Assembly: GCA_029976075.1 (NCBI GenBank)
Contig: JARKNW010000029.1
Span: forward strand, 1 to 64,000
Reading direction: 5' to 3'
DNA from: Pleomorphomonas sp.
GTDB lineage: Bacteria; Pseudomonadota; Alphaproteobacteria; Rhizobiales; Pleomorphomonadaceae
Length of the DNA: 64,000 nt
The notes under the pieces are model-generated. The model had not been told where the DNA came from and ran no database searches. It saw only the letters and a program-made list of their open reading frames with translations. Shown here piece after piece: positions 1-64,000 of the stretch. Positions within the stretch are counted from its first letter, which is position 1; each line of letters begins with the position of its first letter. The position numbers were made by a program, and so were the translations under genes.

Positions 1-401
1 TCTGGGCGGCCGTGGTGGCGTTGGCCTTTGTTTCCGGTGCCTTCCTGGCGGAGGTGTTGCGAGCAGCCTATCTTGCGGTGCCGCTTGGGCAGATCGAGGC
101 GGGGTTGGCGCTCGGCATGCACCGGTGGCTTATTCTCGCCCGTATCGTCGTTCCCCAGATGATCCGCCATGCCATCCCCGGCATGGGTAACCTGTGGCTG
201 GAAATGACCAAGGAGAGCGCCATCATCTCGGTGCTCGGCGCCTTCAACGACCTGCTCTACGTCGGCTACCGGGCGGCGGCCGGCACGCGGCAGTACATCT
301 TCTTCTATGGGCTCACCGCCATCCTGTTCCTGCTGATCACCCTGGTGTCGGTCTACATCATCGCCCGGCTGGAACGGCGCTTCTCGCGGGGCTTCCGCTG
401 A
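1..401 (+). CDS. Polar amino-acid ABC transporter permease (5' truncated)
   Basis: Inner-membrane permease of a His/Glu/Gln/Arg-type (HAAT) ABC importer. The gene enters from the left edge: the reading frame is open from base 3, and the GTG at 12 offered by the ORF track is only an internal codon. About 133 C-terminal residues are visible, with the conserved cytoplasmic EAA loop (EAGLALGMHRWLILARIVVPQ-type) that contacts the ATPase, followed by two hydrophobic segments and a basic end. Its stop TGA shares one base with the ATG of the next permease (TGATG), so the two are translationally coupled. The substrate-binding protein and ATPase are probably upstream, outside the window. Substrate unknown. 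Confidence 0.9.
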   Translation, partial: WAAVVALAFVSGAFLAEVLRAAYLAVPLGQIEAGLALGMHRWLILARIVVPQMIRHAIPGMGNLWLEMTKESAIISVLGAFNDLLYVGYRAAAGTRQYIFFYGLTAILFLLITLVSVYIIARLERRFSRGFR

Positions 402-1117
402 TGGAGTCGCTCGTCCACGTCGTCACGTTCCTGCCACCGCTGATCGCCGCCATGCCGCTGACGCTGTTCCTGACGGTGACCGGCGTCATCTTCGGCTTGT
501 TGATGGGCACGGCCACGGCCGTGGCCATGGTTTACGGCAGCCGGCTCTCGGCTTGGCCGGCCAAGGCTTTCACCTTCGCCTTCCGTGGTACACCACTCCT
601 GGTTCAGCTCTATCTCATCTATTATGGGCTGGGGCAGGTGCTGCCAGGCACTTTCATCCGTCATTCCTTCCTCTGGCCCTATCTGCGTGACGGCCTGTGG
701 TATGCCGTGTTCGCCCTGTCGCTCAACCAGGCCGCCTACAACGCCGAGGTGATCCGTGGTGCCATTCTCGCGGTGCCCAAGGGGCAGACCGAGGCGGCGG
801 TGGCGGTGGGCATGCGGCCCTTCACCATTCTGAGACGCATCACGCTGCCGCAGGCTCTCAGGCTATGTCTGCCGGTGCTGACCTCCGACGTCATCATTCT
901 CCTCAAGTCGACGTCGCTTGCCTCTATGATCACCATCATGGAGATGATGGGCACGGCCCGCATGCTGCAGCGTCAGTCGCTTCTGATCTTCGAGCCGCTG
1001 ATTGCCGCAGGGCTTCTCTACTTTGCCGTTGTTGTGGTGTTGACGCGCGTCATGGCCGAAGTCGAGCGTCGTCTGACGCTCTATCGCCAGCCGGCAAGGC
1101 CGCAACAGCTGGGGTAA
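401..1117 (+). CDS. Polar amino-acid ABC transporter permease
   Basis: A 238-residue inner-membrane permease, second subunit of the transporter that begins at the left edge. It has about five hydrophobic segments, the typical HisM/GlnP stretch FRGTPLLVQLYLIYYG near residue 65, and an EAA loop (EAAVAVGMRPFTILRRITLPQ-type) near residue 130. The ORF track opens this frame at 194, but the ATG at 401 gives the normal family N-terminus and overlaps the preceding stop by one base. The gene ends 3 bases before an M20 amidohydrolase, so import and intracellular hydrolysis of an acylated or modified amino acid is a reasonable inference. Confidence 0.92.
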   Translation: MESLVHVVTFLPPLIAAMPLTLFLTVTGVIFGLLMGTATAVAMVYGSRLSAWPAKAFTFAFRGTPLLVQLYLIYYGLGQVLPGTFIRHSFLWPYLRDGLWYAVFALSLNQAAYNAEVIRGAILAVPKGQTEAAVAVGMRPFTILRRITLPQALRLCLPVLTSDVIILLKSTSLASMITIMEMMGTARMLQRQSLLIFEPLIAAGLLYFAVVVVLTRVMAEVERRLTLYRQPARPQQLG

Positions 1118-1120
1118 ATC

Positions 1121-2278
1121 ATGGACGAAGCCGCCTACCGCGCCTTCCTGCCGGAACTGGTCGCCATCCGCCATCGCCTGCATCAGATGCCGGAGGCTGG
1201 CTACGAAGAGCGACAAACCTCAGCCTTCGTTGCCGATCTGCTGTCGGGTTGGGGGCTCTCGGTGACGCGTGACTTGGCCGCGACCGGTCTTGTCGCAACC
1301 CTTGATCGGGGTGGCGATGGCAGGGCCATCGGTCTCAGGGCCGACATGGACGGTTTGCCGGTGGTCGAGGAAACGGGTGCCGTCTATGCGAGCCGCGCGC
1401 CCGGAATGATGCATGCCTGCGGCCATGATGGCCACACGACCATGCTGATCGGCGCGGCCTTCCGTCTTCTGCACGACGACGATTTTCGAGGCAAGGTGCA
1501 CTTCATCTTCCAGCCTGCCGAAGAAACGGCCGGCGGTGCCGCGCGCATGATCGCCGACGGTCTGTTCGATCGGTTCCCCTGCGATGCGGTCTTTGCGCTG
1601 CACAACTACCCAGGGCTGGCCGCTGGTCGGTTCTCGGCGCGGCAAGGCGCGATGATGGCGGCCATCGACGCGGCAACGCTGACCGTGCGCGGCGTGGGTG
1701 GGCATGGTGCTCGTCCCGAAGACACGGTCGACCCTGTGGTCGCCGCAGCGAGCATCGTCATGGCCTTGCAGACCGCTGTGTCGCGCAACGTGCCGCCGCA
1801 AGAGGCCGGCGTCATCACCGTCGGAGCTTTCCATGCCGGGTCGGCTTGCAACGTCATCCCCGACGAAGCCGTGCTCGAAATAAGCCTGCGGGCAACCGAT
1901 CCCTCCGTTCGGGAGCGGCTTTGCCGGCGTTTCGAAGAGATCGCCCGGTCGCAGGCGGCGAGTTTCGGCGCGGATATTCGCATCGATTGGCAGGTGGGCT
2001 ACCCCGTCACCATGAACGATCGCGTGTCGGTCGAACTCGCCGCGGACGTCATACGCGCCACCTTTGGCGACGATGCTTTCGAACCGCTCGACCGCCCGAT
2101 GATGGGCAGCGAAGATTTTGCGTTCATGCTGGAGAAGGTGAGCGGCGCCTACCTTTTCCTTGGCAATGGGGAGAGTGCGGGGCTTCACAACAGCCGTTAC
2201 GACTTCAACGACAAGCTGCTGGAACGCGGCCCTGTCTTTTTTCACGCACTGGCGCGGCGCTTCTTCGATCTCACTTGA
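1121..2278 (+). CDS. M20 family metallo-amidohydrolase (hippurate hydrolase/N-acyl amino acid amidase type)
   Basis: A 385-residue cytoplasmic zinc amidohydrolase of the M20D group, which contains hippurate hydrolase, N-acyl-amino-acid amidohydrolase and IAA-amino-acid hydrolase. Visible family motifs are RADMDGLPV, the metal-binding HACGHDGH block, QPAEE carrying the catalytic glutamate and its partner, GHGARPEDTVDP of the dimerisation domain, and a C-terminal GSEDFAFML containing a metal ligand region. Length is normal for the family. The start follows the permease stop by 3 bases, so it is in the same operon and probably processes the transported compound, releasing a free amino acid. The exact acyl group cannot be read from sequence. 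Its 3' end overlaps the convergent hydrolase gene by 8 bases. Confidence 0.92.
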   Translation: MDEAAYRAFLPELVAIRHRLHQMPEAGYEERQTSAFVADLLSGWGLSVTRDLAATGLVATLDRGGDGRAIGLRADMDGLPVVEETGAVYASRAPGMMHACGHDGHTTMLIGAAFRLLHDDDFRGKVHFIFQPAEETAGGAARMIADGLFDRFPCDAVFALHNYPGLAAGRFSARQGAMMAAIDAATLTVRGVGGHGARPEDTVDPVVAAASIVMALQTAVSRNVPPQEAGVITVGAFHAGSACNVIPDEAVLEISLRATDPSVRERLCRRFEEIARSQAASFGADIRIDWQVGYPVTMNDRVSVELAADVIRATFGDDAFEPLDRPMMGSEDFAFMLEKVSGAYLFLGNGESAGLHNSRYDFNDKLLERGPVFFHALARRFFDLT

Positions 2279-2819
2279 TGAGACCGATCAGCTCGTCAGT
2301 CGTTCCGGTTTCGGCGATCGATGGGAAGGTCAGCTCGACGCTACGCCGGTGTGCTTCCGGATCTGAGTCGGTCATGGCATCGACGGGCAGGGCAACATTA
2401 TAGCCAAGTTCGTGGGCAAAGCGGGCGGTGGATTCAACCCCCTTGCTGGTGGCAATGCCGCAGACCACGACGCCGGTAACCCCGAGGTCCCCAAGGCGTT
2501 CATCAAGCCCCGTGCCGGTGAACGCACCCCAGGTCTTCTTGGTGATGCGGATATCGTCCGGTGCCGATCCTAGCTCGGGAAGGAGCTCCGCCCAGTCGGC
2601 TGGCCGATCGCCGCTCGGCTTCCTGTCGGTGCGGCCGGGTGCTCCGCCGACTACGTTGACCAGGACAACCGGCTGCTTCCGCCTCCGAAAGGCGTCGATG
2701 AGTCTCACCGCGTTGGCGATCGCTGGGCGAGCAAGCTCTTCGCGTGGCAACGCAGCAATGCCCTTCTGAAGATCGATGACAATCAAAGCGGTGTGAGCAT
2801 CGAAGGTGGTGAAGGACAT
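2271..2819 (-). CDS. Isochorismatase-fold hydrolase lacking the usual catalytic cysteine
   Basis: A 182-residue isochorismatase-like (cysteine hydrolase superfamily) protein. The start at 2819 is chosen because AAAGAGG lies at good distance and the protein then opens with the family strand ALIVIDLQKG; the longer track ORF adds 37 unlikely residues. The catalytic Asp (VIDLQ) and Lys (TKKTWGAF) are present. Where cysteine hydrolases have G-x-x-T-x-x-C-V-x-x-T-A, this protein has GIATSKGVESTA, so the nucleophilic Cys is Gly. That pattern resembles PhzD-type isochorismatases and a broad uncharacterised subfamily rather than nicotinamidases. It is convergent with, and overlaps, the amidohydrolase. 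Substrate unknown. Confidence 0.88.
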   Translation of the reverse strand: MSFTTFDAHTALIVIDLQKGIAALPREELARPAIANAVRLIDAFRRRKQPVVLVNVVGGAPGRTDRKPSGDRPADWAELLPELGSAPDDIRITKKTWGAFTGTGLDERLGDLGVTGVVVCGIATSKGVESTARFAHELGYNVALPVDAMTDSDPEAHRRSVELTFPSIAETGTTDELIGLIK

Positions 2820-3054
2820 GATCGGAACCTCTTTCGCAGTTGAGATCGCTAAATTCAACAATGTATCGGTAATTACGGCGGGTCGATGACGGAATTTCGA
2901 CAGGGTGAGGCGCGATTTGATGTGTACCAAATGCTTAGTCCCACAATCGTCACCCCGTGCGTCTCTCTACGGACTGGAAACTTTTCGCTGATATTCTAGT
3001 TAAGTCAGACGCGAGTCGTTTTAAGGTCGTCTTTCAAGCTTATCTCCGGGTACC

Positions 3055-3483
3055 ATGGGCAAGGCAGTCGCCAAAGGAAAGGTTCAGCATCAGGTCGCGG
3101 CTCTGCCGTTCCGTCGAACGGCGGACGGTGGCGTGTCCGTGTTGCTCGTGTCCTCGCGCGAGACCCATCGCCCGCTGATCCCCAAGGGTTGGCGCATGAA
3201 AGGAAAGACCGATCGCAAGGCCGCAGCCATCGAAGCGATGGAAGAGGCCGGCGTACTCGGCACTCCTTCCAAGGTGCCTATCGGTCGCTATCGCTATTGG
3301 AAGCGGCTCACCGACTGCTTCGCCCTGGTGGACGTTGACGTCTACAGCCTCGAAGTCACAGAGGATCTGTCGGACTGGCCAGAGCGGAGCCAGCGACAGC
3401 GGCAATGGATGAGCCGCGAGGATGCGGCGGTGATCGTGGACGAACCAGGGCTCGCCTCGATCCTTCAGTCTTTCCGCGCCTGA
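3055..3483 (+). CDS. NUDIX hydrolase
   Basis: A 142-residue NUDIX-fold protein expected to hydrolyse a nucleoside-diphosphate-linked or polyphosphate substrate in the cytoplasm. The Nudix box is recognisable at about residues 43-65 (GWRMKGKTDRKAAAIEAMEEAG-type) and keeps the metal-binding E..EE, but the canonical first Glu is Lys and the Arg before the first helix Glu is Ile. The N-terminal LPFRRTADGGVSVLLVSSRE and PKGW segments resemble the diphosphoinositol-polyphosphate-phosphohydrolase-like proteins common in rhizobia. The ATG at 3055 has no clear Shine-Dalgarno. It is a single gene with no evident partner. Confidence 0.85.
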   Translation: MGKAVAKGKVQHQVAALPFRRTADGGVSVLLVSSRETHRPLIPKGWRMKGKTDRKAAAIEAMEEAGVLGTPSKVPIGRYRYWKRLTDCFALVDVDVYSLEVTEDLSDWPERSQRQRQWMSREDAAVIVDEPGLASILQSFRA

Positions 3484-3591
3484 TCGCAGCGTTTCGAGCG
3501 TTACAATCTTGTGAAGAGCACGTTGCCGGCACCGTGCTCTGCTAGGCCGCGTTTCGTGGCCCGACGCTCGTCTCGCATAACAGGATCTAGG

Positions 3592-4782
3592 ATGGAAAAA
3601 CCCAATCCCCGTCGGGATTTTTCGGCTCTGATTGCTACTGGTCGTCTCACTGACTGGGCCGGTTCTGAAGTCATAACTGTTGAGCTGACTGAAGAGCTTG
3701 CGGCGCAGGGGGGGCGAGTTGCGGTATACGCGCATTGCATTGATGCGGCTCGTCGAGAGGCACTGCTCGCAGCGGGGGCGTTGCAGGTGACTTCCAATCC
3801 CTACGAGATTTCCGTCACAAGCTTTGACGTTGTCTACTCCCAGCAGAATGCACTGACGCGGCTGATTACGCCGCGTGTTATCGATGAAATGCAGCGGTTT
3901 GGACCGCCGTTTTTTGTGTTTGCGCATCTCTCGTCTTTCATAGAAATGGAAGCTCCCCTTTCGCGGCTGGAACGAGAGTTGGCGGACGTCGTTGTCGCTA
4001 ACAGCGAGGAAACCAAGGCGCGCCTCGAAGAGTTTGACTCCGCTTATAATTTGGCGGTCGTGGTTCCCAATCCCGTACCGCGTGGCTTTATGGGGCCGGT
4101 GCCTCTTGTAGATGAAGGGCGTCGTCGGATTCTGATTGTCTCCAATCACATCCCACCAGAACTCGCCACGGCGAGGCAGATGCTTATCCAGCGGGGTTGG
4201 ACAGTCGATGTTCTGGGCAAGGATGGGGTCCAGGCCATGATCCAACCCCAAATGCTGATGTCCTATGCAACGGTGATTTCGATTGGCAAGACAGTACAGA
4301 TGGCGCTCCTGGCCGGGAGGGCCATCTATTGTTACGATCACTTTGGCGGGCCTGGCTGGCTCACCTACGATAACTTTGAAACCGCAGCCAAACGCAACTT
4401 TTCGGGTCGTTGTACGCCCACCAGGAAAACCTCGGCCGAGATCGTAGATGACATCGAAGCAGGGCCGTCAGTGGAACGGATTGCTGTGCGGCGATCCATT
4501 TTCTCACAAAGAGCCTGGGTTCGGCTACTCTTAAAGGCCGTCCATGCTCGCGAGAGGCTGCCGCTTGGTGACGAGAGGGCCGCCGAGTTGCGCCAACTCG
4601 CATCGCTCGATACGGCGTTATCGACGATCTGTGTGCAAGCCTTCGATAGTTTCCATCATTGGCTTAGGACGGAGGATCTCGGTCGTGAAGTCGGTGCGTT
4701 AAGAGCGACCTGCCTGCAGCAACAACTGCTCATCGAGAAGCTCTCCAGGCTTGCCGGACCTGATGTTGTATCTCGGGTTTGA
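3592..4782 (+). CDS. Glycosyltransferase-like protein (GT4-like fold)
   Basis: A 396-residue soluble protein that looks like a GT-B glycosyltransferase. The N-terminal half has LTDWAGSEVITVELTEEL, reminiscent of the GSE/GGAE motif that opens GT4 enzymes, then a VVVANSEETK segment like the 'VSNSEATR' strand between domains, and PNPVP after it. The C-terminal half has RRILIVSNH and a second Rossmann-like region. The classical E-x7-E donor motif is not obvious, so activity is uncertain. The start at 3592 is preferred (GGA 8 bases upstream); the track's GTG at 3511 lacks a ribosome site. It is convergent with a HAD-domain protein often associated with surface-polysaccharide genes, and both lie next to the flagellar cluster. 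Confidence 0.6.
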   Translation: MEKPNPRRDFSALIATGRLTDWAGSEVITVELTEELAAQGGRVAVYAHCIDAARREALLAAGALQVTSNPYEISVTSFDVVYSQQNALTRLITPRVIDEMQRFGPPFFVFAHLSSFIEMEAPLSRLERELADVVVANSEETKARLEEFDSAYNLAVVVPNPVPRGFMGPVPLVDEGRRRILIVSNHIPPELATARQMLIQRGWTVDVLGKDGVQAMIQPQMLMSYATVISIGKTVQMALLAGRAIYCYDHFGGPGWLTYDNFETAAKRNFSGRCTPTRKTSAEIVDDIEAGPSVERIAVRRSIFSQRAWVRLLLKAVHARERLPLGDERAAELRQLASLDTALSTICVQAFDSFHHWLRTEDLGREVGALRATCLQQQLLIEKLSRLAGPDVVSRV

Positions 4783-4843
4783 TAATCTGCTTGTAGGCAA
4801 CAGGCTGGGCGCAGGTCTCGCTGACTGAACGGCCTGCCTCCAG

Positions 4844-7330
4844 TCAGATAACGTCCTTCAGCGATGGCAAACGGGCTGCGGGGCCATGATCGCTGTTATC
4901 GTCCGCCAGCGACATCGGTCTTCCGGCCGCAAGGGGGCTCAGCAGGATGGAGACAAAGGCGTAGTTGGCCTTCAGCGGTGGCAACATGACGACGAGCTTG
5001 CCATCGGGCTCAGACAGGTAATGGTCGTCATCGAACCGGACGCCGACGGCATGGAGACGGTCTGCGGCAACACGCTCGACCTCGGCTACCTTGTGACTTT
5101 GCAAAAGCTTGTCGTGCTGTTGCAGCGTTACTCCGCGCAACAAGCCTCTCTGGGCAATCTGGCCGAGGGGGATGGCCACCGCCTCGATATTCTGCTGACG
5201 GGACAGCGGGATATGAAGGCGCAGGTCATTGGCTCCGGTGCGCCGACACGTGATCTTGGCAAGACTGGCTGCCGTCTTGCCCACGAGTGTTATCTCGACC
5301 TGACCACAGGGAATGTCGTCGTGAATCTCACGAGGGAGCAATCCGCATCCATAGAGGAGGTATGAAAATCCGTCGACCGGAGAAACGGCACTGAAGCTGC
5401 CCGCCGGCCACATCGGTGGAGCGGGCATGCCTGCCGCTTCGGAAAAGGTCCAGGCAACCATCCAGTCGGTCGCCTTGGCCTGATCGGCCAGCGGGACGAT
5501 GGCCTTCGTCCCGAGGTTGATGTCGTGGCAGGCATTTCCCAGCAGCAAGAGCTCGTCATCTGTCGGCAATAGAAGCAGGCGGGCCAACAACACCGCCGCC
5601 CAGGCTGCTCTCGTTTCGCCGCGGGCGAACGGATCGAGCCCCGCCGCGGCGAAGGCTGCGACCTGTTCGGCGAAGTGAATGGCGCCGGCCTGGGCTTCGC
5701 GAGCGAGCTTGAGCTGTTCCATGCTGCGAACTTCCTGCTCACGCACCGGGCGGCCGTTTTCATAACTGCGCACACTGCCATCAGGCGCCGAGCAGAGCTG
5801 CTCCAGCACTGCAATATTGGACAACATGGTCAGCTTGGTCTGGGGCGAGACGACGAGATCGTCGATAAATCCCCGGATCGTGTCGCCCTTTTCAACTTCC
5901 AGGCTGTCGTCCTTGGTCAGGAGATAGCGACCATGCAAGCGCATCTTGAGACCTGCGGCCTTCATGGCGCGCCTCAGTCCCTTCTGGACCGAGCCGCTAT
6001 AACCAAGATCGACCAGCACAAGATCGGTGGCCGTCTCAAAACCTGGAATGGTCTTGCGCATATGTTCAAGAAGGCCGGCTCGCATGGTGCGAGCCAGCTT
6101 CCCGACCGTCTCCTTGCCAAGCAGCGCCGGAAGTCTGCCACAAAGCGTGTCACCGTCGGCGATGCCCAATGGCTGGCGGGCAAAGTAGGAACGAAGCGCA
6201 GGGCTGTCGGCTCCAATCATCTCGACAACGGCCGCGTGATCGATCTGATCGATGCCGGGAAGAAGCGGCTTGAATCCGATGGCATCGTCGGCTGCGGCCA
6301 GGGCCGCTGCCCGTCTGTTGATCTCCGCGTAGCCAACAGGTTGCCGTTTGCCTGCCATCCAAATGCCGTACGGCAGGAAACCGTCGCGAGCGAGAAAGGC
6401 CACCGAGACCTGCCGACCTTCTGCTGACAGCTTGTCGATTTCCTCCGAGACGAAGCGATCGAATGCAGACAGGACGGGGCCAAGCACCGTGGCGCCGAGT
6501 GCGAAGGCGTCGGCCTCTGCTTCGAGGCGGTTGGCAACGCAACGTCTCAGCGATCTGAGGCCGCCATCGAGCCGCTGACCGTGGGCAACAGCGGGCGAAA
6601 CAAGAGCGAGAGTTGAACCCTCTCGCTGCAGCAGGCCTGCGAAATAGGTCGATGCTTGCCGGCAATAATGGGTCTCTATTCCGAAGCGCTTGGGGGCTTC
6701 GATATCGGCGCCGGGGTTGTCGCCGACGTGAAGCATCCGTCGCCGGCCCAGCCTCTCGCCCGAGATCACCTTGCGAAACAGGTTTTCGCTCTTGGACGTG
6801 CCGTGATCGCAAGAGGCATAGAGGAAATCCCATGAAAGGCCGGGCGCTGCGGTCTCAAGCAGTTGTCCTAGCCGCTTCCCATTCCAGTAGGTGTCGGAGA
6901 CGAAGCCGGTTCGTATCCCTGCGTCGCGCGCCGACCGATAAAAGGCAAGGATGTCGGGGTTGGCCACGCAGAGAGCCAACTCTGCCTGAAACTCGAACTC
7001 AGCCAACCTTTCCGTGGTGATATCGTCCAGACCGAACAGGTGGCGCGGAAAGCGGTCGTATATTTGTTCGATGGTCACCTCGCCTCCGCCGGTGGCCTTG
7101 AAGGCTGCCTTTCGCGCCTTGGCTTCGGCAAGGCTGCGGTGCTGGGTGAAGCTTTCCACCAGGCCGGGCCGGATTATATCGCAGCCTGCCAGCCGGCAGG
7201 CCATCTCGAATACGCCGGCAGGCGTCGTGCATCGACGCAGCAGCATCGTGTCAAACACGTCGAAGCTGACAATATCGAGCGATGTGTGATCGGTCGTAAC
7301 TGGGGCGATCTTGTCGGTGTCGATGAACAT
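4844..7330 (-). CDS. Large HAD-superfamily protein (COG5610-like)
   Basis: An 828-residue cytoplasmic protein. The start at 7330 is supported by AAGGAG six bases upstream; the track ORF begins 40 codons earlier. The N-terminal domain is HAD-type: the phosphatase motif I SFDVFDTML (Asp24 and Asp27), motif II GFVSDTYW, and motif IV HVGDNPGADIEAP near residue 200. A second region has VAFLARDGFLPYGIW and later LVLVDLGYSGSVQKGL, a pair typical of COG5610 'predicted HAD hydrolases' found in surface-polysaccharide loci. The last 250 residues match nothing I recognise. The substrate is unknown; a role in modifying or regulating glycan synthesis with the convergent glycosyltransferase-like gene is inference only. 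Confidence 0.7.
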   Translation of the reverse strand: MFIDTDKIAPVTTDHTSLDIVSFDVFDTMLLRRCTTPAGVFEMACRLAGCDIIRPGLVESFTQHRSLAEAKARKAAFKATGGGEVTIEQIYDRFPRHLFGLDDITTERLAEFEFQAELALCVANPDILAFYRSARDAGIRTGFVSDTYWNGKRLGQLLETAAPGLSWDFLYASCDHGTSKSENLFRKVISGERLGRRRMLHVGDNPGADIEAPKRFGIETHYCRQASTYFAGLLQREGSTLALVSPAVAHGQRLDGGLRSLRRCVANRLEAEADAFALGATVLGPVLSAFDRFVSEEIDKLSAEGRQVSVAFLARDGFLPYGIWMAGKRQPVGYAEINRRAAALAAADDAIGFKPLLPGIDQIDHAAVVEMIGADSPALRSYFARQPLGIADGDTLCGRLPALLGKETVGKLARTMRAGLLEHMRKTIPGFETATDLVLVDLGYSGSVQKGLRRAMKAAGLKMRLHGRYLLTKDDSLEVEKGDTIRGFIDDLVVSPQTKLTMLSNIAVLEQLCSAPDGSVRSYENGRPVREQEVRSMEQLKLAREAQAGAIHFAEQVAAFAAAGLDPFARGETRAAWAAVLLARLLLLPTDDELLLLGNACHDINLGTKAIVPLADQAKATDWMVAWTFSEAAGMPAPPMWPAGSFSAVSPVDGFSYLLYGCGLLPREIHDDIPCGQVEITLVGKTAASLAKITCRRTGANDLRLHIPLSRQQNIEAVAIPLGQIAQRGLLRGVTLQQHDKLLQSHKVAEVERVAADRLHAVGVRFDDDHYLSEPDGKLVVMLPPLKANYAFVSILLSPLAAGRPMSLADDNSDHGPAARLPSLKDVI

Positions 7331-7496
7331 GTCGGCTCCTTGCCTGTCTCTCAAGTAAAACGGGCGAGGGGACTCATTCAGGCGCCATTTGGAAGTGTCG
7401 ATCAAGAAATCTTTCGCCTCTTGAAGGCTGAATTTTGCCGATCTCTCCAAATTGTATCCGGCAGATACATTCTGTAGGTTAATCGTCTGCTATGAA

Positions 7497-7519
7497 ACGT
7501 ACGCTGCCAACGCGTACGT
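7497..7519. repeat. Perfect 8-bp inverted repeat (operator-like)
   Basis: ACGTACGC and GCGTACGT are perfect reverse complements separated by 7 bases (tgccaac). It lies 167 bp upstream of the HAD-protein start codon. It could bind a dimeric regulator; with no following T-run it is not a terminator. Confidence 0.5.
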
Positions 7520-7764
7520 CCCGGGAAACCGGCATTTTCTTCGTACTTGATTGGGGGCAGTTTTTTCCTGGCGGTTCGGCTATTTGCAACAGACATCTAT
7601 GCTTTTGTTTCTATTGTGAAAACAGAAAAATAGCATGCCATTTGCAGCTCCTCGTGGGTGATCACTGGAGGCGATTTTGCCTATTGGATCACTTAGGGCT
7701 GAAATCATGAGGGAAGGCGGGAGTTCTGCGGCGGTAGGGGGATATCGAGCCCCCATGTGCGGTA

Positions 7765-7794
7765 GGCAGGTTTTGCCGGCAGGTAAAACTTGCC
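7765..7794. repeat. 10-bp imperfect inverted repeat upstream of the ECF sigma gene
   Basis: GGCAGGTTTT is followed, after a 10-base spacer, by AAAACTTGCC, giving a 10-bp stem with one mismatch. It sits about 140 bp upstream of the sigma-factor start codon and could be an operator or an RNA hairpin. Confidence 0.45.
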
Positions 7795-7935
7795 CCGCGT
7801 CATGTGGAACTATTTGCCTATACTGCATTTATTCTTATTCCTCGTCGATTTTCTGCGCCTGGTTTGTCGGGTTGCTTCGTTTCAGTGTCGTAGGGAACGT
7901 TCTGGTCGGTTAACGACGGCGTATTGAGGTGTGTG

Positions 7936-8592
7936 ATGATGGTTGCTGCTGCGAGCTCGTTCCGTGTCGAGGCGCCCACTCCCCTCGGTTCCTCCGTGGA
8001 TGGGGAAGGGGTGCCGGTCCGGCGCGCGAGGGATGAGGATGACAAGCTCCTCGAGCAGATTGCCAATGACGATCGGGACGCTTTTGCCAGACTCGTCGAG
8101 AGACATGCCGACCGTGGTTTCGCCCTGGCGCTTCGCATTCTGAAGAATGCCGATGACGCTGACGACGTTGTACAGGACAGCTTCCTGAAACTCTGGACCC
8201 ACCGCAAGCGCATGGAGATCGGACGGGCCAAGTTTTCAACCTGGCTCTATCGCGTCATCACCAACCGCTGCATCGATCTTCGGCGCAAGCCTGTGATGGA
8301 TGATCTGGATGTGGCGCCAGAAGTGGCTGATGGTCGCGAGGACGCACCGACCCAGATGCACCGGGCTTCCATGAACAGCCTGCTCGAGGCGGCTCTTGCG
8401 AAGTTGCCTGACCAGCAGCGTATCGCGGTGATCCTCAGCTACCACGAATCCATGTCGAATGCCGAAATAGCCGAGGTGATGGAGACCACGGTCATGGCCG
8501 TGGAGTCGCTGCTGAAGCGCGGGCGCCAGCATTTGCGCCACCATCTGGCCCAGGCGGAAGATGATATCCGTCAGTCATTTACCCGCGATTAA
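7936..8592 (+). CDS. ECF-type RNA polymerase sigma factor
   Basis: A 218-residue sigma-70 family protein of the extracytoplasmic-function group, which redirects RNA polymerase to a small regulon. Region 2 is at about residues 35-105: DAFARLVERH, the core-binding RILKNADDADDVVQDSFLKLW, and the -10 recognition helix FSTWLYRVITNRCIDLRR. Region 4 follows at about 155-210 with ALAKLPDQQRIAVIL and the helix-turn-helix SNAEIAEVMETTVMAVESLLKRGRQ. A 35-residue N-terminal tail precedes region 2. ATG 7936 follows GAGG by 6 bases; the track's TTG at 7924 is upstream of that site. No anti-sigma gene is adjacent. The next gene is flagellin, which suggests control of late flagellar genes, but this is not proved. 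Confidence 0.93.
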   Translation: MMVAAASSFRVEAPTPLGSSVDGEGVPVRRARDEDDKLLEQIANDDRDAFARLVERHADRGFALALRILKNADDADDVVQDSFLKLWTHRKRMEIGRAKFSTWLYRVITNRCIDLRRKPVMDDLDVAPEVADGREDAPTQMHRASMNSLLEAALAKLPDQQRIAVILSYHESMSNAEIAEVMETTVMAVESLLKRGRQHLRHHLAQAEDDIRQSFTRD

Positions 8593-8635
8593 CCAAAAAA
8601 ATGCGTCGCGGCGAACGATTTTCGCCGGGTTGGTT
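8591..8635 (+). repeat. Nested hairpin downstream of the ECF gene
   Basis: An inner stem CGGCGAA/TTCGCCG (8609-8627, 5-base loop) is nested within an outer AACCAA/TTGGTT pairing (8591-8596 with 8630-8635). It overlaps the sigma-gene stop codon and precedes fliC by about 100 bp. There is no T-tract, so it is more likely an mRNA 3'-end stabiliser or weak terminator than a classic intrinsic terminator. Confidence 0.45.
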
Positions 8636-8738
8636 CGTGCTCGTCCGTTGAAGGGGTGAAGCGAGGGGCGATGACGCCTCCCGCGAACGTCTTCCCGGCA
8701 GACGGGTGACGTTGCTCATCGATAGGGAGAGTACTGAA

Positions 8739-9563
8739 ATGCCCGTCATCGCGACCAACACCGCCGCCAACTCCGCCGTCCGCTACCTCAACCAGAATGC
8801 CGCCTCGCAGTCCTCGTCGCTCTCCAAGCTGGCGTCGGGCTCCCGCATCAGTCAGGCATCCGATGACGCTGCTGGTCTTGCCATCTCGACCCGCCTGCAG
8901 TCGGACGTGGCCACGCTGAACCAGGCGTCGACCAACGCCACCAATGCCATCGCGGTCCTGCAGACGGCTGACGGCGGCGCTTCCAACATCTCCGACATTC
9001 TCCAGCGCATGAAGGTTCTGGCCACCGAGTCGGCTTCTGGCACGGTGACCGATACAGAGCGCGGCTATATCAACGAGGAATTCACGGCGCTCCGGGGGCA
9101 GATCGATACGATCGCCAGCGGCACCCGCTTCAACTCGCAGAGCCTGCTGACCAGCAACAACATGTTCTCCACCGGCGTTAGCGTGATGATCGGCTCTTCG
9201 AGCTCCGATACCATCAAGATCACGCTCAAGGGTCTCTCCACGACCGACCTCGGTGTCGGTAGTCTCACGGTGACATCTCAGACCAACGCCAATAGCGCGC
9301 TGACCACTCTTGATACCGCCATCAATACCGTCTCGACGGCGCGTGCCAAGATCGGTGCCCAGGAGAGCCAGTTCCAGTTCAGCTCGGAGTCAATCTCGAC
9401 GCAGGTGGAAAATCTCGAGTCCGCCAACTCGGCGATCTCCGACGTCGACGTGGCATCCGAAGAAGCCAAGCTCGCCTCCTCTCAGGTAATGGTGCAGGCC
9501 GCCGTGGCGGCGGCGTCCTCGGCCAACAGTCTCACACAAAACCTGCTGAAGTTGATGCAGTAA
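8739..9563 (+). CDS. fliC: Flagellin
   Basis: A 274-residue flagellar filament subunit, exported by the flagellar type III system. The N-terminal D0/D1 region has the conserved NTAANSAVRYLNQN and SSLSKLASGSRISQASDDAAGLAIS segments; the C-terminal D1/D0 has RAKIGAQESQFQFSSESISTQVENLESANSAISDVDVASE and ends SLTQNLLKLMQ. The variable middle is short, typical of compact alphaproteobacterial flagellins. The start is ATG 8739 with GGGAGAG upstream; the track's earlier TTG adds a non-flagellin leader. It is followed by a strong inter-cistronic hairpin and fliD, so it should be more abundant in transcript than the genes after it. The product could be glycosylated in the Ser/Thr-rich centre, which cannot be judged here. 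Confidence 0.95.
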   Translation: MPVIATNTAANSAVRYLNQNAASQSSSLSKLASGSRISQASDDAAGLAISTRLQSDVATLNQASTNATNAIAVLQTADGGASNISDILQRMKVLATESASGTVTDTERGYINEEFTALRGQIDTIASGTRFNSQSLLTSNNMFSTGVSVMIGSSSSDTIKITLKGLSTTDLGVGSLTVTSQTNANSALTTLDTAINTVSTARAKIGAQESQFQFSSESISTQVENLESANSAISDVDVASEEAKLASSQVMVQAAVAAASSANSLTQNLLKLMQ

Positions 9564-9572
9564 CCGCCCGAT

Positions 9573-9610
9573 GCGCTGACGGGAAGCTGAAGCAGGCTTC
9601 CCGTCAGCGC
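9573..9610 (+). repeat. Perfect 15-bp stem-loop between fliC and fliD
   Basis: GCGCTGACGGGAAGC and GCTTCCCGTCAGCGC are perfect reverse complements around an 8-base loop (tgaagcag). The structure begins 10 bases after the fliC stop and ends about 35 bases before the fliD start. There is no T-tract. A role as a partial terminator or a 3'-protecting hairpin that raises fliC message over fliD is inferred. Confidence 0.75.
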
Positions 9611-9644
9611 CGCCGACCATGGGTGACGCGACGGGAGCAAGGAT

Positions 9645-11348
9645 ATGACGACAACATCGAGCACCACCTCAACATCCTCGACGTCCTCCTCCACTTCCGC
9701 GACCAGCTATGCCTCTTCCGATGTCAGCTCCATCGACTGGAGTGGGCTCATCGATGAACTCTACCAAGCAAAACTTGCCGCGACCGATACTTACTCGACA
9801 AAGATAACGACCAATACCTCCAAGATTTCCGCCTACAATGACGCATCGGACCTGCTTACGACGCTGAAGACAACGTCGAATGCGCTCAGGGCAGCCACCG
9901 ATTCCTCCGGCAGTGATTCCGATGTTTTCGATGAACGCGAGGCCTACCTGACAGGGGTAGGGGGAGTCACCGCGAGCAATGTTCTTACGGTGACTGCCGA
10001 ATCCGGCGCCGATACGGGCACTCACTCCATTACGGTCAGCCAGCTTGCCACGACGCAAAAAGTGGCGAGCAGTGCCTATGCGTCGTCATCGTCCGCACTG
10101 TCGCTTTCGGGAAGCTTCACCATCGGAACCGAAGGGGGGAGCAGCGTATCCATCGACGTGACGTCGGACATGTCGCTGTCGGACATAGCCAGCGCCATCA
10201 ATAACCAGAGCAGCACCAGCGGTGTGAAGGCAACCGTGCTGAAAGTGTCGGATTCGTCTTCCGAACTCATCCTGACGACAGCGGATACTGGAGAAACAAT
10301 CTCCGTCGGGGATACCGATGGTGTTCTCAAGAGCATGGGCGTCATCGACGACAACGGTGATTTCGCCGACGAGCTGCAAGCGTCTCAGCAAGCTAAGTTC
10401 ACGATCGATGGTGTCAGCGTCACGCGCTCATCCAACGAAGTCGATGACGCAATCGATGGTTTGACCTTCTACCTCACAGGGACGACAGACGACGGCGAGT
10501 CCGTCACGGTCGACGTGGAGCAGAACCTTTCCGATATCAAAAGCGCGGTGAGTTCCTTCGTTGATGCCTACAATGCCTATCGGGAATGGGCGTTGACACA
10601 ACAGGAAACCTCATCGAGCGGCGGCGCATCCAGCGACTCTGTTCTATTCGGCGACAGTACGATTCGCAGTATCAATCAGCAGGTCGCTACCGCCCTGACG
10701 TTCTCTCTCGATGATGTGTCCATGTCGTCGATAGGGCTCAGCTTCGATGAGAACAACAAGCTTGTTTTGGACGAAAGTACGCTGAACAGCGTGCTGAACA
10801 GCGATCCAAGTACGATCCAGAAGTTGTTTTCCTATACGTTCGAGAGTTCTTCGAGCGACCTTGGAATCCTCTATCGCGGCACGAGTGCCCCGTCGACCTT
10901 CAAGCTTGATGTCACCGTCGACGACGATGGCAACGTCACCGGTGCGACAGTCAACGGCGAGAGCGGTTTGTTCACTGTTACCAGCACGGGGCACGGCCTC
11001 AAGGGCGTGGCCGGAACGGCCTATGAAGGCTACACCTTCGTTTATAACGGCACCACCAGCCAGTCGATCACGGTCACTCAATCCTCCGGCATAGCTGAAC
11101 AACTTTATAATGTCACCGATGCGGCCGTTAATACAAGTGATGGCTCCATCACGACCGTAATATCCAGCCTCGAAGACAAGAATAGCGATTATCAGGATCA
11201 GATTGATACGATAACAGACCGGGCGGAAAGCTATAAAGAAAACCTGACCGCGCGCTATGCCAAGATTCAGGCCAAGATCAGCACCGCTCAATCGACGCTC
11301 AGCTACTTAACGGCTTTGCTCGATTCCCAGAACAGTAGCAGTTCCTAA
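9645..11348 (+). CDS. fliD: Flagellar filament-cap protein (hook-associated protein 2)
   Basis: A 567-residue FliD that caps the growing filament and helps flagellin fold at the tip. After a 25-residue Ser/Thr-rich lead it has the FliD N-terminal signature SSIDWSGLIDELYQAKLAATDTYSTK, then HSITVSQLATTQKVASSAY, characteristic of the family, and a DIKSAVSSFVDAYNAYREWA helix in the centre. The C-terminal coiled coil (EDKNSDYQDQIDTITDRAESYKENLTARYAKIQAKI) ends in a short tail, as usual. ATG 9645 has GGAG/AAGGAT upstream. It lies between fliC and fliS, the order seen in many bacteria. The sequence is very rich in Ser, Thr and Asp and poor in Cys. Confidence 0.93.
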   Translation: MTTTSSTTSTSSTSSSTSATSYASSDVSSIDWSGLIDELYQAKLAATDTYSTKITTNTSKISAYNDASDLLTTLKTTSNALRAATDSSGSDSDVFDEREAYLTGVGGVTASNVLTVTAESGADTGTHSITVSQLATTQKVASSAYASSSSALSLSGSFTIGTEGGSSVSIDVTSDMSLSDIASAINNQSSTSGVKATVLKVSDSSSELILTTADTGETISVGDTDGVLKSMGVIDDNGDFADELQASQQAKFTIDGVSVTRSSNEVDDAIDGLTFYLTGTTDDGESVTVDVEQNLSDIKSAVSSFVDAYNAYREWALTQQETSSSGGASSDSVLFGDSTIRSINQQVATALTFSLDDVSMSSIGLSFDENNKLVLDESTLNSVLNSDPSTIQKLFSYTFESSSSDLGILYRGTSAPSTFKLDVTVDDDGNVTGATVNGESGLFTVTSTGHGLKGVAGTAYEGYTFVYNGTTSQSITVTQSSGIAEQLYNVTDAAVNTSDGSITTVISSLEDKNSDYQDQIDTITDRAESYKENLTARYAKIQAKISTAQSTLSYLTALLDSQNSSSS

Positions 11349-11370
11349 GCAATCGAGGAGGGATCCGCCC

Positions 11371-11967
11371 ATGAATTCTCACATGGGATTTGCCGCAGCG
11401 GCCTATCGCCAGGCTGCCGCATCGGTGCACCCAACCGTCGCGGTCGTCAAACTCTACGACGCGACGCTGCTGGCCATTCTGCAGGCGATCCGGGCACGCG
11501 AACAGAAGCAGATCGAGGAATGCTTCAGCAAGGTCATGCGAGCCGCTACCATTTTGCGCGGACTGGACCAGGCGCTCGACTATGACAAGGGCGGGGCGGT
11601 GGCCGAACAACTGCATCGTGTGTATCGGAGCTACATCCTGTCGCTGCATGTGAGCTTTGGAAAGCCGGACGTGCTGAGGCGCTATCGCAAGCTCTATGAT
11701 AGTCTGATCGGCTTGCGCGATGCCTGGGCGAAGATTGCCGGCATGGATGCCCACCGGGAGGCTTCGGCGGAGAGTTCGGCAGCGCCCGCCGCTCAATCGC
11801 TTGCGGCCGCGCGGGTCGTGCCTCCGCCGGCCAACAACTTCGACAGCAATCTGTTCCTTGGCCTCATGGCGGAACAAACGCCCGATGCTCACGCGGCACC
11901 GGCTCGGATAATGCCACCTTTGAGAGATGCCTACGGAAGCGCTCCGCAAAAGCCGATCGCTGGCTGA
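11371..11967 (+). CDS. fliS: Flagellar export chaperone FliS with C-terminal extension
   Basis: A 198-residue protein. The first ~130 residues match FliS, the cytoplasmic chaperone that holds flagellin monomers: AAYRQAAASVHPTVAVVKLYDATLLAILQAI, the KVMRAATILRGLDQALDYDKGGAVAEQLHRVYRSYI block and the final LRDAWAKI. Typical FliS ends there; here about 65 further residues, rich in Ala and Pro, form a probably disordered tail with no recognised domain. ATG 11371 follows GAGGAGGG. It is the last gene of the fliC-fliD-fliS operon, which ends at a strong terminator 30 bp downstream. Confidence 0.88.
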   Translation: MNSHMGFAAAAYRQAAASVHPTVAVVKLYDATLLAILQAIRAREQKQIEECFSKVMRAATILRGLDQALDYDKGGAVAEQLHRVYRSYILSLHVSFGKPDVLRRYRKLYDSLIGLRDAWAKIAGMDAHREASAESSAAPAAQSLAAARVVPPPANNFDSNLFLGLMAEQTPDAHAAPARIMPPLRDAYGSAPQKPIAG

Positions 11968-11997
11968 GGAAGGTGGCCTCGACGCTGCCATCAGAAT

Positions 11998-12031
11998 GCC
12001 CCGGGACCTGTGTCTCGGGGCCGTTTTTTTT
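11998..12031 (+). terminator. Intrinsic terminator of fliC-fliD-fliS
   Basis: GCCCCGGGAC pairs with GTCTCGGGGC (one G:T/A-type mismatch) around a 4-base loop, followed by CG and eight T residues. This is the best Rho-independent terminator in the window and separates the filament genes from the next gene. Confidence 0.92.
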
Positions 12032-12143
12032 ATCGCCGAGATCGTTAGAAATAGACACTTTATTGTCTTTTTTTATCTATTGAATGTGTTTTCCCCGCGG
12101 GGGATACTTTCGGAAACAGAAGTCACCGAGCGGATTGCCCAGA

Positions 12144-12386
12144 ATGGACGAAGCCCAATTTCAGGATCTCGTCGATCGCCAAGGCGAAGATTTGGCGCGC
12201 TGGCCGGAAGCCGTTCGGGTCGAGGCTGAGCAATTGCTCGCCGTGTCGGAGGCTGCCCGCCGCATTCTGGGCGACGCAATCGCCCTCAGGGCGGCCTTTG
12301 CATCGGGCCGACCGATCCGTGCTCCCCGAGATCTGGCGGCTCGCATCCTGGCGCTTGCCAACGACGACGACGGCGCCGCCGCATAA
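12144..12386 (+). CDS. Small conserved alphaproteobacterial protein of unknown function
   Basis: An 80-residue soluble protein starting at ATG 12144; the track's earlier TTG adds 20 unlikely residues. The sequence has the pattern FQDLVDRQGEDLARWPEAVRVEAEQLL followed by SEAARRILGDAIALRAAF, which resembles small 'xRWPxxxRxxAExLLAxSxxAR' proteins that I recall from many alphaproteobacteria, often near ECF sigma factors. It has no membrane segment or metal motif. It stands alone between the fliS terminator and the flgD promoter. A role as partner of the ECF factor 3.5 kb upstream is possible but unsupported. The Shine-Dalgarno is weak. Confidence 0.7.
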   Translation: MDEAQFQDLVDRQGEDLARWPEAVRVEAEQLLAVSEAARRILGDAIALRAAFASGRPIRAPRDLAARILALANDDDGAAA

Positions 12387-12714
12387 ACCAAATCTCTCGA
12401 TGTCAGTTGCAATATGCGACGCTTGCTTGGTCGGGCGACGTTGTCGCTTGTCGCCTTGATCAAGGTACAGCCGGATGAAGGCGCTGTTTTCGCGCGCCTT
12501 CCCGCCGTGGCCCTAAATTCAGTGCTGCGAGCGGATCTTTGTGCGCCCTGAAATATTAACAGTCATTAACAAATAGAAATCTGACTTCTCGTTAAGTTAT
12601 CGCGCCTGATTTCCCTCCGTCGCCCGTTTAAATATCGAAGCCAATCAAGACGGCAGTTCAAATTCTTTCAATCTGGTCCTTGGAAACAAGAACCGGGGGC
12701 GCGTGAGGTTTATC
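12387..12714 (+). promoter_or_regulatory. 328-bp promoter region of the hook operon
   Basis: No gene is seen here. A hairpin GAAGGCGC/GCGCCTTC with a 9-base loop lies at 12477-12501 and may end the small-protein transcript. The stretch 12545-12660 is AT-richer (attaacagtcattaacaaa) and presumably holds the promoter for flgD-flgE and the genes after them. I could not assign a sigma-28, sigma-54 or ECF promoter to it. Confidence 0.45.
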
Positions 12715-12999
12715 ATGACCACAACGACTTCCGTTTCGTCGGCGTCTACTGCGGCGTCGACAAGCACTTCGTCGTCTTCATCGTCGTCGTCTTCTATCGA
12801 CACGTCTCAGTTCCTCCAACTGCTTGTCCAGGAGATCCAGAACCAGAACCCGCTCAACCCGACGGACACGTCGGACTTCATGAACCAGATGATGTCCTAC
12901 GCGAGCTACTCGCAGCTCAGCGAGATGAACTCGACGCTGCTGTCGCTCCAGGAGTCGGTCAACACGATCTCCTCCTCGCTCACCTCCACATCGGCCTGA
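12715..12999 (+). CDS. flgD: Truncated-type flagellar hook-assembly scaffold FlgD
   Basis: A 94-residue protein containing only the conserved N-terminal module of FlgD: after a Ser/Thr-rich lead comes DTSQFLQLLVQEIQNQNPLNPTDTSDFMNQMMSYASYSQLSEMN, which is the export/hook-capping signature. The C-terminal beta domain of about 100-130 residues found in full-length FlgD is absent, and the frame closes naturally 11 bp before flgE, with no broken remainder in the gap. ATG 12715 is chosen over GTG 12703 because GTGAGG is then a ribosome site at 7 bases. FlgD temporarily caps the growing hook. Confidence 0.88.
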   Translation: MTTTTSVSSASTAASTSTSSSSSSSSSIDTSQFLQLLVQEIQNQNPLNPTDTSDFMNQMMSYASYSQLSEMNSTLLSLQESVNTISSSLTSTSA

Positions 13000-13010
13000 G
13001 GAGAACCGCC

Positions 13011-14267
13011 ATGTCTCTGACCGGCGCGATGAATGCCGCTGTTTCGGCCATGAAGGCTCAATCGACAGCGATGTCCATTATTTCCAACAACCTCGCCAAC
13101 GTCTCGACGACCGGCTACAAAGCGAGCTCCACAAGTTTTTCCTCGTTGTTGACGTCAGGTTCGTCCGCCAGTTCAAGCGGTGGCGTAACGGCAGCCAAGT
13201 CGCAAAACATTCTTGCGAGAGGTACGCTGGTCTCATCTTCGGTCAGCACGAATATAGCTGTCGATGGCGAAGGGTTCTTCGCGGTGACGACTGGTGACGG
13301 CAGTCAGGTCTACTATACGCGGAGCGGCGGTTTTACGGTCGATGACGATACTGGCTATCTGACCAACAATGGCTATTCGTTGTTGGGCTGGCCGACTGAT
13401 GCCGACGGCAATGTCGTTGGCGGTACCACGGGAACCAATCTGGAGCGGATCGCTACCGACACGCTGACCGGTTATGCCGCTGCGACTACCAACGTGACGC
13501 TCAAAGGCAGCCTGCCAGCGGATGCGACCAGCAGTTATACGAGCGAGCTCCCCCTCTACGACAGTCTGGGCACGTCTTACACGCTCGAAGTAGAGTGGAC
13601 CAAGAGCACGACGGACGACAATACATGGACCATGTCGTTCGGCGATCTCAAGACGAGCAAAGGCACGACGGTTTCCGGAGCGACTGTCTCGGGTTCCACG
13701 ACCATCAAGTTCAACTCGGATGGCACTCTGGCGAGCCCGTCGACTTCAACACTGGCAATTTCCGGGCTGACCGACGGTGCCAGCACCATGTCGGTGACAC
13801 TCAACTTGGGCACGGTCGGCGCATCTGACGGGCTGTCGCAGTATACGCCCGACGATAGCAGCACCAGCACGACGGTGGATATTTCCTGCACCGGCAACGG
13901 CTGCGCCTACGGCACGATGTCCGGCGTCACCATCGACGAAGACGGCACCGTCTACGCCGACTACAGCAACGGCAAGTCAATATCGATCTACAAGATTCCG
14001 CTGGCCACTTTTTCCAATGCTAATGGACTGACTGAAATGAGCAATTCGGTCTACTCGGCTTCCAGCACGACGTCGGGAGCTACCTACCATTTTGCCGACT
14101 CCGACGGCGTCGGCTCGATCAAGAGTTCCGAACTCGAAGAGTCGACTACCGATACCAATACCGAGTTCTCAAGCATGATCGCTGCGCAGCAGGCCTATTC
14201 GTCGGCATCGCAGGTCATTTCCACGGCCAAGGACATGTTCGAGTCCCTTCTGTCGGCGGTGCGTTGA
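13011..14267 (+). CDS. flgE: Flagellar hook protein FlgE
   Basis: A 418-residue hook subunit. The N-terminus has the flagellar rod/hook signature SLTGAMNAAVSAMKAQSTAMSIISNNLANVSTTGYK; a FlgE-type GEGFFAVTTGDGSQVYYTRSGGFTVDDDTGYL block follows near residue 85. The C-terminus ends with the conserved EFSSMIAAQQAYSSASQVISTAKDMFESLLSAVR, forming D0 with the N-terminus. The central domain is Ser/Thr-rich. ATG 13011 has GAGG upstream. It is co-transcribed with flgD (11-bp gap) and the orphan gene that starts one base after its stop. Confidence 0.95.
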   Translation: MSLTGAMNAAVSAMKAQSTAMSIISNNLANVSTTGYKASSTSFSSLLTSGSSASSSGGVTAAKSQNILARGTLVSSSVSTNIAVDGEGFFAVTTGDGSQVYYTRSGGFTVDDDTGYLTNNGYSLLGWPTDADGNVVGGTTGTNLERIATDTLTGYAAATTNVTLKGSLPADATSSYTSELPLYDSLGTSYTLEVEWTKSTTDDNTWTMSFGDLKTSKGTTVSGATVSGSTTIKFNSDGTLASPSTSTLAISGLTDGASTMSVTLNLGTVGASDGLSQYTPDDSSTSTTVDISCTGNGCAYGTMSGVTIDEDGTVYADYSNGKSISIYKIPLATFSNANGLTEMSNSVYSASSTTSGATYHFADSDGVGSIKSSELEESTTDTNTEFSSMIAAQQAYSSASQVISTAKDMFESLLSAVR

Positions 14268-14268
14268 A

Positions 14269-14601
14269 ATGAAGAGGCGAACGGAAAGAGACGAAATCGA
14301 CGACGCCATCGAACTGCTGACACGGCGCCTCGAACGTATCCAGCGTGAAATTCAGCAGCAGAAGGAGGACTGCGATCCACGCCTCCTTGGCCTTTTCAAA
14401 GGCGAAGTGTCGGACGTCATTGAGGATCTGGAGCGCTATCGCGCCGAGACGGCGGCGGCAATTGCCAGCGCCAACTCCGGTTTCGCAGCGAGCCGCACCT
14501 ACCTCTCCGTCGGCAAGCTGGCGACATCGGTCGACACTGCGGAAATCCTTTCATTTGACAAGAACAGGAACAAGAACCATGCGCGTCGAAGCAATCACTG
14601 A
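14269..14601 (+). CDS. Small coiled-coil protein of unknown function in the flagellar operon
   Basis: A 110-residue soluble protein, not recognised. The first 40 residues (RDEIDDAIELLTRRLERIQREIQQQKED) should form a charged amphipathic helix or coiled coil; the remainder includes a short ERYRAETAAAIASANSGF helix and a basic tail. Its ATG comes one base after the flgE stop, and its end overlaps the following flgN-like gene by 23 bases in another frame, so it is translated within the operon. By position it may be an export chaperone or assembly factor; no sequence evidence fixes this. Confidence 0.72.
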   Translation: MKRRTERDEIDDAIELLTRRLERIQREIQQQKEDCDPRLLGLFKGEVSDVIEDLERYRAETAAAIASANSGFAASRTYLSVGKLATSVDTAEILSFDKNRNKNHARRSNH

Positions 14602-15034
14602 GCGCCGGCCGCACGCCAATCCGGCCATTGCCGATCTCGATGCGCTCATCGATGAGCTGATTGCGGTCATCAACGATGAGAACGCCCTATTGGCAAGCGG
14701 CATGCCGGCGTCTCTCGCGGCCACGACCGGTTGCAAAAGCAACCTTGCCTCCAGTATCGAAGCTTCTCTGAAGGCGATCGGCGCAGCAGGGCCGATCACC
14801 GATGAGGAACGGGCCTACCTCGATCAGCGCGTCGGGCTCGTCCAGCAACTGGCACAGGAGAACCTGTCGCGGTTGGCGGGCGCCATCGGGGCATCGCGTC
14901 GGCGGATCGCCGCAGTCGTGGCCGCTGTGCGTGACGAAAGTCTTTCAGCCGCTCCGGCCTATGGGCGAACCGGCTCACGCTCAGCCGGAGGTTCGAAGCC
15001 TGCCTCTTCCCTCCTTCCCGATCGCCTCGCCTGA
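14579..15034 (+). CDS. FlgN-like flagellar export chaperone (probable)
   Basis: A 151-residue helical protein just upstream of flgK, the usual place of FlgN, the cytoplasmic chaperone for FlgK and FlgL. The segment DLDALIDELIAVINDENALLASG is a good match to the first FlgN helix, where 'EnaaL' is conserved, and a second helical block (YLDQRVGLVQQLAQENLSRLAGAI) follows. The C-terminal 30 residues are Ser/Gly-rich and probably disordered. The start at 14579 has AGGAA upstream and overlaps the previous gene by 23 bases; the long track ORF from 14345 is mostly out-of-gene sequence. The assignment rests on motif and context, so moderate confidence. Confidence 0.68.
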   Translation: MRVEAITERRPHANPAIADLDALIDELIAVINDENALLASGMPASLAATTGCKSNLASSIEASLKAIGAAGPITDEERAYLDQRVGLVQQLAQENLSRLAGAIGASRRRIAAVVAAVRDESLSAAPAYGRTGSRSAGGSKPASSLLPDRLA

Positions 15035-15069
15035 GGTTTGTTCGGTCACGCTTGACGAGGAGATGGCTC

Positions 15070-16773
15070 ATGTCGGTGTCGGTCGCCAGTTCCATCGCGC
15101 TTTCGGCCCTCAGGGCGGCGCAGGTCGGCATCAGCGTCACTTCGGCCAACATCGCCAATGCCGACGTCGATGGCTACACGCTGAAGACCGCCAATCAGGT
15201 GTCTACCGTGTCCGGCTCAACTGGGTCGGGGACGGCAATCGCTTCCGTCACCGGCGGCGTCGACAAGTATGTGTTCGCTTCGCTGCTTTCTGCCAATGCC
15301 GATCTTGGGGCAGCCTCTGTCACGGCAACCTACACCGATCGGCTTCAGGCTCTGATGGGATCGACGACCGGAAGCGATGATGGCGGCACATCGATCACCA
15401 CCCAGATGGCTGCGCTCGAGACGGCCGTGACGCAGCTGGCATCGACGCCAGACGACAACTCGACACAGAGTACCCTTGTCTCGGCGGCCGATGCGCTAGC
15501 CAGCCAGTTGCAGGACATTTCTTCCTCCATCTCGACGCTTAAGACCAACGCCAGTCAGCAGATTTCCGATGATGTCGACACCGTCAACCAGGCGCTCGAC
15601 AAGATCGACAAGCTCAATGACCAGATCGTTGCGACGAAGGCAAAGGGACAGTCGACCGCTGACCTCGAGGACGAACGCAGTTCGGCGATCAAGACGATTT
15701 CCAGTTTGCTCGATATCTCCACGACAACGGCATCGACAGGTGCGGTTTCCATCAAGACCACCGGCGGCACCACGCTTCTGTCGACCCGGGTGCGCGAGCT
15801 TTCTGTCGACGCCAGCGGATCGATCCTGGTTGACGGCAGCAACGACATCACCAGCACGATCACCAACGGCGAGATCGGCGGTTTGCTGACCTTGCGTGAC
15901 GATACGCTGCCTGCGGCGCAATCCGAGCTGGACACCCTGGCGGGGAAGCTGATCTCCACCGTCAACTCGGCCGTTGCCGATGGATCGGCGGTACCGGCTC
16001 CCGACAGCCTCACCGGTACAACAGACGTTTCCAGCCTCTCGAGCTTCTCGGCATCCGGAACGGTGCGTGTCGCCCTCGTCGACAAAGACGGTAAACTGAC
16101 GTCTTGCTCGGACCTGGATCTCTCGAGCTACAGCTCGGTCAGCGATCTGGTGTCGGCTCTCGACGCCATAGACGGGGTGAGCGCTTCGGTTGGCTCCGAT
16201 GGCAAGCTGACCCTCAGTTCCGATACCTCTGGTTCCGGCATAGCGATCGGGGCGCAGGACAGTTCGATCAACGGCCAGAGCTTCTCGAGTTTCTTTGGGC
16301 TGAACGCCATTTTTACGGGTAGTTCTGCCTCCAACATCAAGGTGTCCTCCAGCCTTCTCAAGGATTCGGGCACACTTGCGGTCGGAACACTATCGACCAG
16401 CGTCACCACGTCCGGGAAGGCCGTTCTGACGACAGGCTCCACCACGGTCGCGAATGCTTTGAACTCGGCGTTGACGACATCCTACAGCTACAGCGCCGTT
16501 GGTAGCATCGGAACCATGAGCGGTACCCTCACCGATTATTCCTCGCGCGTCGTGTCCGCCTTCGCGAGCCGGGCTTCGACGGCGGAGTCAACCCAGACGT
16601 CTGCAGAGACGTTGCAGTCGTCCCTGTCGAGCACCATCGCCTCGCAATCGGGCGTCAATGTCGATGAGGAAACGTCCAAGCTCGAGGATTACCAGACGCT
16701 TTACTCTGCGGCGGCGCAGGTGATTCAGATCACCAAGGAAATGTTCCAGTCACTGCTTTCGGCCGTGAGCTGA
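15070..16773 (+). CDS. flgK: Flagellar hook-associated protein 1 FlgK
   Basis: A 567-residue hook-filament junction protein. The N-terminus has SVASSIALSALRAAQVGISVTSANIANADVDGYT, the D0 signature shared with hook proteins. Central features are DKYVFASLLSANADLGAASVTATYTDRLQALMG and the FlgK-like VDTVNQALDKIDKLNDQIVATKAKGQSTADLEDERSSAI helix. The C-terminus ends SGVNVDEETSKLEDYQTLYSAAAQVIQITKEMFQSLLSAV, where 'GVNxDEE' is diagnostic of FlgK. ATG 15070 follows GAGGAG by 7 bases. It is followed by flgL after 39 bp. Confidence 0.95.
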   Translation: MSVSVASSIALSALRAAQVGISVTSANIANADVDGYTLKTANQVSTVSGSTGSGTAIASVTGGVDKYVFASLLSANADLGAASVTATYTDRLQALMGSTTGSDDGGTSITTQMAALETAVTQLASTPDDNSTQSTLVSAADALASQLQDISSSISTLKTNASQQISDDVDTVNQALDKIDKLNDQIVATKAKGQSTADLEDERSSAIKTISSLLDISTTTASTGAVSIKTTGGTTLLSTRVRELSVDASGSILVDGSNDITSTITNGEIGGLLTLRDDTLPAAQSELDTLAGKLISTVNSAVADGSAVPAPDSLTGTTDVSSLSSFSASGTVRVALVDKDGKLTSCSDLDLSSYSSVSDLVSALDAIDGVSASVGSDGKLTLSSDTSGSGIAIGAQDSSINGQSFSSFFGLNAIFTGSSASNIKVSSSLLKDSGTLAVGTLSTSVTTSGKAVLTTGSTTVANALNSALTTSYSYSAVGSIGTMSGTLTDYSSRVVSAFASRASTAESTQTSAETLQSSLSSTIASQSGVNVDEETSKLEDYQTLYSAAAQVIQITKEMFQSLLSAVS

Positions 16774-16812
16774 ACGTTGCCATCTGAAGTTCGGCGTAGA
16801 AGGAGTTAGCCC

Positions 16813-17703
16813 ATGGCCATGCGCGTCGCCACCTTCGCATCGTCTCAGAGCCTGCTTCAGGCGGCCATGAGGATTCAGGTCAAGCAGGCGGAAGCTACGG
16901 AACAACAGGCTTCGGGCCAGGTCTCCGGCGATTATGGTGGGCTCGGGACAAAGGCGGGGAGCGTTGTCTCGCTTCAGGCGTCCGTGACGCGCTCCAAGGC
17001 CTATGCAGAGGCGGGCAACACGGCCAGCAATCGCGTTCAGACCATGTACAACGCTGTTGGTTCGATGCTCGATGACCTCAGCAGCCTTAAGGCGACTCTG
17101 GCCTCGTCGACCATCAGCTCGGATACGCTGCAGGCCACGGCCAAGTCGACGCTGGAGAGCGTGGTGTCGTTGATGAACACCGAGCTCGATGGTCGCTATC
17201 TTTTTGCCGGCAGCGCCGTCGATACCAAGCCGGTCGACATCGACAGCATCGAGGGATCGACGGCTACAACCCAGGATGAGCTGGACTATTATCAAGGGGA
17301 TAGCCAGACGACGTCCGTGCGTGTTTCGTCCAGCCGCGTCCTTTCCTATGGCGTGACGGCAAACGATGACAGTTTCAGGCAGGCGCTCTGGGCCATATCG
17401 ACGATCGCCAATGGTTCGACCGACAGTTCCTCGGTGACGAACGCCATCAATCTTTTGACGAGCTCGATCAGCGGCATGGCGACAGTCCAGACCAAGCTGT
17501 CGCTCGACGCGTCTGATCTCAAGTCCGCCGTGAGCTCGCAGGAGGATTATCAGACCGATACGTCGGATGTGATCTCCAACCTCAGCGAAGTGGACATCAC
17601 CACGGTGGCAGCCAATATGTCCAACTACGAGGCGCAGTTACAGGCGGCTTATGCCGCCATCGGAAAGATCGCCAAACTCTCGTTGTCGAGCTACTTGTCG
17701 TGA
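16813..17703 (+). CDS. flgL: Flagellar hook-associated protein 3 FlgL
   Basis: A 296-residue junction protein related to flagellin. It starts MAMRVATFASSQSLLQAAMRIQVKQAEATEQQASGQ, includes TKAGSVVSLQASVTRSKAYAEAGNTASNRVQTMYNAVGSM and STLESVVSLMNTELDGRYLFAG, the last being typical of FlgL, and ends with SEVDITTVAANMSNYEAQLQAAYAAIGKIAKLSLSSYL. AGGAG lies 7 bases before ATG 16813. It is the last flagellar gene in the window; no clear terminator follows in the 180 bp before the exporter gene. Confidence 0.93.
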   Translation: MAMRVATFASSQSLLQAAMRIQVKQAEATEQQASGQVSGDYGGLGTKAGSVVSLQASVTRSKAYAEAGNTASNRVQTMYNAVGSMLDDLSSLKATLASSTISSDTLQATAKSTLESVVSLMNTELDGRYLFAGSAVDTKPVDIDSIEGSTATTQDELDYYQGDSQTTSVRVSSSRVLSYGVTANDDSFRQALWAISTIANGSTDSSSVTNAINLLTSSISGMATVQTKLSLDASDLKSAVSSQEDYQTDTSDVISNLSEVDITTVAANMSNYEAQLQAAYAAIGKIAKLSLSSYLS

Positions 17704-17883
17704 CCCGGTTTACCTGTCGTTGACGCGTTTGGAACGCCGCTGAAGATTTTTTATCATACTTTTTGCCGCTGCCTTGTCTTTGCCTCAAAATCGTTTCATC
17801 CAGAGGATGGCAAACGCGCCATTCAATACCGGCTCCTCTGATCCGCCGGCTTTTTCAGGCAGTGCAAGGTGACCTCTCAGACC

Positions 17884-18798
17884 ATGTCTCCGACCGTTGA
17901 CGTCGGATTGTCGCGCGTCAACGAGCAGGTGTTGCTCGCCATTGCCCTGATCGCGGCCTCGACGCTGCTGTTTGCGGCTTGCGATGTTGGCGCCAAGTTC
18001 ATTCAGAACGAGGCGAGTGCCGAGAAGATCGCCTGGTGGCGAAATCTCGTCTACGTCATCGTCGCGGTACCGTTTGCGTTGCGGCGCGAGGGCAGGGCGG
18101 TGTTTCGTCCCCGGCATCCGTGGCTCAACATCCTGCGTGGGTGCGCCGCCATCTGCGGTACGATCCTGTTCCTGCTTGGCCTGCAACACCAGGAGATTCC
18201 CGATGCCACGGCGATTTCATTCGTCTCGCCGGTGTTCGTCATGGCGTTGTCGATCGTCTTTCTGGGCGAGGTCGTTGGCGCCCGGCGCTGGCTTGCAGCG
18301 CTGGTTGGTTTTAGTGGTGTGCTGATCATCGTTCAGCCGGGAACGTCGAGTTTCCACTATGCGTCCATCTTCACCTTGGTTGCCGCTTTCGTGGGAGCCT
18401 TTTCGACCATCCTGACGCGCAAGGCGGCTCGGGATCGTGCCGAAACGATGATGGTCTGGACGTCGATCATCGGGCTATCGGTGACGACTGCGCTTGTCTG
18501 GCCGGAGATCGCTCGGACGTCATTGCACGAGTTTATCTTTGGTATGGCCGGTGGTCTGTTCTTTGCCTTTGGCCAGGTCTGCTGCGTGTTTGCCTATCGC
18601 ATGGCGCCGGCATCGCTGCTCGCTCCCTTCAGCTATTTGCAAATGATTTCGGCGACCGCCGTTTCCTTTGTCGTCTGGGGTATCGTCCCCGGACTGACGA
18701 CAACTGTCGGAGCCTCGTTGATCGTGGCGAGCGGACTTTATTCGCTGCACCGCGAACGTCTGCGTGCCAGGCAGCGGCTGATGAACATCGAGTTGTAA
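17884..18798 (+). CDS. EamA/DMT-family membrane transporter
   Basis: A 304-residue inner-membrane protein with ten hydrophobic segments arranged as two EamA repeats (about residues 20-140 and 155-285). Family features include ISFVSPVFVMALSIVFLGEVVGARRW at the end of the first repeat and LLAPFSYLQMISATAVSFVVWG in the second, where a conserved 'P..YLQ' occurs. Such proteins export or import small metabolites; the substrate is unknown. The ATG at 17884 is preferred, with AGGTGA upstream, but the in-frame GTG at 17869 cannot be excluded. It is a single gene with no functional link to flgL before it or treZ after it. Confidence 0.88.
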   Translation: MSPTVDVGLSRVNEQVLLAIALIAASTLLFAACDVGAKFIQNEASAEKIAWWRNLVYVIVAVPFALRREGRAVFRPRHPWLNILRGCAAICGTILFLLGLQHQEIPDATAISFVSPVFVMALSIVFLGEVVGARRWLAALVGFSGVLIIVQPGTSSFHYASIFTLVAAFVGAFSTILTRKAARDRAETMMVWTSIIGLSVTTALVWPEIARTSLHEFIFGMAGGLFFAFGQVCCVFAYRMAPASLLAPFSYLQMISATAVSFVVWGIVPGLTTTVGASLIVASGLYSLHRERLRARQRLMNIEL

Positions 18799-18895
18799 CT
18801 GACAGCCATAGGCCCATTGCTTGCATGGCGTTCCCCGGCCACAATGGCTTCGACTGACCGGCCGCCTTGGCGGCCGTTCAATGGGAGACGTCAGG

Positions 18896-20662
18896 ATGGA
18901 AATGCCGACACCCACCGATCGGCCGGGCGCCCGAAAAGAGCGTAAGTCGGTGGAGTTTGGGCCTGTTTGGAGTGACGGGTCCATCAGTTTCTTTCTCTGG
19001 GCACCTCTGCAGGCGGTCGTCTTCCTGGCTGTTGACGGGCGTGAGCCGTTGCCGATGACAAGAGGATCCGACGGTTGGTTCACGCTCACTGTCCAGGTCC
19101 CGGTGGGCGCCCTCTACCGCTTTCTATTGCCTGATGGTAGCGCCGTCCCCGATCCCGCCAGTCGCTTCCAACCAGAGGACGTGCACGGGTCGAGCGAGGT
19201 TGTATCGCCGACTTCCTTTCGTTGGAACGACGCCACGTGGCGCGGTCTGCCTTGGCATGAAGCGGTCATCTATGAGCTGCATATCGGCACGTTTACGCGC
19301 GAAGGCACCTTTCGCGCCGCAGCGGAGCGGCTGCCGTACTTGAAATCGCTGGGCGTTACGGTGGTCGAAATCATGCCGGTTGGCGACTTTCCCGGCCGCT
19401 GGAGCTGGGGATACGACGGTGTATCGCTGTTCGCGCCGGACAGTTGCTATGGCCGCCCTGACGATCTCAAGGCTTTCGTCGATCGGGCGCACGCACTCGG
19501 CATCGCCGTGCTGCTCGATGTCGTCTACAACCATTTCGGTCCGGAAGGGAACTACTTGCCGATGCTCGCTCCGGCCCATACCGACCTTTACGCGACACCT
19601 TGGGGCGAGGCCGTCGACTATGGGCGCCGCGATACAACGTCGATGCGCGATCTGATCCTTGCCAACGTGCGGATGTGGATCGGCGAGTTCCATCTCGATG
19701 GTCTCCGCATAGACGCCGCGCACGAGATCCGCGACGAGGAACCAGGCCACATTCTCTCGGCGATTGCCGATGTGGCGCGAGAGGCGGGGGGCGATCGGAA
19801 TATCCATCTCGTCCTCGAAAGTGCTCTGCTGGAAGCTGATCGGATATCGCCGGCCGGTGGGTTTGATGCTCAGTGGAACGACGATCTTCATCATGCGCTC
19901 CACGCCGCCATCACCGGCGAAAGCGACAAGGACTACGCCCCTTGTGCCGGGCGGCCGGAGGTTCTTGCGCGGGCCTTGGCCGAGGGGGCCTTGCCTGGCG
20001 ATGACGAGGACACGCCGGCGGTTGCTTTGCCGGCGACATCCTTCGTGTCTTTCCTTCAGAACCACGATCAGGCCGGAAATCGGGCGCGTGGCGAACGCAT
20101 CAGCATGTTGGCCTCGCCTGCGGCCTGTCGGGCCGCCGCGGCCGTCTACTTGTTGGCGCCGCAGGTTCCCCTGCTTTTTCAAGGAGAAGAATGGGCTGCC
20201 GGTACGCCCTTTCCTTTCTTCTCCGATCTTGGACCTGCTTTTATCTCGGCGGTGCGGGATGGGCGGATTGCCACCTTCGAGGCCGACCCGGACGACCTTT
20301 TCGATCCGTTCGATCCGGAGACGTTTGCCGCGGCCCGGCTCGATTGGAGCGAGCAGCGGCTATCGCGACACGCTCGCATGCTTGACTGGTATCGCGCCAT
20401 TCTGAGAGTTCGCCGACAGGAGGTCGTGCCGCTTTGTGCGGGTATCCGCCCGGGCGCAAGCTGGCGGGTCGATGAGAAGGTGATCCGCGTCATCTGGGAG
20501 GGAGAGGCGAAGGACTTGATGCTGACGCTCAATTTGACAGCTCAGGCCGCGCCGCTGCCCGAGCCGCTGAAGGGGCGGGTGATCTGGCAGGAGGGGCGGG
20601 TCACCGATGGTCGGTGTCCGCCCTGGTTCCTGGCCTGGTCGGTACGTCGGCGGAAGGGCTAA
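18896..20662 (+). CDS. treZ: Maltooligosyl trehalose trehalohydrolase
   Basis: A 588-residue GH13 enzyme that releases trehalose from maltooligosyl-trehalose in the cytoplasm. An N-terminal CBM48/E-set domain (FGPVWSDGSISFFLWAPLQAVVFL) precedes the TIM barrel with YELHIGTFTREGTFRAA, LDVVYNHFGPEGNYL, the nucleophile strand FHLDGLRIDAAHEI, the acid-base strand IHLVLESALLEADRI, and LQNHDQAGNRARG. AQWNDDLHHALH is typical of TreZ rather than of glycogen branching enzyme. ATG 18896 (GGGAG 8 bases upstream) is preferred; ATG 18881 and 18902 are alternatives. Its usual partner treY is not in the window. Confidence 0.9.
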   Translation: MEMPTPTDRPGARKERKSVEFGPVWSDGSISFFLWAPLQAVVFLAVDGREPLPMTRGSDGWFTLTVQVPVGALYRFLLPDGSAVPDPASRFQPEDVHGSSEVVSPTSFRWNDATWRGLPWHEAVIYELHIGTFTREGTFRAAAERLPYLKSLGVTVVEIMPVGDFPGRWSWGYDGVSLFAPDSCYGRPDDLKAFVDRAHALGIAVLLDVVYNHFGPEGNYLPMLAPAHTDLYATPWGEAVDYGRRDTTSMRDLILANVRMWIGEFHLDGLRIDAAHEIRDEEPGHILSAIADVAREAGGDRNIHLVLESALLEADRISPAGGFDAQWNDDLHHALHAAITGESDKDYAPCAGRPEVLARALAEGALPGDDEDTPAVALPATSFVSFLQNHDQAGNRARGERISMLASPAACRAAAAVYLLAPQVPLLFQGEEWAAGTPFPFFSDLGPAFISAVRDGRIATFEADPDDLFDPFDPETFAAARLDWSEQRLSRHARMLDWYRAILRVRRQEVVPLCAGIRPGASWRVDEKVIRVIWEGEAKDLMLTLNLTAQAAPLPEPLKGRVIWQEGRVTDGRCPPWFLAWSVRRRKG

Positions 20663-20678
20663 TCCCGCCGACGGATGG

Positions 20679-21848
20679 TCAGCGGGCGAGGCGCAGTATG
20701 TCTGCGATGGCGCGGCTGTCGAGCTTGACGAAGTTGCCGAGCGTGCGGCTGTCGTCGTTGCTGCCCTTTCGCGCCATCTCCTCGATGCGGTCATCATGAA
20801 TGCCAAGCGAGGCGAGTGTCGTACCAAGACCGATCTTGTGAAAGAAGGCTTCTAGACGGGCGATGCCTTCGCGGGCAGTTGCCTCCTTGTCGAATACGTC
20901 GAGCTCGACGTTCCAGACACGTACGGCCCATTGCACAAAGCGGTCGACGTCGTGGTGAAGGACGTACTTCATCCAGGCCGGGAAAACCACGGCTAGACCG
21001 GCGCCATGGGCAACGTCGTATATTCCGGACACTTCGTGCTCGATGTCGTGCGAAGCCCAGTCACCGACGCGGCCGGTGTTGAGAAGGTTGTTGTGGGCTA
21101 TGGTGCCGGCCCACATCAGTTCGGACCAGGCATCGTAATCGTCAGGATTGGCCAGCACCTTGGGCGCCTGCGCGGCGACTGTCTTCATGGTCGCCTCGAT
21201 CAGGCGATCGGTGAAGGCGACATGCGTCACGTTGGTGAAGTAACGCTCCATCAGGTGCGCCATGATGTCGGCGGCGCCGCAGGCTACCTGGAAGGGCGGC
21301 AGGGTCGCGCAGAGAGCCGGGTTGAGGATCGAGAAGCGCGGGTAGAGGAAGGGGCCGCCGACAGCGCGCTTCAGCCAGCCGTTCTCATTGGTGATCACGG
21401 TGCCGTCGCTCGATTCCGAGCCAGCGGCCGGAATTGTCAGAACGGTGCCGATGGGAAGCGCATCCTTGGGGGTGCCTTTCCCAACATAGAACCCCCAGAC
21501 GTCGCCTTCGATGACCGCGCCCATGGCAATCGCCTTGGCGGAATCGATCGCGCTTCCACCGCCCACGGCGAGAATGAATCCCAGATCATGTTGCTTGCAA
21601 AGGCGGACGCCCTCGTGAACGAGGGAGAGGCGTGGATTGGGCTTGACGCCGCCCAGCTCGATCCACTCGACGCCTGCCGCCTTGAGCGAGGCACAAACGC
21701 GATCATACAGGCCCGAGGCCTTGATGGAACCGCCGCCATAGTGGAGCAGGACCTTGCGGCTGTAGCGCGCAGTTTCGACACCGACCGACGTCTCGGTATC
21801 CCGGCCGAAGATGATCTTCGTCGGATTGAGGAAAGTGAAGTTCTCCAT
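20679..21848 (-). CDS. Iron-containing (group III) alcohol dehydrogenase, YqhD/BdhA-like
   Basis: A 389-residue NAD(P)-dependent alcohol dehydrogenase that reduces aldehydes or oxidises alcohols. It opens MENFTFLNPTKIIFGRD, as do YqhD and butanol dehydrogenases. The nucleotide motif is LAVGGGSAIDSAKAIA, with the GS core. Metal ligands are visible in ACGAADIMAHLMERY and in SHDIEHEVSGIYDVAHGAGLAVVFPAW, with Asp and His residues in the expected order. The start at 21848 follows GGGAG by 8 bases; the track extends 47 codons too far. It stands alone and converges with treZ (16-bp gap). Confidence 0.92.
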   Translation of the reverse strand: MENFTFLNPTKIIFGRDTETSVGVETARYSRKVLLHYGGGSIKASGLYDRVCASLKAAGVEWIELGGVKPNPRLSLVHEGVRLCKQHDLGFILAVGGGSAIDSAKAIAMGAVIEGDVWGFYVGKGTPKDALPIGTVLTIPAAGSESSDGTVITNENGWLKRAVGGPFLYPRFSILNPALCATLPPFQVACGAADIMAHLMERYFTNVTHVAFTDRLIEATMKTVAAQAPKVLANPDDYDAWSELMWAGTIAHNNLLNTGRVGDWASHDIEHEVSGIYDVAHGAGLAVVFPAWMKYVLHHDVDRFVQWAVRVWNVELDVFDKEATAREGIARLEAFFHKIGLGTTLASLGIHDDRIEEMARKGSNDDSRTLGNFVKLDSRAIADILRLAR

Positions 21849-22160
21849 AGCGCTTCTCCCGGCTGCCGGTGGCCCTTGTTGGCGGATGACCTGTGTCGGG
21901 CGCAAACTATGCGTCCGGGACGCACGATACAACGGGAGAGACGCAGCCTGCATAGACTCCGAAGGTCTTGCCAAACAGGCTGGCGTCAAGGCGATCGAGG
22001 GCGGATGGCGGCGGTGAGGGAGAGAGGCTGCAGATCACCGAAGGTCACCGCATCGACACTCATATTCCCCGTGGTCCAAGCCCTCTATCTGCCGACGCGT
22101 TCGCGTGGCAATCGCTGCTTTCGCTGCGGACCTGCCCGGCGCGGCGGAACTGACGAGCCA
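21849..22160 (-). promoter_or_regulatory. 312-bp upstream region of the alcohol dehydrogenase gene
   Basis: No coding sequence is supported here. It lies between two minus-strand genes and should contain the alcohol-dehydrogenase promoter and the end of the GGDEF-EAL transcript. I see no strong terminator, operator palindrome or T-run. Confidence 0.4.
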
Positions 22161-24800
22161 TCACACCGTACGGGCGGGACAGATGTCGTCGACGATCTCG
22201 CTGTAAATCTGGATCGGAGCCGGCCTGCCAATGATGTAGCCCTGAATTTCCGTACAGTGTTCTTGCGCCAGGAACCTCAGTTGGTCCTCGGTTTCGACCC
22301 CCTCCGCGATGACGGGTATGCCCAGGCCCCTGCAGAGGCCAATGACCGCTCGAATGATGGTTGCCGCCTGTTCGGTCCGACCGATCGCCTGGATGAAGCT
22401 CTTGTCGATCTTGATCTTGTCGAAGGGAAAGGCCTGCAAGTAGGAAAGCGAGGAATAGCCGGTGCCGAAGTCGTCCATGGCGATACGGACTCCCATCGCC
22501 TTGATCCGCCGCAGCATGCCGACGATATGCGCGAAGTCGCCGAGCAGGATGCCCTCCGTGATTTCCAGTTCGAGCCGGGACGGTTGAAGACCCGTATCGA
22601 TGAGCGTCTGCTGGATGACGCGCGGGAGTTCACCGTGCTGGAACTGAATAGGTGACAGGTTGACGGCCACGGTGAGCGGATGAGCCCAGCTCGCAGCTGT
22701 GCGGCAGGCTTCAGCGAGTATCCAGGCAGACATGTCGAGAATGAGGTTGGACTCTTCTGCCAGCGGGATGAACTTGTCGGGTGGAATGGGCCCCCGTGTC
22801 GGATGTGTCCAGCGCATCAAGGCTTCGAAGCCGAAGACACGACCGTCAATCTCGGCCTGCGGCTGGAAATGCAGCGAGAGTTCTCCATTGCGCAGTGCGT
22901 GCCCCAGATCGGCCTGCAATGCCCAACGCTCGCGGATAAGCAGATCCGTCTTGGATTCATAAACGCGGACGTGGCCACGCGCTTCTGATTTGACGTGATA
23001 GAGGGCGGCGCCGGCGTTGGCGAGCAGCAAGGAGCCATTGTCGCCGTCAACCGGATAGGTTGCGACGCCGATGCTAATTCCGACCCGGATGACCTTGTCG
23101 TCGATCACGATGTCTTCGGAAAAGACGCTCTGGGCCAATGCAGCCAGTCTTCGCGCCGCGTTTGGCTGGTCGGGATCGTTGGAGATGACGACAAACTCGT
23201 CACCGCCGGGGCGGAAGACCAACCCCTCGCCGGAAATGTCCAAGAGCCGTCTCGCGGCTTCCTTCAGCACTCGATCGGCAACGGCGTGACCATAGAGATC
23301 GTTCAGTGTCTTGAAGCGGTCAATGTCGATACTGAGAAGCCCGAAGCGCGCTTGTGTTGCCGCCGCGGCGAAAACGCCGTCGGCAAGACGGACCATCATC
23401 GCTTCTCGATTGGGCAGACCTGTCAATGCGTCATGTTGAGATAGAAAGGCGATCTGCTCCTCGGCGCGCCGCTTCTCGGTCACGTCCATCGTCACGCCAA
23501 CAATGAAGCGCGGCGAACCATCGGAGTTGCGAACCACCATGCGCGTCACAGTGACAAGCCGAGTGCCGCTGGGCGTCGCGATTGTCTCGGATGTGCACAA
23601 CTGCTGGGCTCGTCCGGCGAGAAGCTCGTCCTCGTCAATTTCGGCAACCGTTGCAACGCGCTCGCCAAAGACTTGCCGTGCGTTCTTGCCGATAAAGACA
23701 TCCCGTGGGCAACCGAAGAGTTGCTCGCCTGCCTGGTTGAGCAGGATGTATTTCCGGCTGATCGGATCCTTTGCGAATATTGCCGCAGGCACACTCTCGA
23801 CGATCGTGTCGAGAAACTCTCGCGTCGCTTCGAGTTCCGATGCGGCGCGTCGTCGCTCGGTAACATCCACGGCTGTGACCAGAATGGCTTGCCGGCCGTT
23901 CTGGATCTGGGGCCGAATAAACACCTCGACATCGATCTCCGAGCCGTCGCCCTTGAGGTGCCTGAACAACCGGTTGCCGTTTTGCGTATCGACCCGATCG
24001 CGGATCGACTGCAGCGTCTCGGCGCGATCGCGTTCCGGGCGGATGTCCAGAACGCTCATGTTCATGAACTGGTGAAGGGTGTATCCGTAATGCGCTATGG
24101 CGGCGCGGTTGACTGCGAGAAAGCGAAGCGTTTCAAAATCAAAGAGATACATCGGAACTGGGCTGTCTTCGAACAGGAGCCGGGAGGCCGCCTCGCGTCG
24201 CTTGAACTCGCTTATGTCGATCCGAATACCCACCCATCCGCCTTCCGCAAGTCTTCTCTCCTCCACCCGGATCCATCGCCCGTCGGCGCGTTGCTGTTCT
24301 TCGGCGCTGTTAGGAAGCGCGTGTCGCTCAAGGCGCGCCCGAAGCCATTCCTCTTCCCGGCCGAGAGCGTCGATATAGGCCCCCCGATCCAAGCCGCGAC
24401 GCAACATCGCCTCAAAGGCACACCCCTCGAACAGAAACCCATCAAGCTCAGGATAGAGCTCCAGATAGCGACGGTTCCAAAGTGTGATCCTGTCATTCGC
24501 ATCGAATACAGCGATGCCTTCCGAGGCCGCATCGAGTGCCAGATCCAGGCGCGCCAGCCTGTCGTCTTGTTCGGCTCGCGGCATGGAGACTGTTCCGGAT
24601 GTCTCCATCCGTGCCGCTTCCAAACCCTCATAAGTCGATCTGACGGTATCCAGAAGGGCCGGTATGTCGATTTCGCCGTCAGGACGCCTTGCCGCAGCAA
24701 GCTGACTGGCCAGTAGATCCTCAGTTGTACCGCTTTCTTCCGGAGAAGCGCTTCCGGCATTCAAGCCCCGTCGGGCTTCACTCTCCCGTTCAAGTGTCAA
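22161..24800 (-). CDS. PAS-PAS-PAS-GGDEF-EAL cyclic-di-GMP signalling protein
   Basis: An ~879-residue cytoplasmic protein without membrane segments. Three PAS-like sensory domains (about 80-205, 210-325 and 335-455) precede a diguanylate cyclase domain with LTGLPNRE, SIDIDRFKTLND and an intact RPGGDEFVVI, then a phosphodiesterase domain with intact EALMRW, NLSPIQF, ELEITEG, DDFGTGYSSLSYL, KIDKSF and AEGVET motifs. Both active sites appear complete, so synthesis and hydrolysis of c-di-GMP are possible. The inhibitory RxxD I-site upstream of GGDEF is missing. The start is uncertain: TTG 24800 has GAGGGAG at 9 bases, while the track TTG at 24824 lacks a ribosome site. The gene stands alone; a link to motility through the nearby flagellar genes is plausible. 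Confidence 0.93.
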   Translation of the reverse strand: MTLERESEARRGLNAGSASPEESGTTEDLLASQLAAARRPDGEIDIPALLDTVRSTYEGLEAARMETSGTVSMPRAEQDDRLARLDLALDAASEGIAVFDANDRITLWNRRYLELYPELDGFLFEGCAFEAMLRRGLDRGAYIDALGREEEWLRARLERHALPNSAEEQQRADGRWIRVEERRLAEGGWVGIRIDISEFKRREAASRLLFEDSPVPMYLFDFETLRFLAVNRAAIAHYGYTLHQFMNMSVLDIRPERDRAETLQSIRDRVDTQNGNRLFRHLKGDGSEIDVEVFIRPQIQNGRQAILVTAVDVTERRRAASELEATREFLDTIVESVPAAIFAKDPISRKYILLNQAGEQLFGCPRDVFIGKNARQVFGERVATVAEIDEDELLAGRAQQLCTSETIATPSGTRLVTVTRMVVRNSDGSPRFIVGVTMDVTEKRRAEEQIAFLSQHDALTGLPNREAMMVRLADGVFAAAATQARFGLLSIDIDRFKTLNDLYGHAVADRVLKEAARRLLDISGEGLVFRPGGDEFVVISNDPDQPNAARRLAALAQSVFSEDIVIDDKVIRVGISIGVATYPVDGDNGSLLLANAGAALYHVKSEARGHVRVYESKTDLLIRERWALQADLGHALRNGELSLHFQPQAEIDGRVFGFEALMRWTHPTRGPIPPDKFIPLAEESNLILDMSAWILAEACRTAASWAHPLTVAVNLSPIQFQHGELPRVIQQTLIDTGLQPSRLELEITEGILLGDFAHIVGMLRRIKAMGVRIAMDDFGTGYSSLSYLQAFPFDKIKIDKSFIQAIGRTEQAATIIRAVIGLCRGLGIPVIAEGVETEDQLRFLAQEHCTEIQGYIIGRPAPIQIYSEIVDDICPARTV

Positions 24801-24824
24801 GATCGAATGCTCCCTCAGGAACAA

Positions 24825-25560
24825 TAGAAGGGTCTGCGAGCGTGTCGGACCCTGCTATCCGTGCCAGAAGCCTTGTTGGCGAGGTTAGTGTCGGATCGAA
24901 TCTAGACTCTCTTTCAAATCACCGGGCTATTTGATCAGTGTGCCGGCTATAAACGCCGTCGTCGAGGGGTCCCACGCGGAACAAGACGATTTGCTGAATG
25001 CCGTTCTTCACAACAAAGTCGAACGCTACCGCAGGGATCTGCAACCTTGACCTGAACTCTGATATTCCACAATTTTCCTAGACAGTCTATTCGATACTTT
25101 CAATTTTAGATCGTGTCTCCGCAGAATATATCGATTGTATATCGTAAGATATGTATTATGTCGCATATGTTAACATCACAAGAATATTGAGCTTTTGTGC
25201 GGTTCAAAGCTATAATTTACAATGTTATTTATGTGTTCCTGCCCGTGCCAGACCACAGGTGCAAGTGGTGGTCATTCAGGGCTGGTCGTCAGTTATCGGA
25301 CGGCGGGCGCGAATGGCGCAAATGGCTGGATCCGATCCTGGCGCGGGCGTTTTGGGTGACGGCGAAAAGACACTCCGGAGATCGCTCTATCTGGAGAAGG
25401 AAATTGCATTTCTCGTCCGCGCAAAGAAATTCCAGAACTGTTGCCTGCGCCAGGCTCGTGTTGGAATGGCTTTCGGCAGCGGGGTAGGGGATGGAAAATC
25501 GTTCTCCGGCTGTCCTGGGCGCCGCTGAGGGCGCCGGATGATCGAGTTGGGAGATAATCT
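24825..25560. promoter_or_regulatory. 736-bp non-coding gap upstream of O-acetylhomoserine sulfhydrylase
   Basis: This is one of the largest gaps in the window. From about 24900 to 25220 it is markedly AT-richer than its surroundings, with runs such as tatcgattgtatatcg. It contains direct repeats TATATCG at 25127 and 25138, 11 bp apart. A GGCGCC/GGCGCC hairpin occurs near 25519-25537, just before the next gene. ORF 25151-25528 (125 codons) has no recognisable sequence or clear ribosome site and is not called. I looked for a SAM riboswitch, which would fit the downstream gene, and did not find the conserved core. Confidence 0.5.
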
Positions 25561-26880
25561 ATGGGCAAGTCGCTGCATCCCGAGACCCTGGCACTTCATG
25601 GCGGCAGTTTCCGTGCCGATCCGACAACTGGTTCGGTAGCCGTGCCGATCCACCAGACCACGTCGTACCAGTTCCAGGATGCCGGGCATGCCGCCCGGTT
25701 GTTCGGTCTTGAGGAACTCGGCTTCATTTACACCCGTATCGGCAATCCGACGAACGATGCACTCGAAACGCGCGTTGCCGAGATAGAGGGGGGCGTTGCT
25801 GCTGTCGCCGTCTCTTCAGGGCAGGCGGCTACCACTTTCTCCATTCTCAACCTCGCATCCGCTGGCGACAACATCGTTTCCTCGACCGATCTCTACGGCG
25901 GTACCTGGGCTTTGCTTGCTGATACGCTGAGCCAGTTTGGCGTCGAAGTTCGTTTCGTCGATCCGACCGATCCCGAGAATTTCCGCAAGGCGACGGATGA
26001 TCGCACGCGCGCCTATTACGCCGAGCTCTTGCCAAATCCCAAGCTCAACGTCTTCCCGGTCAAGGAAGTGGCCGATATCGGTCGTCCGCTTGGCATTCCG
26101 CTGATCATCGACAACACGGCAGCTCCTCTTCTGTCCAGGCCGTTCAAGCATGGCGCCGCCGTCGTGGTCTACTCGGCGACCAAGTATATCGGAGGACATG
26201 GTACTTCGATCGGCGGCCTGATCATCGATGGCGGCAACTTCGACTGGGAAGCCTTTCCCGAGCGGCAACCGCTGTTCAATACGCCTGATCCGGCCTATCA
26301 CGGTGCGGTCTGGTCGCAGGCCGTGAAGCCTCTCGGCCCGATTGCCTATGCCATCCGCGCCCGTGTGAAGCTTCTACGCGACGTTGGTGCTGCTCTGTCG
26401 CCATTCAACGCGTTCCAGCTCATTCAAGGTCTTGAGACGCTGCCACTCAGGATTCGCCAGCACACGTCCAACGCCGAAAAAGTCGCGGACTATCTGAGCA
26501 AGCACAAGGATGTGACCCGCGTCATTTATCCCAAGCTGCAATCGGGCGAGTACCGTCGTCGTGCCGACACCTATCTCGAAGGAGGCTATGGTGCGTTGCT
26601 TGGTTTCGAGCTGAAAGGTGGCGTCGAGGCGGGCAAGAAGTTCATCGATGCCCTGAAGCTGTTCTACCACGTTGCGAACATCGGCGATGCCCGGTCGCTT
26701 GCCATCCATCCGGCCTCGACGACCCACTCGCAATTGACGGCCGAGGAACAGCTGAAGACCGGCGTGACGCCGGGATATGTTAGGCTTTCCATCGGCATCG
26801 AGCATCCTGACGACATCATCGCCGATCTCGACCAAGCTCTTGCCGCTGCCTCGGCGCCGGTTGCTGTCGCCGCCGAATAG
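25561..26880 (+). CDS. O-acetylhomoserine aminocarboxypropyltransferase (sulfhydrylase)
   Basis: A 439-residue PLP enzyme of the Cys/Met-metabolism family, converting O-acetyl-L-homoserine and sulfide to L-homocysteine for methionine synthesis. It begins HPETLALHGGSFRADPTTGSVAVPIHQTTSYQF, which with the length points to the O-acetylhomoserine sulfhydrylase (MetY) group rather than MetZ or MetB of about 390 residues. The PLP lysine is Lys208 in YSATKYIGGHG; GQAATTFSI and DNTAAPLLSRPFKHGA are cofactor-binding segments, and ATTHSQLTAEEQ is conserved near the C-terminus. GGGAGA precedes ATG 25561. It is monocistronic and ends at a strong hairpin. Confidence 0.94.
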   Translation: MGKSLHPETLALHGGSFRADPTTGSVAVPIHQTTSYQFQDAGHAARLFGLEELGFIYTRIGNPTNDALETRVAEIEGGVAAVAVSSGQAATTFSILNLASAGDNIVSSTDLYGGTWALLADTLSQFGVEVRFVDPTDPENFRKATDDRTRAYYAELLPNPKLNVFPVKEVADIGRPLGIPLIIDNTAAPLLSRPFKHGAAVVVYSATKYIGGHGTSIGGLIIDGGNFDWEAFPERQPLFNTPDPAYHGAVWSQAVKPLGPIAYAIRARVKLLRDVGAALSPFNAFQLIQGLETLPLRIRQHTSNAEKVADYLSKHKDVTRVIYPKLQSGEYRRRADTYLEGGYGALLGFELKGGVEAGKKFIDALKLFYHVANIGDARSLAIHPASTTHSQLTAEEQLKTGVTPGYVRLSIGIEHPDDIIADLDQALAAASAPVAVAAE

Positions 26881-26900
26881 TCGCGATTCCAGGACACAAA

Positions 26901-26933
26901 CGGGGCTGGCGCCGGAGAAGGGTGCCAGCCCCG
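26901..26933 (+). terminator. Hairpin terminator after O-acetylhomoserine sulfhydrylase
   Basis: CGGGGCTGGCGCC pairs with GGTGCCAGCCCCG (13 bp with one G:T) around a 7-base loop, 20 bp after the stop. The downstream T-run is poor (TTGGACT), so termination may need help, but the stem is very stable. Confidence 0.75.
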
Positions 26934-27027
26934 TTGGACTCTACACGAAATAGTGCCTTTTCATTGCGGTTGTCCTATTCGAGAATGCCTCCAAATTGCA
27001 GCTTACAACTTGCTAGGAGGATCGCCG

Positions 27028-27987
27028 ATGACCGCCTATCGCCCGCCCGCCATTCCGTCGTCGGAAATCACGCCGCGTTCGGTCTATCTTCGTCGACGGG
27101 AATTCCTGGGGCTGCTGGCCGGTGCCAGCGTGGCCGTCAGTGCCGGTGGGGCTCGTGCCGCAGTGCCAGCAACGGCACCACTCAAGACAGTACCAAGCTC
27201 GTTTAAGGTGGATGAACCGCTTACTTCACGCGAGGACGTGACCACATACAACAACTTCTATGAGTTCGGCACCGACAAGGCCGATCCATCGCGCTACTCG
27301 GGCGACTTCAAGTCCCGCCCTTGGACGATCACCGTCGATGGGTTGGTCGGAAAGCCCCAGACGTTCGATGTCGACAAGCTGATTACCGAGCTCCCTGTCG
27401 AGGAGCGCGTTTACCGAATGCGCTGTGTCGAGGCGTGGTCGATGGTGATCCCGTGGGACGGTTTTCCGCTGAAGGCATTGCTCGACAAGGTGGACCCGCT
27501 TGGTTCAGCAAAGTTCGTGGCGTTCGAGACGGTCGTGCGTCCCAAGGAAATGCCTGGACAATCTGGTTACTTCCAACCGATGCCGTGGCCATACGTGGAG
27601 GGACTACGCCTTGACGAGGCAATGCATCCGCTCACGCTCCTGGCAGTCGGCCTCTATGGCGAGATGCTTCCCAATCAGAATGGTGCGCCGCTCCGTCTTG
27701 TCGTGCCTTGGAAGTATGGCTTCAAGGGCATCAAGTCGATCGTCCGCATCTCGCTCGTCGAAAAGCAGCCGCCCAACTCGTGGAACTCGCTTCAGGCCAA
27801 CGAGTACGGCTTTTATGCCAACGTCAATCCGGAGGTCGATCATCCGCGCTGGAGCCAGGCGACCGAAAGACGCATCGGAGCGAGCGGCTTCTTCGGCTCC
27901 GGTCGGCGGCCAACGTTGATGTTCAACGGTTACGCCGAAGAGGTGGCGAGCCTCTATGCCGGCATGGATCTCAGGGCCAACTACTGA
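27028..27987 (+). CDS. msrP: Periplasmic methionine sulfoxide reductase, molybdopterin subunit
   Basis: A 319-residue YedY/MsrP, the soluble periplasmic Mo-molybdopterin enzyme that repairs oxidised methionines in envelope proteins. The Tat signal is [19 protein letters not shown] (residues 22-40) with cleavage near ARA. The Mo-coordinating cysteine is Cys133 in [35 protein letters not shown] and [27 protein letters not shown] are strongly conserved in the family. ATG 27028 follows AGGAGG by 7 bases. Its stop overlaps the msrQ start, so the pair is translationally coupled. Confidence 0.96.
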
Positions 27988-28601
27988 TGGCTGTCGTTCG
28001 ATCGGCCTTCATCGACAGCCTTGCCGGTTGGGGCGTCTACGTCGTGGGCTTCGTGCCGGCAGCGGCGAGCTTCTGGCTCGGCGCGACCGGTGGTCTTGGT
28101 GCCGATCCGGTGCGTGCTTTCGAGCAGACGCTCGGCCTATGGGCATTGCGCTTTCTCATTCTGACATTAGCCATAACGCCGCTCCGCCAACTGGCCGGCG
28201 TCAACCTTTTGCGCTTCCGGCGTGCGCTCGGTCTTTTGGCCTTCTGGTATGCGACGATGCATTTTTCGGTTTATCTGACCCTGGATCGTGGACTTATCTG
28301 GAGCACGATCCTTCCGGACATTGCACGAAGGCCATTCATCACGCTGGGGTTTGCGGCACTGCTACTCCTCGTGCCGCTGGCCATCACGTCCAACCGGCTG
28401 TCGATCCGCCGGCTCGGAAAGAACTGGCGAATGCTGCACCGGCTGGTCTACGTCGCCATATCACTGGCCGCTGTTCACTACCTGCTGGCGACAAAGGTTC
28501 TCGACCCCACGCAAGCTGTTCATGTGGCGTTGGTGGCTGGCCTTCTCGGCTACAGGCTTGTGCGTGGAGTGATCCGGCGCCCCGAACGGCGTATTGCCTG
28601 A
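27987..28601 (+). CDS. msrQ: Heme-binding membrane subunit of the MsrPQ system
   Basis: A 204-residue YedZ/MsrQ membrane protein with about six hydrophobic helices that passes electrons from the quinone pool to MsrP. Typical segments are LALRFLILTLAITPLRQL-like near residue 50, FRRALGLLAFWYATMHFSVYL carrying heme-ligand histidine, and NWRMLHRLVYVAISLAAVHYLLA carrying two further conserved histidines. The ATG shares one base with the msrP stop (TGATG). The ORF track starts 93 codons too early in this frame. A bidirectional hairpin follows the gene. Confidence 0.95.
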   Translation: MAVVRSAFIDSLAGWGVYVVGFVPAAASFWLGATGGLGADPVRAFEQTLGLWALRFLILTLAITPLRQLAGVNLLRFRRALGLLAFWYATMHFSVYLTLDRGLIWSTILPDIARRPFITLGFAALLLLVPLAITSNRLSIRRLGKNWRMLHRLVYVAISLAAVHYLLATKVLDPTQAVHVALVAGLLGYRLVRGVIRRPERRIA

Positions 28602-28618
28602 ACTGGCCGGAATACAAG

Positions 28619-28652
28619 AAGGGCGTCCGGACGGGAGATCCGAACGCCCTTA
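28619..28652. terminator. Hairpin terminator between msrQ and the rpiB-like gene
   Basis: AAGGGCGTCCGGA pairs with TCCGAACGCCCTT around a 7-base loop with one C:A-type mismatch, followed by AT. It sits between convergent genes, so it can serve both strands. Confidence 0.75.
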
Positions 28653-28699
28653 TCTCCTCCCGGCTGGCCACCTATCGCAAGACCGGCGGCCACGCCCTT

Positions 28700-29164
28700 T
28701 CAGCAGACCGAATGGCCTGCCTCAAGCTCGGAAATCATGTTGACGCGGCGCGCATGGCGGCCGCCTTCGAACTCGGCATTGAGGAACTCGTCGACGATCA
28801 TCAGCGCAAGATCCTGCCCGACGACGCGCGCGCCGAAGGCCAGCATGTTGGCATTGTTGTGCTGCCGCGACAGGCGAGCCGTATAAGGCTCGGAGCAGAC
28901 GACGCAACGGATGCCCTTGAGCTTGTTGGCGGCCAGCGAAATACCGAAACCGGTGCCGCAGATGGCAATGCCGAGTTGGGCCTCGCCGGCCAGAACGACC
29001 CGTGCTGCCTTCTCGCCCCACTTGGGATAGTCGGTGCTTTCCGTCGACGTCGGGCCGACGTCCTGAACTTCGTAGCCGCGCGCTTCAAGGTGAGCAATGA
29101 CGGCTTTCCTGAGATCAATGGCGGTATGGTCGGACGTGGTAACGATCTTGATCTTGTCGCTCAT
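28700..29164 (-). CDS. RpiB/LacAB-family sugar-phosphate isomerase
   Basis: A 154-residue enzyme of the ribose-5-phosphate isomerase B family, interconverting aldose and ketose phosphates (ribose/ribulose 5-phosphate or a related tetrose or hexose phosphate). TTSDHTAIDLRKA is the N-terminal substrate loop; AICGTGFGISLAANK holds the proton-relay cysteine, and RLSRQHNNANMLAFGARV is the conserved phosphate-binding region. The start at 29164 gives the normal family length; the track ORF adds 42 codons. It is close to the rhizobial RpiB/EryI-type proteins, so a role in erythritol-type sugar metabolism is possible, but no sugar genes adjoin it. Confidence 0.88.
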   Translation of the reverse strand: MSDKIKIVTTSDHTAIDLRKAVIAHLEARGYEVQDVGPTSTESTDYPKWGEKAARVVLAGEAQLGIAICGTGFGISLAANKLKGIRCVVCSEPYTARLSRQHNNANMLAFGARVVGQDLALMIVDEFLNAEFEGGRHARRVNMISELEAGHSVC

Positions 29165-29350
29165 TCTTCGACGTCCATGCTGTTGTCGAAATGCCCAGCG
29201 TCGATGAAACGCCGTGGAAAGTGAGGTTCCCCTAGCATTTATGTATGACAAATTCCAGCAGCCATGCCGCGAGTAACGTCTTCGTGCCAATACTCATAAC
29301 GCAAGACGATCATGCGATGTCATCCAGGCTGACGCGTGAAAGTCTTCCTT

Positions 29351-29932
29351 TCAAGAGGAGGCTTTGTCGTTTGCCATTGTGAGGCGCACCACGAGAGCTG
29401 CGTCCGTCCCGTCGATCTCGAGACCCACCTTCTGGTCCCGGTCGCATTCGATCAACTCGCCTGATTCCGCGCGGATTGTCGCATCTTCGACGTAGACGGT
29501 GACACCGCCGCGGACCGCCAGGACATAGGTCAGCGAGGCGGGCGGCATCACGCCGCTTCGAGCAAGCTCCACCTCCGCAACTATCTTTCCTCGCACCGTC
29601 ATGACGTTGAAATCGCGAGACGGACCATGGACGACCGTCGCGCTCGTCGACCAGTCTCCGGAGAAGGCCAGAGCCTCGAATGGTCGCAGTGAAACTGGCG
29701 GGCGTGCTCCGCCGAAATCCAGATCGAAGCCCTCGCCATCGATCAGCGTGATGATCCGATCGATGCCAGGCAGAGGAGAGAATGGGCCGGGCTCGACGAC
29801 ATCGGCGATCGACAGGCGCCAGAGCAGTCTTCCGGCCGCGTCATCCTGCCGGACGAGCTCCAGCGTGGTGCCGCGGCCGTTTTTCCACGGCAAACGCCGA
29901 AAGTCTGCAGCCGTGAGAAGCCGGAGGCTCAT
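29351..29932 (-). CDS. hutD: HutD/Ves family cupin protein
   Basis: A 193-residue HutD family protein, a bicupin-fold protein of uncertain biochemical role encoded with histidine-utilisation genes, thought in pseudomonads to modulate hut expression. Recognisable features are the opening [58 protein letters not shown], and [22 protein letters not shown]. The ATG at 29932 overlaps the hutU stop by 4 bases (ATGA), so it is the second gene of a hutU-hutD operon. The track start lies 14 codons upstream inside hutU. Confidence 0.9.
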
Positions 29933-31602
29933 TTGCCGAGCATCGGCAGGTCGAGTTCCTTTTCGCGAGCACACTCGATGGCGATGTCATAGCCTGCGTC
30001 GGCGTGGCGCATGACGCCGGTCGCCGGATCGTTGTGAAGGACGCGGGCGATGCGGCGGTCGGCATCCTCGCTACCATCGCAGACAATGACCATGCCGGCA
30101 TGCTGGGAGAATCCCATGCCGACGCCGCCGCCGTGGTGCAGCGAAACCCAAGTCGCACCGGAAGCGGTGTTGAGCAGGGCGTTGAGGAGTGGCCAGTCCG
30201 AGACCGCGTCCGAGCCGTCGCGCATCGCCTCGGTTTCCCGGTTGGGCGAGGCGACGGAACCGCTGTCAAGATGATCTCGGCCGATGACGATCGGCGCCTT
30301 GACGATCCCCTGCCGGACCAGTTCGTTGAAGGCGAGGCCGAGGCGGGCGCGAGCCCCGAGCCCAACCCAGCAGATGCGAGCCGGCAGCCCCTGGAAGGCG
30401 ATACGCTCGGCGGCCATGTCCAGCCAGTTGTGAAGATGGGGGTTGTCGGGCAACAGCTCCTTCACCTTGGCGTCGGTGGCCGCGATGTCGGCCGGGTCAC
30501 CCGATAGCGCTGCCCAGCGGAACGGGCCGATGCCACGACAGAACAGCGGCCGGATATAGGCCGGGACGAAGCCGGGGAATGCAAAGGCATCTTTCTCGCC
30601 TGCGTCGAAGGCGCGCTGCCGGATGTTGTTGCCGTAGTCGAACACCGGGATGCCCAGCTTCTGGAAATCGAGCATGGCGCGGACGTGCTGCCGCATCGAA
30701 GCGGTGGCGGCGGCAATCACCGCCTCAGGTTCCACCTTGGAGCGAGCACGGTATTCCTCCCATGTCCAGCCCGACGGCAAATAGCCATTGAGCGGATCGT
30801 GGGCGGACGTCTGGTCGGTGACGAGATCGGGGCGCACTCCGCGACGGACCAGTTCGGGCAAGACGTCAGCCGCGTTGCCGAGCAGGGCGATCGAGACGGC
30901 TTCGCCTTTTCCCGTGTGCTCTGCAATGAGACTGAGCGCGTCGTCGAGATCCTTGGCCTGCTTGTCGACATAACGGGTCCGCAGGCGGAAATCGATGCGC
31001 GACTGCTGGCACTCTACCACCAGGGCGCACGCACCAGCCATGACGGCGGCGAGCGGCTGAGCGCCGCCCATTCCGCCGAGGCCTGCCGTCAGTACCCATC
31101 GTCCCTTGAGGTTACCCTCGTAATGCTGGCGCCCGGCTTCCACGAATGTCTCGTAGGTACCCTGCACGATTCCCTGTGCGCCGATGTAGATCCATGAACC
31201 GGCCGTCATCTGGCCGTACATCATCAACCCATCGGCATCGAGCTTGTTGAAATGCTGCCAGTTCGCCCAGTTGGGGACCAGATTGGAGTTGGCAATCAGC
31301 ACACGCGGCGCATCCTTGTGCGTCCGGAAAACGCCCACCGGTTTGCCTGATTGGACCAGCAGCGTCTCGTCTTCCTCAAGGCGCTCGAGCGTGCGAACGA
31401 TGGTGTCGAAGCACTCCCAGTCGCGAGCCGCGCGACCAATGCCGCCATAGACAACCAGCTCCTTGGGATTTTCGGCGACGTCGGGGTCAAGGTTGTTCAT
31501 CAGCATGCGAAGTGGCGCCTCGGTCAGCCAGCTTTTGGCCCGAAGCGTCGTGCCCCTGGGGGCGCGGATTTCGATGTCACGATATCGCGTGTTGCTCGGC
31601 AT
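29929..31602 (-). CDS. hutU: Urocanate hydratase
   Basis: A 557-residue urocanase that converts urocanate to 4-imidazolone-5-propionate, the second step of histidine degradation, in the cytoplasm with tightly bound NAD. Family hallmarks: [41 protein letters not shown], the NAD-binding [15 protein letters not shown], the active-site segment [17 protein letters not shown] with the conserved cysteine, and [17 protein letters not shown]. Length is normal. AGGGG lies upstream of ATG 31602. A HutC-type palindrome sits 14 bases before the start codon. hutD overlaps its end. The preceding acyltransferase gene is 53 bp upstream in the same direction. Confidence 0.97.
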
Positions 31603-31615
31603 GATGAACCCCTAT

Positions 31616-31634
31616 CTTGTCTATACAAGACAAG
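31616..31634. promoter_or_regulatory. Putative HutC operator before hutU
   Basis: CTTGTCTATACAAG is a dyad with 5-bp arms CTTGT/ACAAG and a 4-base centre; overlapping it, CTTGTC...GACAAG extends to 31634. It closely matches the palindrome before hutF (CTTGTATGTACAAG, two differences) and the known GntR/HutC operator style. It lies 14 bases upstream of the hutU start, so repressor binding should block transcription initiation or early elongation. Confidence 0.75.
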
Positions 31635-31655
31635 AAGCACCGCACGCGGCGTCTG

Positions 31656-32645
31656 TCAATGGCGGTTCGAGGCAGTCTTGTCTGTCATGGCGGGTCTGTG
31701 CCACATCGAGAGAATGGCGATCTTGCCCGGTTTCTCGATACGATAATAACTGAACGTCGCGACCACCATGGACATGGTTACGGCGCCGAAAAGCGGAAAG
31801 CCGGCCTGATGGGAGTACATGAACAGTTGCTGCCAGATGTAGAGCGAATATGAGATCGTGCCGAGGAACACGAGCGGCAAGCTTTCGAGAAGCTTTGGCA
31901 TAGGAGCGACGGATCGTTCCGCGCTCGCTCCGACGAAGGCAAGCAGCAAGCCGTTTACCGTAGCGGTGGCCCATAGCTCGGATGTGCTGAGCATCAGGAA
32001 ATTGGCCGTGGCAAAAGCAGCTGTCGGAAACCAGGCCGGGAAGGCCACGTCTTTCAACGTCATCCGCAGGAAGGCTGCGGCAAATATGACGGCGGTTCCT
32101 ACGTCTGGTCGCCAATATACCAGAAACGGGTTCTGGTGACCGATGTAGCTCCGTGCCAAGCCATTGGAAAAACCCAGGGTTGCGCCCATCATCAGCGTGA
32201 TCAAACGCTTCCGCCCCGAAAGGCCCGAGGCGATCAGCGCCAGCAGGATATAGGCTTGCGCCTCCATGCTGACCGACCAGAGATGGTCGAACGGCGGAAA
32301 CCTCTCCCCCCAAATCACGACGAGGTTGACGGCAAAAATCGGGTAGCTCCACCAGTCCGCGAGAAGGCGCGTTTGGCCGAGCGCTGCCGCAAAGGAGAAC
32401 ATGCAGACGAGAAAGAAAAGCAGGGCAGGATAGAGTCTCGCAATGCGCCTTACTGCGAACTCCCGCCAACTCATGCCTTCAATGAACAAGACATCTGCCA
32501 TCAGTCGGCCGGAAAGCGCAAAGAACATCGTCACGCCCAATGATCCGGCCCCATCAAGCCAATCCGGACCGAAATGCCCGAGCATGACGTAGGCGATTGC
32601 CATGCCTCTCAATCCATCCAACGCGGCAATTCGTTGATCAGCCAT
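31656..32645 (-). CDS. Acyltransferase 3 family membrane protein
   Basis: A ~329-residue integral membrane O-acyltransferase of the type that acetylates exopolysaccharides, LPS or Nod-factor-like glycans. The N-terminus RIAALDGLRGMAIAYVMLGHF contains the family's conserved H after the first helix, then SLGVTMFFALSGRLMADVLF and RRIARLYPALLFF. About ten hydrophobic segments follow. The start at 32645 is chosen from the family N-terminus; ATG 32675 and 32708 are in frame and none has a strong ribosome site. It is inserted between hutU and hutC, with no evident role in histidine metabolism, and its codon use looks somewhat less GC-rich than its neighbours. Confidence 0.85.
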   Translation of the reverse strand: MADQRIAALDGLRGMAIAYVMLGHFGPDWLDGAGSLGVTMFFALSGRLMADVLFIEGMSWREFAVRRIARLYPALLFFLVCMFSFAAALGQTRLLADWWSYPIFAVNLVVIWGERFPPFDHLWSVSMEAQAYILLALIASGLSGRKRLITLMMGATLGFSNGLARSYIGHQNPFLVYWRPDVGTAVIFAAAFLRMTLKDVAFPAWFPTAAFATANFLMLSTSELWATATVNGLLLAFVGASAERSVAPMPKLLESLPLVFLGTISYSLYIWQQLFMYSHQAGFPLFGAVTMSMVVATFSYYRIEKPGKIAILSMWHRPAMTDKTASNRH

Positions 32646-32882
32646 TGCGGTCGTCCGACCCTTGCGATTTAGCATGACCCACCCACCGGAGGTCAGCAGC
32701 AGGGCCATGCTCGCAATCAATGGTTTATGTTTCTTGCAACAATTTGGAAAAAATCGTAGCGCGGCGCACTCTCTACGTGCGTGCAAACTTCGTAGAAATC
32801 AGGGGGCACGAGCGGTCTCAGGTTGCAAGCGAGCAAATCGGTCGCAACTCTGGCGGAAGGTTCGGGGACGGCCTCGATTAAC

Positions 32883-33617
32883 TCAGGAGCCAGCGCCCTG
32901 TCGGCTTTCGATGCGGCTGCGTCCGCCGGGCATGAGAAGCCGGACAGAGGTGACGACTCGCTCGCCTGAGAAGGTGCGGCGCCGGATCAGCAGGCAAGGG
33001 TCGCTGCGGGCAATGGCCAGGAGCTTGGCCTCCCACGGAGCCGGCAATACGGCCTCCACGGTATGCTCCACGGTGGTCCATGGCGCCACGTCGCTCAGAT
33101 AGCTGTTTGGCGTGCGGGTGGAAAAATCCTGCGTCAGATAGTCGGGCGCCAGCGCCGGATTGACGTACCGGTCTTCGAGTTGCACCGGAATGTCGTTCTC
33201 AAGATGGATAACCAGCGAATGGAAGGCGGGGGTGCCGAGCTCGACGCCCAGCTCGTCGGCGAGTTCCGGTGTTGCCTTCACTTCGTCCTTCATTACCGTC
33301 TGGGCAGCGTGCGCATGACCGCGCTCGCGAATTTCATCAGCAATATTTCTCACCTTGAACACCGAGGTCTGACTCTTGCCCTCGGCGACAAAGGTCCCGA
33401 GCCCTTGGATCCGCAGCAAAACACCATCTGCCGCCAATTCGCGCAGTGCCCGATTGATGGTCATTCGGCTAAGGCCGAGAGTTGCCACCAGCTCGTTTTC
33501 GGAGGGAATGCGGTGGCGGGCGGGCCATTCGCCGCTACCGATGCGGGCGAGAATCATTTGCTTGACCATCGCATAATGCGGAGGAGTCCCGCCTTGACGT
33601 TCGTCGACGTCGCTCAT
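32883..33617 (-). CDS. hutC: Histidine-utilisation repressor
   Basis: A 244-residue GntR-family regulator of the HutC subfamily. Residues 13-78 form the winged helix (PHYAMVKQMILARIGSGEWPARHRIPSENELVATLGLSRMTINRALRELAADG), and the C-terminal UTRA ligand domain follows with AFHSLVIHLENDIPVQLEDRYVNPALAPDYL and WTTVEHTVEAVLPAPWEAKLL, where urocanate is expected to bind. It is divergent from hutF across a 109-bp gap with a perfect dyad operator. Repression of hutU-hutD and of hutF-transport-hutH until urocanate accumulates is the known logic of the family. Confidence 0.95.
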   Translation of the reverse strand: MSDVDERQGGTPPHYAMVKQMILARIGSGEWPARHRIPSENELVATLGLSRMTINRALRELAADGVLLRIQGLGTFVAEGKSQTSVFKVRNIADEIRERGHAHAAQTVMKDEVKATPELADELGVELGTPAFHSLVIHLENDIPVQLEDRYVNPALAPDYLTQDFSTRTPNSYLSDVAPWTTVEHTVEAVLPAPWEAKLLAIARSDPCLLIRRRTFSGERVVTSVRLLMPGGRSRIESRQGAGS

Positions 33618-33691
33618 TTACTAGGCACTCCCCCAAAATGGTCAGTGGGTGATCGAATTCGCCTTGCGGCCTAGGAATTTTCCTCTACAGT

Positions 33692-33707
33692 GCTTGTATG
33701 TACAAGC
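33692..33707. promoter_or_regulatory. Putative HutC operator between hutC and hutF
   Basis: GCTTGTATGTACAAGC is a dyad with perfect 6-bp arms around ATGT. It lies 19 bases before the hutF start codon and about 75 bases from the hutC start. The same core occurs before hutU. It can control hutF and probably autoregulate hutC. Confidence 0.82.
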
Positions 33708-33726
33708 GTGAGGTTTTGCGGACAAG

Positions 33727-35103
33727 ATGGTAACAGATAACCATCAATTGCTTTTCGCCGAAAGAGCCTTGCTGGTTGAAGGCTGGGCGAACGACGTCGT
33801 CTTCAGCGTCGACGCGGACGGGTGCATTGCCTCTCTGGAGCAAGGTGTGGCCGCCGGCAGCGCCAAGCGCCTGGCCGGCCCGGTCGTGCCCGCTATGGCG
33901 AACCTGCACTCCCACTCTTTCCAGCGTGCCATGGCCGGTTTGACCGATGTGGCCGGGCAGGGTGATGACAGCTTCTGGACATGGCGCGAGGAAATGTATC
34001 GGCTGGTGTCGCTGCTTACGCCCGACGACGCCATGGCAATCGCGGCAAAGCTCCAGGTAGAGCTGTTGAAAGGCGGCTTTGGCCGGGTTGCCGAGTTCCA
34101 CTATCTCCATCATGGCGCCGATGGGCGCCCCTATGACGAGCCGGCTGAAATGTCGCTGGCCATCTTGCGGGCAGCCGAACAGTCGGGCATCGGGCTGACG
34201 ATGCTGCCTGTCTTCTATGCCCATTCCGACTTTGGCGGCACGGCCCCGACGGCGGGCCAACGCCGATTCATTCATGACGTCGACGGCTTCCTGAGCCTGC
34301 TGCATGGTCTGACTTCCTCCTGTCGCTCGGCCGGCGCGCGGCTCGGTCTCGCCTTCCATTCGTTGAGGGCCGTGACTGGTGACGAGATTTCCGCCGTCAT
34401 GGAGGCCGTGCCCGAGCACGCGCCCATCCATATCCATGTGGCCGAGCAAGAGCGCGAGGTGGCGGCCTCGATCGCTCATTCCGGTCGGCGCCCGATCGAA
34501 CGGCTCTACGACATCGCGGATGTCGACGAACGCTGGTGTCTCGTTCACGCGACCCATGTCACGGAAGCCGAAATGGCGATGATTGCCGGTTCGGGCGCCG
34601 TGGTTGGTCTTTGTCCGATGACCGAGGCCGATCTCGGAGACGGCCTCTTTCCGGCTTCGGACTTTATCGCCGGAGAGGGGCGCTTTGGCATCGGGACCGA
34701 CAGCCATGTCGCAACATCAGTTGCCGACGAGTTGCGCATTCTCGAGTATGGCCAGCGGCTGCGTGACCGCCGACGGAATCGGATGGCCGGCCGGCCAGGG
34801 GCATCGGTTGGCCGCACTCTCTTCGACCGTGCCGTTGCGGGCAGTGCCCAGGCGGCGGGCCTTGCCGGGGCAGGGCTTTCGGTGGGAGCCCCGGCGGATA
34901 TCGTCGTGCTTGACGGCAGTTCGCCTTATCTGGCTTCCGTGGATGGAGATACGATCCTCGATCGCTGGATATTCGGCGGTATCGGACAAGTTGTGCGGGA
35001 TGTCATGATCGGTGGCCGCTGGCTCGTCGAAGATGGTCGCCATGCGAAGGACGAGGAAGTAGATCACGCATTCGCAGCCGCTCTTCAGCGGCTCAAGGCA
35101 TGA
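33727..35103 (+). CDS. hutF: Formimidoylglutamate deiminase
   Basis: A 458-residue amidohydrolase-superfamily enzyme that deiminates N-formimino-L-glutamate to N-formyl-L-glutamate and ammonia, marking the five-step bacterial histidine pathway. Metal ligands are visible in PAMANLHSHSFQRAMAG (HxH), IHIHVAEQEREV, HATHVT and FGIGTDSHVATS. SFWTWREEMYRLV and AEFHYLHHGADGRPYDEP are characteristic of HutF. The ATG at 33727 lies just after the HutC dyad. The ABC transporter genes follow in the same direction after 84 bp. HutG, which would act next, is not in the window. Confidence 0.95.
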   Translation: MVTDNHQLLFAERALLVEGWANDVVFSVDADGCIASLEQGVAAGSAKRLAGPVVPAMANLHSHSFQRAMAGLTDVAGQGDDSFWTWREEMYRLVSLLTPDDAMAIAAKLQVELLKGGFGRVAEFHYLHHGADGRPYDEPAEMSLAILRAAEQSGIGLTMLPVFYAHSDFGGTAPTAGQRRFIHDVDGFLSLLHGLTSSCRSAGARLGLAFHSLRAVTGDEISAVMEAVPEHAPIHIHVAEQEREVAASIAHSGRRPIERLYDIADVDERWCLVHATHVTEAEMAMIAGSGAVVGLCPMTEADLGDGLFPASDFIAGEGRFGIGTDSHVATSVADELRILEYGQRLRDRRRNRMAGRPGASVGRTLFDRAVAGSAQAAGLAGAGLSVGAPADIVVLDGSSPYLASVDGDTILDRWIFGGIGQVVRDVMIGGRWLVEDGRHAKDEEVDHAFAAALQRLKA

Positions 35104-35187
35104 TATGTTTTGGATCTGACCGCTTGCAACGGCGGCTAGAAATCAACAAGAAGCCGGAGTGCTTCGGAAAAACCAGAGGAGAACACC

Positions 35188-36024
35188 ATGAACGTTCGTA
35201 GTCTCATTGCGGCGTCCGCCTTGATTGCCGCACTGGCCGCTCCGGCCTCGGCCAAGGAGTGGAAGGAAGTCACCATCGCGTTGGAAGGCGCCTATGCGCC
35301 GTGGAATCTGACGGATGCCAACGGCAAGATCGTTGGCTTCGAGCCTGACCTCACAGAGTATCTTTGCGCCCATGCCAAGCTGAAGTGCACGCTGATTTCC
35401 CAGGATTGGGATGGAATGATCACCGCGCTCAACGCCGGCAAGTTCGACATCATCATGGATGCCTTGTCGATCACGCCGGAGCGCAAGGAAGTCATTGACT
35501 TCACGGTTCCCTATGCCGCGACGCCGGCCGTTTTCGCTGCGCCGAAGGATAGCGAACTCGCCAACCTCGCGGGCACAGGTTCGGTGGTCAAGCTTGCCAC
35601 GACCAAGGACGGTGCCGATGCCGTCGCGCCGCTCAAGAAGGCGCTGACTGGCAAGACCATCGGTATCCAGGCGTCGACCGTCTACGCCGGCTTCATCTAC
35701 GACAACTTCAAGGACGTCGCCGAGATCAAGGAGTACAAGACGTCGGCCGAGCGCGACCTCGATCTCTCCGCAGGCCGCATTGATGCAGGCTTCGATGACG
35801 CCACCTATTTTCTGGGTGCGTTCGCGAGTGCCGACAATGCCGGCCTTGCTTTCACCGGTCCTGAGATCACCGGTCCGATCTGGGGCGAAGGCGAAGGTCT
35901 CGGCGTTCGCAAGTCCGATCCGGAATTGAAGGCGCTGTTCGACGAGGCGATCAAGGCCGCCGTCGCCGACGGCACCGTGAAGAAGCTTTCGGAGAAGTGG
36001 CTCAAGGTCGACGTCACTCCCTGA
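35188..36024 (+). CDS. Periplasmic amino-acid-binding protein of the hut transporter (HisJ-like)
   Basis: A 278-residue substrate-binding protein (SBP family 3). A Sec signal peptide covers about residues 1-22 (LIAASALIAALAAPASA). The mature protein begins KEWKEVTIALEGAYAPWNLTDANGKIVGFEPDLTEYLCAHAKLKCTLISQDWDGMITALNAGKFDIIMDALSITPERKE, matching HisJ/ArgT proteins including the early cysteine pair (CAHAKLKC). AGAGGAG precedes ATG 35188. By context it binds histidine, or possibly urocanate or a related amino acid. A stem-loop follows before the permease gene. Confidence 0.92.
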   Translation: MNVRSLIAASALIAALAAPASAKEWKEVTIALEGAYAPWNLTDANGKIVGFEPDLTEYLCAHAKLKCTLISQDWDGMITALNAGKFDIIMDALSITPERKEVIDFTVPYAATPAVFAAPKDSELANLAGTGSVVKLATTKDGADAVAPLKKALTGKTIGIQASTVYAGFIYDNFKDVAEIKEYKTSAERDLDLSAGRIDAGFDDATYFLGAFASADNAGLAFTGPEITGPIWGEGEGLGVRKSDPELKALFDEAIKAAVADGTVKKLSEKWLKVDVTP

Positions 36025-36038
36025 TGTCTGACAGGATG

Positions 36039-36085
36039 CTCCCGGACTAGTGATGTGGGACACGATCCGCTAAACGGTCCGGGAG
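36039..36085 (+). repeat. Intercistronic stem-loop after the binding-protein gene
   Basis: CTCCCGGAC and GTCCGGGAG are perfect 9-bp complements separated by 29 bases. The structure lies between the binding protein and the first permease gene, where hairpins commonly protect the upstream message and keep the binding protein in excess. Confidence 0.6.
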
Positions 36086-36104
36086 TGCCCGACGGAGAGC
36101 CTTG

Positions 36105-36827
36105 ATGTCCTGGATTGACCTGATTGGCTTCGGCGAGCAAGGCCGCGGCGGGATACTCTTGTGGGCGATGTGCATGACACTCGCCGTCACCGCGGCGTCT
36201 TTGTGCGTTGGGGCGATGCTCGGAGCGATTATCGCAACGGCCAAGTTGTCGGTATCGCGCCCGGCGCGCTGGCTAGGGGATGCGTACACCACGGTCTTTC
36301 GCGGCGCCCCCGAGCTTCTCGTCATCTACCTCGTTTATTTCGGCGGCTCGCAGGCGGTGACCGCGATCGGGAAATGGCTCAATTATGAGGGTTTCCTTGG
36401 CTTGCCTTCGTTTTTGGCCGGCGCCATCGCGGTTGGTCTGATTTCCGGTGCCTATCAGGCCGAGGTTTATCGTGGCGCGTATCAGGCGGTGTCACGTGGC
36501 GAGATCGATGCCGCCCGCTCGATCGGCATGGGGACGCTGCTCCGCTTTCGCCGCATCCTTGTGCCGCAGATCTTGAGGTTTTCCTTGCCGGGCCTCGGCA
36601 ATGTCTGGCAGCTCAGCCTCAAGGACTCGACGCTGGTGTCGGTGACGGGACTTGCCGAACTGATGCGGACGTCGCAGATCGCGGCGGGCTCAACGAAACA
36701 GTATTTCCTGTTCTTCGTCGTGGGCGGCGCGCTCTATCTCGTTCTGACCACGCTGTCCGATCGCATCTTCAATTTCGCCGAACGGCGGGTGGCCCGAAGC
36801 TTCCGCAACAGTCTCGGCCGGCGCTAG
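36105..36827 (+). CDS. Histidine-type ABC transporter permease (HisQ-like)
   Basis: A 240-residue inner-membrane permease. Five hydrophobic segments, the FRGAPELLVIYLVYFGG stretch that follows the first helices in HisQ/OccQ proteins, and an EAA loop (EIDAARSIGMGTLLRFRRILVPQILR-type) are visible. ATG 36105 follows GGAGAG; the track starts at an in-frame TTG one codon earlier. It is the second gene of the transporter set, 13 bp before the next permease. Confidence 0.92.
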   Translation: MSWIDLIGFGEQGRGGILLWAMCMTLAVTAASLCVGAMLGAIIATAKLSVSRPARWLGDAYTTVFRGAPELLVIYLVYFGGSQAVTAIGKWLNYEGFLGLPSFLAGAIAVGLISGAYQAEVYRGAYQAVSRGEIDAARSIGMGTLLRFRRILVPQILRFSLPGLGNVWQLSLKDSTLVSVTGLAELMRTSQIAAGSTKQYFLFFVVGGALYLVLTTLSDRIFNFAERRVARSFRNSLGRR

Positions 36828-36840
36828 AAGGGAGGACGCC

Positions 36841-37578
36841 ATGGATTTCGATGTCGCCTTCCTATGGTCGACCTTTGTCAAGCTGGTCAGCGCGGTGCCG
36901 ATGACGCTGGGGTTGTTCGCGGCCTCGGTCAGCCTTGGCGCGGTGTTCGCGCTTGGCATCACCTATTGCCGGGTGTCCGGCGGGCTTGTGGCGTCAGCCT
37001 TTGCGCGCGCCTACGTCTTCGTGTTCCGCGGTTCGCCGCTGCTCATTCAGATGTTCCTCATCTACTATGGTCTCGGACAGTTCCCGGCGGTCCGCCATAG
37101 CCTGTTCTGGCCGGTGTTGCGCGACCCCTTCTCCTGCGCCGTGCTGGCGCTCGCTCTGTGTACCGCCGGCTATCAGGCGGAAATCATGCGCGGCGGCTTG
37201 CAGGCGGTTCCCGCGCGCGAGATCGAGGCGGGTCGGGCGGCCGGCATGTCGGGCCTGCTGCTGTTCCGGCGGATCATCGGCCCGATCGCCATCCGGCAGG
37301 CGCTGCCGGCCTACTCAACCGAGGTCATCCTGATGGTGAAATCGACGGCGCTCGCCAGCCTCGTCACCGTCTGGGAGGTGACCGGTACGGCGCAGCGACT
37401 GATTTCACAGACTTATCGCACCATGGAGGTGTTCCTGGTCGCGACGCTGATCTATCTTCTGATCAATTTTATCATTGTCCGCCTGATGGCCCTCGTCGAA
37501 TACCGTCTGTCGCCGCACCTCAGGGAGCGGCCGGTTGTGGCGAGTGGCAGTGGACGCCAGGGAGAGGTTCATGGCTGA
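36841..37578 (+). CDS. Histidine-type ABC transporter permease (HisM-like)
   Basis: A 245-residue inner-membrane permease pairing with the preceding gene. It shows [20 protein letters not shown] near residue 62 and an EAA loop ([27 protein letters not shown]-type) near 125, followed by [21 protein letters not shown], conserved in HisM/OccM. GGGAGG precedes ATG 36841. Its last 8 bases overlap the ATPase gene. Confidence 0.92.
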
Positions 37579-38350
37579 CGCCCCGGTACCGGCAATTTCG
37601 GTCCGCAACATCCACAAGTCCTTCGGTCAGCACGAGGTGCTGCGTGGCATCTCGCTCGACGCCCAAGACGGCGACGTGATCTCCATTCTCGGAGCGTCCG
37701 GTTCCGGCAAAAGCACCTTTCTTCGCTGCATCAATCTCCTTGAGACGCCGGATGAGGGCGAGATCACGGTGGCCGGCGAAGCCATCGCCATGAAGCGCAA
37801 CCGGGCTGGTTCCCTGGTGCCGGCCGACCGCAAGCAGGTCGACCGCATTCGCTCGGAACTTGCCATGGTGTTCCAGAGCTTCAATCTCTGGTCCCACATG
37901 ACGGTGCTGCAGAACCTCATCGAAGGGCCCGTGCACGTCCTGAAGCGACCGAAGGCGGAGTGCATCGAGGAGGCCGAAGCGCTGCTCGAAAAGGTCGGCC
38001 TTGCCGAGCGGCGCAACTACTATCCGGCCCATCTGTCCGGCGGTCAGCAGCAACGTGCCGCCATCGCGCGGGCGTTGGCTATGCAGCCGAAGGCGCTGCT
38101 GTTCGACGAGCCGACTTCGGCGCTTGATCCGGAGCTGGTGGGCGAGGTTCTCAAGGTCATGCGGTCGCTCGCCGAAGAAGGGCGGACGATGCTGGTGGTC
38201 ACTCACGAGATGGCCTTCGCGCGCAACGTCTCGGACCGTGTGATGTTCTTGCACGAAGGTGTCGTTGAGGCCGATGGAGCCCCGGAGGACATCTTCACCA
38301 ACTCCGACTCCGAGCGCTTCCGCCAGTTCATCGGCAACTTCCAAGCCTGA
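37571..38350 (+). CDS. Histidine-type ABC transporter ATP-binding protein (HisP-like)
   Basis: A 259-residue cytoplasmic ATPase. Walker [10 protein letters not shown], the Q-loop region [19 protein letters not shown], signature [16 protein letters not shown], Walker [15 protein letters not shown], and the H-loop [10 protein letters not shown] are all intact. The FAF-like insertion before the Q-loop ([26 protein letters not shown]) is typical of HisP/OccP. ATG 37571, with GGGAGAGG upstream, overlaps the permease gene. The hutH-like gene starts 7 bp after its stop, linking transport to the lyase gene. Confidence 0.94.
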
Positions 38351-38357
38351 GGGCGGC

Positions 38358-39854
38358 ATGGCTGAGGACACCAAGACAGACATCGTCGTCGATACCCATC
38401 TCGGCTGGCGCGATGTCGCCGCCGTTGCCGAAGGTGCCCGCCTCAGTCTTTCGGGTGCATCCAAGCGACGCATCGCCGACGCCCGCGCGGTGGTCGAAAC
38501 CATCGTCGATCGCGGTATTCGCGCCTATGGCGTCAACACCGGCGTCGGTGCCCTCTGTGACGTGGTGGTGGATCGACCGCTGCAGCGACAGCTGTCGCAC
38601 AACATCCTGATGAGTCATGCCACCGGTATCGGGGCGCCACTCGGCGTTGTCGAAACGCGGGCGATCATGGCGGCGGCGGTCAGCAACTATGCGCTCGGCC
38701 ATTCTGGCGTCAGGCTGGAGGTGGTCGATGCGCTGGTTCGCTTGCTCAATGCGGATGTGACGCCGATCGTGCCGGCCAAGGGGTCGGTGGGCTATCTCAG
38801 CCATATGGCGCACATCGCCCTGGTGTTGATTGGCGCCGGCCGGGCCAGGGTCGGCGACAAAACGGTCACAGGCGGCGAAGCGCTGACGGCGGCAGGTCTC
38901 GCTCCGCTCGAGCTCGGCGCCAAGGAGGGGTTGTCGCTGGTCAACGGCGTTCCCTGTGCCTCCGGGTTGGCATCCCTGGCGTTGAAACGATCGGAGCGGG
39001 TGCTCGATTGGGCCGATGCCATTGCGGCGCTGACCATCGAGGCGCTGATGGGAAACCCGGCGGCCTTCGATCCGATCGCTTTGTCACTTCGGGTTTCTCC
39101 CTCTCTGCAGATCGTCGGCGCGGCGTTGCGCGATCGGCTTGCCGGCAGCGGCATCATTGCCGCCGGTACCGGTCGCAAGACGCAGGATGCCCTGTCGCTA
39201 CGTGCCGTGCCACATGTGCACGGAGCAGCGCGCGATGCCTTTGACGTCGCAGCCGGTGTCGTGTCGAACGAGCTGGCGTCGGTGTCGGACAATCCGGCGA
39301 TTGTCGGCACGCCCGATATGCCCGGCGTGCATTCCGAGGCGCACGCGGTTGGCGCTGCCATGGGGCTTGCACTCGATCACTTGGCGATTGCGCTTGCCGA
39401 GGTGGCGGCGATGGCGGAACGGCGGGTCGACCGGTTGGTCAATCCTCTAGTCAGCGGGCTGCCCGCCTTTCTTGCCGCCGACAGCGGCGTCAACTCTGGC
39501 TTCATGATCGCCCAATATGCCGCCGTGTCGCTGGTCAACGAAAACCGGCGTCTGTCGCTTCCGGCGAGCCTTGACGGCGGCATAACCTCGGCGCTGCAAG
39601 AAGATCACCTAAGCCATGCAACGCCCGCTTCGCTGAAGGCGCTTGCGGTGATCGAAAACGCAGAAGCCATTCTTGGCATCGAGTTGCTTGCCGCGGCCCA
39701 GGCGCATGAGTTCCGGCACGATGGGCGAGCTGCGGGAACGGACCGCCTTTATCGTCAGTTGCGCCATGTTGTCTCGGTTTACACCGATGATCGCCCCCTG
39801 GCCGACGACATGGCGCTGGCGGCCGATCTCATCAGGACGGAACTGCCTGCGTAG
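38358..39854 (+). CDS. Histidine ammonia-lyase family protein lacking the MIO-forming Ala-Ser-Gly triad
   Basis: A 498-residue member of the HAL/PAL aromatic ammonia-lyase family, in the position expected for HutH (7 bp after the transporter ATPase, GAGGGC ribosome site). Kept family features are AYGVNTGVGAL (Tyr57), LSHNILMSHATG (His87), KEGLSLVNGV (the Asn) and NSGFMIAQYAAVSLVNENR. The electrophile motif is not there: canonical GSVG-ASGDLAPLAHM reads GSVG-YLSHMAHI (residues 142-152), exactly three residues shorter, so no MIO can form by the known route. The QDPYSLR tyrosine is Leu (QDALSLR), and the SGGNFHG segment is GVHSEAH. It may be a non-lyase paralogue, an enzyme with another mechanism or a partner subunit. 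Family membership is secure; lyase activity is doubtful. Confidence 0.9.
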   Translation: MAEDTKTDIVVDTHLGWRDVAAVAEGARLSLSGASKRRIADARAVVETIVDRGIRAYGVNTGVGALCDVVVDRPLQRQLSHNILMSHATGIGAPLGVVETRAIMAAAVSNYALGHSGVRLEVVDALVRLLNADVTPIVPAKGSVGYLSHMAHIALVLIGAGRARVGDKTVTGGEALTAAGLAPLELGAKEGLSLVNGVPCASGLASLALKRSERVLDWADAIAALTIEALMGNPAAFDPIALSLRVSPSLQIVGAALRDRLAGSGIIAAGTGRKTQDALSLRAVPHVHGAARDAFDVAAGVVSNELASVSDNPAIVGTPDMPGVHSEAHAVGAAMGLALDHLAIALAEVAAMAERRVDRLVNPLVSGLPAFLAADSGVNSGFMIAQYAAVSLVNENRRLSLPASLDGGITSALQEDHLSHATPASLKALAVIENAEAILGIELLAAAQAHEFRHDGRAAGTDRLYRQLRHVVSVYTDDRPLADDMALAADLIRTELPA

Positions 39855-39864
39855 AGGGTGTTCA

Positions 39865-39887
39865 AGCCCAGTATGCTCGTTTGGGCT
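39865..39887 (+). terminator. Weak hairpin after the hutH-like gene
   Basis: AGCCCA pairs with TGGGCT around an 11-base loop, about 10 bp after the stop. There is no T-run directly after it, so it is only a candidate terminator of the hutF operon. Confidence 0.4.
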
Positions 39888-40172
39888 GCTTGAGTCCTAG
39901 ATTAGAAAAACTATATAACATGCTGAAATATATACAATTAACGTCATTCTTAATGTGTTGAATCTGGTTGGCTTCGCATCTCTTCAAGCGAAGAATCATG
40001 TGTATTCGGAATGTGAGTCAACCTGCTTCATGTTGTGAATCATGTTGCGTGGGCAGGAAAGCGCGTCTGAGTATAAATGCGAATGACTCGCAAAAACACT
40101 GGCGGCGCTATTGACAGGTCCGCCTTAAATGTTGAAAGCAATAGTCACCTTATTTGTCGGCAGGAGACAGGG
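39888..40172 (+). promoter_or_regulatory. AT-rich upstream region of the iron-uptake operon
   Basis: No gene is supported here. The part from 39900 to 39960 is clearly AT-rich (attagaaaaactatataaca) and probably contains the efeU promoter. Iron control by Irr, RirA or Fur would be expected in this group, but I found no sequence that I can call an ICE, IRO or Fur box with confidence. Confidence 0.4.
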
Positions 40173-41018
40173 GTGCTTGCGCCATTTCTCATCATGCTAC
40201 GCGAGGGCATAGAAGCCGCGCTGGTGACCGGAATCATTGCGAGTTATCTCAGACAGACCGGGCGCGGCGCCTTTCTGCCAGTTGTCTGGGTCGGGGTCCT
40301 TCTTGCTGTCGCCCTGTCGCTGTTCGCCGGTGCAGCCCTTCAGATGATGGCTGCCGAGTTCCCCCAGAAGGCGCAGGAGCTGTTCGAAGCCATTGTCGGT
40401 TTCGTGGCAGTGGTCGTGCTGGTCAGCATGGTTTTCTGGATGCGTCGCGCCGCTCGCTCCATCAAGGGTGAACTTCATGGCGCGATCGAGACTGCCATGC
40501 GCGCACCGAACGGCGCCACCTGGGCGTTGATCGGCATGACCTTCTTCGCCGTCGGGCGCGAGGGGCTCGAGTCCGTTTTCTTTCTGCTCGCCGTATTCCA
40601 GCAGAGTCCGGGCGGCGCCGCGCCGGTCGGTGCTCTTCTCGGCCTGCTGGTGGCGGTTGCTCTCGGCTACGCGCTCTATCGCGGCGGCATCAGTCTCGAT
40701 CTCAGGCGCTTCTTCCGCTGGACCGGTGTTTTCATTCTCGTCGTGGCGGCCGGGCTTGCCGCTGCCAGCTTGCGGAGCCTGCATGAAGCGGGGGTGTGGA
40801 ACCTCCTGCAGGCGCACGTCTACGATCTGTCCGGCACGCTGCCGGTGTCGAGTGTGCTCGGCACCATTCTTTCCGGCGTGTTCAACTATCAGGAAGCGCC
40901 GACCCTCGGCGAGGTTGGACTTTATGTCGTTTTCCTCGTGGTGACGCTGACGCTGTTCCTGAAGCCCGAGCGGCCGGCTTTTTTCAGGCCGGCGGTCACC
41001 GGGAGTGAAAAGGGGTAA
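40173..41018 (+). CDS. efeU: FTR1-family ferrous-iron permease
   Basis: A 281-residue inner-membrane iron permease. GTG 40173 with AGGAG upstream is chosen; it gives the normal EfeU length and N-terminus VLAPFLIMLREGIEAALVTGIIASYL, whereas the track adds 32 residues. The two iron-binding RExxE motifs are REGIE near residue 11 and REGLE near 130 (FFAVGREGLESVFF). Seven hydrophobic segments are visible. It imports iron delivered by EfeO/EfeB. First gene of a four-gene operon; the next gene begins 2 bp after its stop. Confidence 0.94.
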   Translation: MLAPFLIMLREGIEAALVTGIIASYLRQTGRGAFLPVVWVGVLLAVALSLFAGAALQMMAAEFPQKAQELFEAIVGFVAVVVLVSMVFWMRRAARSIKGELHGAIETAMRAPNGATWALIGMTFFAVGREGLESVFFLLAVFQQSPGGAAPVGALLGLLVAVALGYALYRGGISLDLRRFFRWTGVFILVVAAGLAAASLRSLHEAGVWNLLQAHVYDLSGTLPVSSVLGTILSGVFNYQEAPTLGEVGLYVVFLVVTLTLFLKPERPAFFRPAVTGSEKG

Positions 41019-41020
41019 GG

Positions 41021-42211
41021 ATGTCTTCGCCTGATCCGCAACGCGTCGGCGTCCCGTCGTCGCGAATGATAGCTATTGCCCTCGTCGGGGCGGGTGCGCT
41101 GGTGCTGGCCGGCGGTGGGGCTTTCTATTTTGCCTCTCAGAAGGTTTCGCGGCCGGTCGACGCAGGCACCATTTCCGTTCGCGTCGGCGACAAGAGCTGC
41201 GAGCCGATGGACCTGACCGTGCCGGCCGGTCGCAGCGTCTTCGAAATCGAGAACGCATCGAACCGCCCGATCGAGTGGGAAATTCTCGACGGTGTGATGG
41301 TCGTCGAGGAGCGCGAGAACATTGCCCCTGGTTTCGAGGCCCAACTTACCGTGCGCCTCAAGCCCGGCGTCTATGACATCACTTGCGGTCTCCTGTCCAA
41401 TCCGCGCGGCAAGCTGACCGTGACCGCATCTGCCCATTCGGAGGCCGAGCGAGCGAAGCCGCCGCTCAAGGCATTCATTGGTCCGCTGTCCGAATACAAG
41501 GTCTACCTAGCTCTGCAGTCGGGCCAGATGAGCCAGACGACAAAGGTACTTGCGAGCGCCGTTGAGTCCGGCGACATCGCCGAGGCGAAGGCTGCTTATG
41601 CAGCCGCCCGCGTTGCCTATCGGCATGTGGAATCGGTCAGCGGTCGTATCGCCGACATCGAGAATGCCATCGACCCAATCGCCGCCTATCTGGCCGGTCG
41701 CGAGCAAGACCATGCTTTCACTGGTTTTCACCGCATCGAACTCGGTCTCTTCAGGGAGAACTCCACGGCGGGCCTGAAGCCGATCGCCGACAAGCTGGCA
41801 CTGGATGCGGCGGTACTACGGGACCGTCTCAAAACGGTGAAGTTCGAACCTGGCGATCTTGCGGGCAGTGCAGCGCGTGAGGCGCGACGGCTCGCCGAGG
41901 GACCTGTCGTTTCCGGCGACAGCCTTTATGCCGGCGATGACCTCAGCGAGTTTGCCGCTGCCGTAGACGGGCTTGAGAAGCCGGTGTCGCTGCTTCTGCC
42001 GCTCACTGGCGAGGCATCGCCGGACACACTAAGGGCCGTCAACGATGCCTTCGCGGCGGCGAGAGCCGAAATCGACAAGCTTGCCGGACCAGGCGCCGCG
42101 CCTGTCACCTATTCCGAAGTACCGCCGGATGCCCGCAAGGTGCTCTCGGCCACGTTTGTCGCGCTCGCCGAAGCTATCGACCGGATCAATCCGTCGCTTG
42201 GGTTGGAGTAA
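41021..42211 (+). CDS. efeO: Iron-uptake protein EfeO (cupredoxin plus imelysin domains)
   Basis: A 396-residue periplasmic, membrane-tethered EfeO. One hydrophobic segment (IAIALVGAGALVLAGGGAFYFA, about 17-39) anchors or exports it. A cupredoxin-like domain (about 48-137) has paired cysteines in GDKSCEPMDL and YDITCGLL with an acidic residue between them. The imelysin (M75) domain (about 150-390) carries the HxxE metal motif in GFHRIELGLFRENS. It is thought to bind or oxidise Fe(II) and pass it to EfeU. It lies between efeU and efeB with 2- and 5-bp gaps. Confidence 0.93.
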   Translation: MSSPDPQRVGVPSSRMIAIALVGAGALVLAGGGAFYFASQKVSRPVDAGTISVRVGDKSCEPMDLTVPAGRSVFEIENASNRPIEWEILDGVMVVEERENIAPGFEAQLTVRLKPGVYDITCGLLSNPRGKLTVTASAHSEAERAKPPLKAFIGPLSEYKVYLALQSGQMSQTTKVLASAVESGDIAEAKAAYAAARVAYRHVESVSGRIADIENAIDPIAAYLAGREQDHAFTGFHRIELGLFRENSTAGLKPIADKLALDAAVLRDRLKTVKFEPGDLAGSAAREARRLAEGPVVSGDSLYAGDDLSEFAAAVDGLEKPVSLLLPLTGEASPDTLRAVNDAFAAARAEIDKLAGPGAAPVTYSEVPPDARKVLSATFVALAEAIDRINPSLGLE

Positions 42212-42216
42212 CAAGA

Positions 42217-43524
42217 ATGCTCGATCCGAAGGACCTCCACCGCGCTCCTCTTTCGCTCGATCGCCGCCGGTTGCTGAAGGGGCTGGGTGCCACGGCACTT
42301 GGCGGTTCGCTGGCAGGTGTCGCCCATGCCGAAACCGCACATCATTCCGTTGCCGATGCGCCGGTGGCCAATGCTGCGAGCCAGCTTGACAGCGTTCCCT
42401 ATCTAGGAGTCCACCAGGCCGGCATCGTCAATGCACGACCGGCTAACGGCATGGTGGCGAGCTTCGATGTCCTGGCCAAAGATGCCGAAGAGCTCGAGGC
42501 GCTGTTTCGGACATTGACGACACGCATCGCCTTTCTGACGGTCGGTGGACCTGTACCGGTCCTCGATCCCAAGTTGCCGCCTGCCGATTCCGGCTTGCTG
42601 GGGCCAATGGTGCGGCCCGACAATCTGACAGTCACCGTTTCACTCGGTGCCTCATTGTTCGACGATCGGCCCTGGCTGGTTCCGCTGAAGCCGAAACACC
42701 TGAAGCGGATGATGCGCTTTCCGAACGATGCGCTCGACGCAGAGTTTTGCCATGGCGACCTGTCCATACAGATATGCGCCAACACGCAGGACACGACCAT
42801 TCATGCCCTTCGGGACATCATCAAGGCATCGAGCCGCCAGATGATCCTGAAATGGAAGCAGGAGGGCAACGTGCCGGTCATCACGCCAGGACCGGACGGC
42901 CGCGTCGAGAGCGCCCGCAACTTCCTCGGCTTCCGCGATGGAACCGCCAATCCCAACTCGTCGGATGCGATGGAGATGGATCGCGTGGTCTGGGTCGGGC
43001 CGGAGGGTGGCGAACCTGACTGGGCAACGGGTGGCAGCTACCAGGTGGTCCGCATTATCAGGAACTTCGTCGAACGCTGGGATCGCACGCCGTTTGGAGA
43101 GCAGGAACGCATCATCGGGCGAACCAAGATTTCCGGTGCGCCACTCGATCGCCGGGACGGCAGCGAGTTCGACAACCCGGACTTTGCAGCCGATCCCGAG
43201 GGCAAAGCGACGCCCATGGATGCCCACATCCGCCTCGCCAATGCTCGCGACGAAGCCGCCAAGGCGCACATCATTCTGCGGCGACCCTTCAACTATTCGA
43301 ATGGCGTCACCCGCTCCGGCCAGCTCGATCAGGGCTTGTTGTTCATCTGCTATCAGGCCGATCTCGAGCGAGGGTTTGTCGCCGTCCAGCGCAAGCTCAA
43401 CGGCGAGCCGCTCGAAGAATACATCAAGCCGATCGGTGGCGGCTTCTTCTACACGCTTCCTGGAATTCGCGGCGCTTCCGATTACGTCGGCAGCTCGTTG
43501 ATCGCCGCCGTGCGCGGCGCCTGA
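42217..43524 (+). CDS. efeB: Deferrochelatase/DyP-type heme peroxidase EfeB
   Basis: A 435-residue Tat-exported heme peroxidase. The twin-arginine signal is DRRRLLKGLGATALGGSLAG (residues 12-31) with cleavage near AHA. DyP-family features are the GFRDGTANP motif, which carries the distal aspartate (GxxDG), a conserved proximal-histidine region, DRRDGSEFDNP, DAHIRLANARDEAAKAHIILRRPFNYSNG and LLFICYQADLERGFVAVQRKLNGEPLEEYIKPIGGGFFYTLPG. It acts in the periplasm with EfeO and EfeU in iron acquisition, and may release iron from heme. The start at 42217 gives the normal length. Confidence 0.95.
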   Translation: MLDPKDLHRAPLSLDRRRLLKGLGATALGGSLAGVAHAETAHHSVADAPVANAASQLDSVPYLGVHQAGIVNARPANGMVASFDVLAKDAEELEALFRTLTTRIAFLTVGGPVPVLDPKLPPADSGLLGPMVRPDNLTVTVSLGASLFDDRPWLVPLKPKHLKRMMRFPNDALDAEFCHGDLSIQICANTQDTTIHALRDIIKASSRQMILKWKQEGNVPVITPGPDGRVESARNFLGFRDGTANPNSSDAMEMDRVVWVGPEGGEPDWATGGSYQVVRIIRNFVERWDRTPFGEQERIIGRTKISGAPLDRRDGSEFDNPDFAADPEGKATPMDAHIRLANARDEAAKAHIILRRPFNYSNGVTRSGQLDQGLLFICYQADLERGFVAVQRKLNGEPLEEYIKPIGGGFFYTLPGIRGASDYVGSSLIAAVRGA

Positions 43525-43555
43525 CCTTCCTCCATTTCATCAAGGAGACCGAAAC

Positions 43556-44374
43556 ATGCGTATTTCCGGCCTCGCCGGCGCTTCCGCGCTGGTGCTCATC
43601 CTTTCGTCCGGCGCTTTTGCCCAGCAAGCGAGCCTCGATCTCGTCGAGCCGATTGCCGAGTACAAGATCTATGTCTCGGAAAGGCTGGCAAAGCTGGTGG
43701 AGGATACCACAGCCTTCACCGCCGCCATCAAGGCGGGCGAGGTGGACAAGGCCAAGGCACTGTTCGCACCGACCCGTGTTTCCTACGAGGCGATCGAACC
43801 GATCGCCGAGCTGTTCTCCGACCTCGATGTTTCCATCGACTCGCGCGCCGACGATTACGAGAAGGCCGAGGCCGACCCGGAGTTCCCCGGCTTCCATCGC
43901 ATCGAGTATGGCCTGTGGGAGAAGAACTCGACCGAAGGTCTTGTACCTGTGGCCGACAAGCTGCTCGCCGACGTCAAGGAACTCGAAGGCCGCATCGCAT
44001 CATTGACCTTCCCGCCGGAGAAGGTGGTGGGCGGTGCCGCGGTGCTGATGGAGGAAGTGGCGGCAACCAAGATCTCCGGCGAGGAAGATCGCTACAGCCA
44101 CACTGATCTCTGGGACTTCCGCGGCAACTTCGATGGCGCTCGCAAGATCGTCGAGCTGGTTCGGCCGCTGATCGCCGACAAGGAGGCTGATTTCCTGAAG
44201 ACGGTCGACGTCAACTTCGCCACCGTCGACACGACACTCGCCAAGTACAAGGAGGGCGAGGGCTACGTGACCTACGACAAGCTGACCGAGGACGACCGCA
44301 AGGTGCTGGCGGCGGCGGTCAACACGCTCGCCGAGGACCTGTCGACTCTGCGCGGCAAGCTCGGCCTCGACTGA
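43556..44374 (+). CDS. Second periplasmic imelysin (EfeM-like)
   Basis: A 272-residue secreted protein consisting of a Sec signal peptide (about 1-22, ending GAFAQ) and a single imelysin/M75 domain. The HxxE motif is in GFHRIEYGLWEKNS, and the N-terminal DLVEPIAEYKIYVSERLAKLVEDT matches the EfeO imelysin start. The cupredoxin part of EfeO is missing, which is the EfeM arrangement. GGAG precedes ATG 43556. It ends the efe operon, 31 bp after efeB, and is followed by a terminator. It probably supplies an extra iron-binding component. Confidence 0.9.
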   Translation: MRISGLAGASALVLILSSGAFAQQASLDLVEPIAEYKIYVSERLAKLVEDTTAFTAAIKAGEVDKAKALFAPTRVSYEAIEPIAELFSDLDVSIDSRADDYEKAEADPEFPGFHRIEYGLWEKNSTEGLVPVADKLLADVKELEGRIASLTFPPEKVVGGAAVLMEEVAATKISGEEDRYSHTDLWDFRGNFDGARKIVELVRPLIADKEADFLKTVDVNFATVDTTLAKYKEGEGYVTYDKLTEDDRKVLAAAVNTLAEDLSTLRGKLGLD

Positions 44375-44399
44375 TATCTCCTAACGAAATCAGTGAAGG

Positions 44400-44425
44400 C
44401 GGCGGTCCGAATGGGCCGCCGTTTT
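44400..44425. terminator. Intrinsic terminator between the efe operon and ribH
   Basis: CGGCGGTCC pairs with GGGCCGCCG (9 bp with one wobble) around GAAT, followed by TTTT on the plus strand. It ends the iron operon and may also stop transcripts from the convergent rib operon, whose last stop codon is 13 bp away. Confidence 0.85.
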
Positions 44426-44437
44426 CATTTGCAGGTA

Positions 44438-44893
44438 TCAGGCGGCCTTGATCTGTTCCAGGGTTGCCAGCGCTTCAACGCAGGCGGCCGCCGCTTCGCG
44501 GCCCTTATTGGCGGTGTCGTCGCGGCTGCGGACCAGGGCTTGCTCGTCGGTATAGGTCGTGAGGATGCCGAAGGTGATCGGCACGCCAGTGGCAAGCGTT
44601 GCCTGCATCAGCCCGGTGGCGGCACCGAGACTGATGAACTCGAAATGCGCCGTGTCGCCCTTGATGACGCAGCCAAGGCAGATCACGCCAGCGAAGCGGC
44701 CACTCTTGGCCAATGTCTGGGCTAGCAGTGGAATCTCGAAGGCACCCGGTGCCGAGAAGATATCCGCGTCGCGCAACGATATGCCGCGTTCGCCGAGTTC
44801 GTGTCGGGCACCGGCAAGCAGGCCGCCGGTTACCTCCGGGTTGAACTGGCTGACGACGATGGCCAAGCGCGGCGAGGTGGAAGATGCTGTCAT
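44438..44893 (-). CDS. ribH: 6,7-dimethyl-8-ribityllumazine synthase
   Basis: A 151-residue lumazine synthase that condenses 5-amino-6-ribitylamino-uracil with 3,4-dihydroxy-2-butanone 4-phosphate. Motifs are RLAIVVSQFNPEVT, SAPGAFEIPLLAQTLA, CLGCVIKGDTAHFEFIS with the catalytic His, and GVPITFGILTTYTDEQA. The start at 44893 follows GAGGA by 5 bases; the upstream in-frame ATGs lie in the end of ribBA. It is the last gene of the ribD-ribE-ribBA-ribH operon, 7 bp after ribBA. Confidence 0.95.
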   Translation of the reverse strand: MTASSTSPRLAIVVSQFNPEVTGGLLAGARHELGERGISLRDADIFSAPGAFEIPLLAQTLAKSGRFAGVICLGCVIKGDTAHFEFISLGAATGLMQATLATGVPITFGILTTYTDEQALVRSRDDTANKGREAAAACVEALATLEQIKAA

Positions 44894-44900
44894 GTTGTCC

Positions 44901-46109
44901 TCAGGATTCATGCTGGCAAAGGTCATGGCCGAAGCGCTTGCCCTTGGTGGCTAGGTAGCGGCGGTTGAAGGGATTGGGAGGGATCACCAGTGGCACCCGC
45001 TCGGTCACTTCGAGGCCATAACCGACGAGGGCATCTGCCTTGGCCGGGTTGTTGGAAAGAAGGCGCAGGCGTTCGATGCCGAGCGCCTTCAGGATCTGCG
45101 CGGCGACTCCGTAGTGCCGGGCATCGGCCGGCAGTCCGAGGGCGGTGTTGGCGTCGAGGGTGTCGAGGCCGCCGTCCTGCAGGGCGTAGGCGCGGATCTT
45201 GTTGGCAAGGCCGATGCCACGCCCCTCCTGACCACGAAGGTAAATCACCACGCCCCCCTCAGGATCCTCCGAAATGAGCCGCTGAGCCTCATGGAGCTGG
45301 GGCCCGCAATCGCAGCGAAGCGAGCCGAGGGCATCGCCGGTCAGGCACTCGGAATGGACGCGGACCAGGGGCGTCTTGCCTAGGGGGCGACGCACGATAG
45401 CGAGATGCTCCTCGCCGTCGATAAGGCTGCGGAAGGCATGAACGCGCAAAACGCCATCGGCATACGCGGTCGGCAAGTCGGCGCTCGCCACTTCCTCGAC
45501 CAGCCGTTCGGTCGCCCAGCGATATTCCACCAACTCGGCGATGGTGAGCACGGGGATGTCGTGTTCCCTGGCGAACTGGTCGAGTTCCGGCCGTTGGGCC
45601 ATGTGGCCGCTTTCGCCCATGACTTCGCAGATGACCGCGGCGGGCGACAGCCCGGCAAGGCGAACCAGATCGACCGCGCCTTCCGTGTGGCCATTGCGGA
45701 CGAGGACGCCGCCTTCGGCAGCCCGAAGCGGGAAGACATGACCGGGCGAGACGATGGCGCCCTGCGCGACAGCCGGATCGGCGGCGACGCGGATGGTGTG
45801 CGCCCGATCGAAGGCCGAGATGCCAGTTGTGATGCCTTCGCGTGCCTCGATGGAGACAGTGAATGCCGTGGTTCGACGAGCCCGGTTCATGGCCACCATG
45901 GGGTTGAGGCCGAGCCGGTCGATCTGTTCGCCGGTGAGCGCCAGGCAGATCAGGCCGCAGGCCTTCTTGGCCATGAAGGCGATGGCCTCAGGGGTGGCGA
46001 ACTCGGCGGCAACCACCAGATCGCCCTCGTTCTCCCGGTCCTCGTCATCGACGAGCAGAACCATGCCTCCGGCCTTCAGCCGGCTCAGTGCGCGAGATAA
46101 GGCTTGCAT
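44901..46109 (-). CDS. ribBA: Bifunctional DHBP synthase/GTP cyclohydrolase II
   Basis: A 402-residue fusion. The N-terminal RibB domain (about 1-205) makes 3,4-dihydroxy-2-butanone 4-phosphate and shows DDEDRENEGDLV, FTVSIEA and RNGHTEGAVDLVRLAG with the catalytic acidic/His residues. The C-terminal RibA-like domain (about 215-395) has the zinc cysteines in HSECLTGDALGSLRCDCG and YLRGQEGRGIGLANKIRAYALQD, the GTP cyclohydrolase II signature, both apparently intact. GGAGG lies upstream of ATG 46109, inside the overlapping ribE gene (25-bp overlap). Confidence 0.95.
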   Translation of the reverse strand: MQALSRALSRLKAGGMVLLVDDEDRENEGDLVVAAEFATPEAIAFMAKKACGLICLALTGEQIDRLGLNPMVAMNRARRTTAFTVSIEAREGITTGISAFDRAHTIRVAADPAVAQGAIVSPGHVFPLRAAEGGVLVRNGHTEGAVDLVRLAGLSPAAVICEVMGESGHMAQRPELDQFAREHDIPVLTIAELVEYRWATERLVEEVASADLPTAYADGVLRVHAFRSLIDGEEHLAIVRRPLGKTPLVRVHSECLTGDALGSLRCDCGPQLHEAQRLISEDPEGGVVIYLRGQEGRGIGLANKIRAYALQDGGLDTLDANTALGLPADARHYGVAAQILKALGIERLRLLSNNPAKADALVGYGLEVTERVPLVIPPNPFNRRYLATKGKRFGHDLCQHES

Positions 46110-46693
46110 AGTGCCTCCACGTATTTGGCGATAACGTCGACCTCGACATTGATCTCGTCGCCGAGGGCGGCTGCCGACAGGTTTGTGTTGTCCCAGGTGT
46201 GGGGAATGATGGTGATGCCGATGCGGGCGCCATTCGACGCAGGCTCGATGCTATTGATGGTGAGGCTGATGCCGTTGAGCGAGATCGAGCCCTTCTCGAC
46301 GCAGTAGCGGGCGATGTCCGGGGAAAGATCGAACTCCAAGCGGCGAGCATCGCTGTCTGGGATCACCGAGACGAGTGTTGCCTTGCCATCGACGTGACCT
46401 TGCACCATGTGACCGGACAGCCGATCGGCGAGCGCCACCGAACGTTCGAGGTTGACGACCGAGCCGGTGGAGAGGCGACCGAGGTTGGAGCGGGCCAGCG
46501 TTTCCGGAGACAGAAAGAAGCGGGCCGTGCCGGCCTCGTCCATTTCGGTCACGGTCAGGCAGACGCCATTGACGGCGATGCTTTCACCGAGTTCTAGATC
46601 GGACCAGCCGGTCGGGATGGTGACCACCAGCGAGCCGCCGGTAGCTTTGGCCGTCTCAACAGTAACGGTCCGGGCAATGATGCCGGAAAACAT
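46085..46693 (-). CDS. ribE: Riboflavin synthase alpha chain
   Basis: A 202-residue riboflavin synthase that dismutates two lumazine molecules to riboflavin. It has two repeated lumazine-binding halves, at about 1-95 and 96-195, each with a GxSxxxNGxxLT-type strand (GESIAVNGVCLTV and KGSISLNGISLTI) and a partner GHMVQGHVDG in the first. The N-terminus MFSGII replaces the usual MFTGI. It lies 6 bp after ribD and overlaps ribBA. Confidence 0.95.
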   Translation of the reverse strand: MFSGIIARTVTVETAKATGGSLVVTIPTGWSDLELGESIAVNGVCLTVTEMDEAGTARFFLSPETLARSNLGRLSTGSVVNLERSVALADRLSGHMVQGHVDGKATLVSVIPDSDARRLEFDLSPDIARYCVEKGSISLNGISLTINSIEPASNGARIGITIIPHTWDNTNLSAAALGDEINVEVDVIAKYVEALCKPYLAH

Positions 46694-46699
46694 GGGATT

Positions 46700-47710
46700 T
46701 CAGCCTTTCTTGGTGTGGTTTCGGGAAATGGTGATGTGGTCGGGACCGCCATCGCCGGCCTTCTTGATGGCGACGTGCTCGTCCCAGAAGTCGGTGGCGA
46801 GGATGGTGTCGGTCAGCGTTGGTCCCGCCTCGACCAGAACTTCGTGAGCGCCCTCGCTGCCGAGACGGGTGAGTGCTTCGCCGATGTCATCGAACAGCAT
46901 CGGTCGCAGGCCACGTTGGGCGGCCTCGGTCAGGTAGTCGACCGGCACGCGGCCTGTCCGGTCGAGAATGGCGAGGATGCGAGACTTGCCTGGATGATCG
47001 GGGATACGGCGGACGGTGAATTCGGGATTGTCGGCCAGGATGGTGCCGCTGCCGGTCAGGATGGCATCGGCGCGGCGGCGCATGCGGTGGGCCAGTGTTA
47101 GAGACGTTTCCGACGTGAAGGTGCGATGGCCTGCTGGTGGGATCATCGACCCTGTTTCATCGAGCGCTTGCTTGACGGTGATGAAGGGGATGCCGGTGGT
47201 CACCCATTTGACGAAGGGGGCGATAAGGCGCTGAGCCTCACCGGCGAGACGTGCCGCATTTGAATGATCGAGTTCGGTGAGATAACGGACCGAGAGGCCG
47301 GCCGTCGCAAGACGCGGGGCACCTCCGCCCTCGACGCGGGGATTGGGGTCAGTCTCGGCAATCCACACTTCGCGGGCAGGCGTTGCCAGGATCGCCTCGG
47401 CGCAGGGGGGCGTCCGGCCGTGATGGTTGCAGGGCTCCAGCGTGACGACGACGGTGTGAATGCGGTCGATAGTGCCAGCCACGCGGCAGGCCGCAATGGC
47501 GCGCGCTTCGGCATGAAGATCGCCGGCCTTGCGATGAGCCTCCACAGCCAGAATCTCGCCGGACGCATCGAGAAGAACGCAGCCAACCGGAGGATTGGGA
47601 GAGGTCGCGCCAGCGTAATCAGTCGCGGCGGAAATGGCGCGCGCAAATGCATCGGCAATGACGCCGGGAGCTAACAGGGAAGGTGCAGTATCGTAGTACT
47701 CAGCGCCCAT
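46700..47710 (-). CDS. ribD: Bifunctional riboflavin biosynthesis deaminase/reductase
   Basis: A 336-residue enzyme performing the deamination and side-chain reduction steps of riboflavin synthesis. The N-terminal deaminase has zinc ligands in HAEARAIA and LEPCNHHGRTPPCAEAI, preceded by TSPNPPVGCVLL. The C-terminal RibD_C reductase has TVKQALDETGSM, RRRADAILTGSGTILADNPEFTVR and LVEAGPTL. At 336 residues it is somewhat shorter than E. coli RibD. It is the first gene of the operon, with an FMN riboswitch about 95 bp upstream of its start. Confidence 0.95.
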   Translation of the reverse strand: MGAEYYDTAPSLLAPGVIADAFARAISAATDYAGATSPNPPVGCVLLDASGEILAVEAHRKAGDLHAEARAIAACRVAGTIDRIHTVVVTLEPCNHHGRTPPCAEAILATPAREVWIAETDPNPRVEGGGAPRLATAGLSVRYLTELDHSNAARLAGEAQRLIAPFVKWVTTGIPFITVKQALDETGSMIPPAGHRTFTSETSLTLAHRMRRRADAILTGSGTILADNPEFTVRRIPDHPGKSRILAILDRTGRVPVDYLTEAAQRGLRPMLFDDIGEALTRLGSEGAHEVLVEAGPTLTDTILATDFWDEHVAIKKAGDGGPDHITISRNHTKKG

Positions 47711-47805
47711 GCGATCCTCGATCCATTGATCGAACGCACTAGGGGCGCGAGCAAACGCACAATCACGCGCGCCTCCCGACAGGAGGACACACGTGTCGCG
47801 TCAGC

Positions 47806-47950
<145 letters not shown>

Positions 47951-48068
47951 GTTCACCGCCAACAAAGGCAGTAGCCAAAAGCATAGGCATGACGATCCGG
48001 CAGCGCAAGATCGGATCGCTTACGAAGCGCGCCGCGCACGCGATCGTGTTCGGCGCGCTTCGTTGACG

Positions 48069-49031
48069 TTACTTTGCCGTAAAGGCAACGGGCGCCACGA
48101 GATCCTTACGGATGTCGATTGCCCGATCTTTCGGCAGCATTCCATTGTCGATCATGAAGGTCTGATCGCTCTCGAGATTGGTGATGTCGGCATCGGTCAG
48201 CGTCGGCGTGAAATCGTAGAGCGGCAGTTGGGCCTTGGCGTCCTCGACCGAGATCTTCTGCTCGTCAGCTGCGATCTTCAGGGCTTCGTCGGGCTTGGCC
48301 GCCAGGAAATCGAGCGATTTGCGGTGGGCGGCGAGGTAGGCGTCGACAAGGTCGGGGTGGGCGTCGATGAACTTGCCAGACGCGGCAATCACCGTCGTTG
48401 GGTGAATGAGGCCGTCGCCAGTGGCGAGCGTCTTGCCGCCGGCTTTCTCAACGGCGATGGCATTGTTGCCGGCCAGCGTCGCCACGTCGATCTGGCCGGA
48501 CAGCAGTGCAGCGCGAGCGGTCGGCAGATCCATGTTGATGTAGTCGACGTCATTGATGGTCAGGCCCGTAGAGGCGAGAGCCGCCGCCAGGAGCTGATGC
48601 AGCGTCGTGCCCTTGGGGCCGGCGATCTTCTTGCCCTTGAGATCTGCAAGCGTCGTGGGGCCATCGGCGCGGGTCATCAGCGCGAAGGCCTTGGGCGAGC
48701 GCGAATAGACGGCGATTATCCTGAGGTCGACGCCATTGGCCTTGGCGAGGATGGCCGAGGCTCCGCCCAGCACCGATGCGATGTCTATGGCGTCGGCAGC
48801 GATGGCCTCGGTCTGCTTGGCTCCAGAAGTGATTTCCGGGCGTTCGATCTTGATGCCCTTGGCGCCGAAGTCGGCTTCCAGAATGCCCTCGTGCTTCTCG
48901 ACAATCGACGGCACGTTGAACGGTGCCGTGACATAGGTGACGCGCAACGTTTCAGGATCGCTCGCAAACGCTGATGAGAAGGTGCTTGCAACGAGTGCGG
49001 ACGCGAGTGCGAGGCGGATGAACGGCTTCAT
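48069..49031 (-). CDS. ABC transporter substrate-binding protein (SsuA/TauA/NMT1-like)
   Basis: A 320-residue periplasmic binding protein with a Sec signal peptide (about 1-24, ending SSAFA). The mature start LRVTYVTAPFNVPSIVEKHEGILEADFGAKGIKI and EAIAADAIDIASVLGGASAILAKANGVDLRIIAVYSR match the nitrate/sulfonate/taurine/NMT1-like group. LADLKGKKIAGPKGTTLHQLLAAAL is the typical middle hinge. The gene overlaps the ATPase gene by 4 bases and is the third gene of its operon. The ligand is not determined: sulfonates, a pyrimidine or thiamine precursor, or a flavin are all handled by relatives. Confidence 0.88.
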   Translation of the reverse strand: MKPFIRLALASALVASTFSSAFASDPETLRVTYVTAPFNVPSIVEKHEGILEADFGAKGIKIERPEITSGAKQTEAIAADAIDIASVLGGASAILAKANGVDLRIIAVYSRSPKAFALMTRADGPTTLADLKGKKIAGPKGTTLHQLLAAALASTGLTINDVDYINMDLPTARAALLSGQIDVATLAGNNAIAVEKAGGKTLATGDGLIHPTTVIAASGKFIDAHPDLVDAYLAAHRKSLDFLAAKPDEALKIAADEQKISVEDAKAQLPLYDFTPTLTDADITNLESDQTFMIDNGMLPKDRAIDIRKDLVAPVAFTAK

Positions 49032-49783
49032 TGTTTCCTCCTTGAGTTGTTTGTTCTGATAAGTGGGTCGGTGTCGCCGACGAGCCGGGCGAGAATGTTG
49101 CGTCGGTGGTCGACAAGGGCCTGGTCGGTTGCTTCTCTCGGAAACGGCATGTCGATGAAAACGCGGTCGACGACGCGGCCGGCTTCCATTTCGATGACGC
49201 TCTCGCCGAGCAATGCTGCCTCTTCCACGTCATGGGTGACCAACACCACCGTGGGGCGACGCTCGCGCCAGATGTCGATGAGCACGCGCTGCAGGCCGCG
49301 GCGGGTGAAGGCATCCAGTGCGGAAAACGGTTCATCTAGAAGCAGAACATCGGGATGCTGAGCGAAGGCACGAGCGATGGCAACCCGCTGCGCCATACCA
49401 CCTGAGAGCTGTCGGGGCAAAGCATGCCGCGTTTCGTTGAGGCCGACCAGCATCAGTGCCTCGTCGACGCGGGCGGCGATGTCGGTCCCGCCCAACCGAC
49501 CTTTCAGCGGAAAGGCAACGTTGGCGGCTACGTCAAGCCATGGCATCAGGCGCGCTTCCTGAAACACGATGCCCGTGCTGTGAGGACGGCCGCACTTAAT
49601 TTCGCCGGAACTTGGTTGCGTCAAACCGGCCAATAGCCGGAGCAGGGTTGTCTTGCCGCAGCCGGAGCGTCCGACGACGGTGGTAATGGTGCCGGCGCCG
49701 AAGTGTTCGCTTACGTCATCGAGCGCTCGAACCGTGCGACCCGCGACGTTGTAGTGACGGCTTGCCTCGACCAACTCAAGCAC
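49028..49783 (-). CDS. ABC transporter ATP-binding protein (SsuB/TauB-like)
   Basis: A 251-residue ATPase. GTG 49783 is preferred because GGAGG precedes it by 7 bases and the protein then begins VLELVEASRHYNVAGRTVRALDDVSEHF; the track adds 29 residues. Walker A VVGRSGCGKTT, Q-loop GIVFQEARLMPWLDVAANV, signature LSGGMAQRVAIARAFAQ, Walker B VLLLDEPFSALDAFTR and VTHDVEEAALLGESV are intact. It energises the transporter formed with the genes on either side; 8-bp overlap with the permease. Confidence 0.92.
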   Translation of the reverse strand: MLELVEASRHYNVAGRTVRALDDVSEHFGAGTITTVVGRSGCGKTTLLRLLAGLTQPSSGEIKCGRPHSTGIVFQEARLMPWLDVAANVAFPLKGRLGGTDIAARVDEALMLVGLNETRHALPRQLSGGMAQRVAIARAFAQHPDVLLLDEPFSALDAFTRRGLQRVLIDIWRERRPTVVLVTHDVEEAALLGESVIEMEAGRVVDRVFIDMPFPREATDQALVDHRRNILARLVGDTDPLIRTNNSRRKQ

Positions 49784-50549
49784 GGGCAGCCTCCAGATCG
49801 GCTGAAAGCCAAGGGAAGGCGTGGCCGATGAAGAGGCGGAGAACCAGATCGGACACAAGACCGATCGCACCTATCACCAGGATGCCCGCCAGCACGATAT
49901 CGGTGCGGGCGAGGTTTTCGGCATCGATGATCATGTAACCGAGGCCGGCCGAGGAAGCGATCAACTCTGCGCCAACCAGGGCGCGCCAGCTGTAACCGAG
50001 ACTGATGCGAAGCCCGACGACCAGTTCCGGCAGCGCCGAAGGCAGAATGATGCGTGTCAGGATCTCTCGACGGTTGAGGCCGGCAACCTCGCCGACCTCT
50101 ATCAACTTCGGATCGACTCCGGCAATGCCGCCACGAAAGCCGAGAAAAACCGGAAAGAAGGAGGCAAGCACGATGATGCCGAGCTTCTGTGCCTCGCCGA
50201 TACCCAGCCAGAGGATCAGCAGGGGGATCAGGGCGAGAGGCGGCACTTGCCGAACGAACTCCAGGAGCGGATCGAGCACGGCGCGAGCCAGGCGACTCGC
50301 TGACATCAACACGGCAAGAGGCAGCGCCAGCAAGACCGACAGAGCGAAACCAAGAAGCACGCGCTGGAGGCTGACCAGCGTGTGCTTGAGCAACACGCCA
50401 GAGGCGGCAAGATCGGAAAGAGCGGTCACTACCGTCGAGGGGGCCGGCAGGAGATAGCCGTTTGTCCATCCCGCCCGAACGGACAGCCACCAGATCAGAG
50501 CGACGCTGGCGAAAACGGTGGTGGAGACGAGAATACGGCGGGCGAGCAT
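49776..50549 (-). CDS. ABC transporter permease (SsuC/TauC-like)
   Basis: A 257-residue inner-membrane permease with six hydrophobic segments. GYLLPAPSTVVTALSDL after the first helix, the conserved VRQVPPLALIPLLILWLGIGEAQKLGIIVLASFFPVFL stretch and the EAA loop (LIEVGEVAGLNRREILTRIILPSALPELVVGLR-type) identify the SsuC/TauC group. ATG 50549 is chosen from the family N-terminus, but it lacks a ribosome site; a TTG at 50612 with GGAGG 10 bases upstream would add 21 residues. First gene of the operon, divergent from pabB. Confidence 0.88.
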   Translation of the reverse strand: MLARRILVSTTVFASVALIWWLSVRAGWTNGYLLPAPSTVVTALSDLAASGVLLKHTLVSLQRVLLGFALSVLLALPLAVLMSASRLARAVLDPLLEFVRQVPPLALIPLLILWLGIGEAQKLGIIVLASFFPVFLGFRGGIAGVDPKLIEVGEVAGLNRREILTRIILPSALPELVVGLRISLGYSWRALVGAELIASSAGLGYMIIDAENLARTDIVLAGILVIGAIGLVSDLVLRLFIGHAFPWLSADLEAARA

Positions 50550-50587
50550 GGTGGCTGTTATACGTCCAAAGTCTACGGTGTCGAGGG

Positions 50588-50617
50588 TTATGAGGAGATC
50601 CTGAGAATGCAAATCAT
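50588..50617 (-). CDS. Possible 9-residue leader peptide before the ABC permease
   Basis: ATG at 50617 with GGAGG five bases upstream opens a short frame, MICILRISS, ending at TAA. It is placed 39 bases before the permease ATG, which has no ribosome site of its own. It may be a regulatory leader or simply reflect a ribosome site that belongs to the in-frame TTG start of the permease at 50612. Confidence 0.35.
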   Translation of the reverse strand: MICILRISS

Positions 50618-50654
50618 AAATGCCTCCAAATGCTTGCGATAAGCGTTATACCGT

Positions 50655-52100
50655 ATGAACCCTCAACGTCTCTTCGGACCCGGAATGATCGTCACCCCTC
50701 TCGACTGCTCCGATCCGATGCCCATTGCCCGGCGTTTTCGCTCGTTGCCGCGATTTGCCTTCCTCGATAGCGCGCTCGCGGGATCTGCGTTCGGGCGTTA
50801 CGCCTTTGTCGCCGCCGATCCTTTCGCCACGTTTCGCGTGGCCGACGGACAAATGTCCTGGAATGGCAAGGAGATTTCGTCGTCTCGGCCTGATGTTCGC
50901 TTGCCGGGACGCGCCATTCTGGCGGAGTTGGGACGGCGTCTGGCCCTCTATAGTCAGGCACCTGTCGCGGAACTGCCGCCGTTCCAGGGAGGCGCCATCG
51001 GCCATATCGCCTATGAGTTCGGTCGGTTGCTCGAGCACCTGCCATCGGCACCAGCGCCAACCGAAGGCGTCGCCGAGCTCGAGCTGCATTTCTACGATGT
51101 GGTCGCCGCCTTCGATCTTGTGACCGGCCGAGCCTTTCTCATCTCGACAGGTTGGCCAGAGATGGAGCCCAAGAGGCGAGAAAGACATGCGCGTGAACGG
51201 GCCGATCGGTTCATGTTGTTAATCGAAGGATCGGGTCCGGCAGAAGAGCCCTTCGTCGGGCTGAAGGATTTGACTTTCGAGGCCAGTCTCGATCGGGCCG
51301 GGTACGAGGCGACCGTGGCACGAACCCGAGAGTACATTCTCACCGGGGACATTTTTCAGGCCAACATTGCGCGACGCATCGCGAGGGACCTGCCGGCTGG
51401 CTTTGATGCCTGGGGCTATTACCGTGCGTTGCGAGCCGCCAATCCAGCCCCGTTCGCCGCTTTTCTCGATCATGGCAACGTTCAGATCGCCTCCTCGTCA
51501 CCGGAGCGACTGATCGAGGTCCGGGGAGGCCGCGTTGAAGCGCGACCGATCAAGGGCACGGCACCGCGCGCATCCGATCCGGCCGAAGACGCCGCCCTCG
51601 CGGCGGCACTCGCCGCATCGGAGAAGGATCTGGCGGAGAACGTCATGATCGTCGATCTTCTCCGCTCCGATCTTTCCGCCGTTTGCAGACCGCATACGGT
51701 AAGGGTGCCCAGTCTCTGCGGTGTCGAGACCTATGCTTCGCTACACCATCTCGTGTCGGTGGTGACCGGCGAGCTCAAGGAAGGACATACGGCGGTGGAC
51801 GCGCTTGCGGCGGTCTTTCCTGGCGGGTCGATCACCGGTGCACCCAAGATCCGAGCCATGGAGATCATCGCCGAGTTGGAGGCTGTGCCGCGCAATGTCT
51901 ACTGCGGGTCGATAGGCTATCTCGGCTTTGATGGCTCGGCCGACTTCAACATCGCCATCCGGACGGCGACTTTTGTCGGCGACCAGGTATCGCTCGGCGC
52001 CGGTTGCGGCATCACGCTGCTGTCCGGCCCCTCCGCCGAGTTCGACGAGGCCGAGCTCAAGGCAAAGCGGCTCCTCGATGCTTTTGGGAGACCGGCATGA
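50655..52100 (+). CDS. pabB: Aminodeoxychorismate synthase component I
   Basis: A 481-residue chorismate-utilising enzyme that makes 4-amino-4-deoxychorismate for p-aminobenzoate and folate. The active-site motif reads ARPIKGTAPR; the lysine marks PabB, since TrpE has PIAGTRPRG. Other family features are FQGGAIGHIAYEFGRLLE, GDIFQANIARR, ENVMIVDLLRSDLSAVC, the FPGGSITGAPKIRAMEII block and YCGSIGYLGFDGSADFNIAIRTA. ATG 50655 has no evident ribosome site. The stop overlaps pabA by 4 bases. Confidence 0.92.
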   Translation: MNPQRLFGPGMIVTPLDCSDPMPIARRFRSLPRFAFLDSALAGSAFGRYAFVAADPFATFRVADGQMSWNGKEISSSRPDVRLPGRAILAELGRRLALYSQAPVAELPPFQGGAIGHIAYEFGRLLEHLPSAPAPTEGVAELELHFYDVVAAFDLVTGRAFLISTGWPEMEPKRRERHARERADRFMLLIEGSGPAEEPFVGLKDLTFEASLDRAGYEATVARTREYILTGDIFQANIARRIARDLPAGFDAWGYYRALRAANPAPFAAFLDHGNVQIASSSPERLIEVRGGRVEARPIKGTAPRASDPAEDAALAAALAASEKDLAENVMIVDLLRSDLSAVCRPHTVRVPSLCGVETYASLHHLVSVVTGELKEGHTAVDALAAVFPGGSITGAPKIRAMEIIAELEAVPRNVYCGSIGYLGFDGSADFNIAIRTATFVGDQVSLGAGCGITLLSGPSAEFDEAELKAKRLLDAFGRPA

Positions 52101-52705
52101 TCGTCGTGCTCGACAACTACGACAGCTTCGTCGGGAACGTTGCCCGCTATCTCCGGGAACTCGGCGAACAAGTGGTCGTGTTGCGCAACGATGCCATGGA
52201 CATGGCGGGTCTCGTGGCGCTTGGCGCCGAAGCATTGGTCATCAGTCCTGGACCTTGCGGGCCGTCGGAGGCGGGCCTTTCCACGCAGGCCGTGCGCATG
52301 TTCGCGGGCCGGGTGCCCGTTCTTGGAATATGCCTTGGTCATCAATGCATCGGCGCGGCGTTTGGAGCCAGGATCGTTCGGGCTTGCGAACCGATGCATG
52401 GCCGGTCGTCACGGGTGGTCCATGATGGAACAGGCCTGTTCGGCGGACTGCCAAGCCCGCTCAGGGTGGGGCGCTATCATTCGCTCGCTGTCGAAGTCCA
52501 GGATGGTGGACCTCTCCGCGTTACGGCGCGAGCCGAGAGCGGCGACGTCATGGCCATGGCGCATAGGGAACATCCGACCTTCGGCGTGCAGTTCCATCCG
52601 GAAAGCGTGCTAACCGAGGGCGGCTACCGTTTGTTTGCCAACTTCCTTGCGCACTTGCCGGGGCGGGAAGGGCGGCTTGCCGCCGCCCCACTCAGCCCGT
52701 TCTGA
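52097..52705 (+). CDS. pabA: Aminodeoxychorismate synthase glutamine amidotransferase component
   Basis: A 202-residue class I glutamine amidotransferase that supplies ammonia to PabB. It starts MIVVLDNYDSFVGNVARYLRELG, has ISPGPCGPSEAG, the nucleophile elbow GICLGHQCIG with the catalytic Cys, and GVQFHPESVLTEGG with the His/Glu pair. PabB's stop overlaps this ATG (ATGA), confirming the pair. Its own stop touches the convergent mmsA-like stop without any gap. Relatives also serve TrpE; here PabB decides the role. Confidence 0.93.
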   Translation: MIVVLDNYDSFVGNVARYLRELGEQVVVLRNDAMDMAGLVALGAEALVISPGPCGPSEAGLSTQAVRMFAGRVPVLGICLGHQCIGAAFGARIVRACEPMHGRSSRVVHDGTGLFGGLPSPLRVGRYHSLAVEVQDGGPLRVTARAESGDVMAMAHREHPTFGVQFHPESVLTEGGYRLFANFLAHLPGREGRLAAAPLSPF

Positions 52706-54205
<1,500 letters not shown>

Positions 54206-54324
54206 TTCACTTATTTCCCCCTGGTTGATTTTGCGTACCTTACGCGCTTGGAGTGATGAAACACGAGCGGCCGTTGCGCGGCAATATGCTGGCAAGAAAA
54301 ACCATTGTGCATTAATGTGAAGAC

Positions 54325-55269
54325 ATGGACTGGGATCACTTCCGCGTATTTCTCGCCGTGGCGCGCGACGGTCAGCTTTCCGCCGCGGCTCGTCGGCTCG
54401 GCGTCAACCACACGACGGTGGCGCGTCGTCTCGACGCGCTGGAAGCCGAACTCGGCGCTGCCTTGTTCGAGCGGCGGCCGACAGGCTGCGTGCTGACCGA
54501 AGCAGGGGAGCGGTTGATCCCGTTGGCCGAACGCATCGAGATCGAGACACGCGCTGCCCTTGCAGCTGTTTCATCAGGAGAAACGGAGATTTCCGGTACG
54601 GTTCGTGTCGGCGCGCCGGATGGTCTCGGCAATAGTTTTCTCGCTCACGAACTGAGCCTGTTCGCCGAGCAGCATCCGGGGATCACCGTGGAACTGGTCC
54701 CGTTGCCGGTGAAGTTCTCGGTATCCCGCCGCGAGGCCGATCTGGTCGTCGAGCTGTCCCGGCCGACGACGGGGCGCCTCGTTGCCAGCCGGCTTGTCGA
54801 TTACACCCTCGGGGTCTACGCGGCGGAAAGCTATCTCGCCCACCATGGCCGGCCGGCGGTGCTCGAAGACCTGGCCGGCCATCGTCTCGTGACAGGCATC
54901 GACGACTACACCTATTCGTCGGCTCTCGATTATGCCGCCACCTTGCAGGCCTATTCGAAACGGCTCTATCGGTGCGCCGGTGCGACAAGTCAGTTCGAGG
55001 CGATTTGCGCCGGAGCCGGCATCGGCGTGTTGCACGACTTCATGGCGCTCGATGCGACGGGTTTGGTTCGCATTCTGCCGGAAGTGAGCTTTTCCCGAAC
55101 TTACTGGCTGGTTGGGCATCCTGGAGCGACGTCAATCGCAGCCGTTGCAGCCTGCCGCCGCTTTCTCATCGATGCCTTTCGCCGGCAGCGTCGGTATTTC
55201 CAACCTCAGGGGTCTTTTGGGGCATCGTTGCCTCCTCAAGTCACCGTGACTGGAAGTGAATTCCAATAA
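54325..55269 (+). CDS. LysR-family transcriptional regulator
   Basis: A 314-residue regulator. The N-terminal winged HTH is [60 protein letters not shown] (about 2-63), followed by a linker helix and a periplasmic-binding-like effector domain ([35 protein letters not shown]). It is divergent from mmsA across 119 bp, and LysR proteins commonly control the divergent neighbour, so control of mmsA is inferred. The C-terminal 20 residues are extra compared with many relatives. The effector is unknown. Confidence 0.9.
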
Positions 55270-55394
55270 CTCCGGCAAATGTAGAACAAGCTTCCGCCGT
55301 TGGTCGTTTGGTCACAAGTCCTTGCTTTGGCGAGGCCGAGACTTTCGTATAAAATGCCGGCGAGCGTTCAAGTTATTCGCGTGCGAGAAACAGC

Positions 55395-56252
55395 ATGGAC
55401 AGGGCACCGCGACAGTGGGGTGGGGCGGCGACAGGCCGTTCGGTTGCCGTCGATCTCTATTGGCATCGCCTCAGGAGCGAGGCGGAGGCCGCCATGGCCC
55501 GCGAGCCGACGCTTACGTCGCTTCTCGTTTCCACCATTATCGAACAGCCCGACCTTGCGTCGGCGCTTGCCAGTCGCCTCGGTCAGCGGCTTGCCGGTGA
55601 TGAGCTTTCCGCAGAGACCATCGCCAGGACGGTGATGAAGGTGATCGATGCCGAGTCGACGATCATGGATGCCGTCCATGCCGACCTCAAGGCGGTGGTC
55701 GAGCGTGATCCGGCATCGGGCCGGCTGATCGAGCCATTTCTGTTCTTCAAGGGCTTCTCGGCTATCGAGATCCATCGCGTCGCCCATCATCTTTGGCTGG
55801 CGGGACGACGCGATATGGCGCTGGTGCTCCAGAGCCGCTCCTCATCGGTATTCCAGACCGATATTCATCCCGGCGCCACCATCGGGCAGGGAATCTTCAT
55901 CGATCACGCGACCGGCGTGGTGATTGGCGAGACTACCGAGATCGAGGACGAAGTATCCATCCTGCAGGATGTGACGCTCGGTGGGACCGGCACGCACACC
56001 GGCAAGCGCCATCCGACCATCCGAACTGGCGTGATGATCGGCGCGGGCGCTCAGATCTTCGGACCAGTCGAGATCGGTGCCTATTCCAAGATCGCGGCAG
56101 GGTCACTGGTCACGACCGCCGTGCCGGCTCATTCGACGGCGGTTGGCACACCGGCACGCATCATTCTCGGCGATGCTCCCGACAATCCGGCGCGCAACAT
56201 GGACCAGATGCTGACGGAACGTGATTACTCCGCCTTTACCTGGGTCATCTGA
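55395..56252 (+). CDS. cysE: Serine O-acetyltransferase
   Basis: A 285-residue acetyl-CoA-dependent enzyme making O-acetyl-L-serine, the first step of cysteine synthesis. The N-terminal helical part (WHRLRSEAEAAMAREPTLTSLL, IDAESTIMDAVHADLKAVVERDPA) is followed by the left-handed parallel beta-helix with hexapeptide repeats (IHPGATIGQGIFIDHATGVVIGETTEIEDEVSILQDVTLGGTG) containing the catalytic His/Asp. The C-terminus ends in VI; CysE tails ending in Ile bind CysK in other bacteria. It stands alone and ends at a hairpin terminator. Confidence 0.94.
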   Translation: MDRAPRQWGGAATGRSVAVDLYWHRLRSEAEAAMAREPTLTSLLVSTIIEQPDLASALASRLGQRLAGDELSAETIARTVMKVIDAESTIMDAVHADLKAVVERDPASGRLIEPFLFFKGFSAIEIHRVAHHLWLAGRRDMALVLQSRSSSVFQTDIHPGATIGQGIFIDHATGVVIGETTEIEDEVSILQDVTLGGTGTHTGKRHPTIRTGVMIGAGAQIFGPVEIGAYSKIAAGSLVTTAVPAHSTAVGTPARIILGDAPDNPARNMDQMLTERDYSAFTWVI

Positions 56253-56279
56253 TTTCGGATTGCTGGTTTTATCCAATCA

Positions 56280-56314
56280 AAGCGGGCGAGCCGGATGGAC
56301 GGCGCCGCCCGCTT
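56280..56314. terminator. Hairpin terminator between cysE and the TRAP operon
   Basis: AAGCGGGCG pairs with CGCCCGCTT (9 bp), with inner GCC/GGC pairing, then GTTTGC. It lies between convergent genes and can act on both strands. Confidence 0.7.
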
Positions 56315-56329
56315 GTTTGCATGCAAGTT

Positions 56330-57610
56330 TTAGTGAAACAGGCGTGGCAGCCATAGCGAGGCGGCGGGGATGTAGGTGACGATCATCAGCACCACGAAAG
56401 CGGCAAAATAGAACGGCCAGATGGTGCGGACCGCCTGCAAGATCGGAATCTTGGCTATGGCGCAGGTTACGAACAACACCGATCCCACCGGTGGTGTGCA
56501 TAGACCAATGCCGAGGTTGAGGATCAGAATGGCCCCGAACTGCACCGGGTCCATGCCGAAGGCGGTGACCACCGGCAGAAAAATCGGCGTGGTGATGATG
56601 ATCAGCGGCGCCATGTCCATGAAGCAGCCGAGCACTAGAAGGATCAGGTTCAGTAGCAGGAATATGACGATCGGGTTGTCCGATATGGCGCGCATGGCCG
56701 CAACCATCGCGGCTGGCACTTGCAGCAGTGCGAGAAGCCAGGCGAACGAAGCGGCGGATCCGATCACCATCAGCACCATCGCGGTGGTACGTACGGCTCC
56801 CAGTGTTGCCTCTTTGAAGTCGCCCCAGCTCATCGAGCGGTAGACCAGCAGCGTCACCAGCAATGCGTAAATGAGCGCGATGCAGGAGCTTTCGGTTGCC
56901 GTGAAAATGCCTGAACGGACGCCGCCGAAAATGATGGCGATCAGCAGAATGCCGGGAATGGCGTTGAGCACGATAGGGCCGATGTTGCGCCAGCCGGGAA
57001 AGGCTTCCGCCGGGTAACCGCGACGCCTTGCCACCCAGTAGCCGGCAACCATCAGGGATGCCGCCAGCATCAGGCCGGGAATGACGCCGGCCGTGAACAG
57101 GTCGGCGATCGATATGGTGCCGCCAGCCGAAATCGAATAGATGATCATGTTATGAGAAGGCGGAATCAGCAGCGCGATGATCGCGCCAACTGACGTTATA
57201 TTCACTGCGTAATCAACATCATATCCGCGTTTCTTCATCTGCGGAATCATCAGTCCGCCAACCGCTGACGCATCGGCGACGGCCGAGCCGGAAACGCCAC
57301 CGAACAGGGTTGAGGCGACGATGTTGACCTGTCCGAGGCCGCCGCGCAGATGTCCGACGATGGAGGCCGCCAGTCGCACGAGCTTCTCGGCGATGCCGCC
57401 ACGTACCATCACGTCACCGGCATAGATGAAGAACGGAATGGCCAGAAGCGCGAAGGCGCTGATGCCGGAGTTGAGGCGCTGCACCACGATGACGGGCGGC
57501 ATGCCCATGTAGAGGATCGTGAACAGGGACGAGATTGCCAGGCAGAAGGCGATGGGGGTGCCCAGCACCAGCAGGCCCACGAAGGAGCCGAACAGGATCC
57601 AGAGTTCCAT
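56330..57610 (-). CDS. TRAP transporter large permease (DctM-like)
   Basis: A 426-residue integral membrane protein with about twelve hydrophobic segments, the ion-driven translocation subunit of a TRAP transporter. It starts MELWILFGSFVGLLVLGTPIAFCLAISSL; GGLGQVNIVASTLFGGVSGSAVADASAVGGLMIPQMKKRGYD, PPSHNMIIYSISAGG and NLGIGLCTPPVGSVLFVTCAIAKI are DctM hallmarks. The ATG shares one base with the DctQ stop; the track ORF starts 119 codons too early. It ends the dctP-dctQ-dctM operon. Confidence 0.93.
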   Translation of the reverse strand: MELWILFGSFVGLLVLGTPIAFCLAISSLFTILYMGMPPVIVVQRLNSGISAFALLAIPFFIYAGDVMVRGGIAEKLVRLAASIVGHLRGGLGQVNIVASTLFGGVSGSAVADASAVGGLMIPQMKKRGYDVDYAVNITSVGAIIALLIPPSHNMIIYSISAGGTISIADLFTAGVIPGLMLAASLMVAGYWVARRRGYPAEAFPGWRNIGPIVLNAIPGILLIAIIFGGVRSGIFTATESSCIALIYALLVTLLVYRSMSWGDFKEATLGAVRTTAMVLMVIGSAASFAWLLALLQVPAAMVAAMRAISDNPIVIFLLLNLILLVLGCFMDMAPLIIITTPIFLPVVTAFGMDPVQFGAILILNLGIGLCTPPVGSVLFVTCAIAKIPILQAVRTIWPFYFAAFVVLMIVTYIPAASLWLPRLFH

Positions 57611-58146
57611 CACGTGGCGTCCTTCGACAGCGTGGCGTCCGAAACGGCAACCCCGGCGCTGTCGGGCCTGAGATGCATGTTGACGATCCGCTCTATGGCA
57701 AACAGCGTGAACAGCAGTCCGGCGCAGATCAGCGGCAGAAAGTCGGTTGCCCCAGTAATGCCGAGGCCAGGGATTCGTGTGTCCCACGTGCGAGCCGCCA
57801 ACTGGAAGCCGTACCAGGAGATGAACAGCCCGAAGATGGCGATCAGCGAAAGCGAGATCGTGTCGAGCAAGCGGTTGACCGACGGCGGCGCGATGTAGCG
57901 CAGCAGATCGAGCCCCAGATGAAAGTTTTCCCGGACACCGACCGCTGCGCCGAGGAAGATGAACCAACCCATCAGTTGGATCGCCATTGGCTCGGCGAAG
58001 GTCAGCGAGAAGTTGAGGACATATCGGCTGAATACCTGAGCGCCGACAATGGCCGTCATCAAGACCAGCGCCGTACCGGCGGCTGCCAAAGCCAAGCCGG
58101 CCAGTCTGTCGACCAGACGGAAAAGAAGGTTGTGGCGGGTTTGCAT
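57610..58146 (-). CDS. TRAP transporter small permease (DctQ-like)
   Basis: A 178-residue four-helix membrane protein. Typical features are the first helix region LAGLALAAAGTALVLMTAIVGAQVFSRYVLNFSLTFAEPMAIQLMGWFIFLGAAVGVRENFHLGLDLL, where 'E...l..W..flGaa..vr...H' is conserved. GAGGTGG precedes ATG 58146. It bridges the binding protein and the large permease, with a 1-bp overlap with dctM. Confidence 0.92.
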   Translation of the reverse strand: MQTRHNLLFRLVDRLAGLALAAAGTALVLMTAIVGAQVFSRYVLNFSLTFAEPMAIQLMGWFIFLGAAVGVRENFHLGLDLLRYIAPPSVNRLLDTISLSLIAIFGLFISWYGFQLAARTWDTRIPGLGITGATDFLPLICAGLLFTLFAIERIVNMHLRPDSAGVAVSDATLSKDAT

Positions 58147-58175
58147 GGTTCCACCTCGATCCTGACGAGCCGGAC

Positions 58176-58199
58176 GCCGCCCGGCCGTGACCGGGCGGC
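58176..58199 (-). repeat. Intercistronic stem-loop between dctP- and dctQ-like genes
   Basis: GCCGCCCGG and CCGGGCGGC are perfect 9-bp complements around a 6-base loop. The stem follows the dctP stop by about 38 bases, where it could protect the binding-protein message and lower dctQM expression. Confidence 0.65.
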
Positions 58200-58237
58200 G
58201 GCTGAAAGCAGGCCGGACGTACCGGCTCGCGGTTCGG

Positions 58238-59212
58238 TTACTCGGTCGCCTGGATGCGGGCGACGAGATCCTTCAGCTTTGGATCGGTGATGAACTTCTC
58301 GTAGACGGGCTTCATCGCTTCGATGAAGGGACCCTTGTCGATCTGGGCGATGATCGAGCCGGCTTCGCGCACCTTGGCTTCCGATGCCTTTTCGCGGGCT
58401 GCCCAGAGCTCGCGCATCTTGGGGACGCTGTCCTTTGCGGCCTGACGGATGACGGCCTGATCCTCCGGCGAGAGCTTGTCGTAGCTCGTCTTGGCCATCA
58501 CCAGCACTTCCGGCTGCAAGGAATGCTCGGTCAGCGTGTAATGCTTTGCGACCTCGAAGTGGCGCGAGGACTCGTAAGACGGCCAGTTGTTCTCGGCGCC
58601 ATCGATGACGCCCGTCTGCAGGCCTGAGTAGACCTCACCGAACGGCATCGGCGTCGGGTTGGTTCCCATGGCCTCGGCGGTCGCCACCCACATGTCCGAT
58701 TGTTGTACGCGCAGCTTCAGGCCCTTGAGATCGGCAATCGAGGCGATCGCCTTCTTGGTGTAGATCGAGCGAGCACCCGAGTCATAATAGGCTAAGGCGA
58801 TCAGCCCCTTGGCTTCGAAAGCCTTCAGGATTTCCTCACCGATGGGGCCGTCGACCACATGGTGCATGTGATCGACCGACTTGAACACGAAGGGCAGACC
58901 GAGCACGGATGTTTCGGGTACCACATTGTTGAATTGGGCGGTTGAGACGCGATTGAAGTCGATCACTCCGAACTGCGTCTGCTCAATGGTGTCCTTTTCG
59001 GAGCCGAGCACCCCGTTATTGAACTCCTGGATCTTGATGCGCCCGCCGGTCCTCTCCTCGACCAGCTTGCCCATGTAGATCACCGCTTCGACCGTGGGAT
59101 AACCGTCCGGATGGATGTCGGCGGCCCGGAATGTGACGGTATCGGCCATGGCTGTGCTGGCGAGCCCGAAGGCCCCGACAACGCCGAGTATGTAGGTACA
59201 CTCCCGCTTCAT
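58238..59212 (-). CDS. TRAP transporter substrate-binding protein (DctP-like)
   Basis: A 324-residue periplasmic protein with a Sec signal (about 1-23, ending TAMA). The mature start [64 protein letters not shown] is typical of DctP, and [63 protein letters not shown] includes the conserved carboxylate-binding arginine region and the 'DGAEN' motif. GGGAGGA precedes the start. It binds an organic acid, probably a sugar acid or keto acid given the neighbours. Confidence 0.92.
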
Positions 59213-59343
59213 GTCTTCCTCCCTTTGGCGGCTTGATCGGCCGCATTGCCCGCGGTCGCAGCTGGCGGGCTCAGCCCTTCAGTCCAACCGACATGGCTCC
59301 TCAACCATGGCGGAAGGTCCGCTTCGTCAATTGGGACGGCCGG

Positions 59344-60153
59344 TCAGAGACCGGCCGGAACTGCAGCGACAACTTCGATTTCGCAGGCGGTCGCGCCTGA
59401 AAACTCAATGCGGGCTTGGTCTCCAGGTGTGACCTGGTGGACACCGGTAGTCATTCCCGTCAGCACGACGTCGCCAGCCCGCAGATAACGCCCGCGGGTC
59501 ATCAAGTGTTCGGCAAGAAACTGGAGGGCGCCGATGGGGCCACCCATGACGTTGGCGGCCGAGCCTTCGCCAACAACCTTGTCGTGGATCAGCATGCGCG
59601 AGGTGAGCGAAGAAAGGTTCGCATTGCGCCAGCCCGCGATTTCAGGTCCGACAACCGCGCCGGCGTTGTTGCCGTGATCGGATATGATGGCGGTTGGCCC
59701 GAGATCGTTGAGGGTAGCCAATGGGCTTGAAGCGATCTCCGAACCGGCGTGCAAGCCGGACAGCGCCGCCATGATGGCTTCCGGTAGGAACTTGCCGTCG
59801 ATGGGCAACAGGTCTCGTTCGAAGACGGCGACAAACTCAGCTTCCAGCGCCGCGAAGCCGCCAACGAACACCCGCGCTGGCGCAGTGCCGCCATTTGGCA
59901 GGCGATGGACGTTGCCAGCCATGATCGGACCGGCAAGGCGATTGGCTCCGAGGCCCTCGCGTAGATCCGGGCGGATGCCGGCCACTTTCCAGCCAGCGAC
60001 GGCACTTCCGTTGAGGGCAATGGCTCGCTCCTGCACTCGGTAGGCGTCTTTCAGTGTCGAGGGCTGGATGCCGGGGAAGGCGTCAAGCTTGCTGGCCGAT
60101 TGGCGTGCCTGCACAAAACACGAGGCGATATGGTCGACTTCGTCTACCTGCAT
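59344..60153 (-). CDS. FAH-superfamily hydratase (2-oxopent-4-enoate hydratase/2-oxohept-3-enedioate hydratase-like)
   Basis: A 269-residue protein of the fumarylacetoacetase superfamily, closest by eye to 2-keto-4-pentenoate hydratase (MhpD). The N-terminal LKDAYRVQERAIALNGSAVAGWKVA and the metal-binding segment ALEAEFVAVFERDL (ExE) are recognisable, as is GGPIGALQFLAEHLMTRGRYLRAGDVVLTGMTTGVHQVTPGDQARIEF. It lies 131 bp upstream of the dctP gene in the same direction and is divergent from the GntR regulator, so it probably metabolises the transported acid. The exact reaction is not decided by sequence. Confidence 0.85.
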   Translation of the reverse strand: MQVDEVDHIASCFVQARQSASKLDAFPGIQPSTLKDAYRVQERAIALNGSAVAGWKVAGIRPDLREGLGANRLAGPIMAGNVHRLPNGGTAPARVFVGGFAALEAEFVAVFERDLLPIDGKFLPEAIMAALSGLHAGSEIASSPLATLNDLGPTAIISDHGNNAGAVVGPEIAGWRNANLSSLTSRMLIHDKVVGEGSAANVMGGPIGALQFLAEHLMTRGRYLRAGDVVLTGMTTGVHQVTPGDQARIEFSGATACEIEVVAAVPAGL

Positions 60154-60232
60154 GCCCGGCGGCTCCCCTTGATAAATGACAGGCCGGCATTTGCGGAACG
60201 CACCTGGGGTTCGCGACGTAAGCTCGGTCTGA

Positions 60233-60269
60233 ATGGTAGCATTTCTTCTACCATACTAACGTGGTATGG
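60233..60269. promoter_or_regulatory. Overlapping inverted repeats, putative GntR operators
   Basis: ATGGTAG...CTACCAT (7-bp perfect arms, 8-base spacer, 60233-60254) overlaps CCATAC...GTATGG (6-bp perfect arms, 7-base spacer, 60251-60269). TGGTA/TACCA half-sites are typical of FadR/UxuR-type GntR regulators. The site lies between the divergent hydratase gene and the GntR gene. Confidence 0.7.
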
Positions 60270-60293
60270 CAGCTGTCGAGTAGGAAAAGGAAC

Positions 60294-60356
60294 ATGCGGA
60301 TTTTTTGCCTGCGGTTGCAAAGACGGGTGTCGGCAAATGACGGTCGTTCTTCCTGA
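60294..60356 (+). CDS. Putative 20-residue leader peptide coupled to the GntR gene
   Basis: ATG 60294 with AGGAAA eight bases upstream opens a 20-codon frame (MRIFCLRLQRRV..., then TGA at 60354-60356). It is too short for the ORF track. Its end overlaps the start of the GntR gene (ATG 60337) by 20 bases in a different frame. The GntR gene itself has a poor ribosome site, so translational coupling is plausible. Confidence 0.5.
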   Translation: MRIFCLRLQRRVSANDGRSS

Positions 60357-61017
60357 TGGTTCCGAAGACTCCGCGGCGCGGCGTGTCGAGCGCGAGCTGC
60401 GCAAGGCGATCATCACGCTCGAGCTTCAGCCTGGGGTCTCCCTATCGGAAAAGGATCTGGCCGAGCGCTATGGTGTTTCACGCCAGCCGGTACGCGAGGC
60501 GCTGATCAATCTGGGCAAGGCCGGTTTGGTGGGGATTCAGCCGCGGCGCGGCAGCTACGTCGTGAAGATTTCGCTCGATCTGATGCGGCAGGCCCGCTTT
60601 GTTCGCGAGTCGGTCGAAGTGGCAGTGGTGCGCCGTGCCTGCGCTTCGTTCGATCCGGAGGTGCGCCGGCGGATCGAAGAAATCCTAAAGCGACAGGCGG
60701 AACTTGCTGCCGAGCAATCGCACTATGCCTTTCAACGAGAGGATGAGGCCTTTCACGCGGCTCTTGCCGGAGGCGCCGGCGTTCCAGCGGCTTGGGCGAC
60801 TCTCGAAACCATCAAGGCCCACATGGATCGGGTCTGTCATCTGACGTTGCCGCTGCCGGAGACCTTGCCGAAAGTGGTCGATGAGCACCGGCGCATCGTT
60901 GATGCCATTGACAGCCATGATGCGGACAGGGCGGAGGTGGCGCTAAAGGTCCACATGGATGGAATTCTGAAAGCATTGCCCAGGGTTCAGGCGCAATTCG
61001 GCTTCCTTTTCGTATGA
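60337..61017 (+). CDS. GntR-family (FCD/FadR subfamily) transcriptional regulator
   Basis: A 226-residue regulator. The winged HTH (about 14-75) contains RRVERELRKAIITLELQPGVSLSEKDLAERYGVSRQPVREALINLGKAGLVGIQPRRGSYV. The FCD ligand domain follows with QARFVRESVEVAVVRRACASFDPE, DEAFHAALAGGAG and VVDEHRRIVDAIDSHDADRAEVALKVHMDGIL, including the metal-binding Asp and His positions. The start at 60337 is chosen from the family N-terminus; the track begins 79 codons upstream through the operator. It probably controls the divergent hydratase-TRAP genes and perhaps the kinase downstream. Confidence 0.92.
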   Translation: MTVVLPDGSEDSAARRVERELRKAIITLELQPGVSLSEKDLAERYGVSRQPVREALINLGKAGLVGIQPRRGSYVVKISLDLMRQARFVRESVEVAVVRRACASFDPEVRRRIEEILKRQAELAAEQSHYAFQREDEAFHAALAGGAGVPAAWATLETIKAHMDRVCHLTLPLPETLPKVVDEHRRIVDAIDSHDADRAEVALKVHMDGILKALPRVQAQFGFLFV

Positions 61018-61164
61018 CGCGTTCTTTCCCGGCCGTGAGGTCACGCGCCTGCTGATGATCTGTTCTGCAAAGAATTGATACTTTCTGCTTAAAGACGGTG
61101 AGTTTCGTTGACGATGGGGGCGCTGCGAAACTACGTTTGTCGTGGGAGCAGGAGGAGGGCGGTC

Positions 61165-62643
61165 ATGTCGCTTGAGAAGGGGCGGACGCATGTCGCCGCG
61201 GTCGACGTGGGTGCCGGGAGCGGCCGCGTCATGCTGGCGACGTTCGATGGGGAACACATCGAACTTGCCGAGGCGCACCGCTTCGAAACCCCGCTCCGAA
61301 CCGATCCGGCGACCGGATATGATTGCTGGGACAGCGAGGCCATTGTTCGGGAAATACGCGTTGGGATCGATAGGGCCGAAGTAATGGCACCGATCGACAG
61401 TGTTGGTTGCGACACCTGGGGCGTCGATTATGTCCTCCTCGACGAGCGCCTGCGCCAGGTTGGCCTTTCCGTCGCTTACAGGGATGATCGCACGGCCGGT
61501 CTGATCGACGAAGTGACGGCCATCATGCCTGCCGCCGAGATCTACCGGCGCACAGGCATTCATTTCCAACCGTACAATACGCTTTATCAGTTGCGCGCCA
61601 CGGCCAGGGACCAGCCCGGCTGGCTCGCTTCGGCTCGGCACCTCCTGTTCACACCGGACTATCTGCATTTCCGCTTGTCCGGCGTCATTGCCAACGAGTA
61701 CTCCATCTCCACTACCTCGCAACTCCTGTCGCTCGAGACGCGCGATTGGGATCCGGAACTCCTGGCGCTGGCCGGCGTTCGGCCGGGCCTCATGAAGAAG
61801 CCGGTGGAGCCCGGAACGGTACTCGGGCCGATGACTGATCGCCCCGGGCGCCGGCCTGTTCTCGTCATTGCTCCCGGCGGTCACGATACGGCCTCCGCCG
61901 TGGCGGTTGCGCCGCTCGGCGGGCCGGACGAGGCCTTTCTTTCGTCGGGCACATGGTCGCTGATGGGGATCGAAAGCCAGGTTCCTCACGTTGGCGATCT
62001 GGCGCGCGGTTTCAACATCGGCAATGAGGGAGGAGTCTGCGGTCGCTACCGCGTGCTGAAGAACCTGATGGGCCTTTGGCTCATTCAGCGCGTGCGCAAG
62101 GAGTTCGGCGATCCATCCTTCGGCGATCTGGTGTCATCCGCCTCGGCGGCCCCCGCCTGGGGGAGCCTGATCAATCCCGATGATCCGCGCTTTCTCAACC
62201 CGGCTTCCATGACTGATACCATCCGGACCCTTGCCGCCGAGCACGGCGAGCCGGTGCCGGAAGGACTTGGAGCCGTGGCGCGGACGGTATTCGACAGTCT
62301 TGCCCTCGATTACGCCCGGGTGAAGGATGAGCTCGAAGCGCTCACGGGCCGCCCCCTTACACACGTCCGCATCATCGGTGGCGGGTCGAAAAACGCGCTT
62401 CTCAATCAGCTGACGGCTGACGCATGCGAAATTCCGGTCAGTGCCGGTCCGGTCGAGACATCGGCGCTCGGAAATGCCGCGCTGCAGTTGATGGGGCTCC
62501 GCAAGATAGGCTCTTTGGATGAAGCGAGATCCATTGTGCGAGGATCGTTCGGGGTAACGGAGATAGCGCCGGTAGCCCCGGTTCCATCTGCCGTCCGCAA
62601 CCGTTTCAGGGCGATCGTGCAGGCGACGGCAACTGTCCGCTGA
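61165..62643 (+). CDS. rhaB: Rhamnulokinase-type FGGY sugar kinase
   Basis: A 492-residue FGGY kinase, resembling rhamnulokinase, which phosphorylates L-rhamnulose. Phosphate-1 motif AAVDVGAGSGRVMLATF, ATFDGEHIELAEAHRF, YDCWDSEAIVREI, IDSVGCDTWGVDYVLLD, AYRDDRTAGLIDEV, IYRRTGIHFQPYNTLYQL, FTPDYLHFRLSGVIANEYSISTTSQLL and RIIGGGSKNALLNQLTADA match RhaB closely. ATG 61165 follows a GGAGG site. No rhaA, rhaD or rhaS appears in the window, so the substrate may be another ketose, and the link with the TRAP/hydratase module is contextual only. Confidence 0.87.
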   Translation: MSLEKGRTHVAAVDVGAGSGRVMLATFDGEHIELAEAHRFETPLRTDPATGYDCWDSEAIVREIRVGIDRAEVMAPIDSVGCDTWGVDYVLLDERLRQVGLSVAYRDDRTAGLIDEVTAIMPAAEIYRRTGIHFQPYNTLYQLRATARDQPGWLASARHLLFTPDYLHFRLSGVIANEYSISTTSQLLSLETRDWDPELLALAGVRPGLMKKPVEPGTVLGPMTDRPGRRPVLVIAPGGHDTASAVAVAPLGGPDEAFLSSGTWSLMGIESQVPHVGDLARGFNIGNEGGVCGRYRVLKNLMGLWLIQRVRKEFGDPSFGDLVSSASAAPAWGSLINPDDPRFLNPASMTDTIRTLAAEHGEPVPEGLGAVARTVFDSLALDYARVKDELEALTGRPLTHVRIIGGGSKNALLNQLTADACEIPVSAGPVETSALGNAALQLMGLRKIGSLDEARSIVRGSFGVTEIAPVAPVPSAVRNRFRAIVQATATVR

Positions 62644-63004
62644 ACCAGAAAACGCTCGTCCGGGCTTGTCAAAAATTGCGAGAGAGACCGTTTTTTCATC
62701 CTATTTGCTAAGGGAAACCTCTCATGTTAATCATTTCTTCACCTTGTCGTGAGGGGCGGGATACAATAATCCAGTTGTGTTCGCATCGTTACAATGTTGC
62801 GGAAGGCTGACTTGGGAGCAGGGTCGTTATTGCCCGTTCGGTCCGGATTCCTGGGAGGAGGATGGGGCGAGCGGCAGGGGGCGGACCTGATGGGATCCGA
62901 AGCAAAATCGAGCCTTTTGGCGCCCGACATCCAATGTCGGGGCGGTGGTTTTGTTCGTTTGTCATACCACTAACCCTGGGTTGGGCTTTCGTCGGGAGGA
63001 GAAC
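62644..63004 (+). promoter_or_regulatory. 361-bp gap upstream of cstA
   Basis: No gene is supported here; ORFs at 62739-62930 and 62862-63386 are out-of-frame shadows. The part from 62690 to 62780 is moderately AT-rich (catgttaatcatttcttc) and may hold the cstA promoter. I see no terminator with a T-run after the kinase gene, only a TTTTTTC near 62691 without a stem. Confidence 0.4.
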
Positions 63005-64000
63005 ATGTCAACAGTCGCCAAGACGCCCCGTTCGCCGGGCGAATGGCTCGTCTGGATACTCATCGCCGTCGTTGGCGCTGTCGCCTTGGGCGTCGTGGCG
63101 CTTAGCCGTGGCGAGACGATCAATGCGCTCTGGCTGGTCGTCGCGGCCGTTGCCACCTATCTCGTCGCATTCCGCTTTTATGCGATCTACATCGTCGACC
63201 GCGTCCTTGGGGCCGATCCGGCACGTCGCACTCCGGCCGTTCGTCACAACGACGGCCTCGACTACGTTCCGACCGACAAGTACGTCCTGTTCGGGCATCA
63301 TTTCGCCGCCATCGCCGGAGCTGGACCGTTGGTCGGGCCCGTGCTTGCCGCGCAGATGGGCTATCTGCCGGGCACAATGTGGCTGATTGCCGGCGTGATC
63401 TTCGCCGGTGCGGTGCAGGATCTCATCATCCTGTTCGCCTCGACCCGTCGCGACGGCCGGTCGCTCGGCGACATGATCAAGACAGAGCTCGGCCCGGTGC
63501 CCGGCATCGTCGCATCGATCGGCATCCTGATGATCATGATCATCCTGTTGGCCGTGCTCGCCCTGATCGTCGTCAAGGCTTTGGCTGGCAGCCCATGGGG
63601 CACGTTCACGGTGTTCGCTACCATACCGATCGCGATGCTCATGGGCATTTACAGCCGCTTCTTCCGTCCGGGACGCATCGGAGAGATGAGTGCCATTGGC
63701 GTCGTGCTGCTGTTGCTCGCCATCATGTTCGGTCGCACCGTGGCCGAGAGCGCAACGCTGGCGCCGATGTTCACCTTCAAGGGCGAAACGCTGGCGCTTA
63801 TTCTGATCGGTTATGGGTTTGTCGCCTCTGTGCTGCCGGTATGGTTCCTGCTGGCGCCACGCGACTACCTGTCGACCTTCCTGAAGATCGGCACCATCAT
63901 GGCGCTGGCCATCGGCATCGTCTTCGTGATGCCCGACATGAAGATGCCGGCAGTGACCAAGTTCATCGACGGCACGGGGCCGGTGTTCTCCGGCAACCTG
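63005..64000 (+). CDS. cstA: CstA-family pyruvate/peptide transporter (3' truncated by window)
   Basis: The first 332 residues of a carbon-starvation protein A family transporter, an inner-membrane carrier linked to pyruvate or peptide uptake; absent from the ORF track because it runs off the edge. ATG 63005 follows GGGAGGAG. After an N-terminal cytoplasmic stretch come a helix (WLVWILIAVVGAVALGVVAL), then the diagnostic HNDGLDYVPTDKYVLFGHHFAAIAGAGPLVGPVLAAQMGYLPGTMWL and VQDLIILFASTRRDGRSLGDM. Seven or more membrane segments are visible. It continues beyond the window, and a small YbdD-like gene often follows. Confidence 0.95.
   Translation, partial: MSTVAKTPRSPGEWLVWILIAVVGAVALGVVALSRGETINALWLVVAAVATYLVAFRFYAIYIVDRVLGADPARRTPAVRHNDGLDYVPTDKYVLFGHHFAAIAGAGPLVGPVLAAQMGYLPGTMWLIAGVIFAGAVQDLIILFASTRRDGRSLGDMIKTELGPVPGIVASIGILMIMIILLAVLALIVVKALAGSPWGTFTVFATIPIAMLMGIYSRFFRPGRIGEMSAIGVVLLLLAIMFGRTVAESATLAPMFTFKGETLALILIGYGFVASVLPVWFLLAPRDYLSTFLKIGTIMALAIGIVFVMPDMKMPAVTKFIDGTGPVFSGNL

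Follow-up and report, generated by a model that had tools for sequence, protein, structure and literature searches.

Organization of the filament locus

The 64,000 nucleotides analysed here, referred to below as the window, form contig C169 of a draft genome of Pleomorphomonas (5.36 Mb, estimated contamination 7.9%); the named species closest to it are P. carboxyditropha and P. oryzae. Its plus strand carries, in order, a gene for an ECF sigma factor, fliC, fliD, fliS, a stem-loop, a gene for an 80-amino-acid protein, flgD, flgE, two small genes, flgK and flgL. The ECF gene (7936–8592) encodes 218 amino acids from an ATG at 7936; an alternative in-frame ATG at 7939 would give 217. Behind it lie fliC (8739–9563), encoding a short flagellin of 274 amino acids (Pfam Flagellin_N, 1.7e-33; Flagellin_C, 5.7e-16), fliD (9645–11348) for the filament cap (FliD_C, 1.6e-41; FliD_N, 7.2e-15) and fliS (11371–11967) for the flagellin chaperone (FliS, 5.3e-16), all of which exceed the Pfam cut-offs. 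The gap that follows holds an intrinsic terminator (11998–12031; a GC-rich 10-pair stem with a T8 tail), beyond which the 80-amino-acid protein is encoded at 12144–12386. A preliminary description of this DNA had put an ECF gene before fliC-fliD-fliS and an 80-residue protein after the fliS terminator, and both the coordinates and the Pfam matches bear this out; its remark that the ECF gene has no anti-sigma gene next to it also holds.

The second half of the cluster, again on the plus strand, opens with flgD (12715–12999; 94 amino acids, N-terminal domain only; Pfam FlgD, 5.7e-16) and flgE (13011–14267), whose 418-residue hook protein was assigned from a 41% match to Azospirillum lipoferum FlgE and from synteny. 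The first of the two small genes (14269–14601) encodes a protein that is kept in the genus and has no Pfam or NCBIfam family match; by position it is the counterpart of hp2 in an Azospirillum cluster (PMC12826043). The second (14579–15034), which lacks a Pfam match, probably encodes an FlgN-type chaperone, judging from its position, where the same report places flgN in related clusters. The hook-filament junction proteins are encoded by flgK (15052–16773; FlgK_D1, 1.1e-40) and flgL (16813–17703); the latter was assigned by synteny together with a weak Flagellin_N match and a Flagellin_C match (1.1e-4) whose 22.9 bits fall just short of the cut-off, 23. Divergent from the cluster, on the minus strand, lies a gene for 828 amino acids (4844–7330) with a HAD-type N-terminal domain (NCBIfam TIGR02252, 1.2e-7, below cut-off). 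Its start was placed at the ATG at 7330 and not at the TTG at 7450.

The ECF factor groups with flagellum-associated RpoE6

The ECF protein contains sigma regions 2 and 4 (Pfam Sigma70_r2, 2.9e-19; Sigma70_r4_2, 1e-15). Its best NCBIfam model, NF009190/PRK12538, gave 297.9 bits (cut-off 303), and PRK05602 gave 201.7 bits (cut-off 208). Across 398 surveyed genomes of Hyphomicrobiales, 44 sigma factors scored at least 260 bits, followed by a gap down to the next match at 196. In a tree of 68 sequences, a branch supported at 99/98 set 40 members from flagellar loci apart from the rest. This clade includes both Azospirillum sequences, one of them RpoE6, the ECF factor reported to drive the small flagellin FliC2 of Azospirillum brasilense (PMC12826043). 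The window protein is 44% identical to RpoE6 (tblastn). The A. brasilense cluster, as published in December 2025, reads flgD, flgE, hp2, flgK, flgL, fliC2, fliD, fliS, rpoE6, asf6 (PMC12826043), and the product of the gene directly behind rpoE6, Asf6, is 43.5% identical to the 80-amino-acid protein (E 2e-5, tblastn). Thus, the two window genes are almost certainly the orthologues of rpoE6 and asf6.

Within Hyphomicrobiales we inspected 26 loci with high-scoring sigma genes and 13 with low-scoring sister sigma genes. The preliminary description had made a lack of synteny in relatives an argument against its own proposal; instead, fliC lies downstream of and next to the sigma gene in all 26 high-scoring loci. 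One of these, L106, is interrupted by a contig end. The 25 that are complete all carry fliD, fliS, flgD, flgE, flgK and flgL beside the sigma gene, and in 24 of them a profile search also detected the small protein, encoded after fliS; the exception is L099, a full cluster in which the small protein was not detectable by profile. None of the 13 sister loci has a flagellar gene matching those of the cluster. Each of them encodes, directly behind the sigma gene, a longer protein with the same domain as the 80-amino-acid protein (here the RWP domain), mostly with a predicted membrane helix.

Gene order outside the order Hyphomicrobiales suggests how sigma factor and small protein came to be apart. 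Azospirillum and four genomes beyond the order (L158–L161) have fliC-fliD-(fliS)-ECF-RWP, with the sigma gene adjoining the anti-sigma gene; the RWP protein of L159–L161 has a membrane helix. In locus L157 and in the flagellar loci throughout Hyphomicrobiales, the sigma gene precedes fliC and the RWP gene still follows fliS. Most likely, the sigma gene was relocated from the last position in the cluster to the first, and the arrangement with fliC-fliD-fliS between sigma and anti-sigma is likely derived. The absence of an anti-sigma gene next to the ECF gene would therefore reflect a probable relocation of the sigma gene, which left these three genes between the pair.

Within the genus, the genomes that have FliD are also those that have the sigma gene, 12 of the 14. 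One of the other two, G011, has the flgD-to-flgL half at the start of a contig, so its lack of both may be an assembly gap; the other, G006, seems to lack the hook-filament set.

A conserved promoter motif precedes the sigma gene, fliC and flgD

Aligning the regions upstream of fliC and of the sigma gene yielded the motif CGCC[TG]G-N16/17-CGTTnA. The RpoE6 promoter mapped in A. brasilense is CGCCAG-16-CGTGAG (PMC12826043). In order to score sites in the window, we used a profile trained on other families and took as noise level 19.7, the highest score reached in 30 Markov windows. The three top-scoring sites in the window all lie above this level: a predicted promoter of the flgD-to-flgL block (12603–12630, plus strand; CGCCTG-N16-CGTTTA), with the top score of 28.7, and one each for the ECF gene (7856–7884, plus strand; CGCCTG-N16-CGTTTCA) and the divergent gene (7357–7384, minus strand; CGCCTG-N16-CGTTTT), both at 23.0. 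The site at the ECF gene implies autoregulation. The predicted fliC-fliD-fliS promoter (8623–8651, plus strand; CGCCGG-N17-CGTTGA) was found in the upstream alignment; its score of 14.3 is within noise taken alone, and its support comes from the alignment and from conservation.

Among loci of other genera, 25 of 26 have the motif upstream of the sigma gene, 23 of 26 upstream of fliC and 22 of the 23 co-oriented ones upstream of flgD; base composition leads us to expect about 0.02 chance matches per region. At the divergent gene, the motif precedes the ATG in three relatives (L013, L014 and L015), with the -35 and -10 elements kept and a varying spacer, and the 828-amino-acid gene is a probable further target of the ECF factor, as judged from these sites. 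None of 15 loci checked has the motif upstream of the small gene. We had expected a conserved terminator before this gene, and one like that at 11998–12031 occurs in only a few relatives and is absent in most. A transcriptional separation of the anti-sigma gene from fliC-fliD-fliS is thus one possibility, and, because the terminator is not general, transcription running on from fliC may still reach the small gene in many species.

The small protein as a probable anti-sigma factor

Although neither Pfam nor NCBIfam matches the 80-amino-acid protein, its reading frame is kept between species, and we therefore regard it as a real gene. Residues W20-P21 are invariant in an alignment of 44 sequences, and a profile grown from the protein also retrieves proteins encoded behind other ECF genes. 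Matches in Streptomyces look unrelated, and the one examined had no annotated ECF neighbour. An AlphaFold model (pLDDT 84.7, pTM 0.55) contains helices at residues 3–13, 22–34 and 36–53, a linker, and a helix at 64–78. The class I anti-sigma domain is described as three N-terminal helices, a linker and a fourth helix (PMC7406223), and the predicted architecture fits this description. The best sequence match in the PDB is RsiW (E 0.058); Foldseek returned no significant match to the model, with RslA and RseA both at E 8.7 (TMt 0.56 and 0.46, respectively). Asf6 itself binds RpoE6 in a two-hybrid assay, and deletion of asf6 raises fliC2 transcription (PMC12826043). The 80-amino-acid protein is very probably the brake of the ECF factor encoded in its cluster, an Asf6 homologue reduced to the soluble sigma-binding domain and a short relative of the anti-sigma factors encoded beside the sister sigma genes. 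It was thus not the orphan for which it had been taken; the suggestion that it is a partner of the ECF factor gains support from the Asf6 homology and from its retention with the same sigma clade.

How such a brake might be released is where one variant of the anti-sigma reading differs. By analogy with FlgM, the protein would be exported through the completed hook-basal body, freeing the ECF factor for the filament genes. Its orthologues in flagellar loci are usually soluble and 73–110 residues long, in the size range of FlgM; the sigma factor is also predicted to govern late genes, and a partial FlgM parallel has been drawn for Asf6 (PMC12826043). However, orthologues in Devosia, Rhodoplanes and L159–L161 carry a membrane helix, which makes FlgM-like export unlikely there; a helix is likewise retained in L104 and L105. 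The hook genes flgD and flgE also lie behind a predicted ECF promoter, and the sigma factor must therefore already be active while its own hook is unfinished. We consider this checkpoint improbable.

The small protein could instead be another cytoplasmic helper of the filament cluster, such as a chaperone or export adaptor, with the ECF factor working without any anti-sigma factor. The position of its gene beyond the fliS terminator and the lack of a sigma promoter motif before it would suit a helper, as would the want of a curated family match, the insignificant fold search and locus L099. It is difficult to reconcile with the identity to an Azospirillum protein that binds RpoE6, and with the presence of the same domain directly behind all 13 non-flagellar sister sigma genes. 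Moreover, where the flgD block is inverted (L083 and L095), the RWP gene stays with fliS and the sigma-fliC-fliD-fliS block. A helper role is therefore a decidedly poor prospect.

A small and local predicted regulon

ECF factors often serve stress responses, and the preliminary description had suggested that this one might link filament production to a stress cue. It would then be a general stress regulator whose regulon includes the filament genes incidentally, in keeping with the wider role of ECF factors and with the effect of A. brasilense RpoE6 on glycerol and fructose genes (PMC12826043). Against this, the strict promoter pattern occurs at four sites in the source genome, three of them in this locus, compared with two in a reversed control. 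The surroundings of the only other site, on contig C97, contain no match to any cluster protein, and across the genus matches outside this locus stay near the reversed-control rate. In the stretches sampled from contigs of other flagellar systems, no site scored as high. The sigma gene and the hook-filament set also travel together across families. The strict pattern thus points to a regulon that is probably small and local, the stress cue finds no support here, and we give little credence to a general stress role. ECF control of the filament genes, which had been proposed alongside it, is supported by the conserved promoter and by the Azospirillum precedent.

A probable third hook-filament set

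The preliminary description had seen neither sigma-28 nor FlaF/FlbT-type control. For the window this is correct, and for FliA it extends to the genus: the window sigma factor scores 31.4 bits with the FliA/WhiG model, below its cut-off of 189.6, and none of 14 genus genomes has a FliA over cut-off. It does not extend to FlbT, which is present in 14 of 14 genomes and twice in the source genome, on contigs C53 and C68. Both copies lie beside other flagellar systems and outside the ECF cluster. That the filament genes answer to another regulator of FlbT/FlaF or CtrA type, for which the two FlbT copies might speak, and that the ECF gene is a mere neighbour is scarcely credible given where those copies lie, the ECF motif upstream of fliC and flgD across families, and the loss of fliC2 promoter activity in Azospirillum without RpoE6 (PMC12826043).

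Contigs C68 and C53 each carry their own flgE, flgK and flgL, 22–37% identical to those of the cluster. FlhA occurs once or twice per genus genome, never in the ECF cluster; in the source draft it is also present as two contig-end fragments, and in genomes G003 and G007 the sigma gene occurs together with a single FlhA. The cluster thus seems to be a third set of hook and filament genes that lacks a basal body and presumably uses one borrowed from another flagellar system.

Proposed mechanism

We consider it highly likely that the ECF factor is a flagellum-dedicated RpoE6 orthologue, that the 80-amino-acid Asf6 homologue is its anti-sigma factor, and that an alternative hook-filament set is under their control. 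Binding, inhibition and promoter use by the window pair are proposed by homology with the Azospirillum experiments. The Asf6 homologue would hold the sigma factor idle until released by some signal; the free sigma factor would then transcribe its own gene, fliC-fliD-fliS, flgD to flgL and the divergent 828-amino-acid gene from CGCCTG-N16/17-CGTTnA promoters. The output would be a full set of alternative parts, from hook and junction to filament and cap, presumably mounted on the basal body of another flagellar system. Autoregulation of the sigma factor without matching autoregulation of its inhibitor would, we infer, favour a switch-like response. Several observations count against the RpoE6-Asf6 reading: L099 has a full cluster without a detectable small protein, Foldseek gave no significant match, the fliC promoter alone is within noise, the genome is a draft with some estimated contamination, and the effects of RpoE6 in Azospirillum extend to further genes, in contrast to the local strict pattern found here.

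A broader conjecture, which we regard as doubtful, is that in Hyphomicrobiales an ECF/anti-ECF pair has replaced FliA/FlgM for a complete, swappable hook-filament set without a basal body, and that separating the inhibitor gene from the autoregulated sigma gene made the pair an all-or-none switch by which a single basal body could bear either of two filament types.

Comparison with known systems

FlaF/FlbT is likewise a means of flagellin control in alphaproteobacteria, and FlbT is found in this genome, but with the C53 and C68 systems and not in the ECF cluster. The FliA-FlgM system resembles the predicted pair in that a sigma factor and its inhibitor, a small soluble protein, serve the hook-filament genes specifically; in contrast, the window's sigma factor is of another family, FliA is absent from the genus, and Pfam finds no FlgM match in the window. 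The ECF26 sigma factors RpoE1 and RpoE4 of Sinorhizobium meliloti are paired with COG5662 anti-sigma factors (PMC3511301), and the sister loci can be likened to them by layout, a sigma gene followed by an RWP-domain protein usually with a membrane helix. Unlike that non-flagellar system, the window has a predicted anti-sigma factor without a membrane helix.

The closest counterpart is RpoE6-Asf6: the sigma orthologue, the Asf6 homologue, the hook-filament set and a predicted fliC2-type promoter before fliC are all present in the window. In Azospirillum the sigma and anti-sigma genes are the last two of the fliC2 operon, 4 bp apart, whereas in the window the sigma gene comes first with its own predicted promoter, and fliC-fliD-fliS and a terminator precede the anti-sigma gene. 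Clusters with rpoE6 first have been reported in Bradyrhizobium, Rhodopseudomonas and Magnetospirillum and counted as orthologous; the genes behind fliS are given there only as 'hp', and the main text of that report names no Asf6 homologue in them (PMC12826043). The present analysis names the probable missing anti-sigma factor for this layout, so that control of flagellin by an ECF pair can be tested directly in many Hyphomicrobiales. It also supplies a promoter sequence, the likely members of the regulon and a probable ancestral order of the genes as a basis for tests. The pair is thus a clear further example of the recently described RpoE6-Asf6 system.

Results and Discussion

Divergent to the ECF sigma gene lies a gene for an 828-aa protein with a HAD-type N-terminal domain (4844-7330, minus strand), with a predicted ECF promoter at 7384-7357. 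The predicted motif precedes this gene in four Pleomorphomonas-type loci, and the loci L098 and L101-L105 carry a counterpart at the equivalent position. We would guess that the protein has a role in flagellin modification.

In one locus, L099 (genome G321), no small protein was detected 3′ of fliS, although the sigma gene and the hook-filament cluster were complete, and a search of the region 5′ of the sigma gene found no ECF-type promoter. A regulator has possibly been lost or replaced there.

Second copies of fliD occur in two genomes (L167, G012:C1:2233722; and G002:C32:18771); in the surroundings of the former, the remaining cluster genes were not found. FlgD in the window (12715-12999) consists of the N-terminal domain only (94 aa); that of Azospirillum lipoferum has 236 aa.

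A few genes away from the flagellar cluster, a GGDEF-EAL protein with several PAS domains is encoded at 22161-24824 (minus strand). Genes for urocanase, a GntR/UTRA regulator, transporters and an aromatic amino acid lyase (29929-39854) look like a histidine-use cluster.

The RWP domain family serves several further ECF systems. On Azospirillum lipoferum p4 (L062, 3576-4019), genes for an ECF factor, an RWP-domain protein and a periplasmic heavy metal sensor are consecutive, an arrangement matching that of the RpoE8 operon named in the A. brasilense RpoE6-Asf6 paper (PMC12826043).

Follow-up and report, generated by a model that had tools for sequence, protein, structure and literature searches.

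A widespread MIO-free paralogue of histidine ammonia-lyase, linked to transporter genes, as a predicted hercynine trimethylamine-lyase

What does a histidine ammonia-lyase do once the residues of its MIO cofactor are gone? The question is raised by an open reading frame in a 64,000-nucleotide stretch of the genome of a Pleomorphomonas species (contig JARKNW010000029.1, positions 1 to 64,000; henceforth the window), whose HutH-like product lacks the Ala-Ser-Gly triad. Genes of this MIO-free type are annotated as hutH in many proteobacterial genomes. A first-pass annotation took the protein for a neofunctionalised paralogue, either an enzyme of different mechanism or a regulatory or partner subunit, on the premise that chemistry in this fold requires MIO. 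The premise is too strict: loss of MIO within the HAL fold is already known from ergothionase, which has no MIO and releases trimethylamine (PMC13405746).

The reading frame is open and intact over its 498 codons, as first annotated. Its product belongs to the aromatic amino acid lyase fold (Pfam PF00221, 483 bits against a cut-off of 27.3) and stays below the curated hutH cut-offs (TIGR01225, 464 against 539; PRK09367, 463 against 524). An AlphaFold model (pLDDT 85) matches Pseudomonas putida HAL (1b8f) with a TM score of 0.89 and ergothionase (6s7j) with 0.88; it represents the monomer, and the active site of the HAL fold is built from several subunits. Where canonical HutH has GSVGASGDLAPLAHM, the window lyase has GSVGYLSHMAHI, beginning at position 38781. 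In the alignment, GSVG-ASGDL of HutH faces GSVG-Y-L, with Ala142 replaced by Tyr and Ser143, Gly144 and Asp145 absent. The loss of three residues is real; the exact deletion of the Ala-Ser-Gly triad, as claimed initially, is one of several equivalent placements. An Ala-Ser-Gly elsewhere in the protein (residues 201–203) was rejected as an alternative origin of the cofactor: a predicted helix starts there, and the triplet is unconserved, with Ala in 15 and Ser in 7 of 121 distinct members of the family described below, and so cannot be the MIO source of this family.

Other active-site positions have changed selectively. QDPYSLR of HutH reads QDALSLR in the window lyase and SGGNFHA reads SEAHAVG, changes already noticed from the letters alone; in the alignment, Tyr280 is Leu and Phe329 is Ala. 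Retained are Tyr57, His87, Asn196, Arg282 and Gln414/Glu415, the counterparts of Tyr53, His83, Asn195, Arg283 and Gln413/Glu414 of P. putida HAL. The pattern extends to all 121 distinct members: none has the MIO triad, each has Tyr at Ala142, a gap at Ser143/Gly144 and Leu at Tyr280, and the equivalents of His83, Asn195, Gln277, Arg283, Gln413 and Glu414 are invariant, as is the tyrosine equivalent to Tyr53 wherever the alignment row covers it. His288 and Tyr387 are invariant residues new to these proteins. The first-pass list of retained residues was correct for Tyr57, His87 and the asparagine but not for the glutamate of its ENR motif: Glu395 is unconserved (Gln in 71 of the 121) and was rejected as the catalytic residue, the conserved glutamate being Glu415 in QEDH.

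We rejected a sequencing error or a pseudogene as the origin of this loop. A genome scan with six search seeds, one of them covering the altered motif, gave 363 relatives. The 80 loci retained from these are orthologous and come from independent genomes; without exception they align over their full length and read GSVGYLSHMAH with the same gap, which speaks against a sequencing error. The gene is moreover under selection, with dN/dS values of 0.080–0.115 between the window lyase and its Pleomorphomonas orthologues, compared with 0.084–0.098 for canonical HutH in comparable pairs. Pseudomonas members with the same gap were found independently by a Pfam search; their MIO-free copy (GSVGYLTHMAH) usually stands in tandem with canonical HutH and occurs in at least 23 of 40 sampled genomes. 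Since scans for GSVGY miss the Rhizobium members (GSAGYLTHNAH), these distribution counts are lower bounds. Members from alpha-, beta- and gammaproteobacteria share 86 invariant columns.

The collection of homologues and the tree that had been proposed as a check yielded a MIO-free clade. In a tree of 51 proteins (quick search, midpoint rooting), proteins of the window type group with those of the Pseudomonas type in a single clade, HutH1, with an SH-aLRT support of 99, in which the window lyase is placed by its GSxGY loop, its QD[AP]LS motif and its His288 and Tyr387 as well as by position. The clade adjoins canonical HutH and is nested within a larger MIO-bearing group, the nesting by canonical HutH being moderately supported (83–90). 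Ergothionases, recognised by their position beside thiourocanate hydratase, ErtD and ErtE genes, are placed elsewhere with a support of 100, which implies that MIO was lost separately in the HutH1 clade. Together with the invariant residues and the HutH-like dN/dS, this supports the earlier reading of the window lyase as a neofunctionalised paralogue, one that lacks MIO and is strongly selected.

Within the window, the lyase is the last gene of a same-strand run that begins with hutF and continues with a binding protein, two permeases and an ATPase, while hutC and hutU are divergent (Table 1). Two HutC-operator-like palindromes were found against 0.08 expected, using an operator motif that we take to be that of Pseudomonas HutC sites. 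The context is thus HutC-controlled and of hut type, yet the first-pass phrase "inside a histidine operon" holds in part only, as the window carries one portion of the pathway and hutI-hutH-hutG lie on another contig. The urocanate hydratase scores 984 bits as HutU and 688 as thiourocanate hydratase, against a cut-off of 930 for the latter. The binding protein scores 220 bits with octopine-binding and 199 bits with nopaline-binding protein, compared with 103–113 for HisJ/LAO. The pocket of proteins of this type is invariant and made up of aromatic and acidic residues, and the window binding protein keeps the Asp that faces the alpha-ammonium group in HisJ. The genes downstream of the lyase, at positions 40077–44374, resemble by eye an EfeUOB-type set for iron uptake that has no relation to the hut module.

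Table 1. Features of the window around the MIO-free lyase gene.
Feature	Position	Strand	Remark
HutD/Ves-family gene	29351..29974	-	
hutU, urocanate hydratase	29929..31602	-	well above urocanate-hydratase cut-off, below thiourocanate-hydratase cut-off
HutC-operator-like palindrome TGTCTATACA	31618..31627	+	upstream of hutU
hutC, histidine-utilisation repressor	32883..33617	-	
HutC-operator-like palindrome TGTATGTACA	33695..33704	+	between hutC and hutF
hutF, formimidoylglutamate deiminase	33727..35103	+	first in same-strand run
Periplasmic substrate-binding protein	35188..36024	+	among solved structures, closest to octopine- and nopaline-binding proteins
ABC permease, HisQ/ArtQ-like	36102..36827	+	
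ABC permease, HisM/ArtM-like	36841..37578	+	
ABC transporter ATPase, HisP/ArtP-like	37571..38350	+	7 bp upstream of lyase
MIO-free HutH-like lyase P0001, predicted hercynine trimethylamine-lyase	38358..39854	+	498 aa
Altered MIO loop GSVGYLSHMAH	38781..38813	+	Tyr146 for Ala142; Ser-Gly-Asp missing
QDALSLR	39183..39203	+	Leu279 replaces Tyr280; Arg282 kept

The second hutH with Ala-Ser-Gly that had been suggested as a check exists: a canonical HutH with GSVGASGDLAPLAHM lies in the hutI-hutH-hutG run of the same genome (contig C138, the window lyase being on C169). All 20 other genomes examined that carry the MIO-free gene likewise have a second, canonical-scoring HutH, read directly as ASG in 18, and the MIO-free gene therefore does not replace histidase. 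In seven further loci, too, it lies away from canonical HutH. At one locus (L235:10683-13000, genome G451), hutH1 is intact, but two overlapping frames take the place of a single canonical hutH2, which may be a sequencing artefact.

The strongest hint as to the substrate comes from the neighbouring gene. A transporter gene stands directly upstream in 108 of 114 MIO-free loci, and it belongs to one of three unrelated types: the window-type ABC system (88 loci, its order with the lyase recurring in 76 of the 80 scanned loci), HutXWV (12) and a BCCT carrier (8; 391–400 bits), with none recognised in the remaining 6. OpuAC and BCCT are betaine transporter families. HutX is an OpuAC/ProX-family protein that retains Trp residues aligning with those of ProX, and HutWV resemble choline and betaine systems. 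These betaine-type pairings vanish where the lyase is missing: HutXWV is absent from all six Pseudomonas hut loci without HutH1, and in the BCCT-bearing family the two hut loci that lack HutH1 have no BCCT gene and run directly from hutU to hutH2, so that a betaine transporter is absent from 8 of 8. The link to the upstream transporter that the first-pass annotation drew from the 7-bp gap thus stands; its choice of histidine as the transported compound is probably wrong.

The MIO-free gene is also associated with the hut pathway. A HutU-family gene is present in 16 of 16 motif-bearing genomes compared with 156 of 399 overall (p = 2e-7, ignoring phylogeny), and in five Burkholderia/Caballeronia loci the module runs into hutU-hutD-hutI-hutF-hutG, with no canonical hutH. 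In Sinorhizobium, a SolA protein of the N-methyl-L-tryptophan-oxidase type (420 bits against a cut-off of 257) is encoded 9 bp downstream of the lyase, and two other loci have sarcosine-oxidase-like DAO enzymes beside the module. No linkage of trimethylamine-catabolism genes to the lyase module could be shown. Paraburkholderia loci, among them L029:12546-19285, repeatedly carry next to the module an additional HutC-like regulator, an amino-acid ABC system, a 2OG-Fe(II) oxygenase and a GlcD-like FAD oxidase.

Which substrate would allow a lyase to dispense with MIO? Hercynine, N-alpha,N-alpha,N-alpha-trimethyl-L-histidine, is the betaine of histidine. In MIO enzymes, the primary amine would attack the cofactor covalently and so become a good leaving group; a quaternary ammonium could not attack MIO and would already be a good leaving group. 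An enzyme for a betaine could consequently lose MIO along with the residues that serve it, Tyr280 and Phe329, and would keep the tyrosine base (Tyr57), the carboxylate-holding Arg282 and the His, Asn, Gln and Glu on the imidazole side. We thus propose that the upstream ABC transporter would import the substrate, that the lyase would eliminate trimethylamine from hercynine to give urocanate, and that HutU and the remaining hut pathway would consume the urocanate. We infer substrate, reaction and direction from the lost MIO side, the kept base, the betaine-type transporters and the co-occurrence with HutU, for which a hercynine-to-urocanate lyase is the best explanation. Judging indirectly from transporters, neighbouring genes and chemistry, we consider it fairly probable that the window lyase is an active, MIO-independent enzyme of this kind, and only slightly less so that the HutH1 clade represents a second, independently evolved group of MIO-free trimethylamine lyases, i.e., hercynine lyases. 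Three unrelated transporters would then have been recruited for hercynine import across the clade. No EgtD was found in the window genome, so that hercynine would have to come from outside.

Octopine and nopaline are N-alpha-substituted amino acids, so that the closeness of the window binding protein to their binders speaks for hercynine, as do the N-methyl-amine oxidases flanking some members. That this protein belongs to an amino-acid/opine family and has kept the HisJ-type Asp counts against hercynine, as do the 6 of 114 loci without a recognised adjacent transporter. A lyase whose substrate is a different histidine derivative, N-alpha-substituted or N-methylated (a histopine-like opine or an N-alpha-methylated histidine), and which likewise feeds urocanate to the hut pathway, would suit the opine-binder kinship and the N-methyl amino-acid oxidases that adjoin the gene in loci of Sinorhizobium and of the Afifella type. 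Amines that are primary, secondary or tertiary leave poorly without MIO, however, and a quaternary amine is what the BCCT and OpuAC carriers elsewhere in the clade suggest, which makes such a substrate unlikely. The missing cofactor and, in many Pseudomonas, the tandem arrangement with canonical HutH could also be read as signs of a non-catalytic protein, either a regulatory or structural partner of HutH in mixed tetramers or a sensor of histidine or urocanate. In many genomes the gene instead lies away from canonical HutH and travels with transporters; the residues kept for the base and on the carboxylate and imidazole sides, and the recurrence of betaine transporters, speak for an active lyase. 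Of the functions first suggested, a regulatory or partner subunit appears rather improbable.

The main counter-evidence to the hercynine reading is that HutXWV is reported to participate in histidine uptake in Pseudomonas fluorescens SBW25 (PMC8871633), so that a transporter of a betaine family may not be specific for betaines. The same finding would agree with a MIO-independent ammonia-lyase for histidine or D-histidine working by a different mechanism, and so would the imidazole- and carboxylate-side residues, which are those of HutH. We regard this as very unlikely, given that the known means of expelling ammonia is gone, that canonical HutH accompanies the gene in every genome tested, and that SBW25 hutH1, treated as a dispensable histidase, is not needed on histidine (PMC8871633). 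Dispensability could equally mark a relic, but purifying selection equal to that on HutH, the columns kept invariant over three proteobacterial classes and the conserved operon leave that hardly credible. Such a relic would match the label "nonfunctional hutH1". Ergothionase proper, acting on ergothioneine or a derivative, shares with the window lyase the fold, the MIO loss and the change of Tyr280 to Leu, as well as the kept tyrosine base, Arg and Glu. Ergothionase by descent was rejected on the basis of the tree; the adjacent hydratase is a true HutU, and neither a desulfurase nor ErtD/E was found near the window lyase. An ergothionase activity is therefore a slim prospect, marginally slimmer than histidine deamination.

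Several further relatives of this fold were observed. One MIO-free HAL-like family (L202, L203, L204 and L240:4510-6045; GSLGESDLAPL or GSLGAADLAQL, with QDPLS) is encoded beside OpuAC betaine-binding proteins and a gene of the ornithine-cyclodeaminase family and is a further candidate betaine lyase. A Pseudomonas protein with GSVGYLAVEGHL (L212:6677-8119) is MIO-free, keeps Tyr280 and Phe329, adjoins a window-type ABC system and is placed in the tree as the long-branched sister of the HutH1 clade. Another set of MIO-free HAL-like proteins (L183–L187) has G[TV]xGEGDL, QDPES and Trp at Phe329. Four loci from genomes of the order Rhizobiales (L193–L196) hold clusters of ergothionase, thiourocanate hydratase, thiohydantoin desulfurase, ErtD and ErtE. 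Two Pseudomonas loci (L209 and L210) combine an ASG-bearing HutH paralogue with a 46%-identical HutU paralogue and an amino-acid ABC system of their own, possibly a modified-histidine pathway.

If HutH1 proteins are hercynine lyases, the gene would acquire a function and a common misannotation would be mended, and the presence of betaine-class transporters in hut operons would be accounted for. The reaction would provide a direct route from histidine betaine through urocanate into the hut pathway, and its by-product in soil and plant-associated bacteria would be trimethylamine, from a source not counted so far. It would also constitute a natural experiment on the loss of the MIO cofactor once the leaving group needs none. 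In the open-access literature we found no description of a hercynine lyase, a MIO-independent HutH, a link between HutXWV and betaines, or the MIO loss in HutH1 and its spread, nor any assay of this clade on hercynine.

Some of the parts are already known. HisJMPQ or HutXYZ transporters and multiple HutH paralogues are established members of the HutC regulon (PMC5343134), where such genes are read as histidine uptake systems and HutH paralogues, with no mention found of MIO loss or a betaine link. Pseudomonas HutH1 shares the MIO-free clade with the window lyase and likewise sits beside a transporter and hutU. It reads GSVGYLTHMAH and QDALS[IL]R, and differs in having a ProU/OpuAC-type instead of an opine-type ABC transporter and Pro instead of Ala at Phe329. 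The gene order in which it stands (hutU, hutTu, hutXWV, hutH1, hutH2) matches that described for SBW25, and given this identical order the SBW25 hutH1 probably carries the MIO-free motif as well. HutH of P. putida (1b8f) is closest to the window lyase in both sequence (37%) and fold and has most active-site residues in common with it, while the MIO loop, Tyr280 and Phe329 are lost in the window lyase, whose scores fall short of the curated hutH cut-offs. Ergothionase (Treponema denticola 6s7j/6s7q; Burkholderia HME13) is the nearest functional parallel in that it releases trimethylamine, the leaving group predicted for the window lyase. Unlike the latter, it keeps CA/EG-D in a loop that has lost one residue (GSIGCADIGL), has Ser at Asn195, and works with thiourocanate hydratase and ErtD/E in a clade of its own.
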